From IMG/VR virus record IMGVR_UViG_3300034061_002572, positions 1 through 64,000 of that record: a stretch of DNA of 64,000 nucleotides. The stretch is one strand, 5' to 3'. The translations under genes and the position numbers were made by a program. Positions 1 to 64,000 of this stretch are shown one piece after another; the first letter of the stretch is position 1, and the number at the start of each line of letters is the position of its first letter. The DNA is from a virus. A model generated the notes under the pieces. It did not search any database and was not told the DNA's origin. It saw nothing but the letters and a program-made list of their open reading frames with translations.

Positions 1-2
1 AA

Positions 3-227
3 GTAATATTCTTGACTCATAATGAAGAAAAACATAAATATAATCTAGCACAGAGACTCACAGGTGAGCATCTGTTATGGGTACCTAAAATACAGGAAAG
101 GAAAGTATCACAGTATGGTGGAAAAAACATTAGGTATGAACATAATAGGAAAGCTGATTATATCAAACAGTTTGTTGAGCTTCATGATGAGATAATACCA
201 TTTAACACAATAAGATATATATTCTAG
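3..227 (+). CDS. Hypothetical protein, C-terminal part (5' end off the window)
   Basis: The frame is open to the left edge. The first in-frame start-like codon is a TTG at 12, so this is probably the end of a longer gene. The visible 75 or so codons are rich in basic and aromatic residues (LLWVPKIQERK, IPFNTIRYIF at the end). I recognise no family. The stop is TAG at 225-227 and the next gene starts 2 bases later, so the two are likely co-transcribed. The product could equally be a short protein started at the TTG. The coding call rests on the open frame and tight gene packing. Confidence 0.55.
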   Translation, partial: VIFLTHNEEKHKYNLAQRLTGEHLLWVPKIQERKVSQYGGKNIRYEHNRKADYIKQFVELHDEIIPFNTIRYIF

Positions 228-229
228 AT

Positions 230-505
230 ATGACACTTAGAGAAACAGAATTACTAGGAAATGCTCTTGTTAGAAAGTTGGGTTTTAGAAGAACTAAACT
301 TAATGATAATGTTTATAATTTAGCTTATCAGTATATTTCTATTGAAGTAGAGTTTTATCCAAAAGGAACTAAATGGTATGTTAATGTTGTTTATCATATT
401 GATACAGGTACTACTGTTATATTTCATAGTGCTGTCTTAAATATTGATAATATAATTTCTGACGCAAATAAATTAATTGGTATGTTTTATTTTATAAGAA
501 CATGA
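230..505 (+). CDS. Hypothetical protein, 91 aa
   Basis: Small soluble-looking protein of mixed character. The middle reads as alternating beta-type segments (ISIEVEFYP, WYVNVVYHI, TTVIFHSAVL) and there is no signal peptide or clear membrane segment. The pattern suggests a compact beta sheet, but I cannot assign a family. It starts 2 bases after the previous stop and its end overlaps the next start by 4 bases (ATGA), typical of translational coupling in a phage early operon. Function unknown. The gene call rests on packing and intact frame. Confidence 0.7.
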   Translation: MTLRETELLGNALVRKLGFRRTKLNDNVYNLAYQYISIEVEFYPKGTKWYVNVVYHIDTGTTVIFHSAVLNIDNIISDANKLIGMFYFIRT

Positions 506-894
506 ATTTTGAAGAAAAAAATATTAAAGAGTTAGTATATGATATCTGTCTTGAGCATTCTGAAGTATGCAAAGCAGCAGATAGTAATATGGGATATCTA
601 TGGTATATGTTTACACATGGGTCAAAGGCCGGGCAATACAAACCATTTATATTCTTGGCAGAAATTAACCTTTTGGTTAAAATGGGATTACTCTTTGAAG
701 AAGAAAGAGATAGACTTATTGAAATGATAAGTTCTGAAGATAAAGACAATATGTATTTAGTAGGTTTATCTATACTGCAGTTAAGAGACCAAAGAATTAA
801 AACTTATGGTAATTATACAGCAGATAATGATGCTTACAAGAGTATTGACTATCTGACAGATGTTATTAGTCCGGAATTATTTATTGGTAAATAG
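502..894 (+). CDS. Hypothetical protein, 130 aa
   Basis: Mostly helical, acidic protein. It begins with a charged helix (MNFEEKNIKELVYDICLEH), followed by a central WYMFTHGSKAGQYKPF stretch and a leucine-rich helix (GLLFEEERDRLIEMI). No catalytic motif or membrane segment is evident. The ATG overlaps the previous stop by 4 bases. The stop is TAG, showing that amber is used as a stop in the early region. The product is not recognised. Its position among small early genes is where crAss-like phages often carry host-takeover or anti-defence proteins, but nothing in the sequence shows that role here. Confidence 0.7.
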   Translation: MNFEEKNIKELVYDICLEHSEVCKAADSNMGYLWYMFTHGSKAGQYKPFIFLAEINLLVKMGLLFEEERDRLIEMISSEDKDNMYLVGLSILQLRDQRIKTYGNYTADNDAYKSIDYLTDVISPELFIGK

Positions 895-910
895 ATTTAA
901 AAAAAGAAAG

Positions 911-1162
911 ATGACAGAACAAGATCTGATAAATGAAGGCTTTGAAAAAGTAATAATATCAGATGATGAAAGCCAGAATGGTTTTGATTATTATTATTAC
1001 CAAAAAGAAGTTTGTGAGAATATAGTACTTCATAGTACAGATAATGTAGATGTGGTAGATGACAAATGGCAGTTAAGAACATTTGATATCCCCGCAATAC
1101 TAATATCTGAACTAGGACACTACAAAGAGTTTATGGAATTAATGAGTAATATAGTTTGTTAA
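911..1162 (+). CDS. Hypothetical acidic protein, 83 aa
   Basis: The frame is open from 860, but an earlier TTG start would give a hydrophobic-basic extension inside the previous gene. The ATG at 911 follows a purine-rich AAAAAGAAAG leader and is the better start. The product is acidic, with a Tyr-rich patch (FDYYYYQKEV) near residues 25-34 and an HSTDNVDVVDDKW segment. No domain is recognised. It lies 16 bases after the preceding stop and 2 bases before the next ATG, so it belongs to the same run of small genes. Confidence 0.65.
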   Translation: MTEQDLINEGFEKVIISDDESQNGFDYYYYQKEVCENIVLHSTDNVDVVDDKWQLRTFDIPAILISELGHYKEFMELMSNIVC

Positions 1163-1164
1163 TT

Positions 1165-1542
1165 ATGTTTAGTGGAAAATTTATAAAGAAAGATGGCAAG
1201 CTTACTTATGCAAGTCCGCAGGATAAGCTTGCCTATGAAATTTTTGTAGATAAGATACAAGAAGGACAGAAGGTAGAAATGTATATTGGTCTGGCTAATG
1301 CTGACCACAGTATTGCGCAATTGGCAAAAGTGCATGCTTGTATCCGGGAACTTGCTAAAGAATCTGGATACAGTTTTGATGAAATGAAAGTACTGATTAA
1401 AGAAAAATCAGGATTATGTTATGATGGAGGTGATGCTATACTTTGTAAATCATTTTCTGATTGCTCAAAAGATGAAATTGCATTAGCTATTGAAGCTTGT
1501 ATACAAATAGGGAGAGAAAACTATAATATTAATCTAACTTAG
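1165..1542 (+). CDS. Hypothetical protein; distant NinB/Orf-like recombination mediator possible
   Basis: ATG at 1165 is preferred over a TTG at 1156 that overlaps the previous stop. The 125-residue product starts with a beta-rich part (FSGKFIKKDGKLTYASP) and ends in helices (AKVHACIRELAKESGYSF, DEIALAIEACIQIGRE). The order 'K-x-H-A-C-I-R-E-L-A, SGYSFDEMKVLIKEKSGL' resembles the layout of NinB/Orf-type phage recombination proteins, which bind single-stranded DNA and displace SSB. This is a weak resemblance, not an identification. Its last 14 bases overlap the convergent gene on the other strand. Confidence 0.65.
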   Translation: MFSGKFIKKDGKLTYASPQDKLAYEIFVDKIQEGQKVEMYIGLANADHSIAQLAKVHACIRELAKESGYSFDEMKVLIKEKSGLCYDGGDAILCKSFSDCSKDEIALAIEACIQIGRENYNINLT

Positions 1543-1843
1543 ATTCTACATAACCTTCATCACCTGGTTGTAGAACTTCTTTTTCATCATAAAGAGATTT
1601 TTCCTTTGCCACTCTTTCAATTTCAGCAATTAGGAGTGTAGTAGTATAAAAAGCTCTTTCATAATGGTTAAGTTCAGCAAATTGTTTGGTTGTCATATTT
1701 TTTAAAGATTCTTCTAATTTTGTAGAATCTTTTTCAGAAAGAAATAAATAGGCTGCTAATTCTTTAGCCATTAAATAGAAACCTTTATTTACTTTGATGT
1801 CAAATACTGCATCATCTTTCATTTCTTTAATTTTAATTGCCAT
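1529..1843 (-). CDS. Hypothetical protein, 104 aa; lone minus-strand gene in the early region
   Basis: Acidic, helical protein beginning MAIKIKEMKDDAVFDIKVNK, with a hydrophobic stretch (GFYLMAKELAAYLFL) around residues 21-35 that looks like an amphipathic helix, not a membrane anchor. It is the only minus-strand gene between 1 and 19,208, and its 3' end overlaps the end of the plus-strand gene by 14 bases. A TAAATTTG box lies 18-25 bases before the start codon (1861-1868, reading left), so it probably has its own promoter. It could be a virion or scaffold-type protein expressed with the minus-strand late genes, or a regulator. I do not recognise the family. Confidence 0.75.
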   Translation of the reverse strand: MAIKIKEMKDDAVFDIKVNKGFYLMAKELAAYLFLSEKDSTKLEESLKNMTTKQFAELNHYERAFYTTTLLIAEIERVAKEKSLYDEKEVLQPGDEGYVESKLD

Positions 1844-1860
1844 AACAGTTGATTTTTTAA

Positions 1861-1887
1861 CAAATTTAATAAAATATGAATAACAAA
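1861..1887 (-). promoter_or_regulatory. Candidate promoter for the lone minus-strand gene
   Basis: Reading leftwards, TAAATTTG (1868-1861) matches the Bacteroidetes sigma -7 consensus TAnnTTTG. A TTTG lies upstream (1887-1884), but the 15-base spacer is shorter than the usual 19-21. The box is followed by GTTAAA, as in the candidate promoter near 63,843. Both fire on the minus strand. The upstream half lies inside the start of the divergent ung gene. Confidence 0.45.
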
Positions 1888-2586
1888 CTAGAGTTAGAAG
1901 AAATTAAAAACAAATTATTAATTAAACTAGAACCTTCTGGTTGGAATTTAATATTAAAATCATTTATAGAAAGTTCTGATTTTGAAAAAATAATAAAGCA
2001 ACTAGTTTATCTTGTTAAAGAAGGTAAAAGATTTACTCCCACATTAAAACAGATATTTAGAGCATTTGAAGAATGTCCGTATAACAAACTAAAAATAATC
2101 ATTGTAGGTCAAGATCCTTATCCACAATTAGGAGTTGCAGATGGTATTGCATTTAGTTGTAGTAATACTATGGAATTACAGCCAAGTTTAAGCTATATGT
2201 TAAATGAAGTAAACAAAACTGTTTACAAAGGACATCCAGGATCTATAAATGTAGACTTAACAAGATGGTCAAATCAAGGAATATTAATGCTCAATACAGC
2301 TCTTACTACTACAGTAGGTAAAATAGGTCAACATTACAATATATGGAAACCATTTTTAGCATATTTATTTGATCATTTAACATGGAATAATTCCGGGCTT
2401 ATTTATATTTATATGGGAAAACAAGCTCAAGAATGGGCGGAGTGTGTAAATGATAATAACCATAAATTTTATGTAAGTCATCCTGCAAGTGCTGCATATA
2501 ATAATAGTGCTTGGGATTGTCAAAATGTATTCATAGAAGCTAAGGATATTGTCAAAAAAATGTATAACGAAGATATTATTTGGTAA
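1876..2586 (+). CDS. ung: Uracil-DNA glycosylase (family 1)
   Basis: Removes uracil from DNA by hydrolysing the N-glycosidic bond, starting base excision repair. The water-activating motif GQDPYP is at residues 78-83 (catalytic Asp80). The substrate-pocket part follows (GIAFSCSN near 90), then LNTALTTTVGKIGQHYNIW near 140-158, and the DNA-intercalation loop HPASAAY starts at His202, a variant of the usual HPSPLS. At 236 aa it is full length for bacterial and viral Ung. It opens the replication cluster and its stop overlaps the next ATG by one base. Ung is a known component of crAss-like replication modules and probably keeps uracil out of viral DNA. The ATG at 1876 has an AT-rich leader. Confidence 0.93.
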   Translation: MNNKLELEEIKNKLLIKLEPSGWNLILKSFIESSDFEKIIKQLVYLVKEGKRFTPTLKQIFRAFEECPYNKLKIIIVGQDPYPQLGVADGIAFSCSNTMELQPSLSYMLNEVNKTVYKGHPGSINVDLTRWSNQGILMLNTALTTTVGKIGQHYNIWKPFLAYLFDHLTWNNSGLIYIYMGKQAQEWAECVNDNNHKFYVSHPASAAYNNSAWDCQNVFIEAKDIVKKMYNEDIIW

Positions 2587-3176
2587 TGGAAGATGTATTT
2601 AACAAACTGATAAAAGCAGGTATAACACCTAATGCATTTTATGTTTTATATTGTTCTAAACATAAAAAAATTCCTAATTCATTTGTAAGTTATGCTTTAG
2701 AAATTAGAAAGCTTCAAGTTGAAAAATGGGTAGATCAAGATTTGCAATTAACAGAAAAAAGTATTAATTTTATTCAAGAAATTGATGCCTTTTTCAAGAA
2801 AAGTAAAAAGAAAACTTCTTCAGTTTTGATGGGAGAATCTTTTTTAGATTTGATACAAGAGTATGTAGAAATTTTTCCTAACAAAAGACTTTCAAGTGGC
2901 AAACCTGCAAGAGTAAATGTAAAAACATTAGAGAATTCTTTTCGTTGGTTTTTTGACACATATAGTTATGACTGGGAAACAATTCTAGCAGCAACTAGAA
3001 AGTATGTTTATGACTTTGAGCTTAAGAATTATGAATTTATGAGAACTTCTCAATATTTTGTAAGAAAACAAAATACTGATAAATCTTGGGATTCTGACTT
3101 AGCTACATATTGTGACATGATTATTAATGGAGAAGATGATTTTGAAGATAATCATTTTAAAGAAAGCGTAGTATGA
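2586..3176 (+). CDS. Hypothetical replication-module protein, 196 aa
   Basis: The start at 2586 (TAATG overlap with ung) is preferred over an upstream TTG at 2580. The product is mainly helical: an N-terminal part with a tyrosine-rich helix (NAFYVLYCSKHKKIPNSF), a linker rich in lysine (FFKKSKKKTSS) near residue 75, and a C-terminal domain with RWFFDTYSYDWETIL and YEFMRTSQYFVRKQNTDKSW near 120-170. The last part resembles the helical domains of phage replisome organisers and helicase loaders. Its place just upstream of the helicase fits such a role, but this is inference from position. It overlaps the next gene by 4 bases (ATGA). Confidence 0.75.
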   Translation: MEDVFNKLIKAGITPNAFYVLYCSKHKKIPNSFVSYALEIRKLQVEKWVDQDLQLTEKSINFIQEIDAFFKKSKKKTSSVLMGESFLDLIQEYVEIFPNKRLSSGKPARVNVKTLENSFRWFFDTYSYDWETILAATRKYVYDFELKNYEFMRTSQYFVRKQNTDKSWDSDLATYCDMIINGEDDFEDNHFKESVV

Positions 3177-3367
3177 GTAATTTTAAAATTAAAATTTTAT
3201 TGGGAATCTGTGCTATCACAGGTTCAATTGCTGGATACTATTTTGCAACATTTCTATTTGGTAGTATGCCATTTTGGAAATATATTTTGTTTGAATTTGC
3301 AATAACAATTTTGCATACAATGTATAATTTCACAAAAGAACAAGCATTACAAACTGTTAAGAAATGA
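3173..3367 (+). CDS. Small two-helix membrane protein, 64 aa
   Basis: After a short basic N-terminus (MSNFKIK) there are two hydrophobic segments: about residues 8-30 (LLGICAITGSIAGYYFATFL) and 36-54 (FWKYILFEFAITILHTMYNF), then a short charged tail. This predicts a hairpin in the inner membrane with both ends on the same side. It overlaps the upstream gene and the helicase gene by 4 bases each (ATGA), so it is translationally coupled into the replication operon, which is unusual for a membrane protein. It could tether the replisome or act as an exclusion factor. No family is recognised. Confidence 0.75.
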   Translation: MSNFKIKILLGICAITGSIAGYYFATFLFGSMPFWKYILFEFAITILHTMYNFTKEQALQTVKK

Positions 3368-4365
3368 GTGACTATTTAAATACTAAACCAGTAAAAGTAA
3401 AAAGTAAAATTGAAGCTTTTGATGAAGCTTTAGTTCACATAAAAGCAAGACAAGAAGGCAGAATAAAAAGTTTAACAACCGGTTGGTCCAAGTTCAACGA
3501 TGCTTTATTAGATGGGATAGAATGGAATACCCTAACAGTCATAGGGGCCAGACCAGGAACAGGAAAAACTTTTTTTATTGACCAATTGTGTGCTGACGTT
3601 GTTGAGTTAAACCCTAATGAAAATTTTAGAGTTTTACAGTTTCAATTAGAAATGCCGGGAAGAACTAGTGCTATTAGAGAATTATCTACTCCTACTAAAA
3701 AAGATTATAAATCTTTAAATAGTGCAGGTGCTAACAAGCTGACTGATGATGATTATGACAGATGTGTTTCTTATGTAGAAAAACTTAGACAAAATGCAAG
3801 AGTTGATGTTGTATATGACCCTTGTACAATAGAAGAGTTTATGTCTACTATCCATCATTATGTAATGAAACATTGCAAAGAAGTTGATGGTAAAAAGAAA
3901 TATACCAAAGTTTTAATCACAGTGGATCACTCAACTCTATTCAAAAAGTCTGCAAGAGATAAAGACAAGTTTGATATGTTGTATAATCTAGGTGAAGCAA
4001 TTACTTATATGAAGAAAACATATCCAGTTGCCTTTCTTATTTTGAGTCAATTGAATAGAAATATTGATAGTCCTGAAAGATCAGAAAATGGTAAGTATGG
4101 TAACTACGTCCTTGATTCTGATATTTTTGGTGCAGATGCTTTATTGCAACATGCTGATACCCTAATTGGTATTAATAGACCTGCACTTAAGAAAATCAAA
4201 TATTATGGACCTGATAGATACATAATACCGGATGACACTACAATTGTATTTCATTTTCTTAAATCCAGAAATGGAGACACTAGAATTAGTTTTTTCAAGC
4301 TGGATAGACAGCAGATGAAGATTGTAGAAATTGACACTCCTCCGCAACAACAAAAAACAAAATAG
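3364..4365 (+). CDS. Replicative helicase, DnaB-like SF4 ATPase
   Basis: RecA-fold ATPase of the DnaB/SF4 group, expected to unwind DNA at the fork as a hexamer. Walker A is GARPGTGKT at residues 61-69 and Walker B is LITVDHS around Asp188. The downstream FLILSQLNRNID (about 222-233) matches the DnaB motif with a sensing Gln and Asn-Arg pair. A further RNGDTRISFF segment near the end resembles DnaB motif 4. At 333 aa it has essentially only the C-terminal ATPase domain and a short leader, lacking the DnaB N-terminal primase-interacting domain, as in several phage helicases. It overlaps the upstream membrane-protein gene by 4 bases. Confidence 0.9.
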   Translation: MSDYLNTKPVKVKSKIEAFDEALVHIKARQEGRIKSLTTGWSKFNDALLDGIEWNTLTVIGARPGTGKTFFIDQLCADVVELNPNENFRVLQFQLEMPGRTSAIRELSTPTKKDYKSLNSAGANKLTDDDYDRCVSYVEKLRQNARVDVVYDPCTIEEFMSTIHHYVMKHCKEVDGKKKYTKVLITVDHSTLFKKSARDKDKFDMLYNLGEAITYMKKTYPVAFLILSQLNRNIDSPERSENGKYGNYVLDSDIFGADALLQHADTLIGINRPALKKIKYYGPDRYIIPDDTTIVFHFLKSRNGDTRISFFKLDRQQMKIVEIDTPPQQQKTK

Positions 4366-4371
4366 TAAATT

Positions 4372-4908
4372 ATGACAAGAAAAGAAAAAACAGAAGAATT
4401 GTTTAAGAAGCATTCTCCAACTTTTAGAGTTATGAAAGTTGATGATCCCTTCTTTACATTAAAAAGTGCGTATTTTATTAGTGGTAAAAAAGGTAAATTT
4501 ATTCAGTTATTTGAAAGTGAACTTGGTAAAGAAAAAGATGTTTATATAGAGTTTGTCAAAAAAGATTTAACTCCAGATTTATCTGATAGGCCTTTATTCA
4601 AATTAGCTTTTAATCCGTTTTATAAAGAAGAATATGAAATGGAAAATAAAACAACTGAAGAAGGAAAAGAATATTCAGTATATATAATTCCTGTTTCTGA
4701 GTTACAAGTTATTATGCCTAACGGTTCTTATATTACATATTCTAATTATGAGAATGGATTTACAACTGATAGACAACAAACATTATTTCCAGACTTTGAA
4801 GATCAATTTGGTTCTAATGCAGAAGAAGTAGATTCTGAAGAGTCAGCATCTGATATTCTCTTAAGAATTGCTATAGATTTTCAAAAATTAGCACAAAAAT
4901 TAAAATAA
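4372..4908 (+). CDS. Hypothetical acidic protein, 178 aa
   Basis: Not recognised. The N-terminal helix is basic (TRKEKTEELFKKH). The body is beta-type with aromatic residues (DPFFTLKSAYFIS, PLFKLAFNPFYKEEYEM) and there is an acidic linker near residues 140-160 (FEDQFGSNAEEVDSEES). A helix ends the protein (DILLRIAIDFQKLAQKLK). It lies 6 bases after the helicase and 1 base before the Sak4-like gene, so a role in replication or recombination is plausible by context. No catalytic motif is visible. Confidence 0.75.
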   Translation: MTRKEKTEELFKKHSPTFRVMKVDDPFFTLKSAYFISGKKGKFIQLFESELGKEKDVYIEFVKKDLTPDLSDRPLFKLAFNPFYKEEYEMENKTTEEGKEYSVYIIPVSELQVIMPNGSYITYSNYENGFTTDRQQTLFPDFEDQFGSNAEEVDSEESASDILLRIAIDFQKLAQKLK

Positions 4909-4909
4909 A

Positions 4910-5629
4910 ATGAGTATAGTACTTCCAACAACTAAGATTAAAGGGGATAGAGTAAATCCTAAAAGACTCTTAATTTATTCAAAACCTAAAACAGGTAAAA
5001 CTACTGCATTTGCAGGGCTTGAAGACAATCTGATTATGGATTTAGAGAATGGTTCTGATTATGTTAATGCTTTAAAAGTTAAAGCTAAAGACTTAAAAGA
5101 ACTACTTGCAATTGGTCAAGCAATTATTGATGCCGGTAAACCTTACAAGTATGTTACAATTGATACAGTAACCGCTTTAGAATCTATGGTAATGCCACTT
5201 GCAGTAAAACTTTATAGAAAAACCCAAATGGGTAAGAATTTTGAAGGAGATAGCGTAACTGGATTACCTAATGGTGCTGGTTATGGATATATTCGTGAAG
5301 CATTTTTCAATATTTTAGATTTTATTGATACCTTAGCTCCCCATATTATTTTATCTGGTCATATTAAAGATAAAGTAGTTGATGATAAAGGAGAAATGGT
5401 GATGTCAGCAAATATTGATTTAACGGGTAAAATTAAATCTTTAATCTGTGCTAATGCAGATGCCATTGGTTACATGTATAGAAAAGGTAATAAAACCATT
5501 TTGTCATTTAAGACAAATGAAGAAGTTACTTGTGGTGCCAGACCTGAACATTTGAGAAATCAAGAAATAGTAATAACTGAATCAGTAGATGGTGTATTAA
5601 CTACATCATGGGATAAAGTATATAAGTAA
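4910..5629 (+). CDS. Sak4-like RecA-fold ATPase (phage recombinase, AAA_24 type)
   Basis: Single-domain RecA-fold ATPase of the phage nucleotide-binding/Sak4 group. These proteins promote single-strand annealing with their partner SSB. Walker A is SKPKTGKTT at residues 24-32. The short DLENGSDY after it (about 43-50) is typical of this family. Walker B is YVTIDTVTAL with Asp85. ILSGHIKDK near 150 supplies the sensor region. At 239 aa it has the size of Sak4 and lacks the RecA N- and C-terminal domains. The next gene encodes an SSB-like protein, the gene pair expected for a Sak4 system, and Sak4-type genes are known in crAss-like phages. Confidence 0.85.
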   Translation: MSIVLPTTKIKGDRVNPKRLLIYSKPKTGKTTAFAGLEDNLIMDLENGSDYVNALKVKAKDLKELLAIGQAIIDAGKPYKYVTIDTVTALESMVMPLAVKLYRKTQMGKNFEGDSVTGLPNGAGYGYIREAFFNILDFIDTLAPHIILSGHIKDKVVDDKGEMVMSANIDLTGKIKSLICANADAIGYMYRKGNKTILSFKTNEEVTCGARPEHLRNQEIVITESVDGVLTTSWDKVYK

Positions 5630-5651
5630 TAACAAATAAATAAATACAAAA

Positions 5652-6347
5652 ATGAACGTAGATTTAACAGATTTATTAGAAAGTAAAAGTGGTGGTAAAG
5701 GTGGTAAAAAGATTACACCCGGAAATCATGTATTAAAAATTACAGGTTTGAGTACTAAAGAAGATGAGAGATATCCTGAAAAAAAGTATATCTATATTCA
5801 TGTAGAAACTGAACCAATTGAAGATTTTGAAGGTTTCTATATTGATAATGATCCTAGTAAGGGTAGACATCTTGGTAAAATTGGTAAGATTAATGCAAAT
5901 CCTTTTGGATACAAAGATGGAACCATGCCTAGTGGTGAGCCTGTTACACAGCAAAGATCAATGTTTATGTTTGTAATTAACTTATGTAAAACATTAGGTA
6001 TTACTGAATGGGCTCGTGAACAAAATAACAAACATTCAAATGCTGAATCTTTTATAGATGCATTTAATGCTACTGCACCATTTAAGAACAAGTTTCTTGA
6101 GTTTTGTGTAGGTGGTCAGGAATGGGTTAATGCAGAAGGTTATACAAATTATAATTTACAACTTCCAAAAGCTGCAGGTGGTAGATACTCTATTGCTGGA
6201 CTTGAAGAAGGTAAATGTTTAAGATTTGATGCTTCTAAGCATATCTATGTTCAAAAAAGTAAAACTCAAGAAGTTCAGAATTTTAGAAAAGATGATGATG
6301 ATGATCTTGACATACCAAAATCTTCAAGTGAGTTTAGTTTAGACTAA
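5652..6347 (+). CDS. SSB-like protein, partner of the Sak4-like ATPase
   Basis: Predicted single-stranded DNA-binding protein. The N-terminal 160 or so residues are beta-rich with glycine-lysine runs (SGGKGGKKITPGNHVLKI near residue 13) and an aromatic strand pattern (KYIYIHVETEP), consistent with an OB-like fold. The tail is acidic with a run of five aspartates near 219-223, followed by LDIPKSSSEFSLD, like the disordered acidic tip of SSB proteins. Identification rests on this layout and the position 22 bases after the Sak4-like gene. No strong sequence motif exists for this family. A hairpin terminator follows 20 bases after the stop. Confidence 0.65.
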   Translation: MNVDLTDLLESKSGGKGGKKITPGNHVLKITGLSTKEDERYPEKKYIYIHVETEPIEDFEGFYIDNDPSKGRHLGKIGKINANPFGYKDGTMPSGEPVTQQRSMFMFVINLCKTLGITEWAREQNNKHSNAESFIDAFNATAPFKNKFLEFCVGGQEWVNAEGYTNYNLQLPKAAGGRYSIAGLEEGKCLRFDASKHIYVQKSKTQEVQNFRKDDDDDLDIPKSSSEFSLD

Positions 6348-6366
6348 TCATTCTATTTAATAATTT

Positions 6367-6401
6367 AAGGGGAAGTATTACTGCTTCCCCTTTATTATTT
6401 T
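6367..6401 (+). terminator. Intrinsic terminator after the SSB-like gene
   Basis: Perfect 9-bp stem AAGGGGAAG (6367-6375) / CTTCCCCTT (6384-6392) with an 8-base loop, running into a T-rich tract (6391-6401). The ATG of the primase gene follows at 6407, leaving no room for a downstream promoter. Confidence 0.85.
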
Positions 6402-6406
6402 AGATT

Positions 6407-7384
6407 ATGCAATCAACAGTTAATTTTGTAACAAGTATTATTGATGTTCCAAGAGAATGGATATTTGAATTTTACTTGAATCTTTCTACTAGACTTTATG
6501 GTCAAACAATAAAGATGAAGTCTGTATTTAATCCAGCAGAGAAAACAGAATCTATGTATATCTATTTTGATGATTCAAAAGGTTATTATAGATATAAAGA
6601 TTTTTCTTCCGGATTTGGTGGAGATTCTAGTAATTTAATAATGGATTTGTATAAATTATCTAGGAAACAAGCTAATCTAAAAATTGTATTAGATTATTCT
6701 AAGTATCTTGAAGATAATAATTATGATCCTGTAACTGAATATAAAATTGCTGCTACTTACAAGGTTTCAGATTTTATGATTAGACATTGGAACATTCTAG
6801 ATAAAAGTTATTGGCAGTCATTTAAAATTGGTACCGATCAGCTTACTAAATATGAAGTAATTCCACTTGAGTATTATACATTAAGTAAAATAGAAGATAA
6901 CATAGAAACATCATTTACTATAAAAGGAGAACATATTTATGGCTACTTTAAAAATGATGGAACTTTGTATAAGATTTATCAACCCAAGAATAAAGAAAAG
7001 AAGTTTATTAAACTACTTAATTATATTCAAGGCTCTGAGCAATTAACATATACCACAAAGTATCTAATGATTATATCTTCACTAAAAGACTTGATGGCAT
7101 TTAATTCATTAGGAATTCAGAATATCGAAGGAATAGTTCCAGACAGTGAAAATAGTCTTTTACCTGATAGTTTGATTCAGTATTATAAAGAAAAGTATCA
7201 TAAAATAATTACTTTGTTGGATAATGATAAAGCCGGGATTCAAGCTATGGAAAAATATAAAGAAAAACATGAACTAAATTATGTTATCCCACCTGCTGAA
7301 AAGGATATTGCTGATTGTATTAAAACTCACGGGATAGCAAAAACAAGAGAAAAATTATTTCCACTATTAAAACAAGCATTATGA
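6407..7384 (+). CDS. DnaG-like primase
   Basis: RNA-primer synthesis for lagging-strand replication. The C-terminal half is a TOPRIM domain: TLLDNDKAGIQAM has the DxD pair Asp272/Asp274 with the following AG, and EKDIADCI about 30 residues later is the KDxxD-type element. In DnaG the first TOPRIM motif carries a catalytic glutamate. Here the equivalent segment reads IISSLKDLMAFNSLG with no glutamate at the usual place. The N-terminal domain has the DnaG shape (YRYKDFSSGFGGDSSNLI near residues 65-85) but no cysteine/histidine zinc ligands. It is 325 aa, without a DnaB-binding C-terminal domain. The next gene overlaps by 4 bases. Confidence 0.8.
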   Translation: MQSTVNFVTSIIDVPREWIFEFYLNLSTRLYGQTIKMKSVFNPAEKTESMYIYFDDSKGYYRYKDFSSGFGGDSSNLIMDLYKLSRKQANLKIVLDYSKYLEDNNYDPVTEYKIAATYKVSDFMIRHWNILDKSYWQSFKIGTDQLTKYEVIPLEYYTLSKIEDNIETSFTIKGEHIYGYFKNDGTLYKIYQPKNKEKKFIKLLNYIQGSEQLTYTTKYLMIISSLKDLMAFNSLGIQNIEGIVPDSENSLLPDSLIQYYKEKYHKIITLLDNDKAGIQAMEKYKEKHELNYVIPPAEKDIADCIKTHGIAKTREKLFPLLKQAL

Positions 7385-7806
7385 GCTGGTTATATGAAGG
7401 AAGACCTTTTAATGATAGCATGATTCCAGATGGAGCCGTAGGTTTTGTGTATGAGATGGAAGCTGTTATTAATGGAAAGTCTGTAAGATATGTAGGTAAG
7501 AAGAACTTTTATTCTACTACAAAGAAAAAGTTTGGTAAAAAAGCTATGGCTCAAGTAACAGATAAAAGAACTAAAAAGTATGAGACTGTTACTAAACCTA
7601 GTTATCAAAACTATTATAGTAGTAATGCAGTTCTTAAAGAAGCTCACAAAGCTGGTGTAAAGATTAAAAGGTTTATGGTTAAGATATGTTTTTCCAAAAT
7701 GGAACTTACATATTATGAGACTAAGTATCAGTTTACAAGAGAGGTTCTTGAAAAAGAAGAATTTCTAAATGGAAATATTCTTGGAAGATTCTACCGTTTT
7801 AAATAA
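7381..7806 (+). CDS. GIY-YIG-like nuclease
   Basis: Small protein with the two signature strands of a GIY-YIG endonuclease in variant form: GFVY at residues 21-24 and, 12 residues on, YVG at 37-39 followed by KK. A basic segment with YQNYYSSN (about 74-82) follows, then YYETKYQFTREVL near 110-122, where the family has its metal-binding glutamate, and LNGNILGRFYR at the end. Such proteins in phages are homing or DNA-processing nucleases. The spacing fits, but the key Arg/Glu positions cannot be proven by eye. It overlaps the primase gene by 4 bases. Confidence 0.6.
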   Translation: MSWLYEGRPFNDSMIPDGAVGFVYEMEAVINGKSVRYVGKKNFYSTTKKKFGKKAMAQVTDKRTKKYETVTKPSYQNYYSSNAVLKEAHKAGVKIKRFMVKICFSKMELTYYETKYQFTREVLEKEEFLNGNILGRFYRFK

Positions 7807-7818
7807 ATTCGAATAGTT

Positions 7819-8223
7819 ATGACAGAAACAGAATTAACAGCAGTCTTAATTAGACTAGCTGATGCTGGTGTTACCGGTGTTAAAATTATATATGATGGGG
7901 CTGGAGACTCCGGATCCATAGAATCTGTTGTTTATACAGCAGAACCATGTGAAACTCCAGAAGATATTGATGATACGGTAGATGGTTATCATTATGAATC
8001 TAATTTAGCAAATATTGATATGAATGCTGCTGATGCACTTTCCAATTTTGCTGACAGTGTATTATTAAATGAAATTGAAGATTGGTGGAATAATGAGGGT
8101 GGGTATGGTACTTTGTGTATTATGGTTCCTTCAGGAAAGTACATCATAAACAATCATATCAGAATTACTGATACTGAGGATTATTTTCACGATGGAGATT
8201 TATTAAGTAAAGTAGAAGACTGA
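7819..8223 (+). CDS. DUF6878-like protein
   Basis: Resembles the DUF6878 family of plasmids and phages, as I recall it. The protein starts with a helix ending in DAGVTGVKIIYDGAGDSGSI (about residues 15-34), where the 'YDGxGDSG' element is the family hallmark, and has a second element EDWWNNEGGYGTL near 90-102 followed by strands. Acidic overall, no signal or membrane segment. Biochemical function is unknown for the family. The next gene overlaps by one base and resembles DUF6915, and I recall these two families being found together on mobile elements. Start ATG at 7819 is 12 bases after the previous stop. Confidence 0.7.
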   Translation: MTETELTAVLIRLADAGVTGVKIIYDGAGDSGSIESVVYTAEPCETPEDIDDTVDGYHYESNLANIDMNAADALSNFADSVLLNEIEDWWNNEGGYGTLCIMVPSGKYIINNHIRITDTEDYFHDGDLLSKVED

Positions 8224-8570
8224 TGGCACATCCTTTAGAGCATTCCAAGACATCTGTCAGAAAATGGAAAGGTCAAGTCTCTGATTATCAGGCTATTCAT
8301 GAGTGGCTTGATGAAACAAAAAGTTGGGTTGGACATAGTATGCATAGAATGTTCCGGCACCATAGTGAAGGTATATTTGAATGTGAAAGAGTATTTGGTA
8401 AAAGTTTTATTAATTCAGATGGTAAAACTGTGTATACAAGATATGTTGCAGAACAGCATGTTAAAGAAGACTGCAATAATTACATTCCTAGTGCAAAGGA
8501 ATGGGTTACTATGATTGCTTCTGGTAAACCTGAGAAATGGGCAATAAAAACTTTAAAAATTGAAGACTGA
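8223..8570 (+). CDS. DUF6915-like protein
   Basis: Resembles DUF6915, as I recall it: MAHPLEHSKTSVRKWKG at the N-terminus, IHEWLDETKSWVGHSMHR near residues 25-42, then RHHSEGIFECERVFG around 43-57, a short INSDGKTVYTRYVAEQHV segment and a PSAKEW element at the end. The cluster of histidines (His4, His7, His26, His38 onward) and the invariant-looking HH-x-EGIF could bind metal, but no activity is known. It follows the DUF6878-like gene with a one-base overlap (TGATGG) and overlaps the next start too, so the three are translationally coupled. Confidence 0.75.
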   Translation: MAHPLEHSKTSVRKWKGQVSDYQAIHEWLDETKSWVGHSMHRMFRHHSEGIFECERVFGKSFINSDGKTVYTRYVAEQHVKEDCNNYIPSAKEWVTMIASGKPEKWAIKTLKIED

Positions 8571-8944
8571 TGGAAAATCAATTTGTATCTTATGAATTAG
8601 CTTTAAGAATGAAGCAACTTGGATTTGATGAGCCTTGTTTTGGATATTATGATATGGGACAGAAATTTAACTTTCCTGGTTGTACAATGAACAACCGTAA
8701 TTTTATTAATCTTAAAACTACTATGGCACCATTATTTCAACAAGCATTTAGATGGTTTAGAGAGAAGTATGATTTACATTATCAATTGATTCCTTTCTTT
8801 TCAGATAAAGAGAGTCATGCAGTAGATTATTATCTTGCACTTGCCCAGCACAGACCTCCAATTCAGGTAAAAACCTATGAAGAAGCTGAACTTGCTTGTA
8901 TTGAAAAGTTAATTGAAATTGTTGAACAAAAAAATGAGAACTAA
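8570..8944 (+). CDS. Conserved-looking hypothetical protein, 124 aa
   Basis: The pattern MENQFVSYELALRMKQLGFDEPCFGYYD at the start, then APLFQQAFRWFREKYDLHY near residues 50-68 and AELACIEKLIEIVEQK at the C-terminus looks like a protein repeatedly seen in Bacteroidetes phages and mobile elements. That is recollection, and no function is known to me. It is helical in the C-terminal half with an aromatic centre. The start overlaps the DUF6915-like stop by one base and its stop overlaps the next ATG, so it sits in a tightly coupled string. Confidence 0.75.
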   Translation: MENQFVSYELALRMKQLGFDEPCFGYYDMGQKFNFPGCTMNNRNFINLKTTMAPLFQQAFRWFREKYDLHYQLIPFFSDKESHAVDYYLALAQHRPPIQVKTYEEAELACIEKLIEIVEQKNEN

Positions 8945-9351
8945 TGGGTAAAATGATTTTTGACAAAGAAGAAACAAGGAATTTACTAAACATGTTGAAA
9001 TCCTCTGACAAAGAGAATCATGTTGTAGCATTGCAAGCATTGCAAAATGTAAATGTAGATAAATACATAGGAGAATTACTTGTTATGTATAAGTATTCTG
9101 GCATACAAAAGTCTGACTGGAGTGAGGCTGGAAAGAAAGTACATGATAAACTAAAAAAGATCACTGGAGATATTAAACTGACAAGTCCAAGAACTCTTAG
9201 TCTTATTACAGAACATAAAGGTTCTAAGACTTCAGTAGAGTTATTCATGGAATATTTTGTTAGAGATATGACAAGTATGTTGGAACAAATTGGGTATCCA
9301 ACAAGTAGTTTTGAAATTAACATAACACTTAAAGATGCAGAACAAAAATGA
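8944..9351 (+). CDS. Hypothetical protein, 135 aa
   Basis: Unrecognised. A helical, mixed-charge protein: FDKEETRNLLNMLKSSDKEN at the N-terminus reads like a HEAT- or loader-type helix pair, with basic and acidic residues alternating through KKVHDKLKKITGDIKL. The C-terminal part (SVELFMEYFVRDMTSMLEQ) is a long amphipathic helix. It is translationally coupled on both sides: a one-base overlap upstream and a 17-base overlap with the metallopeptidase/VWA gene. The close link suggests it works with the MoxR/VWA pair, but this is positional inference. Confidence 0.7.
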   Translation: MGKMIFDKEETRNLLNMLKSSDKENHVVALQALQNVNVDKYIGELLVMYKYSGIQKSDWSEAGKKVHDKLKKITGDIKLTSPRTLSLITEHKGSKTSVELFMEYFVRDMTSMLEQIGYPTSSFEINITLKDAEQK

Positions 9352-10642
9352 TTTACTGAGTAAAGCAGGTAAAGACTTAATGCTCAAAGAACCTTATTAT
9401 GGTATATTTCTTATTATGCTTAATAAGTTCTGGAGTGACCGTCTTGATACAGCCGGAGTAAGTAAAATGGGTATTAATTATCAACTTGAAATTAATGAAG
9501 AGTTCTGGCTTAAGCTTACGGATGACCATAGACTTGGTATTCTAAAGCATGAGTTACTTCATATTGCATTTGGGCATTTAACTATGTATTTTAACTTCTC
9601 TGATAGAAGAAGAGCTAATGTGGCTATGGATATGGAAATCAACCAGTATATTGAAAAAGGTTGGCTTCCGGGAGATGAGCATACTCATGATCAGTATCAG
9701 GCTCTTGTTAAATCTATCACAGATAAAATAACACAAGGTCTAGAAGACAAGTCTATGACTCCTGAACAAGCCCTAGAAGAATATAAGGAGATTCCTCCTA
9801 GAGGTATTCTTTTTGAAGACTATGCTGACAAGGGTTGGGATGCTAAGGCCGGTTGTAGATATTACTATGATAAGCTAAAAGAAGCTCAGGATGAGAAAGA
9901 GAAGAATGGTACTACTGGTAATGAAGCACTAGACCAACTTCTTGATAATATGGAACAAGGTGATACTCCTGATCATAGCACCTGGGAAGACTTTGAAGGA
10001 ATTAGTGAAGCTGAGCAAAAGTTATTAGACAAGCAGTTGCAGAAATTATTATCTGATGCTAAGGAACAAACTCTTAAGAAACAGGGAACTATTCCTGGAG
10101 AAGTTGAAGCTCTCATAGAAATTGAAGATGTAGAACCACCTAAGTTTGACTGGCGTGGATATATCAGAAGATTTACTGGTGTTAGTACTAGAGTCTTTAC
10201 AAAGAAGATCCGGAGAAAAGAAAACAGAAAGTTTCCTGAAAGTCCGGGTCTTAAGATAAAGATGAGACAACATATGTTATTAGCAATTGATACTTCTGGT
10301 TCTGTAAGTAATGATGAGCTCATGGAGTTTATGAATGAGATACATCATATTTATAGAGCAGGTGTAGATATTACTATTATACAATGTGATACTAAGATCA
10401 ATAGTATTGAAAAGTATTCTGGTGAATTTGAATTAAATGTAATAGGAAGAGGAGGAACATACTTTGATCCTGTCTTAGAATTCTTTAATGACAATCTAAA
10501 GACTTTTACAAGTCTTGTATATTTTACAGATGGTGAAGCAACAGCATCTATTACTCCAAAGGGTAAAACTCTTTGGGTATTATCTGAAAGATCCCATATG
10601 AATCATGACCTACCGGGAAGGGTTATTAAATTAGAACTTTAA
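9335..10642 (+). CDS. Metallopeptidase-like / VWA domain protein (DUF2201-type)
   Basis: Two domains. Residues ~20-140 contain a zincin-type motif, HELLH at 72-76 with a further histidine at 81, as in the 'putative metallopeptidase' domain that precedes VWA in DUF2201 proteins. Residues ~310-435 form a von Willebrand A domain: the MIDAS motif DTSGS is at 319-323 and FTDGEAT near 403 supplies the later metal ligand. Between them is a long acidic and lysine-rich helical linker. Such proteins are partners of MoxR AAA+ ATPases, and the next gene is exactly that. Together they probably form a chaperone-like or metal-insertion machine acting on a phage or host protein. The start at 9335 overlaps the previous gene by 17 bases. 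Confidence 0.85.
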   Translation: MQNKNDLLSKAGKDLMLKEPYYGIFLIMLNKFWSDRLDTAGVSKMGINYQLEINEEFWLKLTDDHRLGILKHELLHIAFGHLTMYFNFSDRRRANVAMDMEINQYIEKGWLPGDEHTHDQYQALVKSITDKITQGLEDKSMTPEQALEEYKEIPPRGILFEDYADKGWDAKAGCRYYYDKLKEAQDEKEKNGTTGNEALDQLLDNMEQGDTPDHSTWEDFEGISEAEQKLLDKQLQKLLSDAKEQTLKKQGTIPGEVEALIEIEDVEPPKFDWRGYIRRFTGVSTRVFTKKIRRKENRKFPESPGLKIKMRQHMLLAIDTSGSVSNDELMEFMNEIHHIYRAGVDITIIQCDTKINSIEKYSGEFELNVIGRGGTYFDPVLEFFNDNLKTFTSLVYFTDGEATASITPKGKTLWVLSERSHMNHDLPGRVIKLEL

Positions 10643-10653
10643 AAACAAAAACA

Positions 10654-11844
10654 ATGGCAAGAAAAAAAGTTGAGAAAAGACAAGTACAGTTAAACTCTGA
10701 AGAATTAAAAGATTTCTTAAGACATGTTGTAGACAATAATCAGCATATTCAATCACAAGGAAAAGTTCCTGTAAGTGTGAGTGTTACCGGTGAAGCGGGT
10801 ACAGGTAAAACTTCTAGTATAATTGAGCTAGCTCAAGAACTAAACTTTGATTTAGTTAAAATTAACTTAGCTCAGATAGAAGAGATTGGTGACTTAGTTG
10901 GGTTTCCAGTAAAAGAATTTCAGATTCAAAATGCAGAAGGTAAAACTACTTGGATTGTAGAACAACAAATTGATGCTGCTGTAAAGAAAGGATATAAAAT
11001 TGTAAATAAAAGAATGGCTTATGCTGCTCCGGAGTGGATTCAAGGCAAAGGTGAAGGTGGTATCTTATTGATTGATGATTTTAACAGAGCTGATACTAGA
11101 TTTACTCAAGCTTGTATGGAGTTAATTGACCGGCAAGAATATATTTCTTGGAAGCTTCCTAAGAACTGGCATATTATTTTATCACAGAATCCTGATGATG
11201 GAGATTATATGGTAAATGCTCAGGATTTAGCTCAGCAAACAAGATATATTTCTGTTGACTTTAAGTTTGATGTGAATGTATGGGCTAAGTGGGCTGAGAG
11301 AAACAATGTAGATTCCAGAGCAATTAACTTTATGTTGATGCATCCTGAATTAGTTACTAAGGAAACTAATGCTAGGATTATTACTAAGTTCTTTGATTCT
11401 ATCAGTTCTATTCCTAAGTTTGAAGACAAGCTGCCTCTTATTCAAATGATTGGTGAAGGCTCAGTAGGAATTGATTTCAGCTCTATGTTCACTATGTTTA
11501 TTAATAACAAGCTAGATAAAATTATTAGTCCTGAAGATATCTTAACCAAAGATGAGCAGTATGTAATGAATTCATTAGTTAATGCTGTTGGTAAAGATGA
11601 TGACTTCCGTGCAGATATTTCTAGTGTAATTGCTACCAGGGTGATTAATTATTCATTGCACTTTGCAGAAACTAAATCTGTACCAGATGCAATGATTAAA
11701 AGGTTAATTAAACTTACTACAGACTGTGACTCTTTTACTGATGACTTAAAATATTATATCATCAAAGAGGTAGTTAACGGAAATAAACTTAAGTTTTCCA
11801 AGCTGATGCTTGATTCTACCGTGGTGAAGATGGCTGTTAAGTAA
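10654..11844 (+). CDS. MoxR-type AAA+ ATPase
   Basis: AAA+ ATPase of the MoxR/dynein-related group. Walker A is GEAGTGKTS (residues 46-54), Walker B is ILLIDDFNRAD with Asp141/Asp142, and a sensor region WHIILSQNPDDGDY follows near 170-183. The N-terminal helix is basic. MoxR proteins remodel client complexes together with a VWA protein, and the preceding gene encodes one with 11 bases between. At 396 aa it is a full-length single AAA+ module with a helical lid and no extra domain. The client in a phage is unknown; maturation of replication or virion proteins would be a guess. A terminator hairpin follows 58 bases after the stop. Confidence 0.88.
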   Translation: MARKKVEKRQVQLNSEELKDFLRHVVDNNQHIQSQGKVPVSVSVTGEAGTGKTSSIIELAQELNFDLVKINLAQIEEIGDLVGFPVKEFQIQNAEGKTTWIVEQQIDAAVKKGYKIVNKRMAYAAPEWIQGKGEGGILLIDDFNRADTRFTQACMELIDRQEYISWKLPKNWHIILSQNPDDGDYMVNAQDLAQQTRYISVDFKFDVNVWAKWAERNNVDSRAINFMLMHPELVTKETNARIITKFFDSISSIPKFEDKLPLIQMIGEGSVGIDFSSMFTMFINNKLDKIISPEDILTKDEQYVMNSLVNAVGKDDDFRADISSVIATRVINYSLHFAETKSVPDAMIKRLIKLTTDCDSFTDDLKYYIIKEVVNGNKLKFSKLMLDSTVVKMAVK

Positions 11845-11902
11845 TTGAAACTTAGAGCAGTTTTCCTTTTAAAGACACATAAAATTAATTAAAAACAAAC
11901 AT

Positions 11903-11936
11903 GAGGGGGACGTAATTGTCCCTCTCTAATTTTTAT
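11903..11936 (+). terminator. Intrinsic terminator after the MoxR gene
   Basis: Stem GAGGGGGAC (11903-11911) / GTCCCTCTC (11918-11926) with a 6-base loop and one G-T pair, then a T-rich tail to about 11936. The next ATG is at 11941. The 58 bases before the hairpin are AT-rich with no gene. Confidence 0.8.
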
Positions 11937-11940
11937 TATT

Positions 11941-13347
11941 ATGAACAAAACTATTTTAAATTTTGATTCAGACATGGGTCACTGGACTGATGAATGGAGT
12001 GACATGGGTAGAGAACACACTTATACTATAGGTGTTCTAACAGGTAGTGATAAGAGAGAAGATTTATTTAATGTTGAGAAGAAAGAATATATTCCTGTAA
12101 ATGGAGATAGAATTTATTTTCTACCCGGAGTAAATGTTCCAAGAGTTAAGTTCAAAAATCTTTGTGATGAAAAAGGTATTAGAACTGTAAGAGATGCTTC
12201 TAAAGCAAATATATTTGTTGCTAACAATAATAGCTATAGCAAAGTACTTGATAACAATTGGAACTATAAAGTGAAAACAGATGATTTCAAAGCTTTAATA
12301 GAAATGAATGAATTTAATTCTAAGCTTGATAGTTTTCATTACAAAAAAATTGCAGATGCTTTAGAGTTTTATGTTGAGGACTATGTCTATACAGATAGAC
12401 CAACCGCAGCACTTATTACTACATATGTAAATCATAAAAAAGATTTTAGATCTAGTTCTAAAAGAATTTACTATGTAAGAGAAGAATATGCAGAATTAAT
12501 AAATGCTATATCAGGACTAACTATCTATGATGAAGAAACTATTATTAATCAATTAAATGGTGATGATGCTGCAGTTATTGATGATCAGATATACAAACAG
12601 CTATCTACTATGCTTGATAGTTCTGATAATGATAATAAGATTCTTGCTATGGAGGTCATGGCTAACTGTAAATATAGTGCTAGTCTAGTTCATCTCATGA
12701 TGTTGTTTTATAATCATGGTAATACTATATATAACATGCCCACTAAGAATCATGTTAATTTTAAATCTTTATTGAGCTGGTTAGATCTTACTCCGGGTAA
12801 TCCTCATATTAATATGGATGATACTGTTAAAATCCTAAGAGAGAAAGGTCAACTTACTCCGGATAAACTTGATAAAGTACTAGGTTACATTCAAGATGAT
12901 GTGGTAAGAAATGGTAATAGTAGATACTTTAAGATGAAAACTGTGAGTATAAATCCAGAGCTTCTTGAAGAAATGAATGTTAACTATTCTTATCAAACTC
13001 AGGCTGACTTTGTACCATCTGTTCCTGAAGCTGAGATTAATCAACAGGAAGATGTTAATACAGATGAAGTTAGAGAAGATCTAATACATGATGAAAAACC
13101 AGTTGATGAAGCTGAGATAGATTTAGTAGAAGAAACACCTACTAGTGAAGCTCAGGAAGATCAAATAGTTTTAGAATCATCTGAAGAAGTTTCCGAATCT
13201 GAATTAAATAAAACAGAAGAAGAATTGGCTCATGAACTTTATGGTGTAGATAATGACAACATTGAAGTTACATTGCCAGTGCAACCAATATCAAATAACA
13301 ATCAAATAGAAGAGACAAATGGTGAAAATGATTTTGAGTGGTTCTGA
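11941..13347 (+). CDS. Hypothetical protein with long acidic tail, 468 aa
   Basis: No known family recognised. Residues ~1-340 look folded, mixed alpha/beta, with aromatic-rich start (NFDSDMGHWTDEWSDMG) and a helical centre (LSTMLDSSDNDNKILAMEVM). From about 345 to the end the chain is very rich in Glu/Asp with almost no basic residues and ends NGENDFEWF. An acidic disordered tail closing on aromatic residues resembles SSB tips that dock partners. The downstream nuclease gene starts inside its last 29 bases, suggesting coupled translation and a shared pathway. It begins 5 bases after a terminator's T tract. Confidence 0.8.
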   Translation: MNKTILNFDSDMGHWTDEWSDMGREHTYTIGVLTGSDKREDLFNVEKKEYIPVNGDRIYFLPGVNVPRVKFKNLCDEKGIRTVRDASKANIFVANNNSYSKVLDNNWNYKVKTDDFKALIEMNEFNSKLDSFHYKKIADALEFYVEDYVYTDRPTAALITTYVNHKKDFRSSSKRIYYVREEYAELINAISGLTIYDEETIINQLNGDDAAVIDDQIYKQLSTMLDSSDNDNKILAMEVMANCKYSASLVHLMMLFYNHGNTIYNMPTKNHVNFKSLLSWLDLTPGNPHINMDDTVKILREKGQLTPDKLDKVLGYIQDDVVRNGNSRYFKMKTVSINPELLEEMNVNYSYQTQADFVPSVPEAEINQQEDVNTDEVREDLIHDEKPVDEAEIDLVEETPTSEAQEDQIVLESSEEVSESELNKTEEELAHELYGVDNDNIEVTLPVQPISNNNQIEETNGENDFEWF

Positions 13348-14338
13348 TGAACTAGAGAGATTTTACAAACAGAAGTTTTACTTCAGCTATAGTGGTATTA
13401 ATAAACTACTATATTCACCGGCTGCTTTTTATAATCATTATGTGCTCAACCAAAGAGAAGATAGCAAGGATGCTCACCTTATAGGAGGGAGCGTCCTGCA
13501 CTGTCTTTTATTTGAGCCAGAAAAATATGATGACAAGTTTATAAGTTTACCTGGAAAATTTCCTACAGATAATCAAAGAAAAATTATTGATAATATTTTT
13601 AGAACTCATTGTAGTCTTGGAAATAATTCATTAGTTTTAGAAGACTATTCGCAGGAGATAATTACACAACTTCTTACTTCTAATCTTTACCAGGCTCTTA
13701 AAACAGATGTCCAAAGATTAGAAAAAATTCTTACTGAAGAAAACAAAGAGTACTTTGAATTCCTTAAACAAAGTCTAGACAAATTAATAGTTGATGAACC
13801 TACTTTGAGCGGCTGCAAAGTACAGGTTGAAATACTAAAGAGTAATGAAGATGTAAGAGCTTTATTACAACTAGATAAAACTGAGGAAGATGATCACATT
13901 GAAGTTTATAATGAGTTGCTTATAACAATGGATCATGATCAATTACCCTTTGGTCTTCATGGGTTTCTTGATAATGTAGTCGTTGACAGAGAGAGTAAAA
14001 CTATTTTTGTTAATGACTTAAAGACAACTGGTAAATCTGTTCAGGATTTTCCTGAATCAGTAGAATATTACAAGTACTGGATACAAGGTGTTATTTATCT
14101 TGTATTAGCTGCTGAAAGGTTCTTGAAAGATAAACCAGACAGAAATGAATGGGAAATTCAAGTAACTTTTATTGTAATTGACAAATACAATTTGGTTTAT
14201 CCGTTTCAAGTTTCAAAAGAATCCATGGAGATGTGGAAGAAAGATTTTAGAAAAGTTCTTAAAATTGCTGAATGGCATTATAAGAATAAGAAATATGATC
14301 TTCCATATGAACTTGCAGTTGGTAATGTAAAATTGTAA
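13319..14338 (+). CDS. PD-(D/E)XK nuclease (RecB/Cas4-like)
   Basis: Predicted DNA exonuclease. An N-terminal segment FSYSGINKLLYSPAAFYNHY (about 20-39) and GGSVLHCLLFEPEKY (near 57-71) match the start of PDDEXK_1 nucleases, where GxxxH precedes the catalytic core. The core itself is GFLDNVVVD followed by IFVNDLKTTGK near 215-240, giving the D...(D/E)xK triad with Asp and Lys at the second strand. KYWIQGVIYLVLA then supplies the helix with the QxxxY-like element. 339 aa is typical for phage enzymes of this group. It overlaps the upstream gene by 29 bases; ATG at 13328 is a possible alternative start. Likely works with Sak4 and SSB in recombination. Confidence 0.82.
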   Translation: MVKMILSGSDELERFYKQKFYFSYSGINKLLYSPAAFYNHYVLNQREDSKDAHLIGGSVLHCLLFEPEKYDDKFISLPGKFPTDNQRKIIDNIFRTHCSLGNNSLVLEDYSQEIITQLLTSNLYQALKTDVQRLEKILTEENKEYFEFLKQSLDKLIVDEPTLSGCKVQVEILKSNEDVRALLQLDKTEEDDHIEVYNELLITMDHDQLPFGLHGFLDNVVVDRESKTIFVNDLKTTGKSVQDFPESVEYYKYWIQGVIYLVLAAERFLKDKPDRNEWEIQVTFIVIDKYNLVYPFQVSKESMEMWKKDFRKVLKIAEWHYKNKKYDLPYELAVGNVKL

Positions 14339-14340
14339 AT

Positions 14341-14904
14341 ATGAACATGTACACGCTTTATAGTAAGTATTTTCAAAAATCCAAGGTGTTTATATATCCG
14401 CTACTTGGAATCAAAAGAGGAAGCAAAATTGTTCCGTATGAAACTTATATAAGTTGGAATGATACTTTTGCTCCCGAGGATATGAGATTAGTATGTTTAT
14501 ACCATAGAAGAGAAGATGAGGATTATGAATATTTCGAAAGAACTATTTTTAAACATCCAAGATTATGTGATTATATTAAAGTAAGTTCTAAAATTGATTT
14601 ATTCACTTTTGATTTTTCAGATTTAGAAGATGATTGGGATTGTTTCAAAGGCGGTAAATATAGTATGATGAGTATGAGTGTAAAGCGTAAAATAATGGAT
14701 TTCTTTGACAAAAATGGTGGTAATTATGTTTATATACAGAGTTTTTTATATCCTCATAAATGGTTTGATAAGTATGCTGAACTATTAAATGTTGATGTTG
14801 AACTTTTAAAACAAGTTGGAGAGCTTTGTGATAAACCAGATCTATCAAAAGAAAAATTAATATTGTTAGTATCAGATTTGGAAAACATAAAAATTCTCGA
14901 TTAA
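14341..14904 (+). CDS. Hypothetical protein, 187 aa
   Basis: Not recognised. Aromatic-rich N-terminus with several tyrosines (MNMYTLYSKYFQKSKVFIYPLLG), an acidic middle (DFSDLEDDWDCFKGG near residues 92-106) and a helical C-terminus ending in LSKEKLILLVSDLENIKILD. The KSKVFIYPLLGIKRGS opening looks like a beta-hairpin domain found in small phage proteins, but I cannot name it. Two bases after the nuclease stop. A good Bacteroidetes-type promoter for the next gene lies across its end. Confidence 0.75.
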   Translation: MNMYTLYSKYFQKSKVFIYPLLGIKRGSKIVPYETYISWNDTFAPEDMRLVCLYHRREDEDYEYFERTIFKHPRLCDYIKVSSKIDLFTFDFSDLEDDWDCFKGGKYSMMSMSVKRKIMDFFDKNGGNYVYIQSFLYPHKWFDKYAELLNVDVELLKQVGELCDKPDLSKEKLILLVSDLENIKILD

Positions 14905-14908
14905 TTTG
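14877..14908 (+). promoter_or_regulatory. Candidate Bacteroidetes-type promoter
   Basis: TTTG (14877-14880) and TTAATTTG (14901-14908) are separated by 20 bases, matching the TTTG-N19-21-TAnnTTTG consensus with one mismatch. The gene starts at 14935, giving a leader of about 20 bases. This is the best host-type promoter I see in the plus-strand arm. Confidence 0.6.
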
Positions 14909-14934
14909 TAATAAATTTAAAAAAACCAACATTT

Positions 14935-15291
14935 ATGAGTGAAAACACAATGATGCTTATTCAGGCCACATGGAATGATAAGCAAACTTTTAGAATGATT
15001 CCAATTACAGAATCATGTCCATATGTAGAATGTATTTTTGATCCAGATACAAAAGTATTTGTAATCATTTCAAAAATCAAAAAGACTTCATTACACATGT
15101 TACCTAAACTTGATGAGTACGGTCAACCTGTAGCAGGTACAAAAGGTATGAAACAAGAGAGACATAAAATTGAAGTGTTTCAAGAATTCTATGTAGAAGA
15201 CCATTCTGCAATCGAAGAATTAATCAAACTTATGTGTATTAATCCAAAGTTTGATTATAAGAAGTTTATGTCTGCGGCTGAACAGGCATAA
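14935..15291 (+). CDS. Hypothetical protein, 118 aa
   Basis: Small protein with an N-terminal beta-rich half (MMLIQATWNDKQTFRMIPI, ECIFDPDTKVFVIISKI), a basic middle stretch (TKGMKQERHKIEVF) and a helical acidic C-terminus. No enzymatic motif and no membrane segment. Proteins of this look occur near the polymerase in crAss-like phages, as far as I recall, but I cannot name a function. It has its own promoter candidate upstream and a terminator immediately after, so it is probably a single-gene unit expressed strongly. Confidence 0.75.
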   Translation: MSENTMMLIQATWNDKQTFRMIPITESCPYVECIFDPDTKVFVIISKIKKTSLHMLPKLDEYGQPVAGTKGMKQERHKIEVFQEFYVEDHSAIEELIKLMCINPKFDYKKFMSAAEQA

Positions 15292-15311
15292 ATGTAAAAT
15301 GAATGGATGGA

Positions 15312-15344
15312 AAAGAGGGTGAATAATAGTAACCCTCTTTTTTT
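15312..15344 (+). terminator. Intrinsic terminator upstream of the polymerase gene
   Basis: Stem AAAGAGGGT (15312-15320) / ACCCTCTTT (15332-15340), 11-base loop, followed by a run of T to 15344. The 39 bases between it and the polymerase ATG contain a GGGGGAA run but no recognisable promoter box. Confidence 0.85.
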
Positions 15345-15383
15345 ATTAACTAAACGGGGGAACAGCTTAACTGAACATAAAAT

Positions 15384-17282
15384 ATGAGAACACATTGGGT
15401 AATGGACTATGAAACTCTTAGTAATTGTTTCATAGCAGTCTTTGAAGATATCAAATCTGAACATCAAGAAGTATTTGTGATTCATGAATCTAAAAATGAT
15501 ATTGTAGCTTTCTTATCATTCTTAATGAGACATGTCAATAATAAAGAATGGCATGTTAGTTTTAATGGTCTTGGATTTGATAGTCAAATTACTGAATACT
15601 GTATTAGATATGGTAATGATTTACTTGATATGTCAGGTGAGCAAATTGCCAGATTTATTTATGGTAAGGCTCAAGAAGTAATTAGAAGACAGAATGATGG
15701 TGAATTTCTTGAATTTAGTCCTAGAGATTTAAGTGTAAAACAAGTAGATGTTTTTAAACTTAATCACTGGGATAATCCAGCTAAAAGATCTAGTTTGAAA
15801 TGGATTCAATTTACAATGGACTGGCCAAATATCATAGATATGCCGATTCATCATAGTAAAGAAATCAAAGCAGAACAGATTCCGGATATTATCAAGTACT
15901 GTATAAATGATGTCAAGTCAACTAAGCAGATAATGCATCTTAGTAAGAGTCAAATAGATTTAAGAGGTAAATTAACTGATGAGTATGGTATTGATTTGTA
16001 TTCTGCTTCAGAGCCTAGAATATCAAAGGAGTTGTTCTTATATTTCTTGAGTAAAACTACTGGAATAAAGAAACAGGAACTTAGACAACTAAGAACCAAA
16101 AGAGAAAAGATTGTTGTTAATGATATCATACTTCCATATATTGATTTCAAGACAGCAACATTTCAAAACTTACTAAGAAAGTTTAAAGAAGTAGTTATTT
16201 ATACTGGAGAAACTAAAGGAGGGTTTAAATATTCTGTACATTATAATGGGGTAAAAACCGATTATGGTCTAGGAGGTATACATGGTGCCAGAGCAAGTAA
16301 AGTATATGAGTCAACAGAAGATATGGTCATTATGACTTCTGACGTAACTTCATTTTATCCAAATCTAGCTATTAGAAACAAATGGTCTCCAGCTCATTTA
16401 CCACAACAAGAGTTTTGTGATCAGTATGAATGGTTCTTTGATGAAAGAAAAATAATACCTAAGAAGGATCCTAAGAATTATGTTTACAAGATTATTCTTA
16501 ATTCAACTTATGGGTTGTCTAATGATGAAAACAGTTTTCTATATGATCCAGAATTTACCATGAGAATTACCATAAATGGTCAGCTAAGTTTGACTATGTT
16601 GTATGAAATGATTACTGAAGGTATACCAGGTGCAATTCCTCTAATGCAAAATACAGATGGTCTTGAGACTATGATTCCTAGAGAGCATGTGCAGAAATAT
16701 ATGGACATATGTGCCCAGTGGGAGAAAATTACTAATCTACAACTTGAACATGACAAGTACTCCAAACTTATTTTAGGTGATGTAAATAATTATATTGCTG
16801 TGACTGAAGATGGTAAGTCTAAATGTAAAGGTAGATTCGAGTATGACAATCTTGCTCTTCATAAAAATAAAAGCTTCCTTATTATTCCAAAAGCAATACA
16901 TGCTTATTTTGTTGATGGTATTAAACCTGAAAAGTTTATTAAAGAAAATCTAAACATTTTTGATTTTTGTGGTGGTGTAAAAATTAAAGGAGATTGGAGA
17001 TTTGAGGAACAATACATAGAAAGTGGTATATTCAAACAGAAACCACTACAGCATACAATAAGATATTTTATCTCTAATACAGGTAGTAAGATAATGAAAA
17101 GACATCTTACAGATGGCAGAGATATTCAGGTTGAAGCCGGTAAATGGTATCAAACCGTGTATATTGATCATTCAGATAAACCAATTTCTGAATATGATAT
17201 TAATTACGATTTCTATCTGAGTAAAATTAGAAAAGAAATAGAGTCACTTGAACCTAGTGTAAATCAATTAAGTTTATTTTAA
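15384..17282 (+). CDS. Family B DNA polymerase with 3'-5' exonuclease
   Basis: Replicative DNA polymerase. The exonuclease domain opens the protein: Exo I DYE at residues 8-10, Exo II FNGLGFDSQI near 55-64, Exo III YCINDVKST near 172-180. Polymerase motif A is SDVTSFYPNLA with Asp320, motif B is KIILNSTYG (Lys369, Asn373), motif C is QNTDGLE with Asn423-Thr-Asp425. Motif C is a variant of the usual DTDS, with the first Asp replaced by Asn. Motifs A and B are only about 50 residues apart, so the fingers are short. At 632 aa it is compact, as in crAss-like PolB enzymes. The start ATG follows a leader after a terminator, and the downstream gene follows by 1 base. Confidence 0.92.
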   Translation: MRTHWVMDYETLSNCFIAVFEDIKSEHQEVFVIHESKNDIVAFLSFLMRHVNNKEWHVSFNGLGFDSQITEYCIRYGNDLLDMSGEQIARFIYGKAQEVIRRQNDGEFLEFSPRDLSVKQVDVFKLNHWDNPAKRSSLKWIQFTMDWPNIIDMPIHHSKEIKAEQIPDIIKYCINDVKSTKQIMHLSKSQIDLRGKLTDEYGIDLYSASEPRISKELFLYFLSKTTGIKKQELRQLRTKREKIVVNDIILPYIDFKTATFQNLLRKFKEVVIYTGETKGGFKYSVHYNGVKTDYGLGGIHGARASKVYESTEDMVIMTSDVTSFYPNLAIRNKWSPAHLPQQEFCDQYEWFFDERKIIPKKDPKNYVYKIILNSTYGLSNDENSFLYDPEFTMRITINGQLSLTMLYEMITEGIPGAIPLMQNTDGLETMIPREHVQKYMDICAQWEKITNLQLEHDKYSKLILGDVNNYIAVTEDGKSKCKGRFEYDNLALHKNKSFLIIPKAIHAYFVDGIKPEKFIKENLNIFDFCGGVKIKGDWRFEEQYIESGIFKQKPLQHTIRYFISNTGSKIMKRHLTDGRDIQVEAGKWYQTVYIDHSDKPISEYDINYDFYLSKIRKEIESLEPSVNQLSLF

Positions 17283-17283
17283 A

Positions 17284-18525
17284 ATGCCAAAAAAGATTTC
17301 AGAATGTACAAAGGCACATTTAATTAGTGTGCCTTTACCGAACCATGCGGCTACTTATACAGTAATTAGCCACCAGTTTGTTATTGATTATGCATATCAA
17401 GCTCTTGCTAATGCAGGGTTTGGAATTGTAGAAGAGGAGTACAGATGTACTGCTGACGGACAAATAGCTCAAGGTATTTATAAACTACAGTTTATGAGTG
17501 ATCCTGAGTTGTCCATGATGTTTGCTTGGACAAACAGTTATAATAAGCAAGTAAAATTTAAGTGTGTTGTTGGTGCCTATATAAACAATACCGGGTCAGT
17601 AATGATCTCTGGAGAAGTTGGTAGCTGGGTTAGAAAACATATGGGAACTGCAGACACTGAGACAAAAGATACAATAGACAAATATATCAGTAATGCTCAC
17701 ATGTATTATGATCAGCTTTGTCTAGATAAAGCTACTATGGAAGGAATAACTCTTAATACTAGAAAGCAGGCCCAGCTCCTTGGAGTTTTGTTTGCTGAGT
17801 ATGGTATTTTGACTACTGAACAAGCTAGCTTGGTAAGAGATCAAATGAAGAAACCAGTACATGTATTTGCAGACAGCAGCAGTTTATGGGCTTTCTATAA
17901 CTATGTCACTGTTGCTTTACAGTTATCTCATCCAAAGACTTGGATGGAAGATCAAAGAATTCTTCATTATTTTATCAGTACTATTGGTAACTTTAATAAA
18001 CCGGCTGCTCCAGTTCAAGTACCAGTTATTGCTGTACCAGAATCGGAAGTAGTTGATCCATTGTATGCTATACCAGGTCAAACTAATATACTAGATCAGA
18101 TTGCTGAAATAGAAACACAAGTGACTGATAATCAAGTGGTGCAAGAAGAGGTAGAAATAGACACGGTTTTGCACCAGTCTGAAGAAGTTGTTGAAGAAAC
18201 AGATGAAGCTGAGGAAATTCCATTTGATATAGATGCTGATGATGATGCTGTGTTAGATGCAATACTTGTTCCAATAGAAAAACCGGAGCCTGAAATTACA
18301 GTAGAAGAAGATTTACTTCCACCTGGATTACTAGATGAAGCAGTAATGAAATATACTGATCCAGCAGGTAATACATTTGAAGCACCTATTATTCCTGATT
18401 TAAACAATCTAGCTGCAGAAGTTGTAGAAGAAATAGTTATTGATGAAAATGATGATTTTGATTTAGAGGATTTTATTTCAAATGATGATGAAGATGATCC
18501 GGATAGTATCCCGGACTTTTTCTAA
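17284..18525 (+). CDS. DUF932-like protein with acidic tail, 413 aa
   Basis: The N-terminal ~230 residues follow the DUF932 (phage/plasmid-like) pattern: YTVISHQFVIDYAYQALANA early on, then FAWTNSYNKQVKFKCVVGAY near 79-98 and MISGEVGSWVRKHMG near 108-122, which match the family's 'NSxDK...G' and 'SGE...KH' elements. The function of DUF932 is unknown. From about residue 245 the chain becomes an acidic tail with many Glu/Asp, ending DPDSIPDFF, close to an SSB-type tip. It follows the polymerase stop by 1 base, so a role as polymerase accessory is plausible by context. Two hairpins follow the stop. Confidence 0.75.
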   Translation: MPKKISECTKAHLISVPLPNHAATYTVISHQFVIDYAYQALANAGFGIVEEEYRCTADGQIAQGIYKLQFMSDPELSMMFAWTNSYNKQVKFKCVVGAYINNTGSVMISGEVGSWVRKHMGTADTETKDTIDKYISNAHMYYDQLCLDKATMEGITLNTRKQAQLLGVLFAEYGILTTEQASLVRDQMKKPVHVFADSSSLWAFYNYVTVALQLSHPKTWMEDQRILHYFISTIGNFNKPAAPVQVPVIAVPESEVVDPLYAIPGQTNILDQIAEIETQVTDNQVVQEEVEIDTVLHQSEEVVEETDEAEEIPFDIDADDDAVLDAILVPIEKPEPEITVEEDLLPPGLLDEAVMKYTDPAGNTFEAPIIPDLNNLAAEVVEEIVIDENDDFDLEDFISNDDEDDPDSIPDFF

Positions 18526-18528
18526 AGC

Positions 18529-18550
18529 ACTTGTCTTTTAGGGGACAAGT
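18529..18550 (+). other. Hairpin after the DUF932-like gene
   Basis: Perfect 7-bp stem ACTTGTC (18529-18535) / GACAAGT (18544-18550) directly after the stop codon. The right arm can instead pair further downstream: GGGGACA (18541-18547) is complementary to TGTCCCC at 18584-18590 in the terminator that follows. The two structures exclude each other, so this looks like part of an attenuator-like switch or simply a second end-stabilising hairpin. Confidence 0.55.
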
Positions 18551-18568
18551 ATAAACAATTAATAACTT

Positions 18569-18599
18569 GGGGATGGTTTAGGCTGTCCCCTTTTTTTTT
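18569..18599 (+). terminator. Intrinsic terminator before the MazG-like gene
   Basis: GGGGA (18569-18573) pairs with TCCCC (18586-18590), followed by nine T residues to 18599. The right arm can alternatively pair with GGGGACA at 18541-18547 (7 bp). The next gene starts 10 bases after the T run, so there is no promoter-sized gap. Confidence 0.8.
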
Positions 18600-18609
18600 A
18601 ACTTTGATT

Positions 18610-19032
18610 ATGGAAAAACAATTAAAAGCAGTGGCTGAGTTTCACAAAGCATTTAAACAAGTAGATGGTCAATGGCCACAGAATCTTAACAAAGATGAAG
18701 TTGTGTTAAGACATAGACTTATGGCTGAAGAAAATGATGAGTATCTTGATGCTTGTCACACAAATTCATTAGTAGAAATTGCTGATGCCCTAGGTGATCA
18801 ATTATACATTCTATGTGGTACAATACTTAAACATGGCATGCAACATATTATACAAGATGTATTTGATGAGATACAGGAAAGTAATATGAGCAAGCTTGGT
18901 GCAGATGGTAAACCAGTTTTAAGAGAAGATGGAAAGATTCTTAAGGGCCCTGGATACTTCAGACCAGACATTAGTAAATTTATTAAAGTTGACACAGATG
19001 CATCCAATAGTATTCAGGAAAGCAATGATTGA
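18610..19032 (+). CDS. MazG-like nucleotide pyrophosphohydrolase
   Basis: All-alpha NTP pyrophosphohydrolase of the MazG/PRA-PH type, expected to hydrolyse (d)NTPs to monophosphate and pyrophosphate and so shape the nucleotide pool during infection. The metal-binding pattern EExxE...ExxD is complete: Glu40, Glu41, Glu44 in AEENDEYLDA and Glu56, Asp59 in EIADALGDQL with Asp63. The C-terminal part (SNMSKLGADGKPVLREDGKI) is a conserved loop of this subgroup. ATG at 18610 is preferred over TTG at 18604, which sits in the leader after the terminator. 140 aa, typical length. The next small gene overlaps by 8 bases. Confidence 0.85.
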   Translation: MEKQLKAVAEFHKAFKQVDGQWPQNLNKDEVVLRHRLMAEENDEYLDACHTNSLVEIADALGDQLYILCGTILKHGMQHIIQDVFDEIQESNMSKLGADGKPVLREDGKILKGPGYFRPDISKFIKVDTDASNSIQESND

Positions 19033-19177
19033 AGCCTATATGGCAGGATTTGCAGCTGCTATAGAAGCAGGACTCAAAGATTATCCAACAAAACAAGAAG
19101 CCAGAGACTGGTTTGATAATGAGTATGGACAACAAGAGTCAGAAGAATGTGACTGTTGTGAAGATACAGAAGAATAA
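19025..19177 (+). CDS. Small hypothetical protein, 50 aa
   Basis: The frame is open further upstream, but the ATG at 19025 overlaps the previous stop (ATGATTGA) and gives a sensible 50-residue product: an N-terminal helix MIEAYMAGFAAAIEAGLKDY, a WFDNEYGQQ segment and an acidic tail with a CDCCED cysteine motif. Two adjacent cysteines with a third nearby could bind a metal, but there are too few ligands for a classical zinc finger. Probably translated by coupling to the MazG-like gene. It ends two bases before the terminator stem at the end of the plus-strand arm. Confidence 0.7.
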   Translation: MIEAYMAGFAAAIEAGLKDYPTKQEARDWFDNEYGQQESEECDCCEDTEE

Positions 19178-19179
19178 TT

Positions 19180-19208
19180 GGGGAGCCTTCGGGTTCCCCT
19201 TTTTTTTC
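19180..19208 (+). terminator. Intrinsic terminator at the convergence of the two arms
   Basis: Eight-pair stem GGGGAGCC (19180-19187) / GGGTTCCCC with a TTCG tetraloop (one G-T pair), followed by eight T. It closes the plus-strand arm. The minus-strand 46-residue gene ends at 19209, right beside it, so the same hairpin could also stop leftward transcription, although the T tract on that side is weak. Confidence 0.9.
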
Positions 19209-19349
19209 CTACCTACCCTGAGCCCTGTAAGCTTTCTTATAATGCTTAGAGCTTTTCATTTTAGAGTTTTTAGTTTTGCTATGTACACCAGGTCTAGATT
19301 TCTTAACCTTTACATATGCCTTAACTAATGTAGTTGATACTTTTGCCAT
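19209..19349 (-). CDS. Small basic protein, 46 aa, end of the late arm
   Basis: Read right to left from ATG (19349-19347) to TAG at 19211-19209, the frame encodes MAKVSTTLVKAYVKVKKSRP, GVHSKTKNSKMKSSKHYKKA and YRAQGR. It is strongly basic (about 15 Lys/Arg/His) with no acidic residue, so it probably binds nucleic acid or a charged surface. Similar short 'KKSRPGVHxKT...SKxYKKxYRGQG' proteins are, as I recall, common in Bacteroidetes phages with no assigned function. The start codon lies 6 bases after the stop of the 2,028-aa gene, so it is the last gene of the late unit. Easily missed by gene finders because it is so short. Confidence 0.85.
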   Translation of the reverse strand: MAKVSTTLVKAYVKVKKSRPGVHSKTKNSKMKSSKHYKKAYRAQGR

Positions 19350-19355
19350 TGCTGA

Positions 19356-22300
19356 TTAGTTTAGATTTTCAAATGCTTCATTCTTTTTAATAGCCCATAT
19401 AGGAGATACGTTTTTACCTTTGACTCCAAATATACCAAATAAATGATTCCAAAGTTTATAATGGTATTCACCATTTTCATCTTTATGCTGCCATGGATAT
19501 GGTCCAACATCTGATTTGTATAATCCTTTTTCATTTCCGGTCATCATATACCATAGGTCCATCATAATTTTAGAATATAAATCTAGTGTAGGTCCTGTAA
19601 CTATAGTAGTGCTATTAGTGAACTCTAACCACTCGTCCATACCAATACCTGGAATAGGAATAAATGACTCATTTTCTCTTTTTACCATGATTAACTGATA
19701 CAATGTATGATTAGCCAACCATCCAAATGTACCATATTGATCTTCTCTTTGTTTCATTTTTTCAAATCTGTCCTCATCTCCCTTATCATAACCAAAGATC
19801 ATTGTAACTGCTAATGCAAGTAATGCAAGATAAAGTCCTTCTGCAGCTACTTTTCTTAGTGCTACTTTTTCATCCTTAGTCATTATCTTCCAATACTTGG
19901 TTCCTTGACGGACAGTATTGTACATTGATTGGAAAGCCCTAATGTAATAACCTTTTGTAGTAGTACCCATATCCCAATCATACACTTCACCACCAAAGTT
20001 TTCTTTAGATGTATCAAACTGGAATCTATTCAAGAACATTGATGTAGCATACTTTCTATAGAAAGTAAATAGTCTATATGTAAGATATTTGTTAGCCTGA
20101 GGAGTATCCTGCTCAGACATTAGACCATTTAAGTTTTTACCAACTCCCTGAATTTTTAGTTTGAAATCATTAAATAATTTTGATTTAGAAATTACAAGTG
20201 GTTGACCTTCAGTTAATGTATCTGATGTTAGTTTATTTTTAGTTTTAAGTTCCTCAGCTGTCATATGATATTTTTTAGCAATAGACTCTAATGTGTCTCC
20301 TGCTTGGACATCATAATTAATTGGACTTGGTCCCCATTCAGGATTAATACCTTCTTTAAGTACCATTTGGTTATTTGCATCCAATTCAAATGCATCAACA
20401 TATTTGATTTTTTTTACGGTACCGTCTTTCTGAGTTTGTTCTATTTCTTTATGATACATCATACCATAGAACAACTGTAAGCCAGATTCAACTTCCATTA
20501 GTTTTCTTGAGTCATACATCCAAGTACCATCTAAAAAGTCTTTAACAAATGTTCTAGAACTTGATTTACCAAAGTCTGATTTTGTTTTACCTGTGATAGG
20601 ATCAAATCTTTCCATCATTTGTAAGTCTAGACTCTTTGGTCCTTTAGTATAAATTCCTTTTGAGCTCAGTTCTATGGTTGCTTTAAATGCTCTTACTCTA
20701 CCTTGTGCTGCAGATACAGCATTTAGATATTGACCTCCGGCAGTTTCAATCATTTTTTGGAATGTCATACCAAGTTTGTTTTTTAGTGCTGACGTAACAT
20801 CCAATGCAATGAATGATCTACTAGCTGCTCCCATTAAGTTATTGGCAATCTTAGTAACCCAAACATTTTCATTTTGGAACTGGGAACTTCCTTGACCATA
20901 GAATAATCTATCTATATAGTGACTGTATGCATCTGCTCTTTGGTTATCTCTTCTAAATTTATTCCGTCCTTTAGGAATAAATACTTGTTTACCTCTAGCT
21001 TTAGATGCTTGTTTACTAACTTTATTGGTTTCTTTAATAGCATTTTCCGGATCATTAAGAATATTCTTAAGTGCTTTTGCTATCGGTTCTTCCTCAATAA
21101 GAGCTTGTTGTTCATTCAGAGAGTGTAAATAAGTAGCCGTAGCAGTTAGTACATCTTGAGAAACTTCATTTGCTTTAATTCTATATAATCCTCTTACAGG
21201 GATCTCAGTTATAACTTCTCCTTGTAAGTCAGTCTCAATTAATAAACTATCTGTATCAAAATTAAATTTGTGTTCCGCGTCTTCAGCATCTTTTTTAAAC
21301 ATAGCAAGAGCCCCACCTTTTATTCCTTCAAGTTTACTTCCAAAGTCTGCTTTAGCTTGACCAGATTGAACATACTCAAGATTTGATTTTTTTCTAAATC
21401 TCGGCATGTCTAAATATAATTTAGATTCACTAGGTTTATCTTCTTGAATTTTTAAATACTGTTTTTTATAAGCCTCAAGTAATCTAAATCTAACTCCATT
21501 CTCGGCTTTAAGTTTATAGTACTCATCATTTATGAATTTTTTATCATAAGCACTATTTGGATCTCCTAAGTTATATTCTCTAGGTAAGAATTGTCCACGG
21601 TTATTAATCACAGTACCAATGTATTGAGATTTATCAGCTCCTCTAGGAATAGTCCTGTATTGATCTTTTACTCTTGTATAAGTATATTTAGAAACAGGAA
21701 CACCTAATACATCTAACTCAAGACCATTAGCCGGATTAATAATTTTAGTTTTTACATAATACTTAGAATCACTAGGACGTGTAACAGACCAAGCTTTTAT
21801 CCTATAGTATCTTGTAGTCTCTTTGCCACTCTTATCAAAAAATGTTTTGCTGTAATGATTTCTATCAAACCATTCAGCAAATGCTGAGTTTGCAGCTTTT
21901 ATTTGATAAATAGCCGCTGAATTAATAAACTCATCTGCAGTTTCAGTAGTAATAGATTGTACAGCTCCCATTCCAATAGTGTTATCCGGAAGAAGCTGTT
22001 GAATTTCAGTATCACCTACTACATCATTAAATGTTTTAAGGTAACTATCTGTAGCTGTTGTGTTTGTAATCTCACTCAATTCTTTGAATAGCATCTTGAG
22101 ATTAGTGAGTTCCAGACTTGATAGACCAAGGTCATTCTTTAAATCAAGCAACCTTGCATAATCATCTTGCTCAATTGAAGTCAAATCTTTTCCTTCTTGT
22201 ATCTTAGACTCATACTGGTCTAGTCTTAGTTTTTGCTCAGTTGATAAACCAGTCTTCTTATCAAATGCAGAATTCAATTCAACTATCTTGTCTTCAATAG

Positions 22301-25300
22301 ACTTTAGAAGTTTAGATTGATCAATACTTAGTTCCGCACCATTCGGTTCCCCATCTTTATCCGTTACTAAAGCAACAAGAGCAGATCTTTGTCGGTAATA
22401 CTCAGATAGTTCTCTCACAATATCAGCTTTCTGGTTCTTGGATCCTATCTCTCTTAACTGGGCATATATTTCCTGAAGTCTTTGTTGATATTCTGGAGTA
22501 GTTGCAATTTTTAAATTCTTGTTAAAAAACTTTTGCAACTCTTCATTAAACTGTTTCATCTTTGCCGGATCACTTTCATCATAAGTAATACCTTGAGCAG
22601 CTAATTCAACATTAACATAATTATCTAAGTCTCTTTGAAATTTAGCTGTGTCAGTTACAAACTCATTAAAGCCTGCAGATTTTCTTCTGTGATGTAGTCG
22701 GATTAATACCTTTTGAAGTTCATCACCTGTTTTGTATTTACCAAAGCTATCATAAACATTATAAAGCTCATCATAGTTTCTTTTAGCAATTTGTGAATCT
22801 GTAACTTCTAATACATCATCTAACTCAGTAAAAGGTTTCTTACTGTAAATTGACATCTGGTCAATGGCCTTTTGTCTTTCTAATAAAGCTTGTGTAGCTA
22901 CATCAGCTGGAATTACAATCTCTGTCTTAGTGGATGGATCATATACTCTGTTATCTTGGAACCAAATCTTCTGTACGTCATATACTTCTTTCTTGTATTT
23001 TCTATGCATGTACTTATCATTGAACTCCCAAATATCTTTTTGAGCTTGTCTTATTTTAGCAAGGTCTTCAGTTTCTCTAGCTTGTTCTAATGCATCATTT
23101 AACCTTCCTATCTCAGCTCTCCAACCAGTAAACTTATCAATCAAGGATAATACTTCAAATTCTTCATACTCTCCTTTGTCATTCTTACTTGGAATTTTAT
23201 CAGTAAACATTAATAGTTTAGCTAGTTGCCCTGTATCATTTGGATTATATCCTGCAGCTTTTAGTTCCGGAAGAATAGATGACATAAAATCATTCCACTC
23301 TGTATAACTTTTACTTTCTGCATTAGATAGTTTAGACTTCATATATCTTACAAAAGATCCTAAAGGATCATCTATATTAGAATATGGTGTCATCATTGAG
23401 GCCAGGATACCTAAGTCTCCAGCTTTACCTTCTAGAAGATCCGTTATTTTTTCTTTAGTGATAACCTTTGCAAAGTAAGATTGCACAGCATCAAGTATTG
23501 CTTTTTCAAATCTAGTAGGTTTTGGAAGTTTTAAATCCTTCACATCAAACCTTCTCATATCCTTAGTATTAACTATCTGGTCAACTACTGAATCTATTTC
23601 AGCATCCGTATAGTTGTCAGCCTTAAGAATATTCATCATCTTTTCTTTAAGAGAATTTGAAATTGATTCATTCATAAAGTCTGAATTCTCTACAATGAAA
23701 TCTTTCATAAACTCTTTCTCCAACTTTCTAGTCTCAGCAATTGTATTTCTTACTCTCTCACCTATAGCAGATAATTTTTTAGTTAATGCATTATCTGGTT
23801 CTAACTTAAGTGTATCTTTAATCTCATCTAGAAAATCATTTTGTCTTTCCAAAAACTGCTGATAATAAGCAAGTTTGGCCATTCCTTCATTAGTAAGATG
23901 TTCATTAGATTGTTTCATCTCATTAATTACTGTCTGAATTCTTTTTGTAAAGACCTCTATTTCACTTATACTGTTTATAAATGCATTAGCCCTGATTCTA
24001 AAATCAGTTTGTTGTTCTTCTATTTGTCTTAATAACTCTGCAGGATCTATAGAAGCTTGATTAGGATCAACAGTTTGTGAAGTTTGAAGATTATCAATCA
24101 GATTTCTTAGAATTCTCATCCCGTCTTTTCCCTGAAGTTTTTCTTTTAACTTATAAGGGCTATTTTTTAAAACTCCAATCTGGAACATTGCTTCACTATA
24201 AAATCTATTAATAGCTTCTAAGAAGTCTTTAGCATCCGTGGACTTTAAATCATTTAAGAAATCATCAATATCATTTTTAAACTCAGCATAGTCACTTGGT
24301 TCAAACTGTAAATTTTCAATCACAAAGTCTTCACCTAACAACATATCAGTTAATTGCTCTAAGTCTGTAGTTGACTTTAGTTTTTTCAAGTCAACTTTTC
24401 TCCCCATAACTTTATTTATGATTTGCTTGATAGCATATAATAGTAAGTCAATGAATGCTTTGAAGTTATTATCGTCTGATACAATACCATCAATTTTATT
24501 CATGGCATCTCTCTCTAAAGCAGTTACAAGACATTCTTCTTTGAACCGGTCAGACTCTTGGTCTAACTCTGGGTAAGTATTAGTTATGATATTGCTGATA
24601 TCTTTCCCATCTGCTGTAGTCATAAGCTTGAAATACAGATTTTCAAATAGGACTCTGTTATCTCTTGCAATACCTTTAATCAATGGATGTGCAAACTCAT
24701 GTATTAAGTTATCTACAGAAAACTTACCGTCTATAAAATAGATTTTATTATTAAAATAAAATGACGCGGCATTAGGTTTTAATGGTGTTTGAGTATCAGC
24801 TAATAACTCTTCTGCTTCTGACTTACTTATCATTTGATAGTCCATACCAAATGCAGCCTTAAACTTCTCTCCTAATTTTTGAGCAATCTCATTGGCTCTT
24901 GCCTTTTTAATTTCATCCTCATTCTTAGGAAACATTGAATACATCTGCTCCTCAATAGTAGTAGGTTCCTCATTAAATAAACTGATTTGACCTTTTTCTT
25001 TTATTGCTTTTTCAATATCAGAAATAAGTTTACCTCTTTCAATTGCTCTCTGCAGTTTTGCGGGAGCATCCAACATACCTTTTCTTTTAGTAACTATCCA
25101 GTTATATAAACTAGATTGACCTACAGGAACATAGTTAGCAAAGTAATTTATAGGAATACCCTTTCTAAAATTATCTGTATTCTTTTTATCAATAGCCTGA
25201 TTAAGTCTTATCTGATCTTCATTATAGATTTCTTTCTTAATTGAGATACCAAGATCTGTTTTAATATCAGCGGCAGTCATTATACCAAGATCTTTTCTAA

Positions 25301-25442
25301 CACTGTTAGACTTTAAGAACTCAGCATATCCAGGAAACTCTTCATTAAAATACTTATCAACTAAATTTTTAATTTTTATTTCACCAAATATATCTGTTAG
25401 CCTTTTTACTTCCGGATCAGATAAGTTTAAACATGTTGCCAT
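19356..25442 (-). CDS. Giant virion cargo protein, 2,028 aa: zincin, LysM, membrane segment
   Basis: Probable virion protein ejected into the host. The first ~270 residues have a zincin metallopeptidase motif, HEFAH at 248-252, in a layout like phage polyvalent proteins (Iyer and colleagues' term). Residues ~300-1,200 are a long charged, largely helical region. A LysM module occupies about 1,707-1,751 (YDVQAGDTLESIAKKYHM), which usually binds peptidoglycan. A hydrophobic helix near 1,864-1,882 (YLALLALAVTMIFGY) could insert in a membrane. It lies 2 bases after the RNA polymerase gene in one late unit. The third zinc ligand is not clear by eye, so catalysis is inferred. The layout suits a protein that crosses the cell wall and membrane during genome delivery. 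Confidence 0.85.
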   Translation of the reverse strand: MATCLNLSDPEVKRLTDIFGEIKIKNLVDKYFNEEFPGYAEFLKSNSVRKDLGIMTAADIKTDLGISIKKEIYNEDQIRLNQAIDKKNTDNFRKGIPINYFANYVPVGQSSLYNWIVTKRKGMLDAPAKLQRAIERGKLISDIEKAIKEKGQISLFNEEPTTIEEQMYSMFPKNEDEIKKARANEIAQKLGEKFKAAFGMDYQMISKSEAEELLADTQTPLKPNAASFYFNNKIYFIDGKFSVDNLIHEFAHPLIKGIARDNRVLFENLYFKLMTTADGKDISNIITNTYPELDQESDRFKEECLVTALERDAMNKIDGIVSDDNNFKAFIDLLLYAIKQIINKVMGRKVDLKKLKSTTDLEQLTDMLLGEDFVIENLQFEPSDYAEFKNDIDDFLNDLKSTDAKDFLEAINRFYSEAMFQIGVLKNSPYKLKEKLQGKDGMRILRNLIDNLQTSQTVDPNQASIDPAELLRQIEEQQTDFRIRANAFINSISEIEVFTKRIQTVINEMKQSNEHLTNEGMAKLAYYQQFLERQNDFLDEIKDTLKLEPDNALTKKLSAIGERVRNTIAETRKLEKEFMKDFIVENSDFMNESISNSLKEKMMNILKADNYTDAEIDSVVDQIVNTKDMRRFDVKDLKLPKPTRFEKAILDAVQSYFAKVITKEKITDLLEGKAGDLGILASMMTPYSNIDDPLGSFVRYMKSKLSNAESKSYTEWNDFMSSILPELKAAGYNPNDTGQLAKLLMFTDKIPSKNDKGEYEEFEVLSLIDKFTGWRAEIGRLNDALEQARETEDLAKIRQAQKDIWEFNDKYMHRKYKKEVYDVQKIWFQDNRVYDPSTKTEIVIPADVATQALLERQKAIDQMSIYSKKPFTELDDVLEVTDSQIAKRNYDELYNVYDSFGKYKTGDELQKVLIRLHHRRKSAGFNEFVTDTAKFQRDLDNYVNVELAAQGITYDESDPAKMKQFNEELQKFFNKNLKIATTPEYQQRLQEIYAQLREIGSKNQKADIVRELSEYYRQRSALVALVTDKDGEPNGAELSIDQSKLLKSIEDKIVELNSAFDKKTGLSTEQKLRLDQYESKIQEGKDLTSIEQDDYARLLDLKNDLGLSSLELTNLKMLFKELSEITNTTATDSYLKTFNDVVGDTEIQQLLPDNTIGMGAVQSITTETADEFINSAAIYQIKAANSAFAEWFDRNHYSKTFFDKSGKETTRYYRIKAWSVTRPSDSKYYVKTKIINPANGLELDVLGVPVSKYTYTRVKDQYRTIPRGADKSQYIGTVINNRGQFLPREYNLGDPNSAYDKKFINDEYYKLKAENGVRFRLLEAYKKQYLKIQEDKPSESKLYLDMPRFRKKSNLEYVQSGQAKADFGSKLEGIKGGALAMFKKDAEDAEHKFNFDTDSLLIETDLQGEVITEIPVRGLYRIKANEVSQDVLTATATYLHSLNEQQALIEEEPIAKALKNILNDPENAIKETNKVSKQASKARGKQVFIPKGRNKFRRDNQRADAYSHYIDRLFYGQGSSQFQNENVWVTKIANNLMGAASRSFIALDVTSALKNKLGMTFQKMIETAGGQYLNAVSAAQGRVRAFKATIELSSKGIYTKGPKSLDLQMMERFDPITGKTKSDFGKSSSRTFVKDFLDGTWMYDSRKLMEVESGLQLFYGMMYHKEIEQTQKDGTVKKIKYVDAFELDANNQMVLKEGINPEWGPSPINYDVQAGDTLESIAKKYHMTAEELKTKNKLTSDTLTEGQPLVISKSKLFNDFKLKIQGVGKNLNGLMSEQDTPQANKYLTYRLFTFYRKYATSMFLNRFQFDTSKENFGGEVYDWDMGTTTKGYYIRAFQSMYNTVRQGTKYWKIMTKDEKVALRKVAAEGLYLALLALAVTMIFGYDKGDEDRFEKMKQREDQYGTFGWLANHTLYQLIMVKRENESFIPIPGIGMDEWLEFTNSTTIVTGPTLDLYSKIMMDLWYMMTGNEKGLYKSDVGPYPWQHKDENGEYHYKLWNHLFGIFGVKGKNVSPIWAIKKNEAFENLN

Positions 25443-25444
25443 TA

Positions 25445-28400
25445 CTATCCTAATTTACATTTTTTATAATATTCTAAAACTTCATCTACAGATAACTCAG
25501 GGTTCTTAAGTATTTCTTGATTAAAGAATTGACCAAACTCCGCACTGTTTAAAATTTCAACATCTGATTTTTCAAAAGTTGGCTCTTCTAAACTCTCAGT
25601 ACTTTGTGGTTTAAGTTCCTCTGGAGTTATTCTATTGTCATTGCTTTTAGAAGTATATCCATAGATTGTAAAGTTATTATAATTTTTAGACATTAAATAT
25701 TCTAAAAATGGTCTATCTGCAGAACTGTTACCAAAAATGAATGTAGCCTTTTTACTTATGAATGCATTAATTGCTTCTTTTACTGGAGCGTCCAAAGGTT
25801 TATTTCTTAAAGAATAGTTTCTTGCCAACATAATCACCGGGTTCTCAATATGAGACATTGGAGCAACTAATCTAGCTCTTCCTTTTATTTGAGCTACCAC
25901 ATTAGGTTTAAGTTCTTCTGGCAGCTGATCTTTAATTTTTTTCTGTACTACCCTAAGTGTGGTTTGTGAAGAACTAACAGATTCAACTGATTCAACTAAA
26001 GCACCGTCTGCCATCTGTCTCATCTTTTGATCAGCTAATGTACCATCTTCTTTACTTACCTTTTTAAACTCACCCATGTCAATGAAGTTCTCAGATAAAT
26101 CTGGTTCTCCAGTTTCTATGTATTCATCAGGAGTAAATCTATTGTAATCCCAAACATCTTTAAGTCTTCCAAATGCAATCTTAGCAGCAAATGTATTTCT
26201 CCAATCAGCAATTCTTAAAGTAACACCTGAACTAAGTTTAATAGGTCTATTTGCTGTTCTCTCAGGAGTAACAACATCATAACTAAATATATCAATTGCT
26301 TTAGCTTCTATGTCACCAGTATGAGAATCTGTCTTAGGAATATATTGACTAACTACTTTACCTTCTGCATCTACTATATCATAACCAACTACCTTGTTGT
26401 TTTTTCCTTGGAATTCAACATTCTCTATTGTATATCCTTCTGGAGCTATCAACCAAGTATCCGTAGAGATACCATCTTCTTTATTGACAATTTCTCTAAC
26501 ATAAACATTATTAGGATAGAGTTCTTCAAAAATTTCTTTTCCTTTTTCTCTAGTTAATGTTGATACCCAATCTAAGTCATGTACTTGATTCTCATTTGGT
26601 CTGTATACACTACCTTGTTCTGATAGTGTAGTTGACCCGGTAAGAATAAAATATTCTGACATCTTATCTACTACAGCAGTTGCAAATGGATCAGAGTCTA
26701 GTGCTTCTTGTAAGTTAACTGGAGTTATTGGTTTACCTTCGGCCCCCGGCTTATAATTACTTGCAACAATCATAGACTTATTTCTAGCAAGAACACCATC
26801 AGCAATTAATCCAATATTCCTATTGATTCTTTTTAATCTAATTGCATTGATCAAATTAAAGAAATAGTCAATTAATATTTTAATCTTCTCAATTAAAGAT
26901 TTAGGCATTTCTGTATTGGTCTTCTTATGAAGTTGTTCTGAAATAAGTTCCCCGATAACATCTAACAACTCATCCTTTGAAGATGATTTGTATCTGCTGT
27001 ATTTTCTTAGAGCTTCATAAGTCTCAGTAACCAATGGGTTATGTTGCATCATATAGGCAATAAACTTACCTGCAATGTTTGGTAAATCTTCCGTGTTATC
27101 CTTTTGTACATAACCTATTTTGTTAAGTATATCAGCTACCGCAAAAGAATCCATTCCTAGTTTCTCTTTAATATCAGTATACTCAAACTTGATTCCAAAT
27201 GAAGACAAGTAGTTTACTAAGAGTTTATTTAGTTGATTCTCAGCTTCAGGCACAGATCTGTTTAACAAGTTTGTGTCAATAGGATCAATGTTAACTTTAC
27301 TGAAGTCATAAAGCTTTTTAAGATTTTTCTCTAAATATTTTTTATTGATGCTACCATCATTGGCTCTTTTTCCTGTCTTAGGATCAAGAGTTCCCTCATT
27401 TCTAGATGCATTTAACCAAGTCTCATAGTTTCTAGTTACATTATAAATTATATGAGATGGTACTCTAAGATCATCTAATGAAGCTTTGATAACATTTACA
27501 TCTGCATTTTTATCATTTTTCAGAATTTCATTTCTCATTCTGTTATATGCATAAAGTGCAAGTTCTCTTTTGTTCAACTTTTTGATTTCATCAGCAGTTA
27601 CTTCTTCTAAAGGTTTTCCAAATAATCTCATAGAGATTCCCGGATTAGAAGCATACATATACTTTTGCATGTTCTCTTCTTTAAAGTTATATCTAAAGCT
27701 TGCCTTACTTATTTGATAGCCACTTCTTTGATATTTATCAGTTACATCCTTAGGAGCAAATCCAATTACATCAAATTGTTTAGATATATAAGGAATAGCT
27801 TCAGCTAAAAACTGTTTACTTGTTGGAGAAGAGTTCATGTTTGATACAAACACATTTAATCTAGGCTCATATGTACCAAAGATGTAAGTGTCCTTATACT
27901 TAATAACATTACTATTTTTAACATATCCAACAAACTTTTCATAAGGCAATGCAGACTCAGCTCTTTGTTTATTTCTACCCATCAGATTAACATAATTCTG
28001 ATAAAGTTTCATTAAGAACTCTTGAGAGGGCTCCTCACCTAGGACATCTGATAATCTATTTCGAACCATACCTTTTGGCTCTACTTCATTATCAAGTGTA
28101 TTAAAATCTAAACTACCTATTCCAGGAGCAATCTCATTAACTGCAGGTTTAGGAATATCAATTTCAAGAATCGGAACACTTAATATTTCATCTTTTTGTA
28201 TACGGCTTGCATTAGTAAATGAATTATAATTTTCAGGATCCTGAACATAATTCTTAAAGTAATCTTTTCCTTTAAACAAACTTTCAAAAATATTATCAAA
28301 TGTATTGATATTAAGATTTCTATTTGTAAAGTTTATAGATGCGTTCTCCATAACTAGTAGGAACTGATCATAAGGAAGTACTTTATTGATACCATATTTA

Positions 28401-31400
28401 CTGTACCCAAGTCCATTTTGATAAATAGACATTAAAGGTAAAATCTTAAATACTTCTGTTATGTATTCATTTGCTGCTGGATCATCAGACTTAAGAACAT
28501 TTATATCAGCAAGATCAGTAAGGTTAAGATTATATGACTCAGCTAAGTCACCTTTTGCTAAACCTTTATTGTTTAAAGTAAGAATTTTTTCTGCTCCTCT
28601 TGAGTTTGCTTCACTCAATTGTAAGAGTACAGGATATTTATCTTTTAAAGTTGGATACTCATTAATTACACTTTGTACAAGTTTGGTAAATGAATATTCT
28701 TCTGTACCTACAATTGCTTTTTGATTAAAGCTATTTATAAGTGCTCTTTGATTTACAAAAGTTTCATAGTCTCTTGATTTTAACCATCCGGAATTATCTT
28801 TCATTGATGCTTTTGGAAACTTATCCTTAATAAATTCTCTTTCCATAGTATATCTCAAGTATGAAGCAAATGTTTCAAAAGGATCATCTTGTGTTTTAAA
28901 TGGTTTTAAACCTTTCTTTGCATATGCCTCAGGACTTGGAGAACTATCTAAATATGTTTTTGCATTAAATTGTTTTTTCAGTTCTTCAGTATTTATATAA
29001 AAGTTTCCGTCTTTAAACTCAACACCGTTATTTAATTCAGCTGTAGTTTGAACAACTTGAGCTCCTCTGTATATCTCAGGAATATTAACAACTTGACCTT
29101 GAGCATTAATTATATTTGTCATATAGTTCTGATAAATATAATTGACTACTGCATTTTTATATTCATTAATGAATTGTCTTACTCCTTCCTGACCTTTTCC
29201 ATATTTACCTGTAATCTTAGATGCATATGCCGAAATAGCATAGCTTACATACTCATTAATTCTTTTGTTATTTCTGAGTTTGAATAATGGCTCAAGTAAA
29301 TCAAGAACAACTTGGTTGTCAAAGAATGTATTAAGGATTGATTCGTTTCTTAATTTTTCTATTAACTCCGGATCAATCTTAGATAAGTCAGATAGATCTT
29401 CAAGTGCTGTAACTCTTTCAACTATCTCTTGTATAGTCTTAGAAGTTTTAGTATCTGGATTAGATTGTCTCTTTAATGCTTGAATACCTTTAATTTGTTT
29501 TTCAATTTCAATAAAGTGTAAGAACATATCCAATGATTTTTTATCAATAGGATAACCTTCTTTCAATCTGTTTCTCATATCAGCTGTATCAAAACTACCA
29601 GTATTTGCAACTGTAGCTGCTGTATAGTAATTTTTATTTGTTACAAGTGATTGAGCTGGAGCATAGATTACATCATATTTTTGTTTGTCTGGATTGTATT
29701 CTTTAATTGCAGTAATATGATCTATACCTCTATCACCAGGTTTTAATACTTTATCAAGACCGTCTATGATTTCTTTTCCTGTTAATACTTTAGTAAATTC
29801 CTTTGTATTACCATTTGCATCTGTACCATTAAACTTGTATTGATATTTAGTATTCCAAACTAAAAGATCTTTTACATTTTTAATGTTCTCTTCATTTAAT
29901 TTTTTGTATACTGGATCTAAAATATCTCTTGGTACCAAGTTATTAATGGCATTATTAGATGCTTCATATTTTATGTATGAAGGTGACTCTGGTGACTGAC
30001 CACTGAGTTTTCCATATACACTACCTAAAATCTTTTGTTGTTTTACATACTCTCTTACAAGAGGCTGTGATACAAAATTTATAGCCTCATTCTTTGGAAC
30101 ACCTGTTTTAATTAAATAAGCTAAGACAGGTATTACTTCTAAGTTACCTTGAATAAAGAATATCCATGCATCTTTCTCAACATCCACAAGACCGTTCATC
30201 ATCTGTGAATATAAATCAGCTATTGTATCCCCTTCAGCATTTAGAATGTTTGATAATGAGATATTTCCCGCGGCTGTTTTATTATGATTAAGTCGCAATC
30301 TCATATCCATTTCTTCTCCATACTTATCTTCCACGTATCTTTGACGAGACTCATCAAAATAAACTGGTTTGTATTTTAAAGGCATCTTAGCACCAAGTGC
30401 ATTAAAGATTGGACTTAATGAGTTTTCAATAGCTACAATACCAAGACCGGCCTTACCAACCATGTTTACATCATGCTTGTGTAAGTTGTATCCAATTTCT
30501 AATACTCTGGTCGGACTGATTACCTTTTTAGCTTTTCCTTTTTTATCTATAACATACCGATCACCCTCATTATGTTCATTACCAAACTTGTTATAGTCAA
30601 TAACATCTGATTCAAGATCATCTGCAATTTCCTTAAGTAGATAAGTTTCATTTGGTCTTACTAAGTTTGCATAGTTTTCAGGAAGCTCAAGTATACCTCT
30701 GATAGAAGTTATGAGTTTGTTCTCAAGTACTTTTTTCTTTTCTTCAATAAGACCTAACACTCTTGATCTAGCATTTTTGTCATCTGAATTCTTAATGTTT
30801 TCTATTACTCTTTTGAGAGCTTCATTATCAAATTCTTCTGTGCTTTCTCTAAACTGACCTTTCTCATTTATACTTGGCATAAATGTAGTCAACTTATCAA
30901 CGTCAAAGTCAGATCCTGATTTGGCAACAATTTCAGATGGAGGAATGATTATATTACCTGCAGAAGGATGTAAGAAGTGATGTACTTCCATAAACTCCAT
31001 AGAGTTTAGACCCTGAACTGGAATCCTAACTGCTGTTAAGGTAACTGATTTTCTATTAGTTCCAGTATCTAACCAGTCATCATCTTTAATAGCTTCATTT
31101 AGTCTAGCTAAACTTGCATTAAAATCTACTGTACCATCTGCATTATTAACCTCAATGGTTTTATTATCAGGATGTTTTAATTTAAATAGATTTTCAAAAT
31201 CACCTTGCATTGCAATAGCAACTTTCATTGCTGATGTTTTCCCTCCATTATTATCATAAAAAGGAAGGTTATTAGAACCCATGTACTTTCTAATGTCATC
31301 TTCGGTTGCTCCAGTAAATTTATTACTATGACCCCATAGACCATTACTTAAACCACTAGATACTTGTACAAGAGCTTCACCTTTTACTTTTTGTTTTACA

Positions 31401-34400
31401 AGTCTTTTCTCAATAAGTGATACTAAGATTTTTTCAATCTCATCTGCTTCTAGATGTAATGATAAATCTGTCTTTACATTATTGTTTTCTGTTACATTTA
31501 CAAATTTAATATGGTGCTCAGGTATTGCTCTTCTTCCTAATTCATCACGAACTACTTTTAAGAAATCACCTAAGTTACCTACATATTTACCATTCTTATA
31601 CTCATATCCTATTTCCTCAAGTAATTGAGTTTTGAGAATGTCAGAGTATTCATCTACTGTATCTTCATATTGTTTTACAGCCGCCTCAATGTCTGTGTTA
31701 CCTCTTAAATTTATAATCCCTTGTTCATATAGACCTTCAAGAATTAACTTTCTTAACTGAGTAGAGAATACAGTTTTACCTTTAAATTTATTTGGAACAG
31801 ATGTAACATTCTTTAAGTATTCAAGATATATTGTATTCTTAGTAAATTCAATATCAGTCTTTAACTTTTTACTTTCTGGATCATCATATATCTGATCAGC
31901 TTTACCATCTTTAGTTTCACTACCAACTTTAGAACCAGTTTGGAATGTAACATACTGAACTCCTTTCTTCATCATTTGATGGTGAAGTGATTCAAGATCA
32001 GATCCTTTTATTACATTAGGTATCAATGGAATCAAGGCAAATTTATGCATTGCATTGACCGGTAACTCAGTATATGCCAAGTGACCAAAGTGCTGTAACT
32101 TATATGCTGGAAAAAATTCAGATATCTCAGAAGTTGTAACTGGTTTGTTTTGAATAATTTTTTGGAATAGAGCTTCCTGTTTATCCGTCCAATTGTTTTC
32201 AAGCAATCTTAAATTCCTATATGCATCAAAAGTAATGAAACCTTGTGCATCAGTCTCTTCCATTTTTTCATACTTCTCAACTTCTAAGTTTACTCTTCTT
32301 TCAACCTCAGCTTTAAGAGCATCACCTTTATATGATTTACTTAACTTGTTAGTATAATCTTTAGTCAGACCTTTTCTGATTTGCTCAGTATAAACAGACT
32401 TTCTTTCTATATCTCTGAATATTGCAGTATTGAAAGTACCTCTATACTCAGTCCATAGATTCATTTCATTTGCAAATTCAGGTTGTTTCTTTAACTCTTT
32501 TGCATATGAAGTATTTTTTGCAAAGCTATTTATAAAGTTCTGTGCATATACATCAGTTAGAAATCCTTGCCCACCTGATGTAGATCCTGTATTTCTTTTA
32601 TGCATCTCTTCTTTTGCATGGTTATATTGTACCATATCACCATACATAAGGTTTGCAGTCTCAAAGTTATGTATCCAGGAGTTGTATGTAAAAGCTTTTA
32701 CTAAAGCTGATACAGCTTCACTTTGCTTCATACCTAATCCTGTAAGTCTTTTTAATAGTTTAGGATCTATGTAGTTTACCTCAGTAAGATACTTCTCATT
32801 CTTAAGAGCTTGAGCATCAAAGTAATTTTTAATCTCATTAGTAATCTTTTCTCGAAGTTCTGTATTTGTTTGTAAGTATTCTCTTAATGTAGAATCTTTT
32901 ACATTTTTATAGATCTCTTCTTTAGTATCTTGAGTTAATACATTATCAAATGCAGTAAAGACTTGACCAGCATAAAGAATAGGATCACCATTGGCATCAT
33001 ATTCTAAAACTCTATTATATCCACTATATGTTTTAAATAGATCTTGATCAGAATTAAATGCTTGAATTCTTCCTAACTCAGCATCCAAATAGTCTATAAA
33101 GAATTCTTCAACAGCATACTGGTTAGCAATACCATTAGGAGTGAACATGTCTATATCAATATATAGATGTCCATCATCTCCTTTTTCCATTCCTCCAACT
33201 ATATCACCGTTTACCTTTACACCAAATGAAGATGACTTAGAAGCATGTCTCATAAACTCTTGAAGACCACCTTTTAACATCATATGCATTTCTTGCAAAA
33301 ACTTACTATAGATATCTAGTGAAGTAGTATTAGCTCCTTCCGTACCATCAGCAATCTGGGTTCCAGACACATAATTCAAATCCAAAGACTTACCTTGCCT
33401 TCTTTCATAAGTAGCTGTATCAATTTCAAAAATACTGTTTAGAATCTTTGATCTCAAAGTAAAAGAGTTTATCTCTGGATTAAGATAACTCATATACGCT
33501 AACTTGTCAGATCCCCATAATTCTTGTAAATTCTTAGCTTGATTAATAGCATGCACAATCATACTAACTGTATGATCTTCAATGTGTTCAAATACTAGAT
33601 TTCTCTCGGCATTCAATACACTAAAGTTTGAAGAGTCTGCACCATATTTACCTTGAAGTTCTGCAAATCTTTCTATAATATTTTTTTGCTTGAACTGTTC
33701 TGTTCCAATAACACCTGCCGGAATTCCTTTTTTCAATACTCCAACAGGATCTAGTTTAAAGTCAGCTATTGTTTTTAATTGATCTCTAGTGACTTTATTT
33801 TTTTCTTTATTAGATAGTTCCTCAAGTTCAGAAAGTTTTTTAACTGCCTGATAAATATACTGGAGACTATAGAAGTCTTTATTTTTATTAAGCTCATTCT
33901 TTATAATTGATAAATCATCAAGATATAAACCAATGGCTCTTGCAAATTCAAATGACTTTGTACTATCAAATGCACCACTATCTTTTCTTCCAAATTTTTC
34001 AGCAATCTTTTGAAGATCAAGAGAGTTTACATTATTAGTTCTAATAGTATATGGATTGTTTGTATCCGCCTTAAACTTATTTTGAAACTTCCGTATTACA
34101 CTGGAAGTCTCTATTGAAGCTTCTGTAACTTCTAACTCATATCCTTTACCTTCTTTAAATGCCGTAAGCTGAATATATGTTACTCTTGGCTTCTTAAAGT
34201 CTTGCCAGAATGCAGAACTAATTGAAAACTCATACTTATCTAAAGTCTTTGTTGGGTCCGGAAGTTTATAATCAATAAGTTGTTGTAACTCAGGAAATGT
34301 AGTAGAAGCAGCTTTAAGCTTATTATACATTTCAACTCTGTCTTTTGTACCACCTATTGTTCTGGTTACATTATTCCATGTAGTAGTAAAATCAGCAAGT

Positions 34401-37400
34401 TCTTTAAAACCTAGTTTATTGTAAACAAAGTTTTTACCATCTTTCTTAAATAAACTTTTTAGAATGTAAACAGTTTCTTTACTAGCTAGTTCTTGAAGAG
34501 ATTTATCATTAGATATTTTATCACCATACCTTTCACTCTGTTGAGCTTCTTCAACTACAGTTTTATTTTCATCATCTGCATATTCTATTTCAATATACTT
34601 CTGACGAACAATATCAAATGTACTGTTTTCAATATGATACTTTACTAAACCTTTAGTTTCATCACCAAAATTATCTAATCCAATTTGAATGATTCTCTTG
34701 GCATCTTCTAACTGAGATATCTCATACTCTCTTTCAGGATTATTTTCAATAACTTTAATTTGAGAATCAATTTGTTTTAGTCTCTCTCTGAGTTCTTCTT
34801 CAACCATCTCATAAGCAACCTTCTTGTTTCTTTGATCAGTTAAGATTTTTACAGCTCCCGCCTTACTTACTATTTTATCATCATTCTGTTGTTTAGCAAG
34901 TTCAATAGACTCTGCATAAGTTTTATCAATAATATCAGATATAATTGAATCAATACTATTTACTAATACTGCAGAATCTTGAAAGTTTAATACTTCTGAC
35001 TTTAAACCATCAACAGAATTAACACCTCTATCCAGCATGCTGAACATTGCATTATCTACATTTGGTTTATAGATGTTTAGTATTGAGGGATCACCACTTG
35101 CCATGTATAACTTATCATACAATTCCTTGACAGCAGGTATAAGAGTTACATCACCGGCAACTTCTTCTCTTTTGAATACTTTATTAAATAATGACTTTAT
35201 AAAATTTAAAATTCTTCTAAACAGACTATTCTTTACAGGAGTATCTTTTGCAGCTTTTGGATTTAGAACATAACTCCTAAAGTCTTCTGCCAGCATTTCT
35301 TCTAATTCAAAATATGTTTTGTCTTTGTTAGGTTGATTACCTTTAGAATCTGTATAATTTTTTAATTCATTATATAGCTTAGTCTTTTCTTCTTTAGTTA
35401 AGAACAACTGAGAAAATGCATGCCATGCTTCATGGTATACATCTACCATAGTTCCACCATTAGCAGTATCAATATTTATACTTGTATCCGCCAGAGTAGC
35501 TCCAGCAATAATAAAATTTGCAAAAGAATCTGAGTTAACAACATTACTCATTTGTTCAAGCTTGATAAACTTACTTAATGGACTATTCTTCCACCATTTT
35601 ATAGCTTCATCAACTTGTTCTTTGGTAACATTATTAGGTAACTTATTACTTCTGTCCCAGAAAAATCGGTTTCTCAAAGTTCCTTTTGAAGTAGGTGTTT
35701 CTTCAGGTCCTTTAGTATCTTTAGGTTGAATACCTTCTTCAATACTTGGAGCAACTGGGAATGATACACTTTCTTTAAGTATAAAGTCATCGGTACTTGT
35801 CGGTAATACATCCGGTTCACTTTTTACTGCTGAATCTACATTAGTAGGTGCAACCTCTCCAAATGTAAGAGTATCTGTAACTTCTCCTTCTTCTTTAACT
35901 TCAGTAGGTTGAGTAGATGGTTTTTGATCAACTTTTTCTTTAGCTCTATTTAAACTTTCAGTAAATGGAGTATTAGGTCTGAACATAATATAAGAGTTGA
36001 AAACTCCTAGACTATTCTCAGGTGTAAATTTTACTTTAGCAGGAAACTGTTTAATGAAATCAGTATAGTTTGCTCTTACAAACTTACCTGTAGTAGTATC
36101 ATAGTCAGAAAAAGTTTTACCATTAAGTTTAGGTTCAAACTTCATTTTAGAAGTTGAGTATTCACCGTCCTCTCTATATGCATACTTTAATACATTCTCG
36201 ATAATATCTTTTGCATCTGGTTTAGTAAGATCAAGCGCAATAGGATCATTCTTTAATTTATCTAACATAGCTTTATACATTGTATAAGGTCTATAGAAAA
36301 ATGATAGTTTGCCTTCTGCTTTATTATAGAAGACAGCATGTCTTTGAACTGAATAGTCAAGATTAGCTGTAAACTGATTTACATAAATATATTTTTGTTG
36401 ATCGGTTAACTGTGGATTTGTAAGTACTGCAACAATTTTACCTATAAGATTATCATCCATATTAGGTCTATTAACTGCAAACTCTCTGTCATTAATAGTA
36501 ATTACTGCTTGAGATTGTCCAAAACCATCACGAGGAGATTTGATAATATTTAGTGTTTGATATACATCATTTGATACTCCCGGGATATTTGTTAGTTCAT
36601 TAAACTTAACTTCCTTGGTCACATATCCCATGTTTAATCCTTCACTAACACCAGTTATAGAGAAGTCTTCAGTTTTCCCTTCTAGTATATTTTTTTTAAT
36701 ATCATAGAGAATTTTAAACTGAGCTTGCTGTTCAACTTCTTTTTCAGCAATTAAATCTTCAATTGTTTTTCCTGTATCTTTTAATAACTGAGCAGCAAAT
36801 TCTTCTTCAGTCATTTCTGATTCAGCTATTTCATTTTCTACAAGTTGTTTAGGAGTAATGATTTGATTATCAATACCATAGATATCTGTTACTCTATACT
36901 TGCCATCTTCAATTCTGGTGTCTCTTAAAAATTGATAAACCAGTTTTCCAGTTTCACGATTATCAGTAACATGTCCATCTTCATCAAATAAAACAATCTG
37001 ATTAGTATTTTTATCTACTAATACCATTGCAATCATTTCATTTGCTTCAGTAACTCCAGCTCTACCTGTTTTGTTCTTTCTAAATAGAGCACTCTTTTTT
37101 ATTCGGTCAATAGCATACTTATCTAATTGCTCTTGAGGAAGTTCTGTTAATCTTTTAGGTTGAAGCACTAAGTTTTTACCTTCAAAGATTAGATCTGTCA
37201 TTGCATTAAATCCTTCAGGTAATGATCTTCTGATATTATATAGAGTATTATAAATTCTATTTTTTGTTGGTTCAAGTTCTTCAATTGCAAACTCTTCTTT
37301 CTCAGAAGGTTTTTTTGCTTTGAATTGTTGCATTGTTAAACCAAAAGGACTCTTAGCAGCAAGTCTTACATCAGCTTTCTGAATAGGCTTTTGTTCATTT

Positions 37401-37792
37401 GGATTATTCAAGACATTTCCTTGTTGGATTTTAACAAGTGTCTTTAAATTTTTTGGATCAGCAACTGGTTTAAATTGTTTTAGTACACTATCTATTCCAG
37501 TATCCGGATCTAAGAATGTATCTCTTAACTCCATCAAGTCTGTTTCCTTCTTAAGTTTTAATCCTCTCATAGAAGGTTTCATAGCAATTGTACCAATAAT
37601 CATAGGTAACTGCTGAACAAATAATGCCCCTGTTATAGGATCATTCTTCTTGTCATATAAGTCAAAAATTTGTTGCATTAGCTGCTTAGGATCAAACTCT
37701 TCACCTTTTGAAAGTGAAGCATTCATTCCTGAACTAGCTACAATATATAAATTCTTAATGTCCTTTTCGGTTAATACACAACTTGTTTTCAT
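25445..37792 (-). CDS. Giant virion RNA polymerase fusion, 4,115 aa, with zincin and nucleotidyltransferase-like parts
   Basis: Carries the crAss-like single-chain RNA polymerase. DFDVD at 2,295-2,299 in SGSDFDVDKL is the metal-binding loop of the beta'-type double-psi barrel. About 1,914-1,954 (KFALIPLIPNVIKGSDLESL onward to GSKVG) looks like the beta-type barrel. A zincin motif, HEAWH, is at 787-791. A nucleotidyltransferase-like stretch has GS at 3,719-3,720 and HDLD at 3,738-3,741. The C-terminus has a Rossmann-like strand (KKATFIFGNSSADRPFLEYL). In phage phi14:2 the homologous polymerase is packaged and transcribes early genes after ejection. That enzyme is roughly half this size, so extra domains have been added at both ends. 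The gene ends TAG directly followed by TAA. Confidence 0.9.
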   Translation of the reverse strand: MKTSCVLTEKDIKNLYIVASSGMNASLSKGEEFDPKQLMQQIFDLYDKKNDPITGALFVQQLPMIIGTIAMKPSMRGLKLKKETDLMELRDTFLDPDTGIDSVLKQFKPVADPKNLKTLVKIQQGNVLNNPNEQKPIQKADVRLAAKSPFGLTMQQFKAKKPSEKEEFAIEELEPTKNRIYNTLYNIRRSLPEGFNAMTDLIFEGKNLVLQPKRLTELPQEQLDKYAIDRIKKSALFRKNKTGRAGVTEANEMIAMVLVDKNTNQIVLFDEDGHVTDNRETGKLVYQFLRDTRIEDGKYRVTDIYGIDNQIITPKQLVENEIAESEMTEEEFAAQLLKDTGKTIEDLIAEKEVEQQAQFKILYDIKKNILEGKTEDFSITGVSEGLNMGYVTKEVKFNELTNIPGVSNDVYQTLNIIKSPRDGFGQSQAVITINDREFAVNRPNMDDNLIGKIVAVLTNPQLTDQQKYIYVNQFTANLDYSVQRHAVFYNKAEGKLSFFYRPYTMYKAMLDKLKNDPIALDLTKPDAKDIIENVLKYAYREDGEYSTSKMKFEPKLNGKTFSDYDTTTGKFVRANYTDFIKQFPAKVKFTPENSLGVFNSYIMFRPNTPFTESLNRAKEKVDQKPSTQPTEVKEEGEVTDTLTFGEVAPTNVDSAVKSEPDVLPTSTDDFILKESVSFPVAPSIEEGIQPKDTKGPEETPTSKGTLRNRFFWDRSNKLPNNVTKEQVDEAIKWWKNSPLSKFIKLEQMSNVVNSDSFANFIIAGATLADTSINIDTANGGTMVDVYHEAWHAFSQLFLTKEEKTKLYNELKNYTDSKGNQPNKDKTYFELEEMLAEDFRSYVLNPKAAKDTPVKNSLFRRILNFIKSLFNKVFKREEVAGDVTLIPAVKELYDKLYMASGDPSILNIYKPNVDNAMFSMLDRGVNSVDGLKSEVLNFQDSAVLVNSIDSIISDIIDKTYAESIELAKQQNDDKIVSKAGAVKILTDQRNKKVAYEMVEEELRERLKQIDSQIKVIENNPEREYEISQLEDAKRIIQIGLDNFGDETKGLVKYHIENSTFDIVRQKYIEIEYADDENKTVVEEAQQSERYGDKISNDKSLQELASKETVYILKSLFKKDGKNFVYNKLGFKELADFTTTWNNVTRTIGGTKDRVEMYNKLKAASTTFPELQQLIDYKLPDPTKTLDKYEFSISSAFWQDFKKPRVTYIQLTAFKEGKGYELEVTEASIETSSVIRKFQNKFKADTNNPYTIRTNNVNSLDLQKIAEKFGRKDSGAFDSTKSFEFARAIGLYLDDLSIIKNELNKNKDFYSLQYIYQAVKKLSELEELSNKEKNKVTRDQLKTIADFKLDPVGVLKKGIPAGVIGTEQFKQKNIIERFAELQGKYGADSSNFSVLNAERNLVFEHIEDHTVSMIVHAINQAKNLQELWGSDKLAYMSYLNPEINSFTLRSKILNSIFEIDTATYERRQGKSLDLNYVSGTQIADGTEGANTTSLDIYSKFLQEMHMMLKGGLQEFMRHASKSSSFGVKVNGDIVGGMEKGDDGHLYIDIDMFTPNGIANQYAVEEFFIDYLDAELGRIQAFNSDQDLFKTYSGYNRVLEYDANGDPILYAGQVFTAFDNVLTQDTKEEIYKNVKDSTLREYLQTNTELREKITNEIKNYFDAQALKNEKYLTEVNYIDPKLLKRLTGLGMKQSEAVSALVKAFTYNSWIHNFETANLMYGDMVQYNHAKEEMHKRNTGSTSGGQGFLTDVYAQNFINSFAKNTSYAKELKKQPEFANEMNLWTEYRGTFNTAIFRDIERKSVYTEQIRKGLTKDYTNKLSKSYKGDALKAEVERRVNLEVEKYEKMEETDAQGFITFDAYRNLRLLENNWTDKQEALFQKIIQNKPVTTSEISEFFPAYKLQHFGHLAYTELPVNAMHKFALIPLIPNVIKGSDLESLHHQMMKKGVQYVTFQTGSKVGSETKDGKADQIYDDPESKKLKTDIEFTKNTIYLEYLKNVTSVPNKFKGKTVFSTQLRKLILEGLYEQGIINLRGNTDIEAAVKQYEDTVDEYSDILKTQLLEEIGYEYKNGKYVGNLGDFLKVVRDELGRRAIPEHHIKFVNVTENNNVKTDLSLHLEADEIEKILVSLIEKRLVKQKVKGEALVQVSSGLSNGLWGHSNKFTGATEDDIRKYMGSNNLPFYDNNGGKTSAMKVAIAMQGDFENLFKLKHPDNKTIEVNNADGTVDFNASLARLNEAIKDDDWLDTGTNRKSVTLTAVRIPVQGLNSMEFMEVHHFLHPSAGNIIIPPSEIVAKSGSDFDVDKLTTFMPSINEKGQFRESTEEFDNEALKRVIENIKNSDDKNARSRVLGLIEEKKKVLENKLITSIRGILELPENYANLVRPNETYLLKEIADDLESDVIDYNKFGNEHNEGDRYVIDKKGKAKKVISPTRVLEIGYNLHKHDVNMVGKAGLGIVAIENSLSPIFNALGAKMPLKYKPVYFDESRQRYVEDKYGEEMDMRLRLNHNKTAAGNISLSNILNAEGDTIADLYSQMMNGLVDVEKDAWIFFIQGNLEVIPVLAYLIKTGVPKNEAINFVSQPLVREYVKQQKILGSVYGKLSGQSPESPSYIKYEASNNAINNLVPRDILDPVYKKLNEENIKNVKDLLVWNTKYQYKFNGTDANGNTKEFTKVLTGKEIIDGLDKVLKPGDRGIDHITAIKEYNPDKQKYDVIYAPAQSLVTNKNYYTAATVANTGSFDTADMRNRLKEGYPIDKKSLDMFLHFIEIEKQIKGIQALKRQSNPDTKTSKTIQEIVERVTALEDLSDLSKIDPELIEKLRNESILNTFFDNQVVLDLLEPLFKLRNNKRINEYVSYAISAYASKITGKYGKGQEGVRQFINEYKNAVVNYIYQNYMTNIINAQGQVVNIPEIYRGAQVVQTTAELNNGVEFKDGNFYINTEELKKQFNAKTYLDSSPSPEAYAKKGLKPFKTQDDPFETFASYLRYTMEREFIKDKFPKASMKDNSGWLKSRDYETFVNQRALINSFNQKAIVGTEEYSFTKLVQSVINEYPTLKDKYPVLLQLSEANSRGAEKILTLNNKGLAKGDLAESYNLNLTDLADINVLKSDDPAANEYITEVFKILPLMSIYQNGLGYSKYGINKVLPYDQFLLVMENASINFTNRNLNINTFDNIFESLFKGKDYFKNYVQDPENYNSFTNASRIQKDEILSVPILEIDIPKPAVNEIAPGIGSLDFNTLDNEVEPKGMVRNRLSDVLGEEPSQEFLMKLYQNYVNLMGRNKQRAESALPYEKFVGYVKNSNVIKYKDTYIFGTYEPRLNVFVSNMNSSPTSKQFLAEAIPYISKQFDVIGFAPKDVTDKYQRSGYQISKASFRYNFKEENMQKYMYASNPGISMRLFGKPLEEVTADEIKKLNKRELALYAYNRMRNEILKNDKNADVNVIKASLDDLRVPSHIIYNVTRNYETWLNASRNEGTLDPKTGKRANDGSINKKYLEKNLKKLYDFSKVNIDPIDTNLLNRSVPEAENQLNKLLVNYLSSFGIKFEYTDIKEKLGMDSFAVADILNKIGYVQKDNTEDLPNIAGKFIAYMMQHNPLVTETYEALRKYSRYKSSSKDELLDVIGELISEQLHKKTNTEMPKSLIEKIKILIDYFFNLINAIRLKRINRNIGLIADGVLARNKSMIVASNYKPGAEGKPITPVNLQEALDSDPFATAVVDKMSEYFILTGSTTLSEQGSVYRPNENQVHDLDWVSTLTREKGKEIFEELYPNNVYVREIVNKEDGISTDTWLIAPEGYTIENVEFQGKNNKVVGYDIVDAEGKVVSQYIPKTDSHTGDIEAKAIDIFSYDVVTPERTANRPIKLSSGVTLRIADWRNTFAAKIAFGRLKDVWDYNRFTPDEYIETGEPDLSENFIDMGEFKKVSKEDGTLADQKMRQMADGALVESVESVSSSQTTLRVVQKKIKDQLPEELKPNVVAQIKGRARLVAPMSHIENPVIMLARNYSLRNKPLDAPVKEAINAFISKKATFIFGNSSADRPFLEYLMSKNYNNFTIYGYTSKSNDNRITPEELKPQSTESLEEPTFEKSDVEILNSAEFGQFFNQEILKNPELSVDEVLEYYKKCKLG

Positions 37793-37802
37793 TTACTACT
37801 GA

Positions 37803-40800
37803 TTATGATTCACAATTTTCTTCTCTCTCTTTTTCCATTTGAGCAAGAGCATCTTCAAGGCTTGTAGTTTTTCCTTGTTGATCTAATTCATTAAGATTAG
37901 CTGTTTCAAGGAAATTTTCAGTTACTACAGAACTATCAACTGATGTTTCTTTAGTAACAGGATCTGCACCTGTTGTATATTGTGCTTTATATTCTTCAAT
38001 GCTCATAGTAGTAAAATAGTCATTTATTTCGGATAAATCAAGTGTTCTTTGAGAACCTTGGTATTTAAATTTAACTTTTCCATTTTCAACAGAAGAAACT
38101 CTTATTTCGGCACCTACATCTGCAAACACTTCATTTGGATTTCGAGCTTTAAAGATAGTACTAATAACTGTAAGTTTATCACCCGCTTGAATAGAAGATT
38201 CACTTATTTTTACATTAGTAGGATCAGTAAGTTCTGCTTTTTTCTCACTAAGTAAATCTGATATTACTTCCATATCGGTTGGAGTTATTTCAAATGCTAA
38301 AGCCTTATTATTCAATTCTAACTGATAAGCTAAAAATGTTTGCATATCATTTATAGTCTTCAGTTTTTCCACTACATCATCTACAGAAATTAATTCCGGA
38401 GTGTTATCAAAAGTAATTGAACTTGTTACTTTACCTTCTTCATTAATATTAGTTGGTATTCCAAATGAAAGTGAACTGACAACTTGTTCTTCTCCTGTAG
38501 GAGTTGGAACAACATCATCCTGTGGTTGTTTTTCCTGAGTAAGTAATTCATACTTAGTTATAAGATCTTTAACATCAGCTTTACTAGTTGCTGCTTTAGC
38601 AGTTTCTATATCTTCATCTGACATTAAGTCAATCATTGCACTAGTAAATCCAAGTTTACTTAACTTAGCTTTTGCTGCCGGAGACATTTCAGTACCAACT
38701 GTAATAGGTGCTTTAAGAGGAATCAATTTATCTATATCCTCTTTTACAGAATTCTTGTCTAAGTTAACAATATATTTTCCTGGAGCTAACAATCTAGTCT
38801 CTCCTGGTTTAAGAGCTTTTTTATCAACTGGTCTAGATACTGAAGTTATCATACCTGTTTCATCCTCATATGTAATTTGTATTGGAAGAATTCCAACATT
38901 TACATCAAGTCCTGGAAACATGTTCTGTAATAACCTTGCATATGCAGCTTGCTGATATGTATTTTCTATTTTCTTATTATAATGAATACTTGTAGGATCA
39001 TTATATCCAGCCCATTTACTTTCTTTACCAGTCTTAACATCCACAATAAACATTTTACCAGATTGGTCTACCAATAGTAAATCTATCTCACCTGCTATTG
39101 CAGCATCCTCATCATACACTCTCAAGTCTTCAGACACAACATAATACTGACCTGTATCAACCATTTCTTTTATCTTAGCTAGATAACCGTTTTCACCAAA
39201 TAATTGATTATAAGCTTCTTCAGTTATTTTAGCAGGATTAAACACTGGTGTTTTACCGGCAAATAATTCTTTAATTGCTCTATCAATATAATTACCTGCT
39301 TCAGTAGCTTCATCATATGTATTTTCATTTGTTATAGGTTTAACTTCTTCACGGAGAATATTAAACTTATCCATTTCATCTTCAATTTCTGAAGTATTAA
39401 ATACATAATTTTTATCTCTATTTTGTCTGAGTTTATTGTATACAGCTGATGGTTGGTCTAAAACATCATCTGTTACTACTTGATCACCAAATATTGTAAT
39501 GTGTCTTCCATCTATAACATTTCCATCTTTTAAATTAAAGATCCATTTTTTAACCATTTCCATTTCATCCATTGGAGCATCAACAGTGACAGTTCCATTT
39601 TGAATTGGTGATGTAAGTCCTTCTCTAGATATGTATCCTCTATTCATAAAGTTTAACATATCAGATTTCATTTTCTTAAATGCATTTTCACTTAGACCAT
39701 CATCTTTAATTTTTTTGTTTCTAAGTTCATTAATAAATTCATCCAAGAAAGCTTCATTAGGTTCAGTTACATTTGGATTATTTTTCTTATAGTTAGCAAG
39801 TGCTGTATCATAAGCCTTCATGACTTTATCCATATACTTGTAACTGTACTCTTTTGGTAATACTCTTTGGATTGCTTTTGTAACCCTTTCCATTACCTTT
39901 CCATTTATAACATAGCTACCATCAAATAAAATATTTTTCTGCATATCTTTAAGCTGTTCAATTTGCTCAATTGCTTTTTTCATTTCAGTTGAGTATCCAG
40001 CTCTTGATCTAGATTTAATTAATAACTCAAGCTTATTCTGAATTGCTTTCATTTCAGCTATTGAGTTAATATTCTCTAATGACGGTGTAGTGATTTTATT
40101 AAGATTATCAATAATAAGTTCTAGGTCAGAAATTAATTTTCTTAAGTTAGGAATTGTCTTATAATCTGCAGTATTAACTTTTTTACCATTAATCATAAAT
40201 GTAAAATCCTCAACTTCTCCAGTTTCTTCAGTAGCAGCTTTAATTTTTGCATTCTGATTATACTGTGAAATTAAATCTTTAGCAGACAAACTTGTTCTCA
40301 TGAAGTCAGCAAAGAAGTTTTCTTTCTGTTCTTCAGAAGCAGACTCAGTAAGATTCTTAGGTAATGACTCAAAATAAGATTGATATGCACTCATAAGAGA
40401 TTCATATAACTCCGGAGCTCTCCTTTGTATTTCATCTATAGGAGTAGTGATTGTAATAGGTTCAGTTTTTTCAACTTGAGTTTCTTTTCCTAAACCTTCA
40501 CGATAACTATCTATAATCTCTGCTCTAAGTTTCTCATACTTTTCATTAATCATTTGAACTTCAGCAGGATCAGCTTTCATTACATTGCTATATCTTACAG
40601 CAGATGTAAAGTTGATATCATCATTCATCTCCACTAATTCACCCTCAGCATTATCATACTTCAGATTACCCATATCATTATAGTAAACTATAGGCTCATC
40701 TGCTCCTTCATATGTTGCTTCAATATACTCACCAGGTAATGATTCTTCAAGTATGGTTCCCATACTAAAGTATTTCATTTTACCTGTTGGTTCAATTATA

Positions 40801-43800
40801 CCATTATCTTGTCTCTGCATTGTTTTGACAAGATTATTAAGATCAATACTTTTTTGTTTATCAAGTTCATTTAATTGATCTTGTAAAGCTGTATCTACTT
40901 CTTCTTCTGCAAATCCGGTTTTATTTTTTTGGATTTGAGAAAGTAAAATAAATACTTGAATATACTCTTGGTATTTAGGATTACTAGATGTGATTACAGT
41001 ATTATTGCTATCATCATAAAACTCTTCCGGAAACTTACCATTTTCCATCCAGTCATTAAAAGCATCCAGACTAATATATATGTTTCGATCAGCTAAGTGA
41101 TTTAATAAATCATTACCTTCTTTAGCTTTTATGGCTTTATCAACCATATCTTTATAATACTCTTTTCTGTTATTATAAAGATCTTTCATCCATTTTGCAT
41201 TTCTGTTTACATGCTCAATATATCCTTCAGGATTATGAAGAAGATTGATGTAGTCAACAAGAGATCTAGATTCTTTTTCTAAATCATAAAAATCAATAAA
41301 CTTTTCAAATGCATTTTCAATATCTGAATCAAATAACTTAGGACCCTTGGTTAATGAATTTAAATAATTTCCAAACTCAGATTTCAAGTCATCCATCATT
41401 TTGATAACCTTTTCATCTGACATTTTTCCATATTTCTTTTCAACTTCAGCTGCTAGATCTTCTGAACTAATCTCAGGATTTATAGCTTTAATCTGATCAA
41501 TAAGTTCCTTCTTATTAAAGAAGTTATAATACTCATTAAACTTTTCTGAAAATTTTTCTAGACTAGCCAACTTTCTTTTTTTCTCCTCTAATAAGTTTTT
41601 ACTATCTGGTGTAGCCCCTGTTTGTTTTAGAGTTTCAATATCATTTTTTAGTAAGCCTATTTCATTTGCTAATCTACTTCTATCAAATAATACATTGACA
41701 TCAGAGTTAGAAACATTTTTAAGACTACCTATATTGGTTACACTATCAATTATGCTCTTCATTCTAGATGCCGTATCTTCAAATGACTCATTAAAAAATA
41801 CAGCATTCTTTCTAGCAGTTTCCCAAGCTTCATGATATATTTCGGCATCCTTGTATTCAGGACTATCCTTCCTATAATTTTTTAAATTAATTGGATTTGG
41901 AAATCTATCTTTATATTGATTATGTCTCTTTTGCATTTTTTGAGCTCTATCAACAACACGGTCAATCATTTCACCTTGTCTTTCGGCTCCAGTTCCAGGC
42001 TCCAATCCAAATGATTCTTCAAACTCTTCAGGAGTCATTTGTTTAAATGACTGTATGTGTTCAATAAAGTAATCCATTGTATCTGTATCAAGTACAGTAT
42101 TTATCTGAGATTGAAAAGCTGCATCCATAATATCTCTTTCAATTTTTTCTGATTGAGTCATTTTTGCTTTAGCAGCTGTAAATTGATTACCATAGTTAAA
42201 CATTCTTGAGTTAAAGAACTCTTTTGGATTTACAGCATTTAATGTTTCAACCACTTGTTTAGCTACTTTTTCTCTAGCATTCTTATAATCATTGTATGCT
42301 TCTTTATCAAAAATTTTATTCATACCAATACTTCCATATTTAATAGAAGCATTTAATGGAGCAGCAAACATACCCATTAAGAATCCTGATGAAAATGTTT
42401 CAAGACCTTGAGAACTAAACTGTTTACCAATTGAACTTTCTACAAGTCCTTTAGCATAGTTGTATGTTCCAACTGCAGGGTTATAAAAAGTATCTTTGTA
42501 ATATCTTTTTGTTGCATCAGAGATAACTTCCTGAGCATTTTCTTGAAGACCTTCTGTTATATTGGCTTTAAAATATGCAAATGCGGCTGGCAAACCTTTT
42601 CTAAATGGATCTTTTAAGAATGCTTTACCAGTATTAACTAAGCTATTTTCAACATACTTAAACTCTCCTTTCATTAATTGTTTTCCTACTTCTTCCGCAG
42701 ACTTCTTTGCTCTTTCAAATACAACCTTTCCTGTTTTAAAACTTAAGACATCATCCGTTGCACCTTTTAAGAAGTTTTTAATACCTCCTTTAGGATTAAT
42801 TAAATTAGGAAATACAATTTTATTAGAAGCATAGATGATTCCTGTATTCCATTTTAATGCAGTCATACCAGCTTGTTTAGACTGGTCTACCATTCTTTCT
42901 TGTTGTTTATCTGTTGGAGGGTATCCATTTCTTCTATAAAAATCATTATATAAATCTTTATATAAATCATTTTCTACCATTCCTCCTTCAAGCCTTGCTT
43001 CAGACAAAGCCATATTTAAAGCTCTGATATCTCTATACAATCCACCGGCTGTCTTCATACTAGCATTATAAACTCTAGCTAGTCCAGTAAAGTTATCTTC
43101 ATTCTTATAAATTGCTTTTGCAGCATCTGTAAGGTTGTCTAATGGATTAAGAAAGTTACCTACTGATTTAAATAAATTTCTAGTTTTATTAATATCATTT
43201 AAACCATGTAATGTTTTATTAATAGCCTTACCGGTATCCATTGCCAGATCTATACCTTTAAGTCCTTTAGTTATTAAAGGAACTTTTCTTAAGTTATTAG
43301 CTGTAGCTGCAAACAAACTACCACCTCCTGTTAAAGGAGCTAACATACCTCCAGCAACTTCTTCTAAAATAGCACTTGACATAATACCAGCTGTATAAGC
43401 AAAGCTCATAGCAGTATTATTTATAAATGATCCAAAACCTCCTCTTGAGGAATAACCTATTGCAGCTGCTTCAGAGTATCTTTTACTTTCGTCAAGATCA
43501 GGAGAAAAATCTCCTTGTAGCATTTTACCTAAACTTTTATAACTTGTAGTAAGACCCATTGAAAATAGTGGCCAAAATGAATGTGTTATCATTCTTTTTG
43601 AATCTTCTAATGTAGTCGTACCCGCATTGAATACTGCTTCATTATCCCTAAATGGTGTAAATCCTATAGCATCAAATTTTTCCTGACCCACTGCTTGATA
43701 TTTCTTAAAGAATGACTGACCTGTAGGTCCTGCATTATAAGCATATACCTTTCCGTATTTATTCTTATTTACTAAAGATCCTGCATCTGATGCGGATTTT

Positions 43801-44078
43801 AGTGCCCATGCTGCAAATACATCTTTTGGTTTAGTATTTGGATTGTTACCTTGCGGCTTTTGATTATTAGCAGATCCTGTATAATTTTTTTTAATAGGAT
43901 ATGTTGGATTACTAAATGGCTCCGGACTAGGTAATATAGGTTGAACAGGTGGAGTTTTAATGACAGGGTCCTTTAAACTATCACCTTCAAAAGGCATAAA
44001 ATTCTTAACAGTTGGAATATCTGCATTACCTCCATAAGATGGACCTAATGGATCTAAGGGATTAAAATCTTCAGCCAT
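37803..44078 (-). CDS. Giant virion cargo protein, 2,091 aa, with PD-(D/E)XK nuclease domain
   Basis: Probable ejected virion protein. The N-terminal half contains stretches of small and hydrophobic residues (about 213-276, SFAYTAGIMSSAILEEVAGG and after; and about 559-590, SSGFLMGMFAAPLNASIKYG) that could interact with membrane, followed by a long helical, charged middle. Residues ~1,600-1,700 form a RecB/Cas4-like nuclease core: GEIDLLLVD with Asp1666, then FIVDVKTGKESKW with Asp1680 and Lys1682, preceded by a helical part and followed by a TYQQAAYARLL helix as in PDDEXK_1 enzymes. The C-terminal ~350 residues are low-similarity linkers and small beta modules. An injected nuclease could degrade host DNA or process incoming DNA. 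Its start overlaps the upstream stop (TAATG). Confidence 0.85.
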   Translation of the reverse strand: MAEDFNPLDPLGPSYGGNADIPTVKNFMPFEGDSLKDPVIKTPPVQPILPSPEPFSNPTYPIKKNYTGSANNQKPQGNNPNTKPKDVFAAWALKSASDAGSLVNKNKYGKVYAYNAGPTGQSFFKKYQAVGQEKFDAIGFTPFRDNEAVFNAGTTTLEDSKRMITHSFWPLFSMGLTTSYKSLGKMLQGDFSPDLDESKRYSEAAAIGYSSRGGFGSFINNTAMSFAYTAGIMSSAILEEVAGGMLAPLTGGGSLFAATANNLRKVPLITKGLKGIDLAMDTGKAINKTLHGLNDINKTRNLFKSVGNFLNPLDNLTDAAKAIYKNEDNFTGLARVYNASMKTAGGLYRDIRALNMALSEARLEGGMVENDLYKDLYNDFYRRNGYPPTDKQQERMVDQSKQAGMTALKWNTGIIYASNKIVFPNLINPKGGIKNFLKGATDDVLSFKTGKVVFERAKKSAEEVGKQLMKGEFKYVENSLVNTGKAFLKDPFRKGLPAAFAYFKANITEGLQENAQEVISDATKRYYKDTFYNPAVGTYNYAKGLVESSIGKQFSSQGLETFSSGFLMGMFAAPLNASIKYGSIGMNKIFDKEAYNDYKNAREKVAKQVVETLNAVNPKEFFNSRMFNYGNQFTAAKAKMTQSEKIERDIMDAAFQSQINTVLDTDTMDYFIEHIQSFKQMTPEEFEESFGLEPGTGAERQGEMIDRVVDRAQKMQKRHNQYKDRFPNPINLKNYRKDSPEYKDAEIYHEAWETARKNAVFFNESFEDTASRMKSIIDSVTNIGSLKNVSNSDVNVLFDRSRLANEIGLLKNDIETLKQTGATPDSKNLLEEKKRKLASLEKFSEKFNEYYNFFNKKELIDQIKAINPEISSEDLAAEVEKKYGKMSDEKVIKMMDDLKSEFGNYLNSLTKGPKLFDSDIENAFEKFIDFYDLEKESRSLVDYINLLHNPEGYIEHVNRNAKWMKDLYNNRKEYYKDMVDKAIKAKEGNDLLNHLADRNIYISLDAFNDWMENGKFPEEFYDDSNNTVITSSNPKYQEYIQVFILLSQIQKNKTGFAEEEVDTALQDQLNELDKQKSIDLNNLVKTMQRQDNGIIEPTGKMKYFSMGTILEESLPGEYIEATYEGADEPIVYYNDMGNLKYDNAEGELVEMNDDINFTSAVRYSNVMKADPAEVQMINEKYEKLRAEIIDSYREGLGKETQVEKTEPITITTPIDEIQRRAPELYESLMSAYQSYFESLPKNLTESASEEQKENFFADFMRTSLSAKDLISQYNQNAKIKAATEETGEVEDFTFMINGKKVNTADYKTIPNLRKLISDLELIIDNLNKITTPSLENINSIAEMKAIQNKLELLIKSRSRAGYSTEMKKAIEQIEQLKDMQKNILFDGSYVINGKVMERVTKAIQRVLPKEYSYKYMDKVMKAYDTALANYKKNNPNVTEPNEAFLDEFINELRNKKIKDDGLSENAFKKMKSDMLNFMNRGYISREGLTSPIQNGTVTVDAPMDEMEMVKKWIFNLKDGNVIDGRHITIFGDQVVTDDVLDQPSAVYNKLRQNRDKNYVFNTSEIEDEMDKFNILREEVKPITNENTYDEATEAGNYIDRAIKELFAGKTPVFNPAKITEEAYNQLFGENGYLAKIKEMVDTGQYYVVSEDLRVYDEDAAIAGEIDLLLVDQSGKMFIVDVKTGKESKWAGYNDPTSIHYNKKIENTYQQAAYARLLQNMFPGLDVNVGILPIQITYEDETGMITSVSRPVDKKALKPGETRLLAPGKYIVNLDKNSVKEDIDKLIPLKAPITVGTEMSPAAKAKLSKLGFTSAMIDLMSDEDIETAKAATSKADVKDLITKYELLTQEKQPQDDVVPTPTGEEQVVSSLSFGIPTNINEEGKVTSSITFDNTPELISVDDVVEKLKTINDMQTFLAYQLELNNKALAFEITPTDMEVISDLLSEKKAELTDPTNVKISESSIQAGDKLTVISTIFKARNPNEVFADVGAEIRVSSVENGKVKFKYQGSQRTLDLSEINDYFTTMSIEEYKAQYTTGADPVTKETSVDSSVVTENFLETANLNELDQQGKTTSLEDALAQMEKEREENCES

Positions 44079-47000
44079 TATCTATAATTAATATTTTTAT
44101 ATTGTTGACTCAACATATTTAACTCTTCAATTTTAGAATTAAATACTTCTTGAGCACTTATTTGTCTTTTAGTTACAGGATCTGTATAAGAGTATGGTAC
44201 ATTATAACTAATATTATTATCTGGATTCTTTTTATCCATAAGAGTAAATATTAAGTTATCATTTGCCTTATCATGATTGACTCTTATACTTCCTACACCA
44301 TATGAATCAGAATATTCAATAGGTCTTCCTGCAGCATCTGCATATATAGCATTTGATGCAAATAATGGTATTCTTGCTCCCATAGCTAAACTGTTATTAG
44401 CAAAGGTTCCGGAAGGTGCAATTACTGATATACCATGATTAAGCATAGCATTATAGTCAGCCATTGTTAGTATATTATTACCTTGACCATTTTCATCTGG
44501 CTTATCATTGGTAGACAAGTATTGTTTTAAAAACTCAGCTGTTGGTCTAATGATCATTGCCTCTTTTCCTAAGTCACCACCTGCTATAGATTGATGCTCT
44601 ATATCAAATGGTGCAAGTTTATTCATTTTAGGATTAGACATGGCTCTATACATTTCTCTCATTATGAACTTTGTCTTAGCATTTTCAGAATAGTTGGCAA
44701 ACCACTCTGTATCTGTTCTTTTTTCCAATGATCTATCAATTGCAGATACACTTGTACCACCAAATGTACCCATTGCATTTGTTCCATCTAAATCTAAACT
44801 CTGAACAGTATTTAAAAACTCTAACATAGCTCTAGTTCCTGGAGCTTGCCTATTCATAGGTAAGACCTGTACAACACTTGACTCAGCATATAAACCAGTA
44901 CCCGGATCATGTGATCCTCTAATAGTAGGAATAGGAAGTTTTTGAATATCACTTCCTGTATAAGCTTGATCTACTGCATTTCTAATTTCATTATACTTTG
45001 AACTTGCAACATTATTTCCTTTTTTAACATTTCCATTAAAACTATTAAAGACATAACTATCACCAAGTTGTTTGTATATTTTTGATTTATCACCACTAGG
45101 ATCTACTTCTTGAATAACATAAGCATTATCGGAAAACCATCCTCCGGCATTTGTTTGTTTTACAATATAACTTTTATTTGAACTAATTAAGCTTTTAATT
45201 AAGTCTCTATCATCAGATATATTTTTTCTATTTCCATTTTTATCAATGTAAACAGCATCCATACCTTCATTAGTTCCTAATGCACTATTGATACTTTTTC
45301 TTGCATCATCACCATTTTTATAAAATTTGGCACCAGCACTTCCTAGTTCACCCTTTTCATATAAATATTTACCAATATTATATGCAACATTTTTATAGTT
45401 TTTATCTGTAACATTAATTTGTTTTTTAGAAACAGGATCATATACAGTAGAACCACTTCCTGAAATTAAATCTGTACTACCATACTTTTTAGTAAACAAT
45501 TTTTCAAATTCTTCTTCAGATCTTAGTCTTCCTGTTTTTTCATCAAATGCTAAACTGACATATTTAGGATCAGCTCCCATTCTTAATACTTCTTGTTTAG
45601 CAAGATCACCTGTTCTTTTAATATAGTCAGCATCATTTTTTGCAAAAGTAATTAACTGACCAAAGTTTGAACTAGCTTGATCATATGTAGGTTTTAATCT
45701 TTGTACATTTAATAAATGAGCATGAGCATTAAAGTAACCATCAATTCTATTTTTTACTTGTTGTAGTCTTTCAGGTCTGTTAATTGCATATTTGCTCATG
45801 TCACTCATGAACTGATCCAAAGATTTTACTTTTTCACCTTTCTTTAAAGGTCTATCACCATACTGTAATCTTTTTAAATCTTCTTGACTAAATTGATTAC
45901 TGCTTTCTAGTGCCTTGAAAATATCTCTAGTTGTATTCCAAAATGGATCTGAGTATTCACTTCTAACTTGACCTTCAAAATACTTTTGTAATTTTCTTAC
46001 ACTTGTTTCACCTGTAGCATTTCCACCTTCACCAAATCCAGGTCTTGCAAATAAAGCTAAGTTATTATCAACTAGTTCTGTTTTAACTACTGGTTTGCCT
46101 GTACGTTTGTCAATTATTGGATTACCATTCTCATCTGTTTGTACAACATCTTCAAGTATGCTAGTTCCTGATTCCAGTCTCCATTTTCTATCAATGTTAT
46201 CTGCTTCCCCTTGATTCCTTGCTTTTACAGCAGCTAGAGTTCCTGCATTTCTTAGACGTATTTGGGCCATTTCATTTGCATGTTTCTCTGCAATAACAGC
46301 ATATGGATTTTCTTTTTGAGTAACCTTATAATCTCTATATGCATTTATTTGAGCTGCCTCATTTAAATGTTTTGATAGTTTATTCCAAGTCATTCCGTTG
46401 TCTACTTTCATTCTTAAGGATTTAATATCTCCATAAGGATTTTCAAATCCGGAATCACCTTGACCTGTAAAGTATTCTTCATTCTGATCTCTGAACCTGT
46501 CTAATACTTTATCATTTATTTCTTTGTTTCTTTTTAAATCCTCAAGATATTTTTCGGCACCCTCTCTTGCTGTACCATTCTTTATTTGAGTTTCTATATC
46601 TTTAATTTTTGAATCATATGAATTAGAAACTTGTTGAGTTGATTTATATGATTCTTGTACTTGTTGTTTTAGAACATTGAAGTTATCTTTAAGATATTGC
46701 ATTTCTGCTGCTTCTTTATTTCCATTAAACTGTGCAGCATTCTCTTCTATGTAATCTTTACGTTTTACATAAGCAAGAGTTCTATAAACATCTTGAATAC
46801 CAGGATCATTACCAAGTTCTGATTCAAACAATTTGCTTAATGGCTCCATTATCTGTTCACCATTCTTTGTTTGATACATCCATTTACCGTCTTCAGAAAA
46901 TGAAGGTGTTTCCATAGAAATTCCAGATTCTTTAGCAAGTAACCTAGCTTCTTTAAATACATTTCTAAATGGTGTATAGGCAACATTACCAAATTGCATT

Positions 47001-47479
47001 GATTCTTCATCTGATGAATTCTTAAATTCTTCAGTTAAATAGTCAATAGCTTTTATACCTTCATTAAAGTACATCTCACGTTTCTCCTTATTGGTTTCAT
47101 TCTTCAATGACATGCCATAAGCTCTTTGTGCATTCTTAGTTTTAGTCCAAGCCATGTCTTTCATAAGGACATTGTCCTCATAAAATGGTTTGAATACTTG
47201 CATAGCCTGATCAACATTCTGACTAAGTGATAAGTCTAATCCAGCTACTCTCTGTAGATTAAACTCAATATTCTTCATAAGATCCTCTTTCTTTTTAATG
47301 TTAGGATCTCTAGTTAAATCTGCATAAAAATATTGACCATATACATTATTAAGAGCTTTCCAATTTGTGTCATACTGTGATTGTTTGACTTGTAACAAAT
47401 TAGACTCAAAATTTAAGTCAGGTTGATACGGTTGATACTGAGGTATATATGATGTAACTCCTTGTATATAAGTTGCCAT
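44078..47479 (-). CDS. Virion cargo protein, 1,133 aa
   Basis: Opens with MATYIQGVTSYIPQYQPYQP, followed by DLNFESNLLQVKQSQYDTNW and FYADLTRDPNIKKKEDLMKN, a beginning I associate with large ejected or structural proteins of crAss-like and related Bacteroidetes phages. Most of the chain is helical and charged with coiled-coil-like stretches to about residue 700 (for example QNGKE-type spacing in the 250-330 region). The last part is beta-rich. No catalytic motif is visible. Placement between smaller virion proteins and the giant genes supports a cargo role. A 63-base AT-rich gap lies upstream. Confidence 0.8.
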   Translation of the reverse strand: MATYIQGVTSYIPQYQPYQPDLNFESNLLQVKQSQYDTNWKALNNVYGQYFYADLTRDPNIKKKEDLMKNIEFNLQRVAGLDLSLSQNVDQAMQVFKPFYEDNVLMKDMAWTKTKNAQRAYGMSLKNETNKEKREMYFNEGIKAIDYLTEEFKNSSDEESMQFGNVAYTPFRNVFKEARLLAKESGISMETPSFSEDGKWMYQTKNGEQIMEPLSKLFESELGNDPGIQDVYRTLAYVKRKDYIEENAAQFNGNKEAAEMQYLKDNFNVLKQQVQESYKSTQQVSNSYDSKIKDIETQIKNGTAREGAEKYLEDLKRNKEINDKVLDRFRDQNEEYFTGQGDSGFENPYGDIKSLRMKVDNGMTWNKLSKHLNEAAQINAYRDYKVTQKENPYAVIAEKHANEMAQIRLRNAGTLAAVKARNQGEADNIDRKWRLESGTSILEDVVQTDENGNPIIDKRTGKPVVKTELVDNNLALFARPGFGEGGNATGETSVRKLQKYFEGQVRSEYSDPFWNTTRDIFKALESSNQFSQEDLKRLQYGDRPLKKGEKVKSLDQFMSDMSKYAINRPERLQQVKNRIDGYFNAHAHLLNVQRLKPTYDQASSNFGQLITFAKNDADYIKRTGDLAKQEVLRMGADPKYVSLAFDEKTGRLRSEEEFEKLFTKKYGSTDLISGSGSTVYDPVSKKQINVTDKNYKNVAYNIGKYLYEKGELGSAGAKFYKNGDDARKSINSALGTNEGMDAVYIDKNGNRKNISDDRDLIKSLISSNKSYIVKQTNAGGWFSDNAYVIQEVDPSGDKSKIYKQLGDSYVFNSFNGNVKKGNNVASSKYNEIRNAVDQAYTGSDIQKLPIPTIRGSHDPGTGLYAESSVVQVLPMNRQAPGTRAMLEFLNTVQSLDLDGTNAMGTFGGTSVSAIDRSLEKRTDTEWFANYSENAKTKFIMREMYRAMSNPKMNKLAPFDIEHQSIAGGDLGKEAMIIRPTAEFLKQYLSTNDKPDENGQGNNILTMADYNAMLNHGISVIAPSGTFANNSLAMGARIPLFASNAIYADAAGRPIEYSDSYGVGSIRVNHDKANDNLIFTLMDKKNPDNNISYNVPYSYTDPVTKRQISAQEVFNSKIEELNMLSQQYKNINYR

Positions 47480-47542
47480 AGTATTTTTTTATCTGATATG
47501 TAAAACTATTAAAATTTTTAAAGTTTAATAAACATTAAAAGT
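47480..47542 (-). promoter_or_regulatory. AT-rich gap with inverted repeat between two late genes
   Basis: One of only two gaps over 50 bases in the late arm. Read leftwards it starts at the stop codon of the 773-aa gene with TAAACTTTTAATGTTTA, which can form a short stem (TAAAC/GTTTA), and then has a near-palindromic TTAAAAATTTTAA. There is no T-run terminator and no exact TAnnTTTG box. It may hold an internal late promoter or a transcript-processing site; I see no gene in it. Confidence 0.35.
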
Positions 47543-49864
47543 TTAGAGAATAAAAGGATAAACAATATCTCCATATACGAATCCACCATCATCAAAGTAC
47601 TGACCTCCGACCATATAAACCGGACCACCATAAGCTTGATACATCATATCAGCTGGAGTAAACCCCCTATTACCTGAATCCATTTTGATTGCCGCCATTA
47701 AGGTTTTATCATCAAATCCAGGATAAAGTTGTTTATACTTCATTAGCTTATCTAGAGTACTGGTTGATTGTTCAGGTTTAATCTTTTTCCCTCCTTTAAA
47801 TATTCCAATACCTGTTCTTGGTGCAATAGCAAATTGTTCAGTTTGTTCATTGTATGTATTAGCAGCACCTGTTATACCTTTATTTAACTTCTCTGTTTTT
47901 CTAGCTGCCCAATCATTAAGTTCATTGTTCCAGTTTTGATTTCCTGTACTTAATTCATCTACATATCCTTTTCTTAACTTACCTTGATTTACCATATTTC
48001 TATCAAGAACTCCAAAGTTTGCTTCTCTTTCTGCATTCTCAATACCGGTATTTTCTAAGTTAGTTCTATCAATAATACCTTCTGGATTACTTTGCATCTG
48101 AGTAAGTATAGCTTGTTTAGCTGATGCAGGACCTGCACTTCTTCTTACTTGTTGTGTTCTTCCTGCCTCACTAGCTAACTGAGCTTGTACTTCACCAATC
48201 CAGTTTTTCTTGATATTTTCAAATTCAGGAGCATCAACACTTGGAAGATAAGGGTTTTCTTTGCGGTGTCTTTCATTCATCACAGTATTAAACTCATTGA
48301 TATCTTGCTGTCTCCACTCCGGCCAAAATTCACCTTGAGGTTGTTGCATTCCCATATATTGACCTGAACCACCACCTTCTCCACAGTCTGGTTCAGAACC
48401 ATCTTCCGGACAATCAACTGCAATCTTTTTAGAAGGATCATTAGGATCAGGACAGTAACATTCATCACCAGGAACGGTAGTTGTTGATGTTGCACATGTT
48501 TCAGGAAGACAGTTTCCATTCTCATCTTTATCAGCAAACATACCTTCAATAACATTACCTTGAGCATCTTTACATGGGCAATCTTGTTCTTCCATATAAA
48601 TAGCTTGTTCACTTTCTACAGCACCCTTTTGTTCACATGGTTTAAGTGTAGCTATAGCAGATTTATTTAATCCGGCATAAGCTACTACTTCTTCAGCAGT
48701 TTTACCATAATGCCTAGAACCAGGTGTTTTCATATTTCTACAAAGATCATTTACAAGATTTGGGTTACTTCCTCCACCTGAAGGAGCCCTGCTCCTATCA
48801 TATTCTTTTCTACCTTCTACTTTACCTGTAGTTTTATTATATTTATACTCACCTCTTTCATCTTTTCTTGTTTCCCAAGTACTTTTTCCATATTCATCCT
48901 TGCCTACTTTTTTAGTATCTTTTGGTCTACCTTTAACTTCATCACCTTTATCATATTGTTTTAAACCTCCATATCTCATTTCATATGGATCATTATAAAA
49001 CGGTAAACCATAACCACCCATAGACATTCCATACATAGCCATAGGAGCTTGTTGCATCATCTCTGGAGACATTTCTTCTTTAGGCATTGGTTGAGCAATT
49101 GGTTGACCATCAGGCATTACTGTTGGAGCTGTTCCATCTGGTTGATCTTCTATAGGTTCAGAGTAATCATTAGGCATTTGAGGAATATTGTTTTCTTCAC
49201 TCATTTCCTCTTGCTGCTGTTTGTTTGGATCATTTGGAAGAATGTCTTCATCCGATAATCCAACAGACTGCATGTATGGTTTTGCTACCTCTGGTATTCC
49301 TTGTGGAAATCCTTTCTTTCCTTCTTGAGCTAATGCTAATGCACCAAGTTTAATAACATATTTTTTGATCATCATCTCAGCTGTTCTTCTTGTCATCTCA
49401 TCTGAGTCTGGATCCTCAAGCATAGTTCTATACTTGTTTATGTCATATGGTTTAGCAAGTTCTGCCGGAGTATATGATTTTTTACCACATGGTTTATTGA
49501 ACATCTTTAACATAGTACAGTCACTTATCTTCATAGATTTAGTATCACTGAAGATAAATGTACCATCAGGAAGATTCAAAGGAACTCCTCCTTCATGATG
49601 TCTCTTACCTTTAATAATTTTATGTTCCGGAAACCCATCACCATTAATATCCCCAAATGCTGTCTCTCCTCCTTCAGCTTCTAGATTGGCTTCATCTCTT
49701 GGAACACTTGTTAAGTACTTGCTATCTTGTTTAGGTTTCTTTCCAATGTAAGCATTGTAATCTCTACCACCCATAGCAGGGACGTCATTAACAAGAGAAC
49801 CTTGAACTTGGTATCCAGTTCTTGCCGTTGGCAAATGTGTAATTCTTACTTTAAACTTTTTCAT
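47543..49864 (-). CDS. Virion cargo protein, 773 aa, Gly-rich with cysteine cluster
   Basis: The N-terminal ~200 residues include EGGETAFGDINGDGFPEHKI and HHEGGVPLNLPDGTFIFSDT, then SYTPAELAKPYDINKYRTML and GFPQGIPEVAKPY. I recognise this as a pattern typical of Bacteroidetes phage structural proteins, unnamed. A methionine/proline/glycine-rich linker follows (about 210-300). Residues ~374-495 contain a cysteine cluster (DCPCKD near 427, ECYCPDP, DCPEDG), and the C-terminus is AYGGPVYMVGGQYFDDGGFV and YGDIVYPFIL. Double-glycine motifs occur throughout. No catalytic motif. Its stop begins the AT-rich gap before the 1,133-aa gene. Confidence 0.8.
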   Translation of the reverse strand: MKKFKVRITHLPTARTGYQVQGSLVNDVPAMGGRDYNAYIGKKPKQDSKYLTSVPRDEANLEAEGGETAFGDINGDGFPEHKIIKGKRHHEGGVPLNLPDGTFIFSDTKSMKISDCTMLKMFNKPCGKKSYTPAELAKPYDINKYRTMLEDPDSDEMTRRTAEMMIKKYVIKLGALALAQEGKKGFPQGIPEVAKPYMQSVGLSDEDILPNDPNKQQQEEMSEENNIPQMPNDYSEPIEDQPDGTAPTVMPDGQPIAQPMPKEEMSPEMMQQAPMAMYGMSMGGYGLPFYNDPYEMRYGGLKQYDKGDEVKGRPKDTKKVGKDEYGKSTWETRKDERGEYKYNKTTGKVEGRKEYDRSRAPSGGGSNPNLVNDLCRNMKTPGSRHYGKTAEEVVAYAGLNKSAIATLKPCEQKGAVESEQAIYMEEQDCPCKDAQGNVIEGMFADKDENGNCLPETCATSTTTVPGDECYCPDPNDPSKKIAVDCPEDGSEPDCGEGGGSGQYMGMQQPQGEFWPEWRQQDINEFNTVMNERHRKENPYLPSVDAPEFENIKKNWIGEVQAQLASEAGRTQQVRRSAGPASAKQAILTQMQSNPEGIIDRTNLENTGIENAEREANFGVLDRNMVNQGKLRKGYVDELSTGNQNWNNELNDWAARKTEKLNKGITGAANTYNEQTEQFAIAPRTGIGIFKGGKKIKPEQSTSTLDKLMKYKQLYPGFDDKTLMAAIKMDSGNRGFTPADMMYQAYGGPVYMVGGQYFDDGGFVYGDIVYPFIL

Positions 49865-49872
49865 AATTGCTA

Positions 49873-52800
49873 TTATAAAAATTCAACTTTACCACCTGCT
49901 TTTAAGATCTCACGAATTTGATCCATAGTAAGTTGATATTCACCATTTTCTTTTAATCCTGTAGTACCACCTTTTTTAACAACTCCTTCAAAGCCCATTT
50001 TGTTAAATGTTCCTGAATTTTCTTCCCATGGTCCGGTTTCTATTCTTTGTCTAGAAGGTTGATCAGCATATGCTAAATTCTGCATAGCAGGTACATAATT
50101 ATTTCTAAATCCTTGTAGTTGATCCATATTAGTTACAAAAGATCTTGCACCAGCTTTTAAAGTATTTGCTAATCTATCTGGATGAAAAGTCTTAGCTGTT
50201 TGTTTTTTAACTTTAATCTGTTCAGTATCTTTTTCATAACATGGACTTGAAGGATCTTGTTTTTGTTCTTCTGTACAGTTATCTAACATTTTTTGTTTAG
50301 AATCCATAACAGCTGTTCCAACAGGATCTGTTACCCAACTAGGAACTGAATTGCCCATAGGATTTACTTGATTATTAATCTCACCGGCTATTTGAAATTC
50401 TGGTATATAACCACCATCCTCAAATGCAAATGGAGGAATATAACCGCCATAACCAAATTCACCACTTACATTGTACATACCTGAACCCGTATTTCTACCT
50501 GGGTTATACATAGGTTTATTTGCCGGACTATTTGGATTTACTGGTGGTCCTTCTATACCTTCAGAAACATTATACATTCCTGATCCAGTATTTGGTTTTG
50601 GTTTATATGTCTGTTGTTGATTACAATTAGGACCAAAACAACCAGTTTTTATAGCTCCACTGTCCATAGCTTTTTGCATAAGTTCAGGAGTTATAGATGA
50701 CTGGTTATCATTCATCATATCTTCACCTCTACCTAATTGCCTAGCTGTTCTTCTTTCTCCTCTTCTAATTTGTCTTTGTGCTCTATTTGATAATCCTTCT
50801 GTGTTAGAATAAATATTAGATCCTTGAGTTTGAGTAGATGTATTTCCTGTTGGTTGATTAGAACCTAAAGTTTGACCTTGTTTATTTACTAAGTTAGGAT
50901 CTAAAGGATTAGACTGAATATTATCTGGAATACCATTGTTATCCAAATCATTTGATGGCTGTCCTTGACCAAGAGATCCAGGTTTGGCAAAGTCAAAAGT
51001 ATATACTCTATCTTTATTAAATCCTAAATTTCTTTCAAACCAATTACCATCTTGTTTTCTCTCTTTAGAATACTTCATACCTGTAGGAACCATTCCAGAC
51101 TTTTGAATATTTGCTAATGAAGCTGCATAAGCTTGCATAGGATTAACAGCAATATTACCTTGTTTACCACCACCGTATGGTGTAAAGTAATCAAAGTCTT
51201 TAGTCATCATTCCAAATAGATTACCATACTGACCCATTCTACCTGAGTAACCTGGTGCATAACTTGGTCTTCCCCACATAGGTTGCCCAGCTCCAGCACT
51301 ACCAAATGAACCAGGATAATATTGTTGTTCATTATAATACTGTTGCTGACCTTGCTGAGGATTTTGTTTTTTACTATATTCTTCAAACATTTTTTGTACA
51401 TCCTCTCTAGTAAGCCCAGTATTTTGACCTTGTTGTACTTCACTGTCCTTCTCTCCATCAAAATGATATAACCCACCATGTTTGAAATAAGGATCACTAA
51501 CATCTTTAGAATAAGTAAAATCCATGTCAGCATTATCTATATCATCTCCACCATATATGTATTTGTATAGATCTGGATTTATAGCTCCTCCTGTTTGTTT
51601 CTTCTTTTTCTTTTTATTTTTTATTTCCTCTTTTGCTTTATTTAATGCCTTAGTATGTCTATTAGTGATATGATTCTGAAAACCATCAGAAAGTACAGAT
51701 GGTGTTTCACCAATACTACTAAGTCCTAATAAATCTGCTCCATCATCAATTGCATTGTCCATATCTGTTCTAGTTTTGTATGGACTATTTGAATATGGAT
51801 TACTTGACTTAGAACCAGATGCACCAGGTCCTAATTGTTTAGGATTAGATCCGGAACCCAATGATTTAGGTCCACCAGGAAGTTGTCTTTGACTATTAGG
51901 TAAACCTTTAGGGTTATTTCCAAAACCTCTAGAACCTATATTACCTATCATTCTAGTTCCAAATGTCATAGCATCTTTAATACCTGGTACACCTAATACT
52001 ATATCTTGTATTAGTTCATCATCTGCATATGAAGCTTGAGGTTTCATAGAACCATCCGCATTATAAAGATATGGTTGAGACTTGATCATTTGTTGTGTCA
52101 CTTGACTTTGACTTTTTTTCTTCCATTCTTCCATTACCTGTTTAGGAGTTTTTCCTGCCTTATCTCCTAAAGTATACTTACCAGAATTTTTATCAAAGCC
52201 GTACCATTGATCATATTCAGGTCTTCCCCATTTATCTTTTTTAAATTTATTTTTTTTAGCTTTAGCCTCATCCGGATCAAAACCAAACCACTCATCACCT
52301 TCTGATCTTCCCCAAGCATCTTTCTTTTTCTTAGGTTGAATTACATTTTGTCTTTGGTTATTTGAAGTTCCATCACCTGCAGTACCTTGATTTAATTCAG
52401 AGTTTGCTGTACCTGGTGAAGATCCTGCATTTGGATTATTAGCATCGAGTCCTGTATTTTTTGCTGCATCTGCATTAGCTTGTCCTTGAACAGTTTCAGA
52501 ACTAGTTGCAGTTGAATTAGGTGTGTCTTTTGCTACTTTATCTAATGCTTCTTTATTTTCAGTTTTTGCAACTATAGCTGTAGGAGTTTCAGAAGATGAT
52601 TTAACTCTAGTGCCTTTAATTTTATAAGTAGGAGAATACCATCCACCACTATAACTTTGCATCATACCCGGCATTACAGAACCAAAACCAAACATACCTT
52701 GCATCATTTTGGGATCCCAAGATACATTAGCAGATCTTAATCCACCTAGTAAACCAAACTTGTAATCAGCAGAAACTCCCGGAGGTGCAAACGGTACACC

Positions 52801-53646
52801 AAACATAGCTCTATTAGCTCTTCTCAATCTTCTATTAGCTCCACCAAATTGAAACTCTTGATTCATCATTGACTCATACTGTTGTTCTGCAAATTTTTTA
52901 TTTACAGCATTCTGAGCATTTTGTTTTACAGCAGGTACAAATGTTTCTTTACTTGTTAAGTAGTTACCTTTAATGTCATCTGCTGTTCCTCTTAATGATG
53001 CAGTATTTGTATCTTGTTGCTCCATACCTTCTTCAGCTTTAGAAAGTCTGGACATAGTTTCTCTAATAAACTTTCGTTTACCATTAGATCCACCATACTT
53101 CATAACATCTTTAAATGCTTTATACTCATCAGGATCATTCCCTTCTAATGCACTACTTGACATCAACATGTCATTAATCATTTGGTCATCTTCACCATCA
53201 TCACTTGCAGTACTATCATCATAGTATCCATAATCAGTTGTTGATTCTTCTTCATCTGTATCTGTATCAACTTCTGTATTATTATTAGCAGTAACTATAT
53301 CTTCTTCATCCTCATTCTCACCTAGAAAATTTGCTACTGTTTGTAAAGCTTGTTTACCTGCACCATTTATAATGCTTTGTATTGCACTAGGGTCTAGATT
53401 CATTTGTTGCAGTTCTGCAGCTTTCTGAGACATTAATGGTCTTATATCAGCATTCTCTGGATCAGGATCCTTCATTATTGTATTAACAAAGTAACTTGAT
53501 AAATCTGAAACTATTTGAGCTAAGTCTACAGCTGGTGCTTCTTCTTGCATACCACCCGAAACAAATTTTCTCATTGCAACTTGTTCTCTAGTGTAATAAC
53601 CCGGTGTTTCTCCAGGTTGAGCTTTTCTTATTTTATATCTTCCCAT
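49873..53646 (-). CDS. Virion cargo protein, 1,257 aa, low-complexity with internal repeats
   Basis: Long disordered Gly/Asn/Gln/Pro-rich chain. An acidic helical N-terminal part (~20-170) is followed by linkers and several duplicated short units: WGRxExDxWxGFD at about 442-458 and 470-486, and NTGSGMYNVS near 1,018 and 1,051. A lysine run (KNKKKKKKQTGG) lies near 680. Double glycines recur (YGGDDID, KHGGLYHFDG, YGGYIPPFAFEDGGYIPEF), and the last 25 residues (QLTMDQIREILKAGGKVEFL at the very end) match a module in the neighbouring 807-aa protein. No enzymatic domain seen. The role is probably cargo or internal virion protein by position. 8 bases separate it from the next gene. Confidence 0.78.
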   Translation of the reverse strand: MGRYKIRKAQPGETPGYYTREQVAMRKFVSGGMQEEAPAVDLAQIVSDLSSYFVNTIMKDPDPENADIRPLMSQKAAELQQMNLDPSAIQSIINGAGKQALQTVANFLGENEDEEDIVTANNNTEVDTDTDEEESTTDYGYYDDSTASDDGEDDQMINDMLMSSSALEGNDPDEYKAFKDVMKYGGSNGKRKFIRETMSRLSKAEEGMEQQDTNTASLRGTADDIKGNYLTSKETFVPAVKQNAQNAVNKKFAEQQYESMMNQEFQFGGANRRLRRANRAMFGVPFAPPGVSADYKFGLLGGLRSANVSWDPKMMQGMFGFGSVMPGMMQSYSGGWYSPTYKIKGTRVKSSSETPTAIVAKTENKEALDKVAKDTPNSTATSSETVQGQANADAAKNTGLDANNPNAGSSPGTANSELNQGTAGDGTSNNQRQNVIQPKKKKDAWGRSEGDEWFGFDPDEAKAKKNKFKKDKWGRPEYDQWYGFDKNSGKYTLGDKAGKTPKQVMEEWKKKSQSQVTQQMIKSQPYLYNADGSMKPQASYADDELIQDIVLGVPGIKDAMTFGTRMIGNIGSRGFGNNPKGLPNSQRQLPGGPKSLGSGSNPKQLGPGASGSKSSNPYSNSPYKTRTDMDNAIDDGADLLGLSSIGETPSVLSDGFQNHITNRHTKALNKAKEEIKNKKKKKKQTGGAINPDLYKYIYGGDDIDNADMDFTYSKDVSDPYFKHGGLYHFDGEKDSEVQQGQNTGLTREDVQKMFEEYSKKQNPQQGQQQYYNEQQYYPGSFGSAGAGQPMWGRPSYAPGYSGRMGQYGNLFGMMTKDFDYFTPYGGGKQGNIAVNPMQAYAASLANIQKSGMVPTGMKYSKERKQDGNWFERNLGFNKDRVYTFDFAKPGSLGQGQPSNDLDNNGIPDNIQSNPLDPNLVNKQGQTLGSNQPTGNTSTQTQGSNIYSNTEGLSNRAQRQIRRGERRTARQLGRGEDMMNDNQSSITPELMQKAMDSGAIKTGCFGPNCNQQQTYKPKPNTGSGMYNVSEGIEGPPVNPNSPANKPMYNPGRNTGSGMYNVSGEFGYGGYIPPFAFEDGGYIPEFQIAGEINNQVNPMGNSVPSWVTDPVGTAVMDSKQKMLDNCTEEQKQDPSSPCYEKDTEQIKVKKQTAKTFHPDRLANTLKAGARSFVTNMDQLQGFRNNYVPAMQNLAYADQPSRQRIETGPWEENSGTFNKMGFEGVVKKGGTTGLKENGEYQLTMDQIREILKAGGKVEFL
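50468..50592 (-). repeat. Direct repeat NTGSGMYNVS in the 1,257-aa protein
   Basis: Two copies of a 10-residue unit about 33 residues apart: 50592-50566 and 50493-50468 reading leftwards. Both carry the same ten residues but differ at several third codon positions, so they are old or selected at the protein level. The stretch between is Pro/Asn-rich. Confidence 0.75.
52187..52326 (-). repeat. Imperfect repeat WGRxExDxWxGFD in the 1,257-aa protein
   Basis: Two copies, KDAWGRSEGDEWFGFDPD (about 52326-52271) and KDKWGRPEYDQWYGFDKN (about 52240-52187), share Trp-Gly-Arg, Glu, Asp, Trp, Gly-Phe-Asp. They may be small beta-hairpin or aromatic peptide modules binding the same partner. Confidence 0.7.
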
Positions 53647-53704
53647 GATATTGGTTATATAATAAATATACTAAATTTTAAATTAATAACTAAACTTTAT
53701 AAGT
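53647..53704 (-). promoter_or_regulatory. AT-rich gap with hairpin between two late genes
   Basis: The second gap over 50 bases in the late arm. A perfect 8-bp inverted repeat CTAAACTT / AAGTTTAG (53690-53697 and 53701-53708, 3-base loop) overlaps the stop codon of the 807-aa gene. Downstream in the direction of transcription is TTTAGTATATT (53676-53666), also found just before the 193-aa gene at 63,827-63,817. The hairpin may be a weak terminator, RNA-processing or promoter-associated site. No gene in it. Confidence 0.4.
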
Positions 53705-56128
53705 TTAGTCTATTCTTTCAATAATGTAACCACCATCTAAATAATTTTGAAGTTGGTCTTCTGATAAATCATCAACTATTATTTCTCCGCCATTCTCTTC
53801 TTGTTGTAAGGCTCCTACTCCTATAGCTGCTGGTAACAAAACTGGAGTTTTATTTAATAAATTAGATAACACATTATAGCTTTCTCCTTTAGTTTTTATA
53901 TCCCAAGGTTTTGTAAATGATAATATCCTATTTAAATAACCTTTATGATTAGCATAAAAATCTTGAAGTATGTCTGGTGTAACTTGTTCATGAATATTTT
54001 TTATTACACCTTTTTGTAACATTTGTTGTTTTAGTTCTCTTAAATGTGGCAATGGTTCATTGCCTTTACTTCCTCTAAAAAAATATGCAGCATTTGAAAG
54101 TTCTTCTGAATCATCATCAATTTGATTTAATAGATTATCAGCTTCATTTTCATTCATTAATCTAGTGTTATCAAAATACTGTTTTGTTTTATCTCTTGTG
54201 AATGGAGCTAACTGATCAATAGCTTCTATATCTAAATAAGATTGTCCTTTATGTGTTTTACCTATACTTTCTAAATAAGATTGAATATTATGTCCTAGTT
54301 CATGGGACATAACATATCTTAATTTATTATCATCTATTTTATTACCAAGAAGTTCTTTTAATTCATCAAAATTTATATTTACATATGGTGATGTAGCTTT
54401 ACCCTTATTTTTAAATGCTCCTGCAGAAGTGGATTGATATCTACTTGAATGAGCTTTTCCTTTATTCATAAATTTCATAAAGTCATCTATGTCATCTACA
54501 CCTAAATGATAAAGTCTTTGTTTTCCTTCTGGTGTAAGTAATTTTGCAATCTCATCTTTATAAATTTTAGGAACTTTTTTTATGTTAGAATAGTTATTAA
54601 TATAATGTTTAATATCTTTTTTTGCTTCTTTAGCTGTAGATAATATATCATTTACAGTTCTTGTAATAGGTCCTTCTGCATTTACAGCTTTTAAATTTTT
54701 AATTGATGCAGGATCAATTTTAGCTGCATTTACAGCAGCAGGCATTTCTTTAGTAAACTTACCAAGATTTCCAACACCTCTAACTACTGAAGCACCTAAC
54801 ATAGGTATGTCATAAGGTAGAGTATAATTAAGAGGATTTAATGCTGCAATTTGTTCTGGTTTTACATTAGCCATAGGTTGTCCAGATAATGCACCTGGAG
54901 CTTGTCTATAAGAACCTCCATAAAATTCATTACCCGATTTTTCTAGTGCATTTGCTGCAGCTACACCTAGAGCATCCAACCCAGCTAATGCTTCTAAACC
55001 GCCTACGGGAATACCAAATAATTCAGAATCTTTAATTTCTTGTTGTTCTTTTTTTGTAAGTCCTGGTAACTCTCCTCTATTCATAGCATCATTAGCTCTT
55101 GCATCAAATGGAGTAGTCAATGTTACAAGTCCTGCTAAAGTTCTGTCCCATAAACTTGGTTGTAGCTTAGATTCAAATTTAGAATTAGCAAATACATTTC
55201 TTTCACCTTTTGATAAATAGTCTACCCACTCTCCCCTTCTTTTAGGTGAGAATCCGTATTCCTTACCTAGTTTTTTAGCTACATAAGTATTTTTTTTATA
55301 TTCATATTCATTAGCAAAGTTTTTTTCTACAGCTTCTGGAAAATTATCCATAGATATCCCTGCAGCTTTACTAAGACCTTTATTAGTATTTTTCAGATAC
55401 TCTCTTTTCTTCTTATCTATAAAAGCTTGTTTAGAGTTTTTACTTTCATATTCTCTAGAGGCTTTTACCCAATAGGGTGCTTCGGCTTTTTTAGTTACTT
55501 CAGAATAAATCGGCATTCCTTCTGCAAATCCTTCCGGTGTTTGACCTTCTGCATATGTTACTCTTTCTTCTATTCCATCTGGTGGAAGTTCATTTACTTC
55601 ATTTCCATCTTGAAATTGATTTAATGAAGGTATAGAAATGTCTTCTATAACATAACCTCCTTTTCTGTATTCTTCTATTTCTTCAGGTGAAAGATTATCT
55701 ATATAAACATAGTCATCCGACTCTCCTCCATCTTGATAAAAAGGTGCATTAGGATCAAATATTTTATGCTTATGCTTTTTATGTAAAAAGTTCTTGACAA
55801 ATAATCTATTAGTTGCAGTTAAACTTCTACTATACTTTCTTGAATTTTTTGTTCCACCCTTTTTTGCAACTTGAGGATATTCATCTACAACGTCTCCAGG
55901 GAATTGATAATCATTATCTGGATACATCATTTGACTATAACCAGTATTATCTACACCATATACAGGATAAGGTACTCCGGCCATAGTTATATCTCCTGAA
56001 GGTATTCTGGTAGGTTGACCAGGAAACTTCCATTGTCCCATAGGATCATAAATAATATCCTTTGGTTTTGCAGGAGCCTTAGCTTTATCTAAATTTCTTT
56101 TAGCTGTGGATAATACTTTTTTATTCAT
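53705..56128 (-). CDS. Virion cargo protein, 807 aa, zincin motif and duplicated GG module
   Basis: The N-terminal 170 residues combine a proline/tyrosine-rich start (IIYDPMGQWKFPGQPTRIPS), a basic stretch KYSRSLTATNRLFVKN, and the module YQDGGESDDYVYIDNLSPEE with YRKGGYVIED. A related copy is the last 29 residues (NGGEIIVDDLSEDQLQNYLD, then GGYIIERID). A helical middle follows. Residues ~540-700 hold a predicted zincin metallopeptidase, HELGH at 609-613 with Glu near 662 (NENEAD) as possible third ligand. Expected to be ejected or virion-associated. Substrate unknown: it could act on the cell wall, host proteins, or other virion proteins. Its start overlaps the upstream stop (TAATG). Confidence 0.8.
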   Translation of the reverse strand: MNKKVLSTAKRNLDKAKAPAKPKDIIYDPMGQWKFPGQPTRIPSGDITMAGVPYPVYGVDNTGYSQMMYPDNDYQFPGDVVDEYPQVAKKGGTKNSRKYSRSLTATNRLFVKNFLHKKHKHKIFDPNAPFYQDGGESDDYVYIDNLSPEEIEEYRKGGYVIEDISIPSLNQFQDGNEVNELPPDGIEERVTYAEGQTPEGFAEGMPIYSEVTKKAEAPYWVKASREYESKNSKQAFIDKKKREYLKNTNKGLSKAAGISMDNFPEAVEKNFANEYEYKKNTYVAKKLGKEYGFSPKRRGEWVDYLSKGERNVFANSKFESKLQPSLWDRTLAGLVTLTTPFDARANDAMNRGELPGLTKKEQQEIKDSELFGIPVGGLEALAGLDALGVAAANALEKSGNEFYGGSYRQAPGALSGQPMANVKPEQIAALNPLNYTLPYDIPMLGASVVRGVGNLGKFTKEMPAAVNAAKIDPASIKNLKAVNAEGPITRTVNDILSTAKEAKKDIKHYINNYSNIKKVPKIYKDEIAKLLTPEGKQRLYHLGVDDIDDFMKFMNKGKAHSSRYQSTSAGAFKNKGKATSPYVNINFDELKELLGNKIDDNKLRYVMSHELGHNIQSYLESIGKTHKGQSYLDIEAIDQLAPFTRDKTKQYFDNTRLMNENEADNLLNQIDDDSEELSNAAYFFRGSKGNEPLPHLRELKQQMLQKGVIKNIHEQVTPDILQDFYANHKGYLNRILSFTKPWDIKTKGESYNVLSNLLNKTPVLLPAAIGVGALQQEENGGEIIVDDLSEDQLQNYLDGGYIIERID

Positions 56129-59100
56129 TACCTAAGTGATATTTGATTCTTAGTATTTATCAGTTTGATTATCATATTTACTTTTCTTTCTTCAAGATCA
56201 ATTACTGGATCTTTTCGTAAGAATAAGAAATTTGTATAATGTCTAAACTTCTTTCTTTGTAATAATGGTTTATTATAATCTAAATTACTCTGATTAAGTT
56301 GTTTATCATATCCGTTTAGTGCTGTATTCCAAGGAACAATTTCTGTATAGTTTCCGGCTAATATAGTAGTATTTGGAATTAATGTTCCTGTTGGTGGATA
56401 TCCGGCTCCAACTGGAAACTCACCTCTATCTTTAGTTATATCCCAAAACTGATTAAATCTGTATTTCTGTTCTTCTTTAGAAAACAAAATATCAAATGAA
56501 TTTAAGTTACTATTTAGTTTAGGATACTGAAGACTAAGTGTTACATTATTCTTAGGAAAGATGTTTAAGTTCAAATATCCTGATACCTGTTCAGAGTTAA
56601 ATACAACAGCTGTATCAAAGTTATGATCAAGAACATGAAACTGATCAACAGGATTTGTTACTGATCTTTTATAACATTCAAGGATATACTCAACTGATCT
56701 TAATGTATTTACAGTTTGGCCTGATACAACAGGAACTTCAATTTCAAATGGATATGCAACACCATAGAAATTACAGTAATCAGTAAAGGATGCATCATGT
56801 TTCCATATACCAGTTCCTTTAACTGATAAGAATGATCTCTTTGAAGCAAGTGTTAAATCTGGATGCCAATCATGGAAACTGATCCAATACTTATTTTTAG
56901 GGTCAAAACTTATTGTCCAAGATGCATCCTGAAAATATGGGGCTTGTCCTAATTTAATAGGTGTACCTCTATATGTAAAGGTATTTGTAGATTCATTATA
57001 TACAAAGTCTGAGTTATCATATTCAGGTGGCACATAATAATCTTTCTTAGAAAAATAAACAATAGAGTTTTTATTATCATATATTGCTTGACATCCTATA
57101 CCTGCTACTGGATTATCTGTATGTGGATAGTTAGGAAATTTATCTGTAAGCTTATATGGTAAATAATAGTTAAACCACCACTTCATTCCATTTTGTGAGA
57201 TTTCAGTTAAACCATCACTATATGTAAAAATTTTACCTTGGTTCTGAGAAATATAATATAAACCAGCAGGAGTTGATATTATTCCATATCTATTTTGTGA
57301 TGATCCGTATTCATATGAATTTTCAGAAATAACAATGTTTTGTGGAGCTTGATTAAATAAACCTCCATCACCTAATGTTACTTTAGTTCCAGACTCAAGC
57401 TGTAACAGGTCTGTACCTTGATAAATAATAGGACTTGCATTTTTAAAAGTAATAAACATACCTGTTCTAGCAAAAGGCTTCACACTGTTTATGTCACTCT
57501 TAAATATTACATAATTTAAGGGAAGATATAAAAACCAAGAATCTTCAAATGATTCATTATCTTGAGGTAATGAATAAATTATTTTATTAGGTGCATAAAA
57601 ATAACACAATCTGGCTACTTGAGGATCATATGTTGTATCTTGAACTGTAGCATATGTAGTAAACTGATTAAACATGTTGTTTATGCTCAATGAATAATCA
57701 TAAGCATAATAATTACCTTTTGTAATTCTATTAGGATCTATATTAAATAAAAAGGCAAGATCCGTATATTTATACGGAATATATGGTCTTTGATAATCAA
57801 ATGTACCTGGATTTCTAAAATCAGTTATTACATCTGATTCTACAAAGAAATCTCTCACTCCTGAAGAAGCTAAATAGAAATATGAATCTCGTATACCAGA
57901 ACCAAATGTAGGTGGATAATTAAGTGTTGTATCTGTAGCTCTGTTATAGTTTCTATTATCCAACTTATAAAAATCAGTTGGCATAAAACCTGTACCAAAA
58001 GAAGGACCTGTAAAATAACTTATTAAGTTAGCAATATTTGTAGGGCTAAAGTTTATCCATGTAGCATCATACTTAAAGCTATTCATCCAGTACCTAGCTT
58101 GAGGTAACATTTGATAAAGAAAATAATTAAATTCAGTTCCATTTGGTACATCATATAACCAATTGTAAAAGAACAACATAGTATTCTTTTCTGTAAATCT
58201 TGTTATATAGGTATCACCTTTAAAAAGTAAATCTGTTGATGGAACTAGTCTTTGTTTTAATGTATAACTACAAAAACTAGATACAGTACTTTCAGGAATT
58301 GTATTAGGATCAAACTTAAATTCACAATCAGTGATAGGCAATTGTATAATTGTATTAATCAATCCATATTGATTCTTAAGTCTATATTTGATTCCTGCAT
58401 AGTGACTTGCAATAATTAAATCAGCTTGATGTGTAATATTATTATTAAAGTCAATACTGTATCCTAAATCATTAAGCATACCAATTGATGCTTGAGATTC
58501 ATCTATACTGTAACCACTTGGATTTAATAATAAATGAGGACCTGTTAATGTATTACCTGTTGATGCCGCAGATGTTCTTATGAGAACTGTTTTAGATCTC
58601 TTAATATTATTAATAACATATCTTATTGTATTACTTGCTGGATCTACATATTCTGGAACATCTTGTAATGAATCATAAAGATAAAAACCATTCTCCATTC
58701 TAAATCTGCGTAATTGATTAGGATCAGGTTTGTAGAATAATCTATAAAAACCATGAGAAATCAATTGCAATGCATACTGTCTAAATGGTAGGAATGCATA
58801 TATTACATCTAATGTAAGACCAACACCTTCAGAAAAATAATACAACCATTGCTGTACACCACCAAGTACAGATAATGCTGGAGGAAGTTGTTGTGATCCT
58901 GTAAGCTCACTTTGATAAATTATTGCATTATAAGTAGCTCTTGCAGTTAGCGAATCTTTATTATGTTTCTTAAATATATCTGCAACATCATTTTGTCCTG
59001 TTAGGGAATCTATAAAAAATTGACCAGTAGCAAAAGCACTTTGCCAATCAATATTCCATGCAGTATTAGCATTTGCTACATCAATCCCTGCTTGGTTATT

Positions 59101-61527
59101 TGTATTATCAACATTGTTTGTAGTATTCAATGTACCAGATGTACCAGATGTTCCTGATACAGTTGCAGGATAAACTCCTGGAATTAATGTTCCTGGAGTC
59201 ATTGTAAGACTTTGATCTTGTTCAATCTCATGTTGGCCTGTATAACCTCCTTGCGGATAGTTAATTTGTTTCTTACCACCAGTTGATAATAATGCATTTA
59301 TAAGACCACCTATTATCATATAAAATAAAGCTCCGTCTGATACTAATTTATTTGTTGGATGTTTGTCAGGTTGAATAAATTTTGTAGCAGCAGTTCCTTT
59401 TAGATAACCATAAAGTTTTAATTCTGTAGTTGATAAGTTAGGATTTCTAAAACTTGTATCAGGTGATGTAAATGTAACTAACTCTAAAGGTATGTTTTGA
59501 TTTAATACATTATCATTATTATCAACCTTCTTTATAAATGCATCATTATATAAGTAATTATGATCTCCAGGATTTGTCAATGTGTTTCCTGGAGGGATGA
59601 TACAGTTGTATGGATGATTTGGATATAATCCTACTTTACCTTGACCACCTGAACTTCCAAGAATATTATAGTCCTTAAGATTATTTATCATTCCTTTTGC
59701 AAGAATGCTTTTATTACCTTTTCTTGTACCTCTTAAAATTTCATAACCTACAATATTAGTTAAATCTTTTCCTGCTTCATCTTTAGGAAGAATAATATTA
59801 CTAAATCTTACTCCCATTATAATAATAGAATTTGTAATACCTAGATTAGTTTCGAAATGTGGAGATAACTCATTATCAGGAAACTTGTGATGTCTTATAT
59901 ATTGACCACATAGATCATAATAAAGTACAGGTTGTGTAAGATCTGGAAGCGGAACACCAGTCCAACAATTAGCAGATGAGTTCCAAACTTCTTCTTTATT
60001 GTCTGGATACTGTAATGAAGACTGCCAGTAAGCCATATCTCCATATGCTCTAAATATACCACCGTCAGGTAATACTGTTCCTGGAGTTCCAGAAACACTT
60101 GCTGTATTAAATGTTTCAAATACCATAGTATCTCCTGGCAAACTATCTCCATTAGTATAAGGAGCAGTTTCTAATAATGTTGTTGAAGTTCCAGGAATCT
60201 TAAAGTTTCTTGGTCCCCGTCCGGGAATATGATATGATGCAGACTTATCTCCTGTATTGTAAACCCATCTAATAAAGAAACAGTAAACTTCATCTCTTAG
60301 ATAACTAGTATTGGAACCACCCTTAATATAATAATCTTCGGGATACTCTACAGCAACCCACTCTGTCTTAATTAAGTTTGCTAATGGTTGATAATTAAAA
60401 TCAAACTTGGATGTTGGTCCTATTCTTAATAAATAGTTATTTACATCTACCATTTGATCTGATCTCTCATAAACTGGATTCTGTTCTCTTAAAGATAAAG
60501 AAGTTACAGCAGGTAGAGTTTCTTGTATCTGATCAATAAATATTTCAGTGAGTCTTGTTGAATAGTATCCAAATTGTTTTATAGATGTTTGTTCATCTAT
60601 AATTCTAACAATTACAAGTTCAAACTCATCAAAGTTTTCTTGATCCGCTTCTATTCTAACTAATAATGAGCCTTCTCTATCTCTTTCATTATATATAGGT
60701 TGGACATTACTTGGTGAATAATAATTAGTTACTCTATTGTTTTTAATACTATATGCTACTTGAGCATAGTAAGAACCATTTTGTAATGTTCCACTTCCTG
60801 CAGCAATTTCTAATGATACACAAGGTGTATGTACTATTCTAGCTAATAATAAAGCATTGCATTCTAATTTATTGTCATCTTCACAAATATTACAATTACC
60901 ATTAGTTACAGTACATATTTGTTCCCATTGTACACCAGGCCACAAGATTCTGTTACTTGAATTATCTATATACCAGTTAATGGTACTTGGAGAACCACTA
61001 CCTTGCCAGGTATATACATTAGGATTTGGCCATAACTTTGGATCTCCTATATTTAAATATTTATCCGGATTCAAACCATCTGCCCAATAGACTTGCCAAG
61101 AACAATCTTCTTTTAATCTAGATGCTCCAGATATAAGATTATACTTATTAAATTTTAAACAATTTTTATCTTGAACTATAATTCTATATAAACAACTATC
61201 TTCATCAAATAATCCTATCTCTGACCAGAAAGGTCTATCTAAGGTATCATATGAAACAGTAAAGACAACCCATTTATCACTAAAAAGATGAATTATACCT
61301 ATAATATGTTTACTCACTCCAGGAAGTAATTCACCAGCTTTAATACATAATTGATTTGATGCCTCATTAGATAATGTAGATATGTCACCTTCAATAGTAT
61401 TGTTAACTACATTTCGGGCATGTGTCCACATACCTTCATCTATGAAACTTGCATCATAATCTTTGTTAAGTCCTTTGGTTAAAGAATTAAGTTTATTGTT
61501 ATTTGATTCTTGTGTTTCCTTTGCCAT
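56128..61527 (-). CDS. Large tail protein, 1,799 aa (muzzle/tail-stabilisation type)
   Basis: Opens with a helical segment followed by LTKGLNKDYDASFIDEGMWT and HARNVVNNTIEGDISTLSNE, the start I recall for the big tail protein of crAss-like and related Bacteroidetes podophages (P22 gp10-like tail stabilisation; muzzle in the crAss001 structure). The body is beta-rich with many Tyr/Asn/Pro and low charge, typical of tail-needle and fibre-type proteins. A short cysteine group (CTVTNGNCNICEDDNKLEC) lies near residues 198-216, and a Thr/Ser/Gly linker (SGTSGTSGTLNTTNN) near 787-802. It lies 2 bases after the 347-aa connector gene. Assignment rests on the start motif, size and gene order. Confidence 0.75.
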   Translation of the reverse strand: MAKETQESNNNKLNSLTKGLNKDYDASFIDEGMWTHARNVVNNTIEGDISTLSNEASNQLCIKAGELLPGVSKHIIGIIHLFSDKWVVFTVSYDTLDRPFWSEIGLFDEDSCLYRIIVQDKNCLKFNKYNLISGASRLKEDCSWQVYWADGLNPDKYLNIGDPKLWPNPNVYTWQGSGSPSTINWYIDNSSNRILWPGVQWEQICTVTNGNCNICEDDNKLECNALLLARIVHTPCVSLEIAAGSGTLQNGSYYAQVAYSIKNNRVTNYYSPSNVQPIYNERDREGSLLVRIEADQENFDEFELVIVRIIDEQTSIKQFGYYSTRLTEIFIDQIQETLPAVTSLSLREQNPVYERSDQMVDVNNYLLRIGPTSKFDFNYQPLANLIKTEWVAVEYPEDYYIKGGSNTSYLRDEVYCFFIRWVYNTGDKSASYHIPGRGPRNFKIPGTSTTLLETAPYTNGDSLPGDTMVFETFNTASVSGTPGTVLPDGGIFRAYGDMAYWQSSLQYPDNKEEVWNSSANCWTGVPLPDLTQPVLYYDLCGQYIRHHKFPDNELSPHFETNLGITNSIIIMGVRFSNIILPKDEAGKDLTNIVGYEILRGTRKGNKSILAKGMINNLKDYNILGSSGGQGKVGLYPNHPYNCIIPPGNTLTNPGDHNYLYNDAFIKKVDNNDNVLNQNIPLELVTFTSPDTSFRNPNLSTTELKLYGYLKGTAATKFIQPDKHPTNKLVSDGALFYMIIGGLINALLSTGGKKQINYPQGGYTGQHEIEQDQSLTMTPGTLIPGVYPATVSGTSGTSGTLNTTNNVDNTNNQAGIDVANANTAWNIDWQSAFATGQFFIDSLTGQNDVADIFKKHNKDSLTARATYNAIIYQSELTGSQQLPPALSVLGGVQQWLYYFSEGVGLTLDVIYAFLPFRQYALQLISHGFYRLFYKPDPNQLRRFRMENGFYLYDSLQDVPEYVDPASNTIRYVINNIKRSKTVLIRTSAASTGNTLTGPHLLLNPSGYSIDESQASIGMLNDLGYSIDFNNNITHQADLIIASHYAGIKYRLKNQYGLINTIIQLPITDCEFKFDPNTIPESTVSSFCSYTLKQRLVPSTDLLFKGDTYITRFTEKNTMLFFYNWLYDVPNGTEFNYFLYQMLPQARYWMNSFKYDATWINFSPTNIANLISYFTGPSFGTGFMPTDFYKLDNRNYNRATDTTLNYPPTFGSGIRDSYFYLASSGVRDFFVESDVITDFRNPGTFDYQRPYIPYKYTDLAFLFNIDPNRITKGNYYAYDYSLSINNMFNQFTTYATVQDTTYDPQVARLCYFYAPNKIIYSLPQDNESFEDSWFLYLPLNYVIFKSDINSVKPFARTGMFITFKNASPIIYQGTDLLQLESGTKVTLGDGGLFNQAPQNIVISENSYEYGSSQNRYGIISTPAGLYYISQNQGKIFTYSDGLTEISQNGMKWWFNYYLPYKLTDKFPNYPHTDNPVAGIGCQAIYDNKNSIVYFSKKDYYVPPEYDNSDFVYNESTNTFTYRGTPIKLGQAPYFQDASWTISFDPKNKYWISFHDWHPDLTLASKRSFLSVKGTGIWKHDASFTDYCNFYGVAYPFEIEVPVVSGQTVNTLRSVEYILECYKRSVTNPVDQFHVLDHNFDTAVVFNSEQVSGYLNLNIFPKNNVTLSLQYPKLNSNLNSFDILFSKEEQKYRFNQFWDITKDRGEFPVGAGYPPTGTLIPNTTILAGNYTEIVPWNTALNGYDKQLNQSNLDYNKPLLQRKKFRHYTNFLFLRKDPVIDLEERKVNMIIKLINTKNQISLR

Positions 61528-61529
61528 AA

Positions 61530-62573
61530 CTATACAATTCTATTACTTACCGCTCTTCTATAATATTGATTGTTAGGTAAATGAGATTTAAACATATCAT
61601 AGTATTTTGCATACTGTGATTTTCTATTAGTCCACCAGAGTTTCTCCATTTCTTTGAAATTAGGTGTATTAACTAAACTTAATGCATTGTTTCTTGCTGC
61701 TTTGTATTCAGGAACAATAATCTGTAATCTCTGCGCTACATCTTCACCATTTAAGGCAAGGTTTTCAATTATTCTTTTCTTTAAAGCATACTCATAGTAT
61801 TCATTAAGTAATGCATGATCAGGAACAAGTAATTGTCCTTGTTCATCTTCTAATTCTCCTTGATAGTTTAAATAAACTTTACCTGTTTCAAATGTTGTAA
61901 ATAAATAGCCTCCTTTTATCCATCCTTCATTATAAGTATTGTAATATAGATTAGGACATTCGCATTCTATATTCTGACTTGATTTCATTCTTAAAGGAAG
62001 TAAAGTTTTATAGATTCTAGTAAGTCCTGGGTTAATTACTTGGACAAGTTCATACTTTTCTCCTTTACAATTCATAAATACTCTTGGAGGAATACATGTG
62101 TCACCATATGGATTATTAGGATCATATGATGTAGGTATAGGATCTACTATAGGATGATTAAGATCGCAAGCTGCAGTTTTATTACATGGATTAGAATTAC
62201 ATGTTCTACAATTAACTGTAATAGGAGCACAAGTATCTACTGTACTTGGAAATTCCTTATATGGAATTTCTTGTATATTTGTTCCTCCTTGCATTCCTCC
62301 ATATCCAACTCTTTCTTCAAACTCTCCACAAATCATTCCGTAATTCCATACATAAAAATCATCTGGTAATTTTACTTTATTATGACATACTTCAACAATA
62401 ACTTCTTTGGTTTGATTTAATCTAAGACCCAACTCATAGTTTAGTTTTCTTACCAACTTAATAAGTTGTTGAGGCTCTATCATATTTTCTAGAGCAAATG
62501 TATTTAAGTCAATAGTAACATCTTCCAGCAACTGGTCAAAGGTTCTGTATTTAAGAGTATAATTAAAATCCAT
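61530..62573 (-). CDS. Tail tubular / adaptor protein, 347 aa, with cysteine-rich insertion
   Basis: Probable head-tail connector or tail-hub protein of the P22 gp4 / T7 gp11 tubular type. The N-terminal helical part (DFNYTLKYRTFDQLLEDVTI) and the C-terminal helices (EYYEYALKKRIIENLALNGE, then EYKAARNNALSLVNTPNFKE) match the bundle such proteins use in the ring. Between them, residues 115-169 form an insertion with seven cysteines (115, 122, 125, 130, 136, 160, 169) and prolines, which is not part of the classical fold. Two more, as ECEC, are near 203-205. The stop is TAG. It lies between the 220-aa and 1,799-aa genes, matching the crAss-like order connector, tail protein, cargo. Confidence 0.75.
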   Translation of the reverse strand: MDFNYTLKYRTFDQLLEDVTIDLNTFALENMIEPQQLIKLVRKLNYELGLRLNQTKEVIVEVCHNKVKLPDDFYVWNYGMICGEFEERVGYGGMQGGTNIQEIPYKEFPSTVDTCAPITVNCRTCNSNPCNKTAACDLNHPIVDPIPTSYDPNNPYGDTCIPPRVFMNCKGEKYELVQVINPGLTRIYKTLLPLRMKSSQNIECECPNLYYNTYNEGWIKGGYLFTTFETGKVYLNYQGELEDEQGQLLVPDHALLNEYYEYALKKRIIENLALNGEDVAQRLQIIVPEYKAARNNALSLVNTPNFKEMEKLWWTNRKSQYAKYYDMFKSHLPNNQYYRRAVSNRIV

Positions 62574-63235
62574 TATCTTAAGTTATTTTGGCTATCATCT
62601 GCACCATCAGATGGTATATTGATTGCCATGGTTAATTCTTTAACAACAAATTGTTCAACTTCAGAAAACAAATATTCAGGAATATTTAATGGTTGATCTT
62701 GTTGAATTTGACAAGGATCCGTATCACAGTTTTCAGTATTGTTTTCAAATATTGCTTCTATTCTTACGGCATCCCAATCAATATTTGGAGCATACAAGTA
62801 TCCATTAAGATACCAGAAGTAAGGTCTTTTATTATATTTAAAAGTTGTTGACTTACTAATAGATATCCAAGTTCCCGGATCTGTTCTAAACATTTCAATA
62901 GAACCATCTATTGAAGATACAGTACGAATAATAGGTCCAAACATTCCATTTAAAATACTAGGAAGTTTATCCTTTGATCTTTTAAAATAACATTCTGAAT
63001 ATACACCTACACAACCGGCTTCTATTTTATCAACATCAATAAGTTCTACGTATGGTAAAACTTGAAAGATTTGACTCATCTTCATTAGTCTAAACTGATT
63101 GTCTTCTCTTTTAATTAATGTTTGAGAATACTTCATCAAGGAAAAGTAAATAGTCCGGTCTGTTAAAAACGGATCTTCCTTTACAGCTTTTAAAGTATTC
63201 CTCACTCTTGATATTGCTTCACCTATTGTTGTCAT
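62573..63235 (-). CDS. Head-tail connector (ring) protein candidate, 220 aa
   Basis: Starts with helices (TTIGEAISRVRNTLKAVKED, PFLTDRTIYFSLMKYSQTLI) and continues with strands (QVLPYVELIDVDKIE, GTWISISKSTTFKYNKRPYF). The layout suits a small ring protein joining portal and tail. A cysteine pair sits at 170 and 175 (NCDTDPCQ). No enzymatic motif. It overlaps the 193-aa gene by 4 bases and its stop overlaps the next start by one base, so the three connector genes are translationally linked. Assignment is by position; the exact ring cannot be told from sequence. Confidence 0.65.
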   Translation of the reverse strand: MTTIGEAISRVRNTLKAVKEDPFLTDRTIYFSLMKYSQTLIKREDNQFRLMKMSQIFQVLPYVELIDVDKIEAGCVGVYSECYFKRSKDKLPSILNGMFGPIIRTVSSIDGSIEMFRTDPGTWISISKSTTFKYNKRPYFWYLNGYLYAPNIDWDAVRIEAIFENNTENCDTDPCQIQQDQPLNIPEYLFSEVEQFVVKELTMAINIPSDGADDSQNNLR

Positions 63236-63813
63236 AAGTCAAATTCATTATATGTAGTCAAAGACTTTTTAGTCTCATACTCAGCTCTATTTTTATAGTA
63301 ACCTTTACTATATGTTGTATTTAATTTTTTTGTAGAATCTATAGCAACATACATATTCCAATTTTCTGCATATGACTTTGCTACACTTCTTTTAAATTCT
63401 CTGCATGCTACAAAACTCCAAAATTCTCTATTCTTTATTTTGTGTTTTGGAGCAAAATTGGTAAAAAAGATTTTGGCCAGTTTACCATCTGTGTCAAAAT
63501 TATTATTAGTAACAGTTACTCCATACTTTAGTGACTTTGCAAAATCAACATTTCTTTTTTTACTTTGCTCGCAACTTCCTATAAATAACCAACCTATTTG
63601 ATCAGGTAATTGAATCCCATCTCTGTTGTCAATTACATTCTGATACACTGCTGTATTAAAGGTTTTTATAATAGTCTTTATCACAGCTTTATCCAGGTTT
63701 TTATATTCTGGATAACTTAATTTAAATTTATCAAAGAACTCTTGATTTAAAATACTGTGTACTTCAGGCCTAAATCTAGGTGCTTTTACGTCTGGTTTTT
63801 TAAATTCCTTCAT
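63232..63813 (-). CDS. Connector-region structural protein candidate, 193 aa
   Basis: Basic, mixed alpha/beta protein beginning MKEFKKPDVKAPRFRPEVHS. A segment DNRDGIQLPDQIGWLFIGSC near residues 60-80 is beta-like, and WSFVACREFKRSVAKSY near 128-144 is a basic helix. The C-terminus (STTYSKGYYKNRAEYETKKS-like) is Tyr/Lys-rich and could lie on DNA or in a ring. No catalytic motif. First gene of the late transcription unit as far as the window shows, 30 bases downstream of a TACATTTG box. Likely a ring or adaptor next to the portal, judged from the gene order; function unproven. Confidence 0.65.
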   Translation of the reverse strand: MKEFKKPDVKAPRFRPEVHSILNQEFFDKFKLSYPEYKNLDKAVIKTIIKTFNTAVYQNVIDNRDGIQLPDQIGWLFIGSCEQSKKRNVDFAKSLKYGVTVTNNNFDTDGKLAKIFFTNFAPKHKIKNREFWSFVACREFKRSVAKSYAENWNMYVAIDSTKKLNTTYSKGYYKNRAEYETKKSLTTYNEFDL

Positions 63814-63842
63814 ATTAATATACTAAAAATAAATGACTTTAA

Positions 63843-63850
63843 CAAATGTA
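63843..63850 (-). promoter_or_regulatory. Candidate promoter (-7 box) of the late minus-strand unit
   Basis: Read leftwards, TACATTTG matches the Bacteroidetes -7 consensus TAnnTTTG and is followed by TTAAAG. A CTTG element lies 20 bases upstream, inside the terminator stem, one base off the -33 TTTG. Start codon at 63813 gives a leader of roughly 25-30 bases. The same TTA(C/A)ATTTGTTAAA core occurs before the lone minus-strand gene at 1,861. Confidence 0.5.
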
Positions 63851-63853
63851 AGT

Positions 63854-63882
63854 AAAAAACAAAACCCCCACAAGTGTGAGGG
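63854..63882 (-). terminator. Intrinsic terminator of the preceding minus-strand gene
   Basis: Read leftwards: CCCTCACA, CT, TGTGGGGG stem (63882-63865) with one T-G pair and a tight loop, then TTTTGTTTTTT (63864-63854). It stops transcription coming from the right and sits directly before the promoter candidate of the connector genes. Confidence 0.8.
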
Positions 63883-63939
63883 CTTTGCTGTTGTTGTCAC
63901 AGAAACCAACAAACCTGCAACATTTTTTTGTATTTTAAT

Positions 63940-64000
63940 TTAAGCTGGAACTTCATAAAGCTTTCCCCATGTTTCAATTGAAGCTATAACAAGTGTATTA
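63940..64000 (-). CDS. C-terminal end of an unidentified gene (starts right of the window)
   Basis: Reading leftwards from the window edge, a frame is open for 19 codons (ending ETWGKLYEVPA) to TAA at 63942-63940. A terminator follows 58 bases later. By position in crAss-like genomes it would be a capsid-region or portal-proximal gene, but the fragment is too short to identify. Confidence 0.5.
   Translation of the reverse strand, partial: NTLVIASIETWGKLYEVPA

What the first reader, a model, noticed from the sequence alone, without database searches (positions are those of the whole stretch)
25445..37792. 4,115-residue single-chain virion RNA polymerase fusion
The DFDVD motif (2,295-2,299) and the KGSDLESLHHQ...GSKVG region (about 1,914-1,954) place both double-psi-barrel halves of the crAss-like RNA polymerase in one chain of roughly 470 kDa by usual residue mass. 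The homologue studied in phage phi14:2 is about half this length. Here the polymerase core is flanked by a zincin motif (787-791) upstream and a nucleotidyltransferase-like stretch (3,719-3,741) downstream. One polypeptide therefore seems to combine protease-like, transcription and possible nucleotide-transfer functions, to be ejected through a short tail.
Basis: partly seen in the sequence, partly recalled or inferred. Interest (0 to 1): 0.9.

Follow-up and report, generated by a model that had tools for sequence, protein, structure and literature searches.

The report
Cysteine-coupled train of ejected phage proteins
The giant protein is an ordinary crassvirus RNA polymerase that the virus injects into its host, but its only two cysteines sit at its two extreme ends, and the protein encoded on each side carries a cysteine at the end facing it; this pattern holds across crassviruses and suggests the injected proteins are hitched end to end by disulfide bonds, a coupling I found no report of and that a simple gel could test.

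Summary
Observation confirmed: window 25445-37792, minus strand, one intact 4,115-aa ORF. Residues 1301-2500 model well (pLDDT 86) and match the phi14:2 virion RNA polymerase (Foldseek 7.7e-31). A zincin motif and a C-terminal nucleotidyltransferase domain are also present. The giant fusion itself is not new: described crassviruses carry RNAP chains of 4,070-6,386 aa, and a review calls giant RNAPs a crAss-like hallmark.

The real finding is different. The chain has exactly two cysteines, residues 5 and 4112. Its upstream partner (2,091 aa) has one, third from its C-terminus; its downstream partner (2,028 aa) has Cys4 (plus Cys304). Across 58 environmental loci, 106 of 106 true junctions carry cysteines on both sides; 0 of 17 outer ends do. 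An independent set reproduced it (5' junction 36/36 concordant). Fusing genes removes the pair, extra genes add one, and the rule survives when the genes are not adjacent. N4, T7 and P22 ejected proteins are (nearly) cysteine-free.

Best explanation: the ejected cargo proteins are joined head to tail by disulfides, giving one threadable chain, released by reduction in the host. The pattern is shown; the disulfide is inferred (about 0.6). I found no report of it, but two key papers were unavailable.

The parts
25445..37792 (-). 4,115-aa virion RNA polymerase chain (middle member of the cargo train)
   Evidence: intact ORF; RNAP core modelled and matched to 6vr4
37778..37780 (-). Cys5 codon (TGT), N-terminal junction cysteine
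   Evidence: one of only two cysteines in 4,115 aa
25457..25459 (-). Cys4112 codon (TGT), fourth residue from the C-terminus, C-terminal junction cysteine
37803..44078 (-). upstream cargo protein, 2,091 aa (gp67-like; PD-(D/E)XK nuclease domain at residues 1620-1722)
   Evidence: blastp to cr128 gp051 (5.8e-7) and to Lbo-JY46 1552-aa protein, itself matching phi14:2 gp67; Pfam PDDEXK_1 1.6e-4
37812..37814 (-). Cys2089 codon, the only cysteine of the upstream protein, third from its C-terminus
19356..25442 (-). downstream cargo protein, 2,028 aa (gp65-like; HEFAH motif at 248-252, LysM at 1710-1751)
   Evidence: position and weak blastp to cr118 gp15 (5.7e-6) and cr128 gp052; LysM 4.3e-11
25431..25433 (-). 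Cys4 codon of the downstream protein, N-terminal junction cysteine
35177..35503 (-). zincin-like domain of the RNAP chain (residues 764-872; HEAWH 787-791, EEMLAE 831-836)
   Evidence: conserved in 49 loci and in Suoliviridae giants; fold not tested
29975..33385 (-). RNAP core similarity to crassvirus RNAPs (residues about 1470-2606)
   Evidence: tblastn/blastp; model of residues 1301-2500, pLDDT 85.6
31928..31930 (-). K1955 of the GSKVG motif (aligned to gp66 K1065)
   Evidence: invariant in 12 RNAPs
30896..30910 (-). DFDVD catalytic motif (residues 2295-2299)
   Evidence: aligned to gp66 1361-1365
26201..26713 (-). nucleotidyltransferase-like domain (residues about 3694-3864)
   Evidence: GS3719-3720, HDLD and IDIFS invariant in 5 homologues; Foldseek 4ok0; domain pLDDT mostly 70-90
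25445..28270 (-). variable C-terminal tail (residues 3175-4115) beyond the RNAP
   Evidence: length and domains differ between relatives
56128..61527 (-). crassvirus muzzle protein (context)
   Evidence: Pfam crAss_MUZ 8.6e-28

Best explanation
The 4,115-aa chain is a crassvirus virion RNA polymerase and the middle member of a set of three giant cargo proteins that are packaged and ejected into the host. Its interior contains no cysteine, as expected for a protein that is unfolded and threaded through the tail. Single cysteines at its two ends pair with single cysteines at the C-terminus of the upstream protein and the N-terminus of the downstream protein, so that the cargo is joined C-to-N by disulfide bonds into one chain (here about 8,234 residues). 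The chain can be drawn through the tail in a fixed order; reduction in the host cytoplasm then separates the members and the polymerase refolds and transcribes early genes. Fusing two of the genes, as many gut crassviruses have done, replaces a disulfide by a peptide bond. SHOWN here: the polymerase identity, the cysteine pattern, its concordance across junctions, its independence of gene adjacency, and its change with fusion and insertion. INFERRED: that the cysteines form disulfides, that they pair head to tail, that the chain is ejected as a unit, and that reduction releases it.
For: Ours: 8,234 aa hold 5 Cys (81 expected at the genome average); four lie at the four junction ends, P about 2e-9 for that placement. 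Discovery set: 46 complete distinct RNAP chains hold 95 Cys, 90 terminal; 40 chains have exactly two, one per end; junctions 106/106 after setting aside two adjacent non-train gene pairs, outer ends 0/17. Second set fetched after the rule was formed: 5' junction concordant in 36/36 (8 both present, 28 both absent where gp67 is fused), 3' junction 53/58 strictly, the other five showing a Cys 16-50 residues from the C-terminus or a misplaced start; last-protein C-terminus 0/39. phi14:2: gp67 has one Cys (last residue), gp66 two (3 and -2), gp65 one (3); Fpv3 gp32 has one in 4,287 aa (penultimate). Extra members L024, L068, L086, L098 each carry both end cysteines. In phi-crAss001, DAC15 and cr128 the gp67-like gene lies elsewhere on the opposite strand and still ends in Cys. 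phi17:2, a crAss-like phage in whose corresponding block I saw no RNAP, and Lbo-JY46 keep the rule. N4 vRNAP (3,500 aa), T7 gp15/gp16 and P22 gp7/gp16/gp20 have no Cys. Disulfides do form in the phi-crAss001 tail (PMC10172136), and the three homologues are virion proteins by MS there and in phi14:2.
Against: No direct evidence of any disulfide between cargo proteins; the phi-crAss001 paper ran reduced and non-reduced samples but, in the text held, does not mention cargo disulfides. Capsids assemble in a reducing cytoplasm, and many hosts live without oxygen. Three gut-type phages place the C-terminal Cys 16-50 residues from the end. Gut lineages have more interior cysteines (up to 39 in cr272), so interior depletion is not absolute; ours has one extra (Cys304 downstream). 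The P values ignore shared ancestry. Two key papers could not be read.
Confidence: 0.6

Rival explanations
1. The terminal cysteines form disulfides or other covalent links, but with other virion parts (portal, tail barrel, channel-forming cargo) or within one chain (N-end to C-end), rather than head to tail between neighbours.
For: phi-crAss001 has several inter-protein disulfides in its tail; the polymerase has an even number (two), so a ring is possible.
Against: Only ends that face another cargo member carry cysteines; outer ends have none (0/17 and 0/39). The 5' pair appears and disappears together (36/36). Fusions join exactly the ends predicted to pair. An upstream protein with one Cys cannot close on itself.
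Confidence: 0.15
2. The terminal cysteines build non-covalent docking sites between neighbours, for example a shared metal site, without a disulfide.
For: The concordance only shows that the two ends act together; thiols also bind metals.
Against: One cysteine per end gives two ligands and no other residue is comparably conserved at the ends (residue-by-residue table); fusion into one peptide as the frequent alternative argues for covalent continuity.
Confidence: 0.13
3. The cysteines are relics of how the genes were split (for instance decayed inteins) or an RNA-level signal at the gene border.
For: Crassviruses are rich in introns and inteins (PMC7886860); cr108_1 has its RNAP ORF interrupted inside DFDxD.
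Against: Kept where other terminal sequence cannot be aligned; present where the genes are not adjacent; both TGT and TGC are used; no intein match at the ends; inserted members also carry both.
Confidence: 0.05
4. As first read: an exceptional multi-enzyme fusion whose zincin and nucleotidyltransferase parts define a new type of polymerase chain.
For: All three domains are present.
Against: Chains of this length and the zincin fusion are widespread and described; the NTase belongs to a variable tail whose content changes from phage to phage.
Confidence: 0.05

Closest known systems
phi14:2 gp66 virion RNA polymerase (PDB 6vr4)
   Same: Both catalytic halves and DFDxD on one chain; matched by sequence profile (9.8e-51), fold (7.7e-31) and gene position; single cysteines at positions 3 and -2, partners gp67 ending in Cys and gp65 starting MSC
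   Different: 2,180 aa, no zincin motif and no nucleotidyltransferase tail in the same chain; overall identity about 20%
p-crAssphage gp45/gp44 and Intestiviridae and Suoliviridae giants (cr1_1, cr50_1, cr107_1, cr118_1, cr272_1)
   Same: 4,070-6,386-aa RNAP chains with zincin in the same chain or in the neighbouring protein; same end-cysteine rule
   Different: gp67 or gp65 is fused to the polymerase, so one of the two junctions is a peptide bond
phi-crAss001 cargo proteins gp47, gp50, gp49
   Same: Homologous three-protein set, all found in virions by MS (PMC10172136); single end cysteines
   Different: gp47 gene lies on the other strand; zincin on gp47; no disulfide between them has been reported in the text I could read
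N4 (Schitoviridae) virion RNA polymerase gp50, T7 gp15/gp16, P22 gp7/gp16/gp20
   Same: Ejected virion proteins with no cysteine
   Different: No end cysteines (T7 gp14 has Cys2); the N4 enzyme is an unrelated polymerase family (established knowledge)
Polyvalent proteins of phages and conjugative elements (PMC5512222)
   Same: Long chains delivered with DNA, carrying changing sets of domains such as zincins, ART-PolyVal and SLOG-type folds
   Different: Here the constant part is an RNA polymerase; the resemblance is by domain hits in relatives' tails, not by membership of our own tail

Membership tests
Crassvirus virion RNA polymerase (gp66 family) | DFDxD motif with conserved G[SA] before it | tested here: met
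   2295-2299; invariant in alignments
Crassvirus virion RNA polymerase (gp66 family) | both double-psi-barrel halves in one polypeptide with the conserved lysines | tested here: met
   one model covers both halves (pLDDT 85.6) and matches 6vr4_A; K1898, K1917, K1955, K2015 align to gp66 lysines; barrel geometry not measured residue by residue
Crassvirus virion RNA polymerase (gp66 family) | packaged in virions and transcribes early genes independently of host RNAP | not testable with these tools
   known for homologues only
Order Crassvirales or close relatives | crassvirus portal, terminase, major capsid and muzzle proteins | tested here: met
   phrog_6547 2.7e-96, phrog_6681 2.4e-61, phrog_11589 1.2e-31; crAss_MUZ 8.6e-28
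A named Crassvirales family (Steigviridae, Suoliviridae, Intestiviridae) | placement inside one of these clades | tested here: not met
   RNAP tree puts it in a separate large environmental clade
Gluzincin-type metallopeptidase | HExxH and a downstream catalytic Glu | tested here: met
   HEAWH 787-791 and EEMLAE 831-836; conserved in 67 of 72 chains
Gluzincin-type metallopeptidase | zincin fold and peptidase activity | not tested
   no Pfam match; not modelled
Minimal nucleotidyltransferase fold | G[SG] motif, D-h-D and third Asp on the NTase fold | tested here: met
   invariant GS, HDLD, IDIFS; Foldseek 4ok0 E 5.7e-4, probability 1.00, though the model as a whole is weak
Disulfide-coupled cargo train (proposed here) | one Cys at each junction-facing end, none at outer ends | tested here: met
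Disulfide-coupled cargo train (proposed here) | disulfide bond between neighbours in the virion | not testable with these tools
   needs non-reducing gel or cross-link MS
N4-type (T7-like) virion RNA polymerase | sequence or fold match to T7-like RNAP | tested here: not met
   no such match in sequence or fold searches

The most novel reading that the evidence does not exclude
Crassviruses and their relatives eject their giant cargo, the RNA polymerase included, as one continuous chain of two to four polypeptides coupled head to tail by disulfides between single terminal cysteines; the interiors are purged of cysteine so that only the couplings can form, gene fusion is an interchangeable alternative to the coupling, and reduction in the host uncouples the members.
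Probability: 0.58. Interest if true: 0.93.

Novelty: new variant of a known kind. Interest (0 to 1): 0.82.

Why it matters
How very large folded proteins leave a capsid through a channel of a few nanometres, in order and together, is an open question for crassviruses, N4 and other short-tailed phages. A cysteine at every junction-facing end and at no outer end gives a concrete, cheap and decisive test: one non-reducing gel, or a second look at an existing non-reduced MS data set. If true, it is a redox-released coupling of protein cargo in what may be the most abundant gut viruses. It also suggests that absence of cysteine can mark ejected proteins in other phage genomes, and it gives a simple way to find all members of a cargo train, including those with no known domain. 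The variable tail of the polymerase chain would be a payload position within that train.

Tried and rejected
(1) Uniqueness of the 4,115-aa fusion: rejected by nine described chains of 4,213-6,386 aa, p-crAssphage gp44 (4,070 aa) and the review text. (2) Direct family searches of the whole chain: no convincing Pfam, PHROG or PDB match by single sequence; only profiles and tblastn reach the relatives. (3) DNA-level search in phages: no match. (4) Reading of the cysteines as a gene-border RNA signal: rejected because the rule holds where the genes are not adjacent. (5) Intein relic: disfavoured (no intein match, variable offset). (6) Looking for a thioredoxin-type gene in this genome: ten further ORFs scanned, none found, most of the genome's small ORFs not scanned. 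(7) C-terminal model: only the nucleotidyltransferase part is reliable (mean pLDDT 54). (8) L105 contained stops and was dropped from the tail alignment. (10) Literature: searches for cargo disulfides or cysteines in crassviruses found no report; Drobysheva 2021 and Yutin 2018 are not held.

Full report
WHAT IS THERE. The finding's interval holds one intact ORF on the minus strand, 4,115 codons, 469 kDa. The window is bases 1-64000 of a 122,643-base virus record. The genome is a crassvirus: portal, terminase, major capsid and muzzle protein all match crassvirus families, and the layout (replication genes on one strand, virion and transcription genes on the other) is the usual one. Its major capsid protein is closest, at 29% identity over 99%, to that of the cyanobacterial phage Lbo-JY46. 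A tree of the RNAP core puts it in a large environmental clade beside the gut families.

THE POLYMERASE. tblastn of a 1,350-residue stretch around the core finds crassvirus RNAPs in 99 phage records (best 2e-20; phi14:2 gp66 3e-7). Twelve aligned RNAPs share DFDxD, four lysines, Q2012, G2138, Q2143, R2256 and P2258. A profile of 49 sequences hits 6vr4, the phi14:2 enzyme, at 9.8e-51 and nothing else. A model of residues 1301-2500 has pLDDT 85.6 and pTM 0.85 and matches 6vr4_A at 7.7e-31, followed by QDE-1. So the polymerase reading is right.

THE OTHER DOMAINS. HEAWH at 787 with EEMLAE 44 residues after its start is conserved: 68 of 72 N-complete relatives have HExxH 1,347-1,777 residues before DFDxD, 67 with the following Glu motif, and the Suoliviridae giants have similar spacing. 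The C-terminal stretch has GS, HDLD and IDIFS motifs invariant or nearly so in five homologues, and its model matches a putative nucleotidyltransferase (4ok0, 5.7e-4). Both are sequence-based predictions; no activity is shown.

IT IS NOT AN UNUSUAL FUSION. Described crassviruses carry single RNAP chains of 4,551 (cr1_1), 4,774 (cr50_1), 4,460 (cr10_1), 4,213 (cr107_1), 4,245 (crAss002), 4,253 (ctcc615), 4,491 (cr4_1), 4,946 (cr118_1), 6,386 (cr272_1) and 4,070 aa (p-crAssphage gp44). p-crAssphage gp45 and gp44 are annotated as RNAP-associated protein fused to zincin protease and RNAP catalytic subunit fused to an unknown subunit. The review PMC10136315 calls RNAPs of up to about 6,000 aa a hallmark; PMC7886860 describes the multidomain block.

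A VARIABLE TAIL. In the environmental clade the zincin-to-DFDxD part is constant, whereas the stretch after DFDxD varies from about 865 to over 2,200 residues. Among 34 tails, Pfam finds 2OG-Fe(II) oxygenase (7), NADAR (3), circularly permuted YpsA/SLOG (3), ART-PolyVal (3), GP30.3 (2), helicases (2) and DUF7831 (11); PHROGs adds exonuclease V and DprA-like. Our nucleotidyltransferase is one such tail (it matches L039's tail at 1e-19). This looks like a changing payload in the manner of polyvalent proteins (PMC5512222), an inference. Forty tails totalling 23,720 aa contain no cysteine.

THE CYSTEINES. The 4,115-aa chain has two cysteines, residues 5 and 4112. The 2,091-aa protein encoded just upstream has one, third from its C-terminus. 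The 2,028-aa protein just downstream has two, residues 4 and 304. At the genome's average (0.99%) the three would hold 81. Given five cysteines, the chance that at least four fall in the four junction windows is about 2e-9. The end of the upstream protein and the start of the downstream one therefore face the polymerase with a cysteine each; the outer ends have none.

GENERALITY. In 58 distinct environmental loci the RNAP chains total 201,260 aa with 108 cysteines, only 6 of them interior. Of 46 complete chains, 40 have exactly two cysteines, one per end; 90 of 95 are terminal. Cysteine is the only residue type with such placement. Counting both sides of each junction: 106 of 108 adjacent pairs obey; the other two are not junctions of the train (a last member followed by an unrelated short gene, and an unrelated short gene before a fused giant); outer ends 0 of 17. 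In phi14:2, gp67 has a single cysteine, its last residue; gp66 two (3 and -2); gp65 one (3). In phi-crAss001, gp47 has one (-3), gp49 one (5), gp50 three (5, -9 and one interior). In Fpv3 the fused 4,287-aa chain has one, the penultimate residue.

INDEPENDENT TEST. After the rule was formed, 80 further loci were fetched with a gut-centred alignment; a few of them may be records already seen. At the 5' border the upstream C-terminus and the RNAP N-terminus agreed in 36 of 36 (8 both with, 28 both without cysteine; the latter are chains in which the gp67 part is fused, so the end is an outer one). At the 3' border 53 of 58 had both; in the other five, three RNAPs have the last cysteine 16, 29 and 50 residues from the end and two downstream genes had a misplaced start (the likely starts read MGGNFC and MDYC). 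The C-terminus of the last protein had none in 39 of 39.

WHAT THE PATTERN FOLLOWS. It follows the protein border, not the domain and not the gene border. When gp67 is fused to the polymerase (Suoliviridae, Fpv3, L094) or gp65 is (Intestiviridae), the cysteines of that border are gone from the chain ends and those of the other border remain. When an extra protein is present in the train (L024 655 aa, L086 244 aa, L098 169 aa, L068 739 aa), it carries both end cysteines. When the gp67-like gene lies elsewhere on the other strand (phi-crAss001, DAC15, cr128), the end cysteines persist, which argues against a signal at the gene border. The zincin sits on the polymerase chain here and on the gp47-like chain in phi-crAss001 and cr128, so the border has moved and the cysteines with it. 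In phi17:2, where no RNAP was seen in the corresponding block, gp039, gp038 and gp036 still show -1 | 4, -2 | 3.

CONTROL FROM OTHER PHAGES. N4 virion RNAP (3,500 aa), T7 gp15 and gp16 (2,065 aa together) and P22 gp7, gp20 and gp16 (1,309 aa together), all ejected proteins, contain no cysteine; T7 gp14 has one at position 2. Absence of cysteine thus seems a common trait of ejected proteins, and end cysteines a crassvirus addition. That these control proteins are ejected is established knowledge.

MECHANISM. The simplest account is that the cargo is joined head to tail by disulfides into one threadable chain, with gene fusion as an alternative to the bond, and that reduction in the host separates the members. 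Disulfides do exist in the phi-crAss001 tail (PMC10172136) and the same study proposes partial unfolding during ejection. The bond itself, the pairing and the release are inferred. Rivals are given with their tests.

LIMITS. P values ignore shared ancestry, though ends are otherwise hardly alignable and several fusion and insertion events are involved. Starts were taken as the first ATG; crAss002 gp33 and L119 show that some starts taken this way, or annotated, are too early. Gut lineages have more interior cysteines (cr272 39, ctcc615 17). Drobysheva 2021 and Yutin 2018 could not be read, so novelty rests on four searches of an open-access library.

Noticed in passing
genome bases 63940-72291 (window 63940-64000 and L007:1-8291): A run of minus-strand proteins with 3-9% cysteine (e.g. 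41 Cys in 580 aa, 22 in 256 aa), the opposite of the cargo proteins; probably disulfide- or metal-rich surface or tail proteins. No Pfam match for two of them.
   Followed up: partly
window 25445-28270 and tails of L024-L153: The polymerase tail is a variable position that carries different enzyme domains in different phages (2OG oxygenase, NADAR, SLOG, ART, helicase, exonuclease V), all free of cysteine.
   Followed up: partly
L003:16836-17127 (cr108_1): The RNAP reading frame is interrupted inside the DFDxD codons, apparently by an intron; our gene is uninterrupted there.
   Followed up: no
L020:12354-25260 (Lbo-JY46): A cyanobacterial phage whose capsid protein is the closest relative of ours has two giant cargo proteins with one end cysteine each (-1 and 4) but no recognisable DFDxD polymerase in the block examined.
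   Followed up: partly
L164:997-14501 (phi17:2): phi17:2 keeps the end-cysteine rule in gp039, gp038 and gp036 although no RNAP was seen there; a 119-aa gene between gp036 and gp038 does not follow it.
   Followed up: partly
window 37803-44078: PD-(D/E)XK nuclease domain in the upstream cargo protein (residues 1620-1722).
   Followed up: no
window 19356-25442: Downstream cargo protein carries a zincin-like HEFAH motif, a LysM domain, and one unexplained interior cysteine (304).
   Followed up: no
window 53705-56128: 807-aa virion-block protein with an HELGH motif and no cysteine; its N-terminal part matches a Lbo-JY46 protein.
   Followed up: no
L009:17623-18495 and L009:3047-3808: Genes like spore photoproduct lyase (2.1e-22) and arginyl-tRNA-protein transferase C-terminus (3.1e-7).
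   Followed up: no
NC_055828.1 gp33 (crAss002): Annotated start appears about 32 residues too early; the conserved start is MSCTPSNP.
   Followed up: yes
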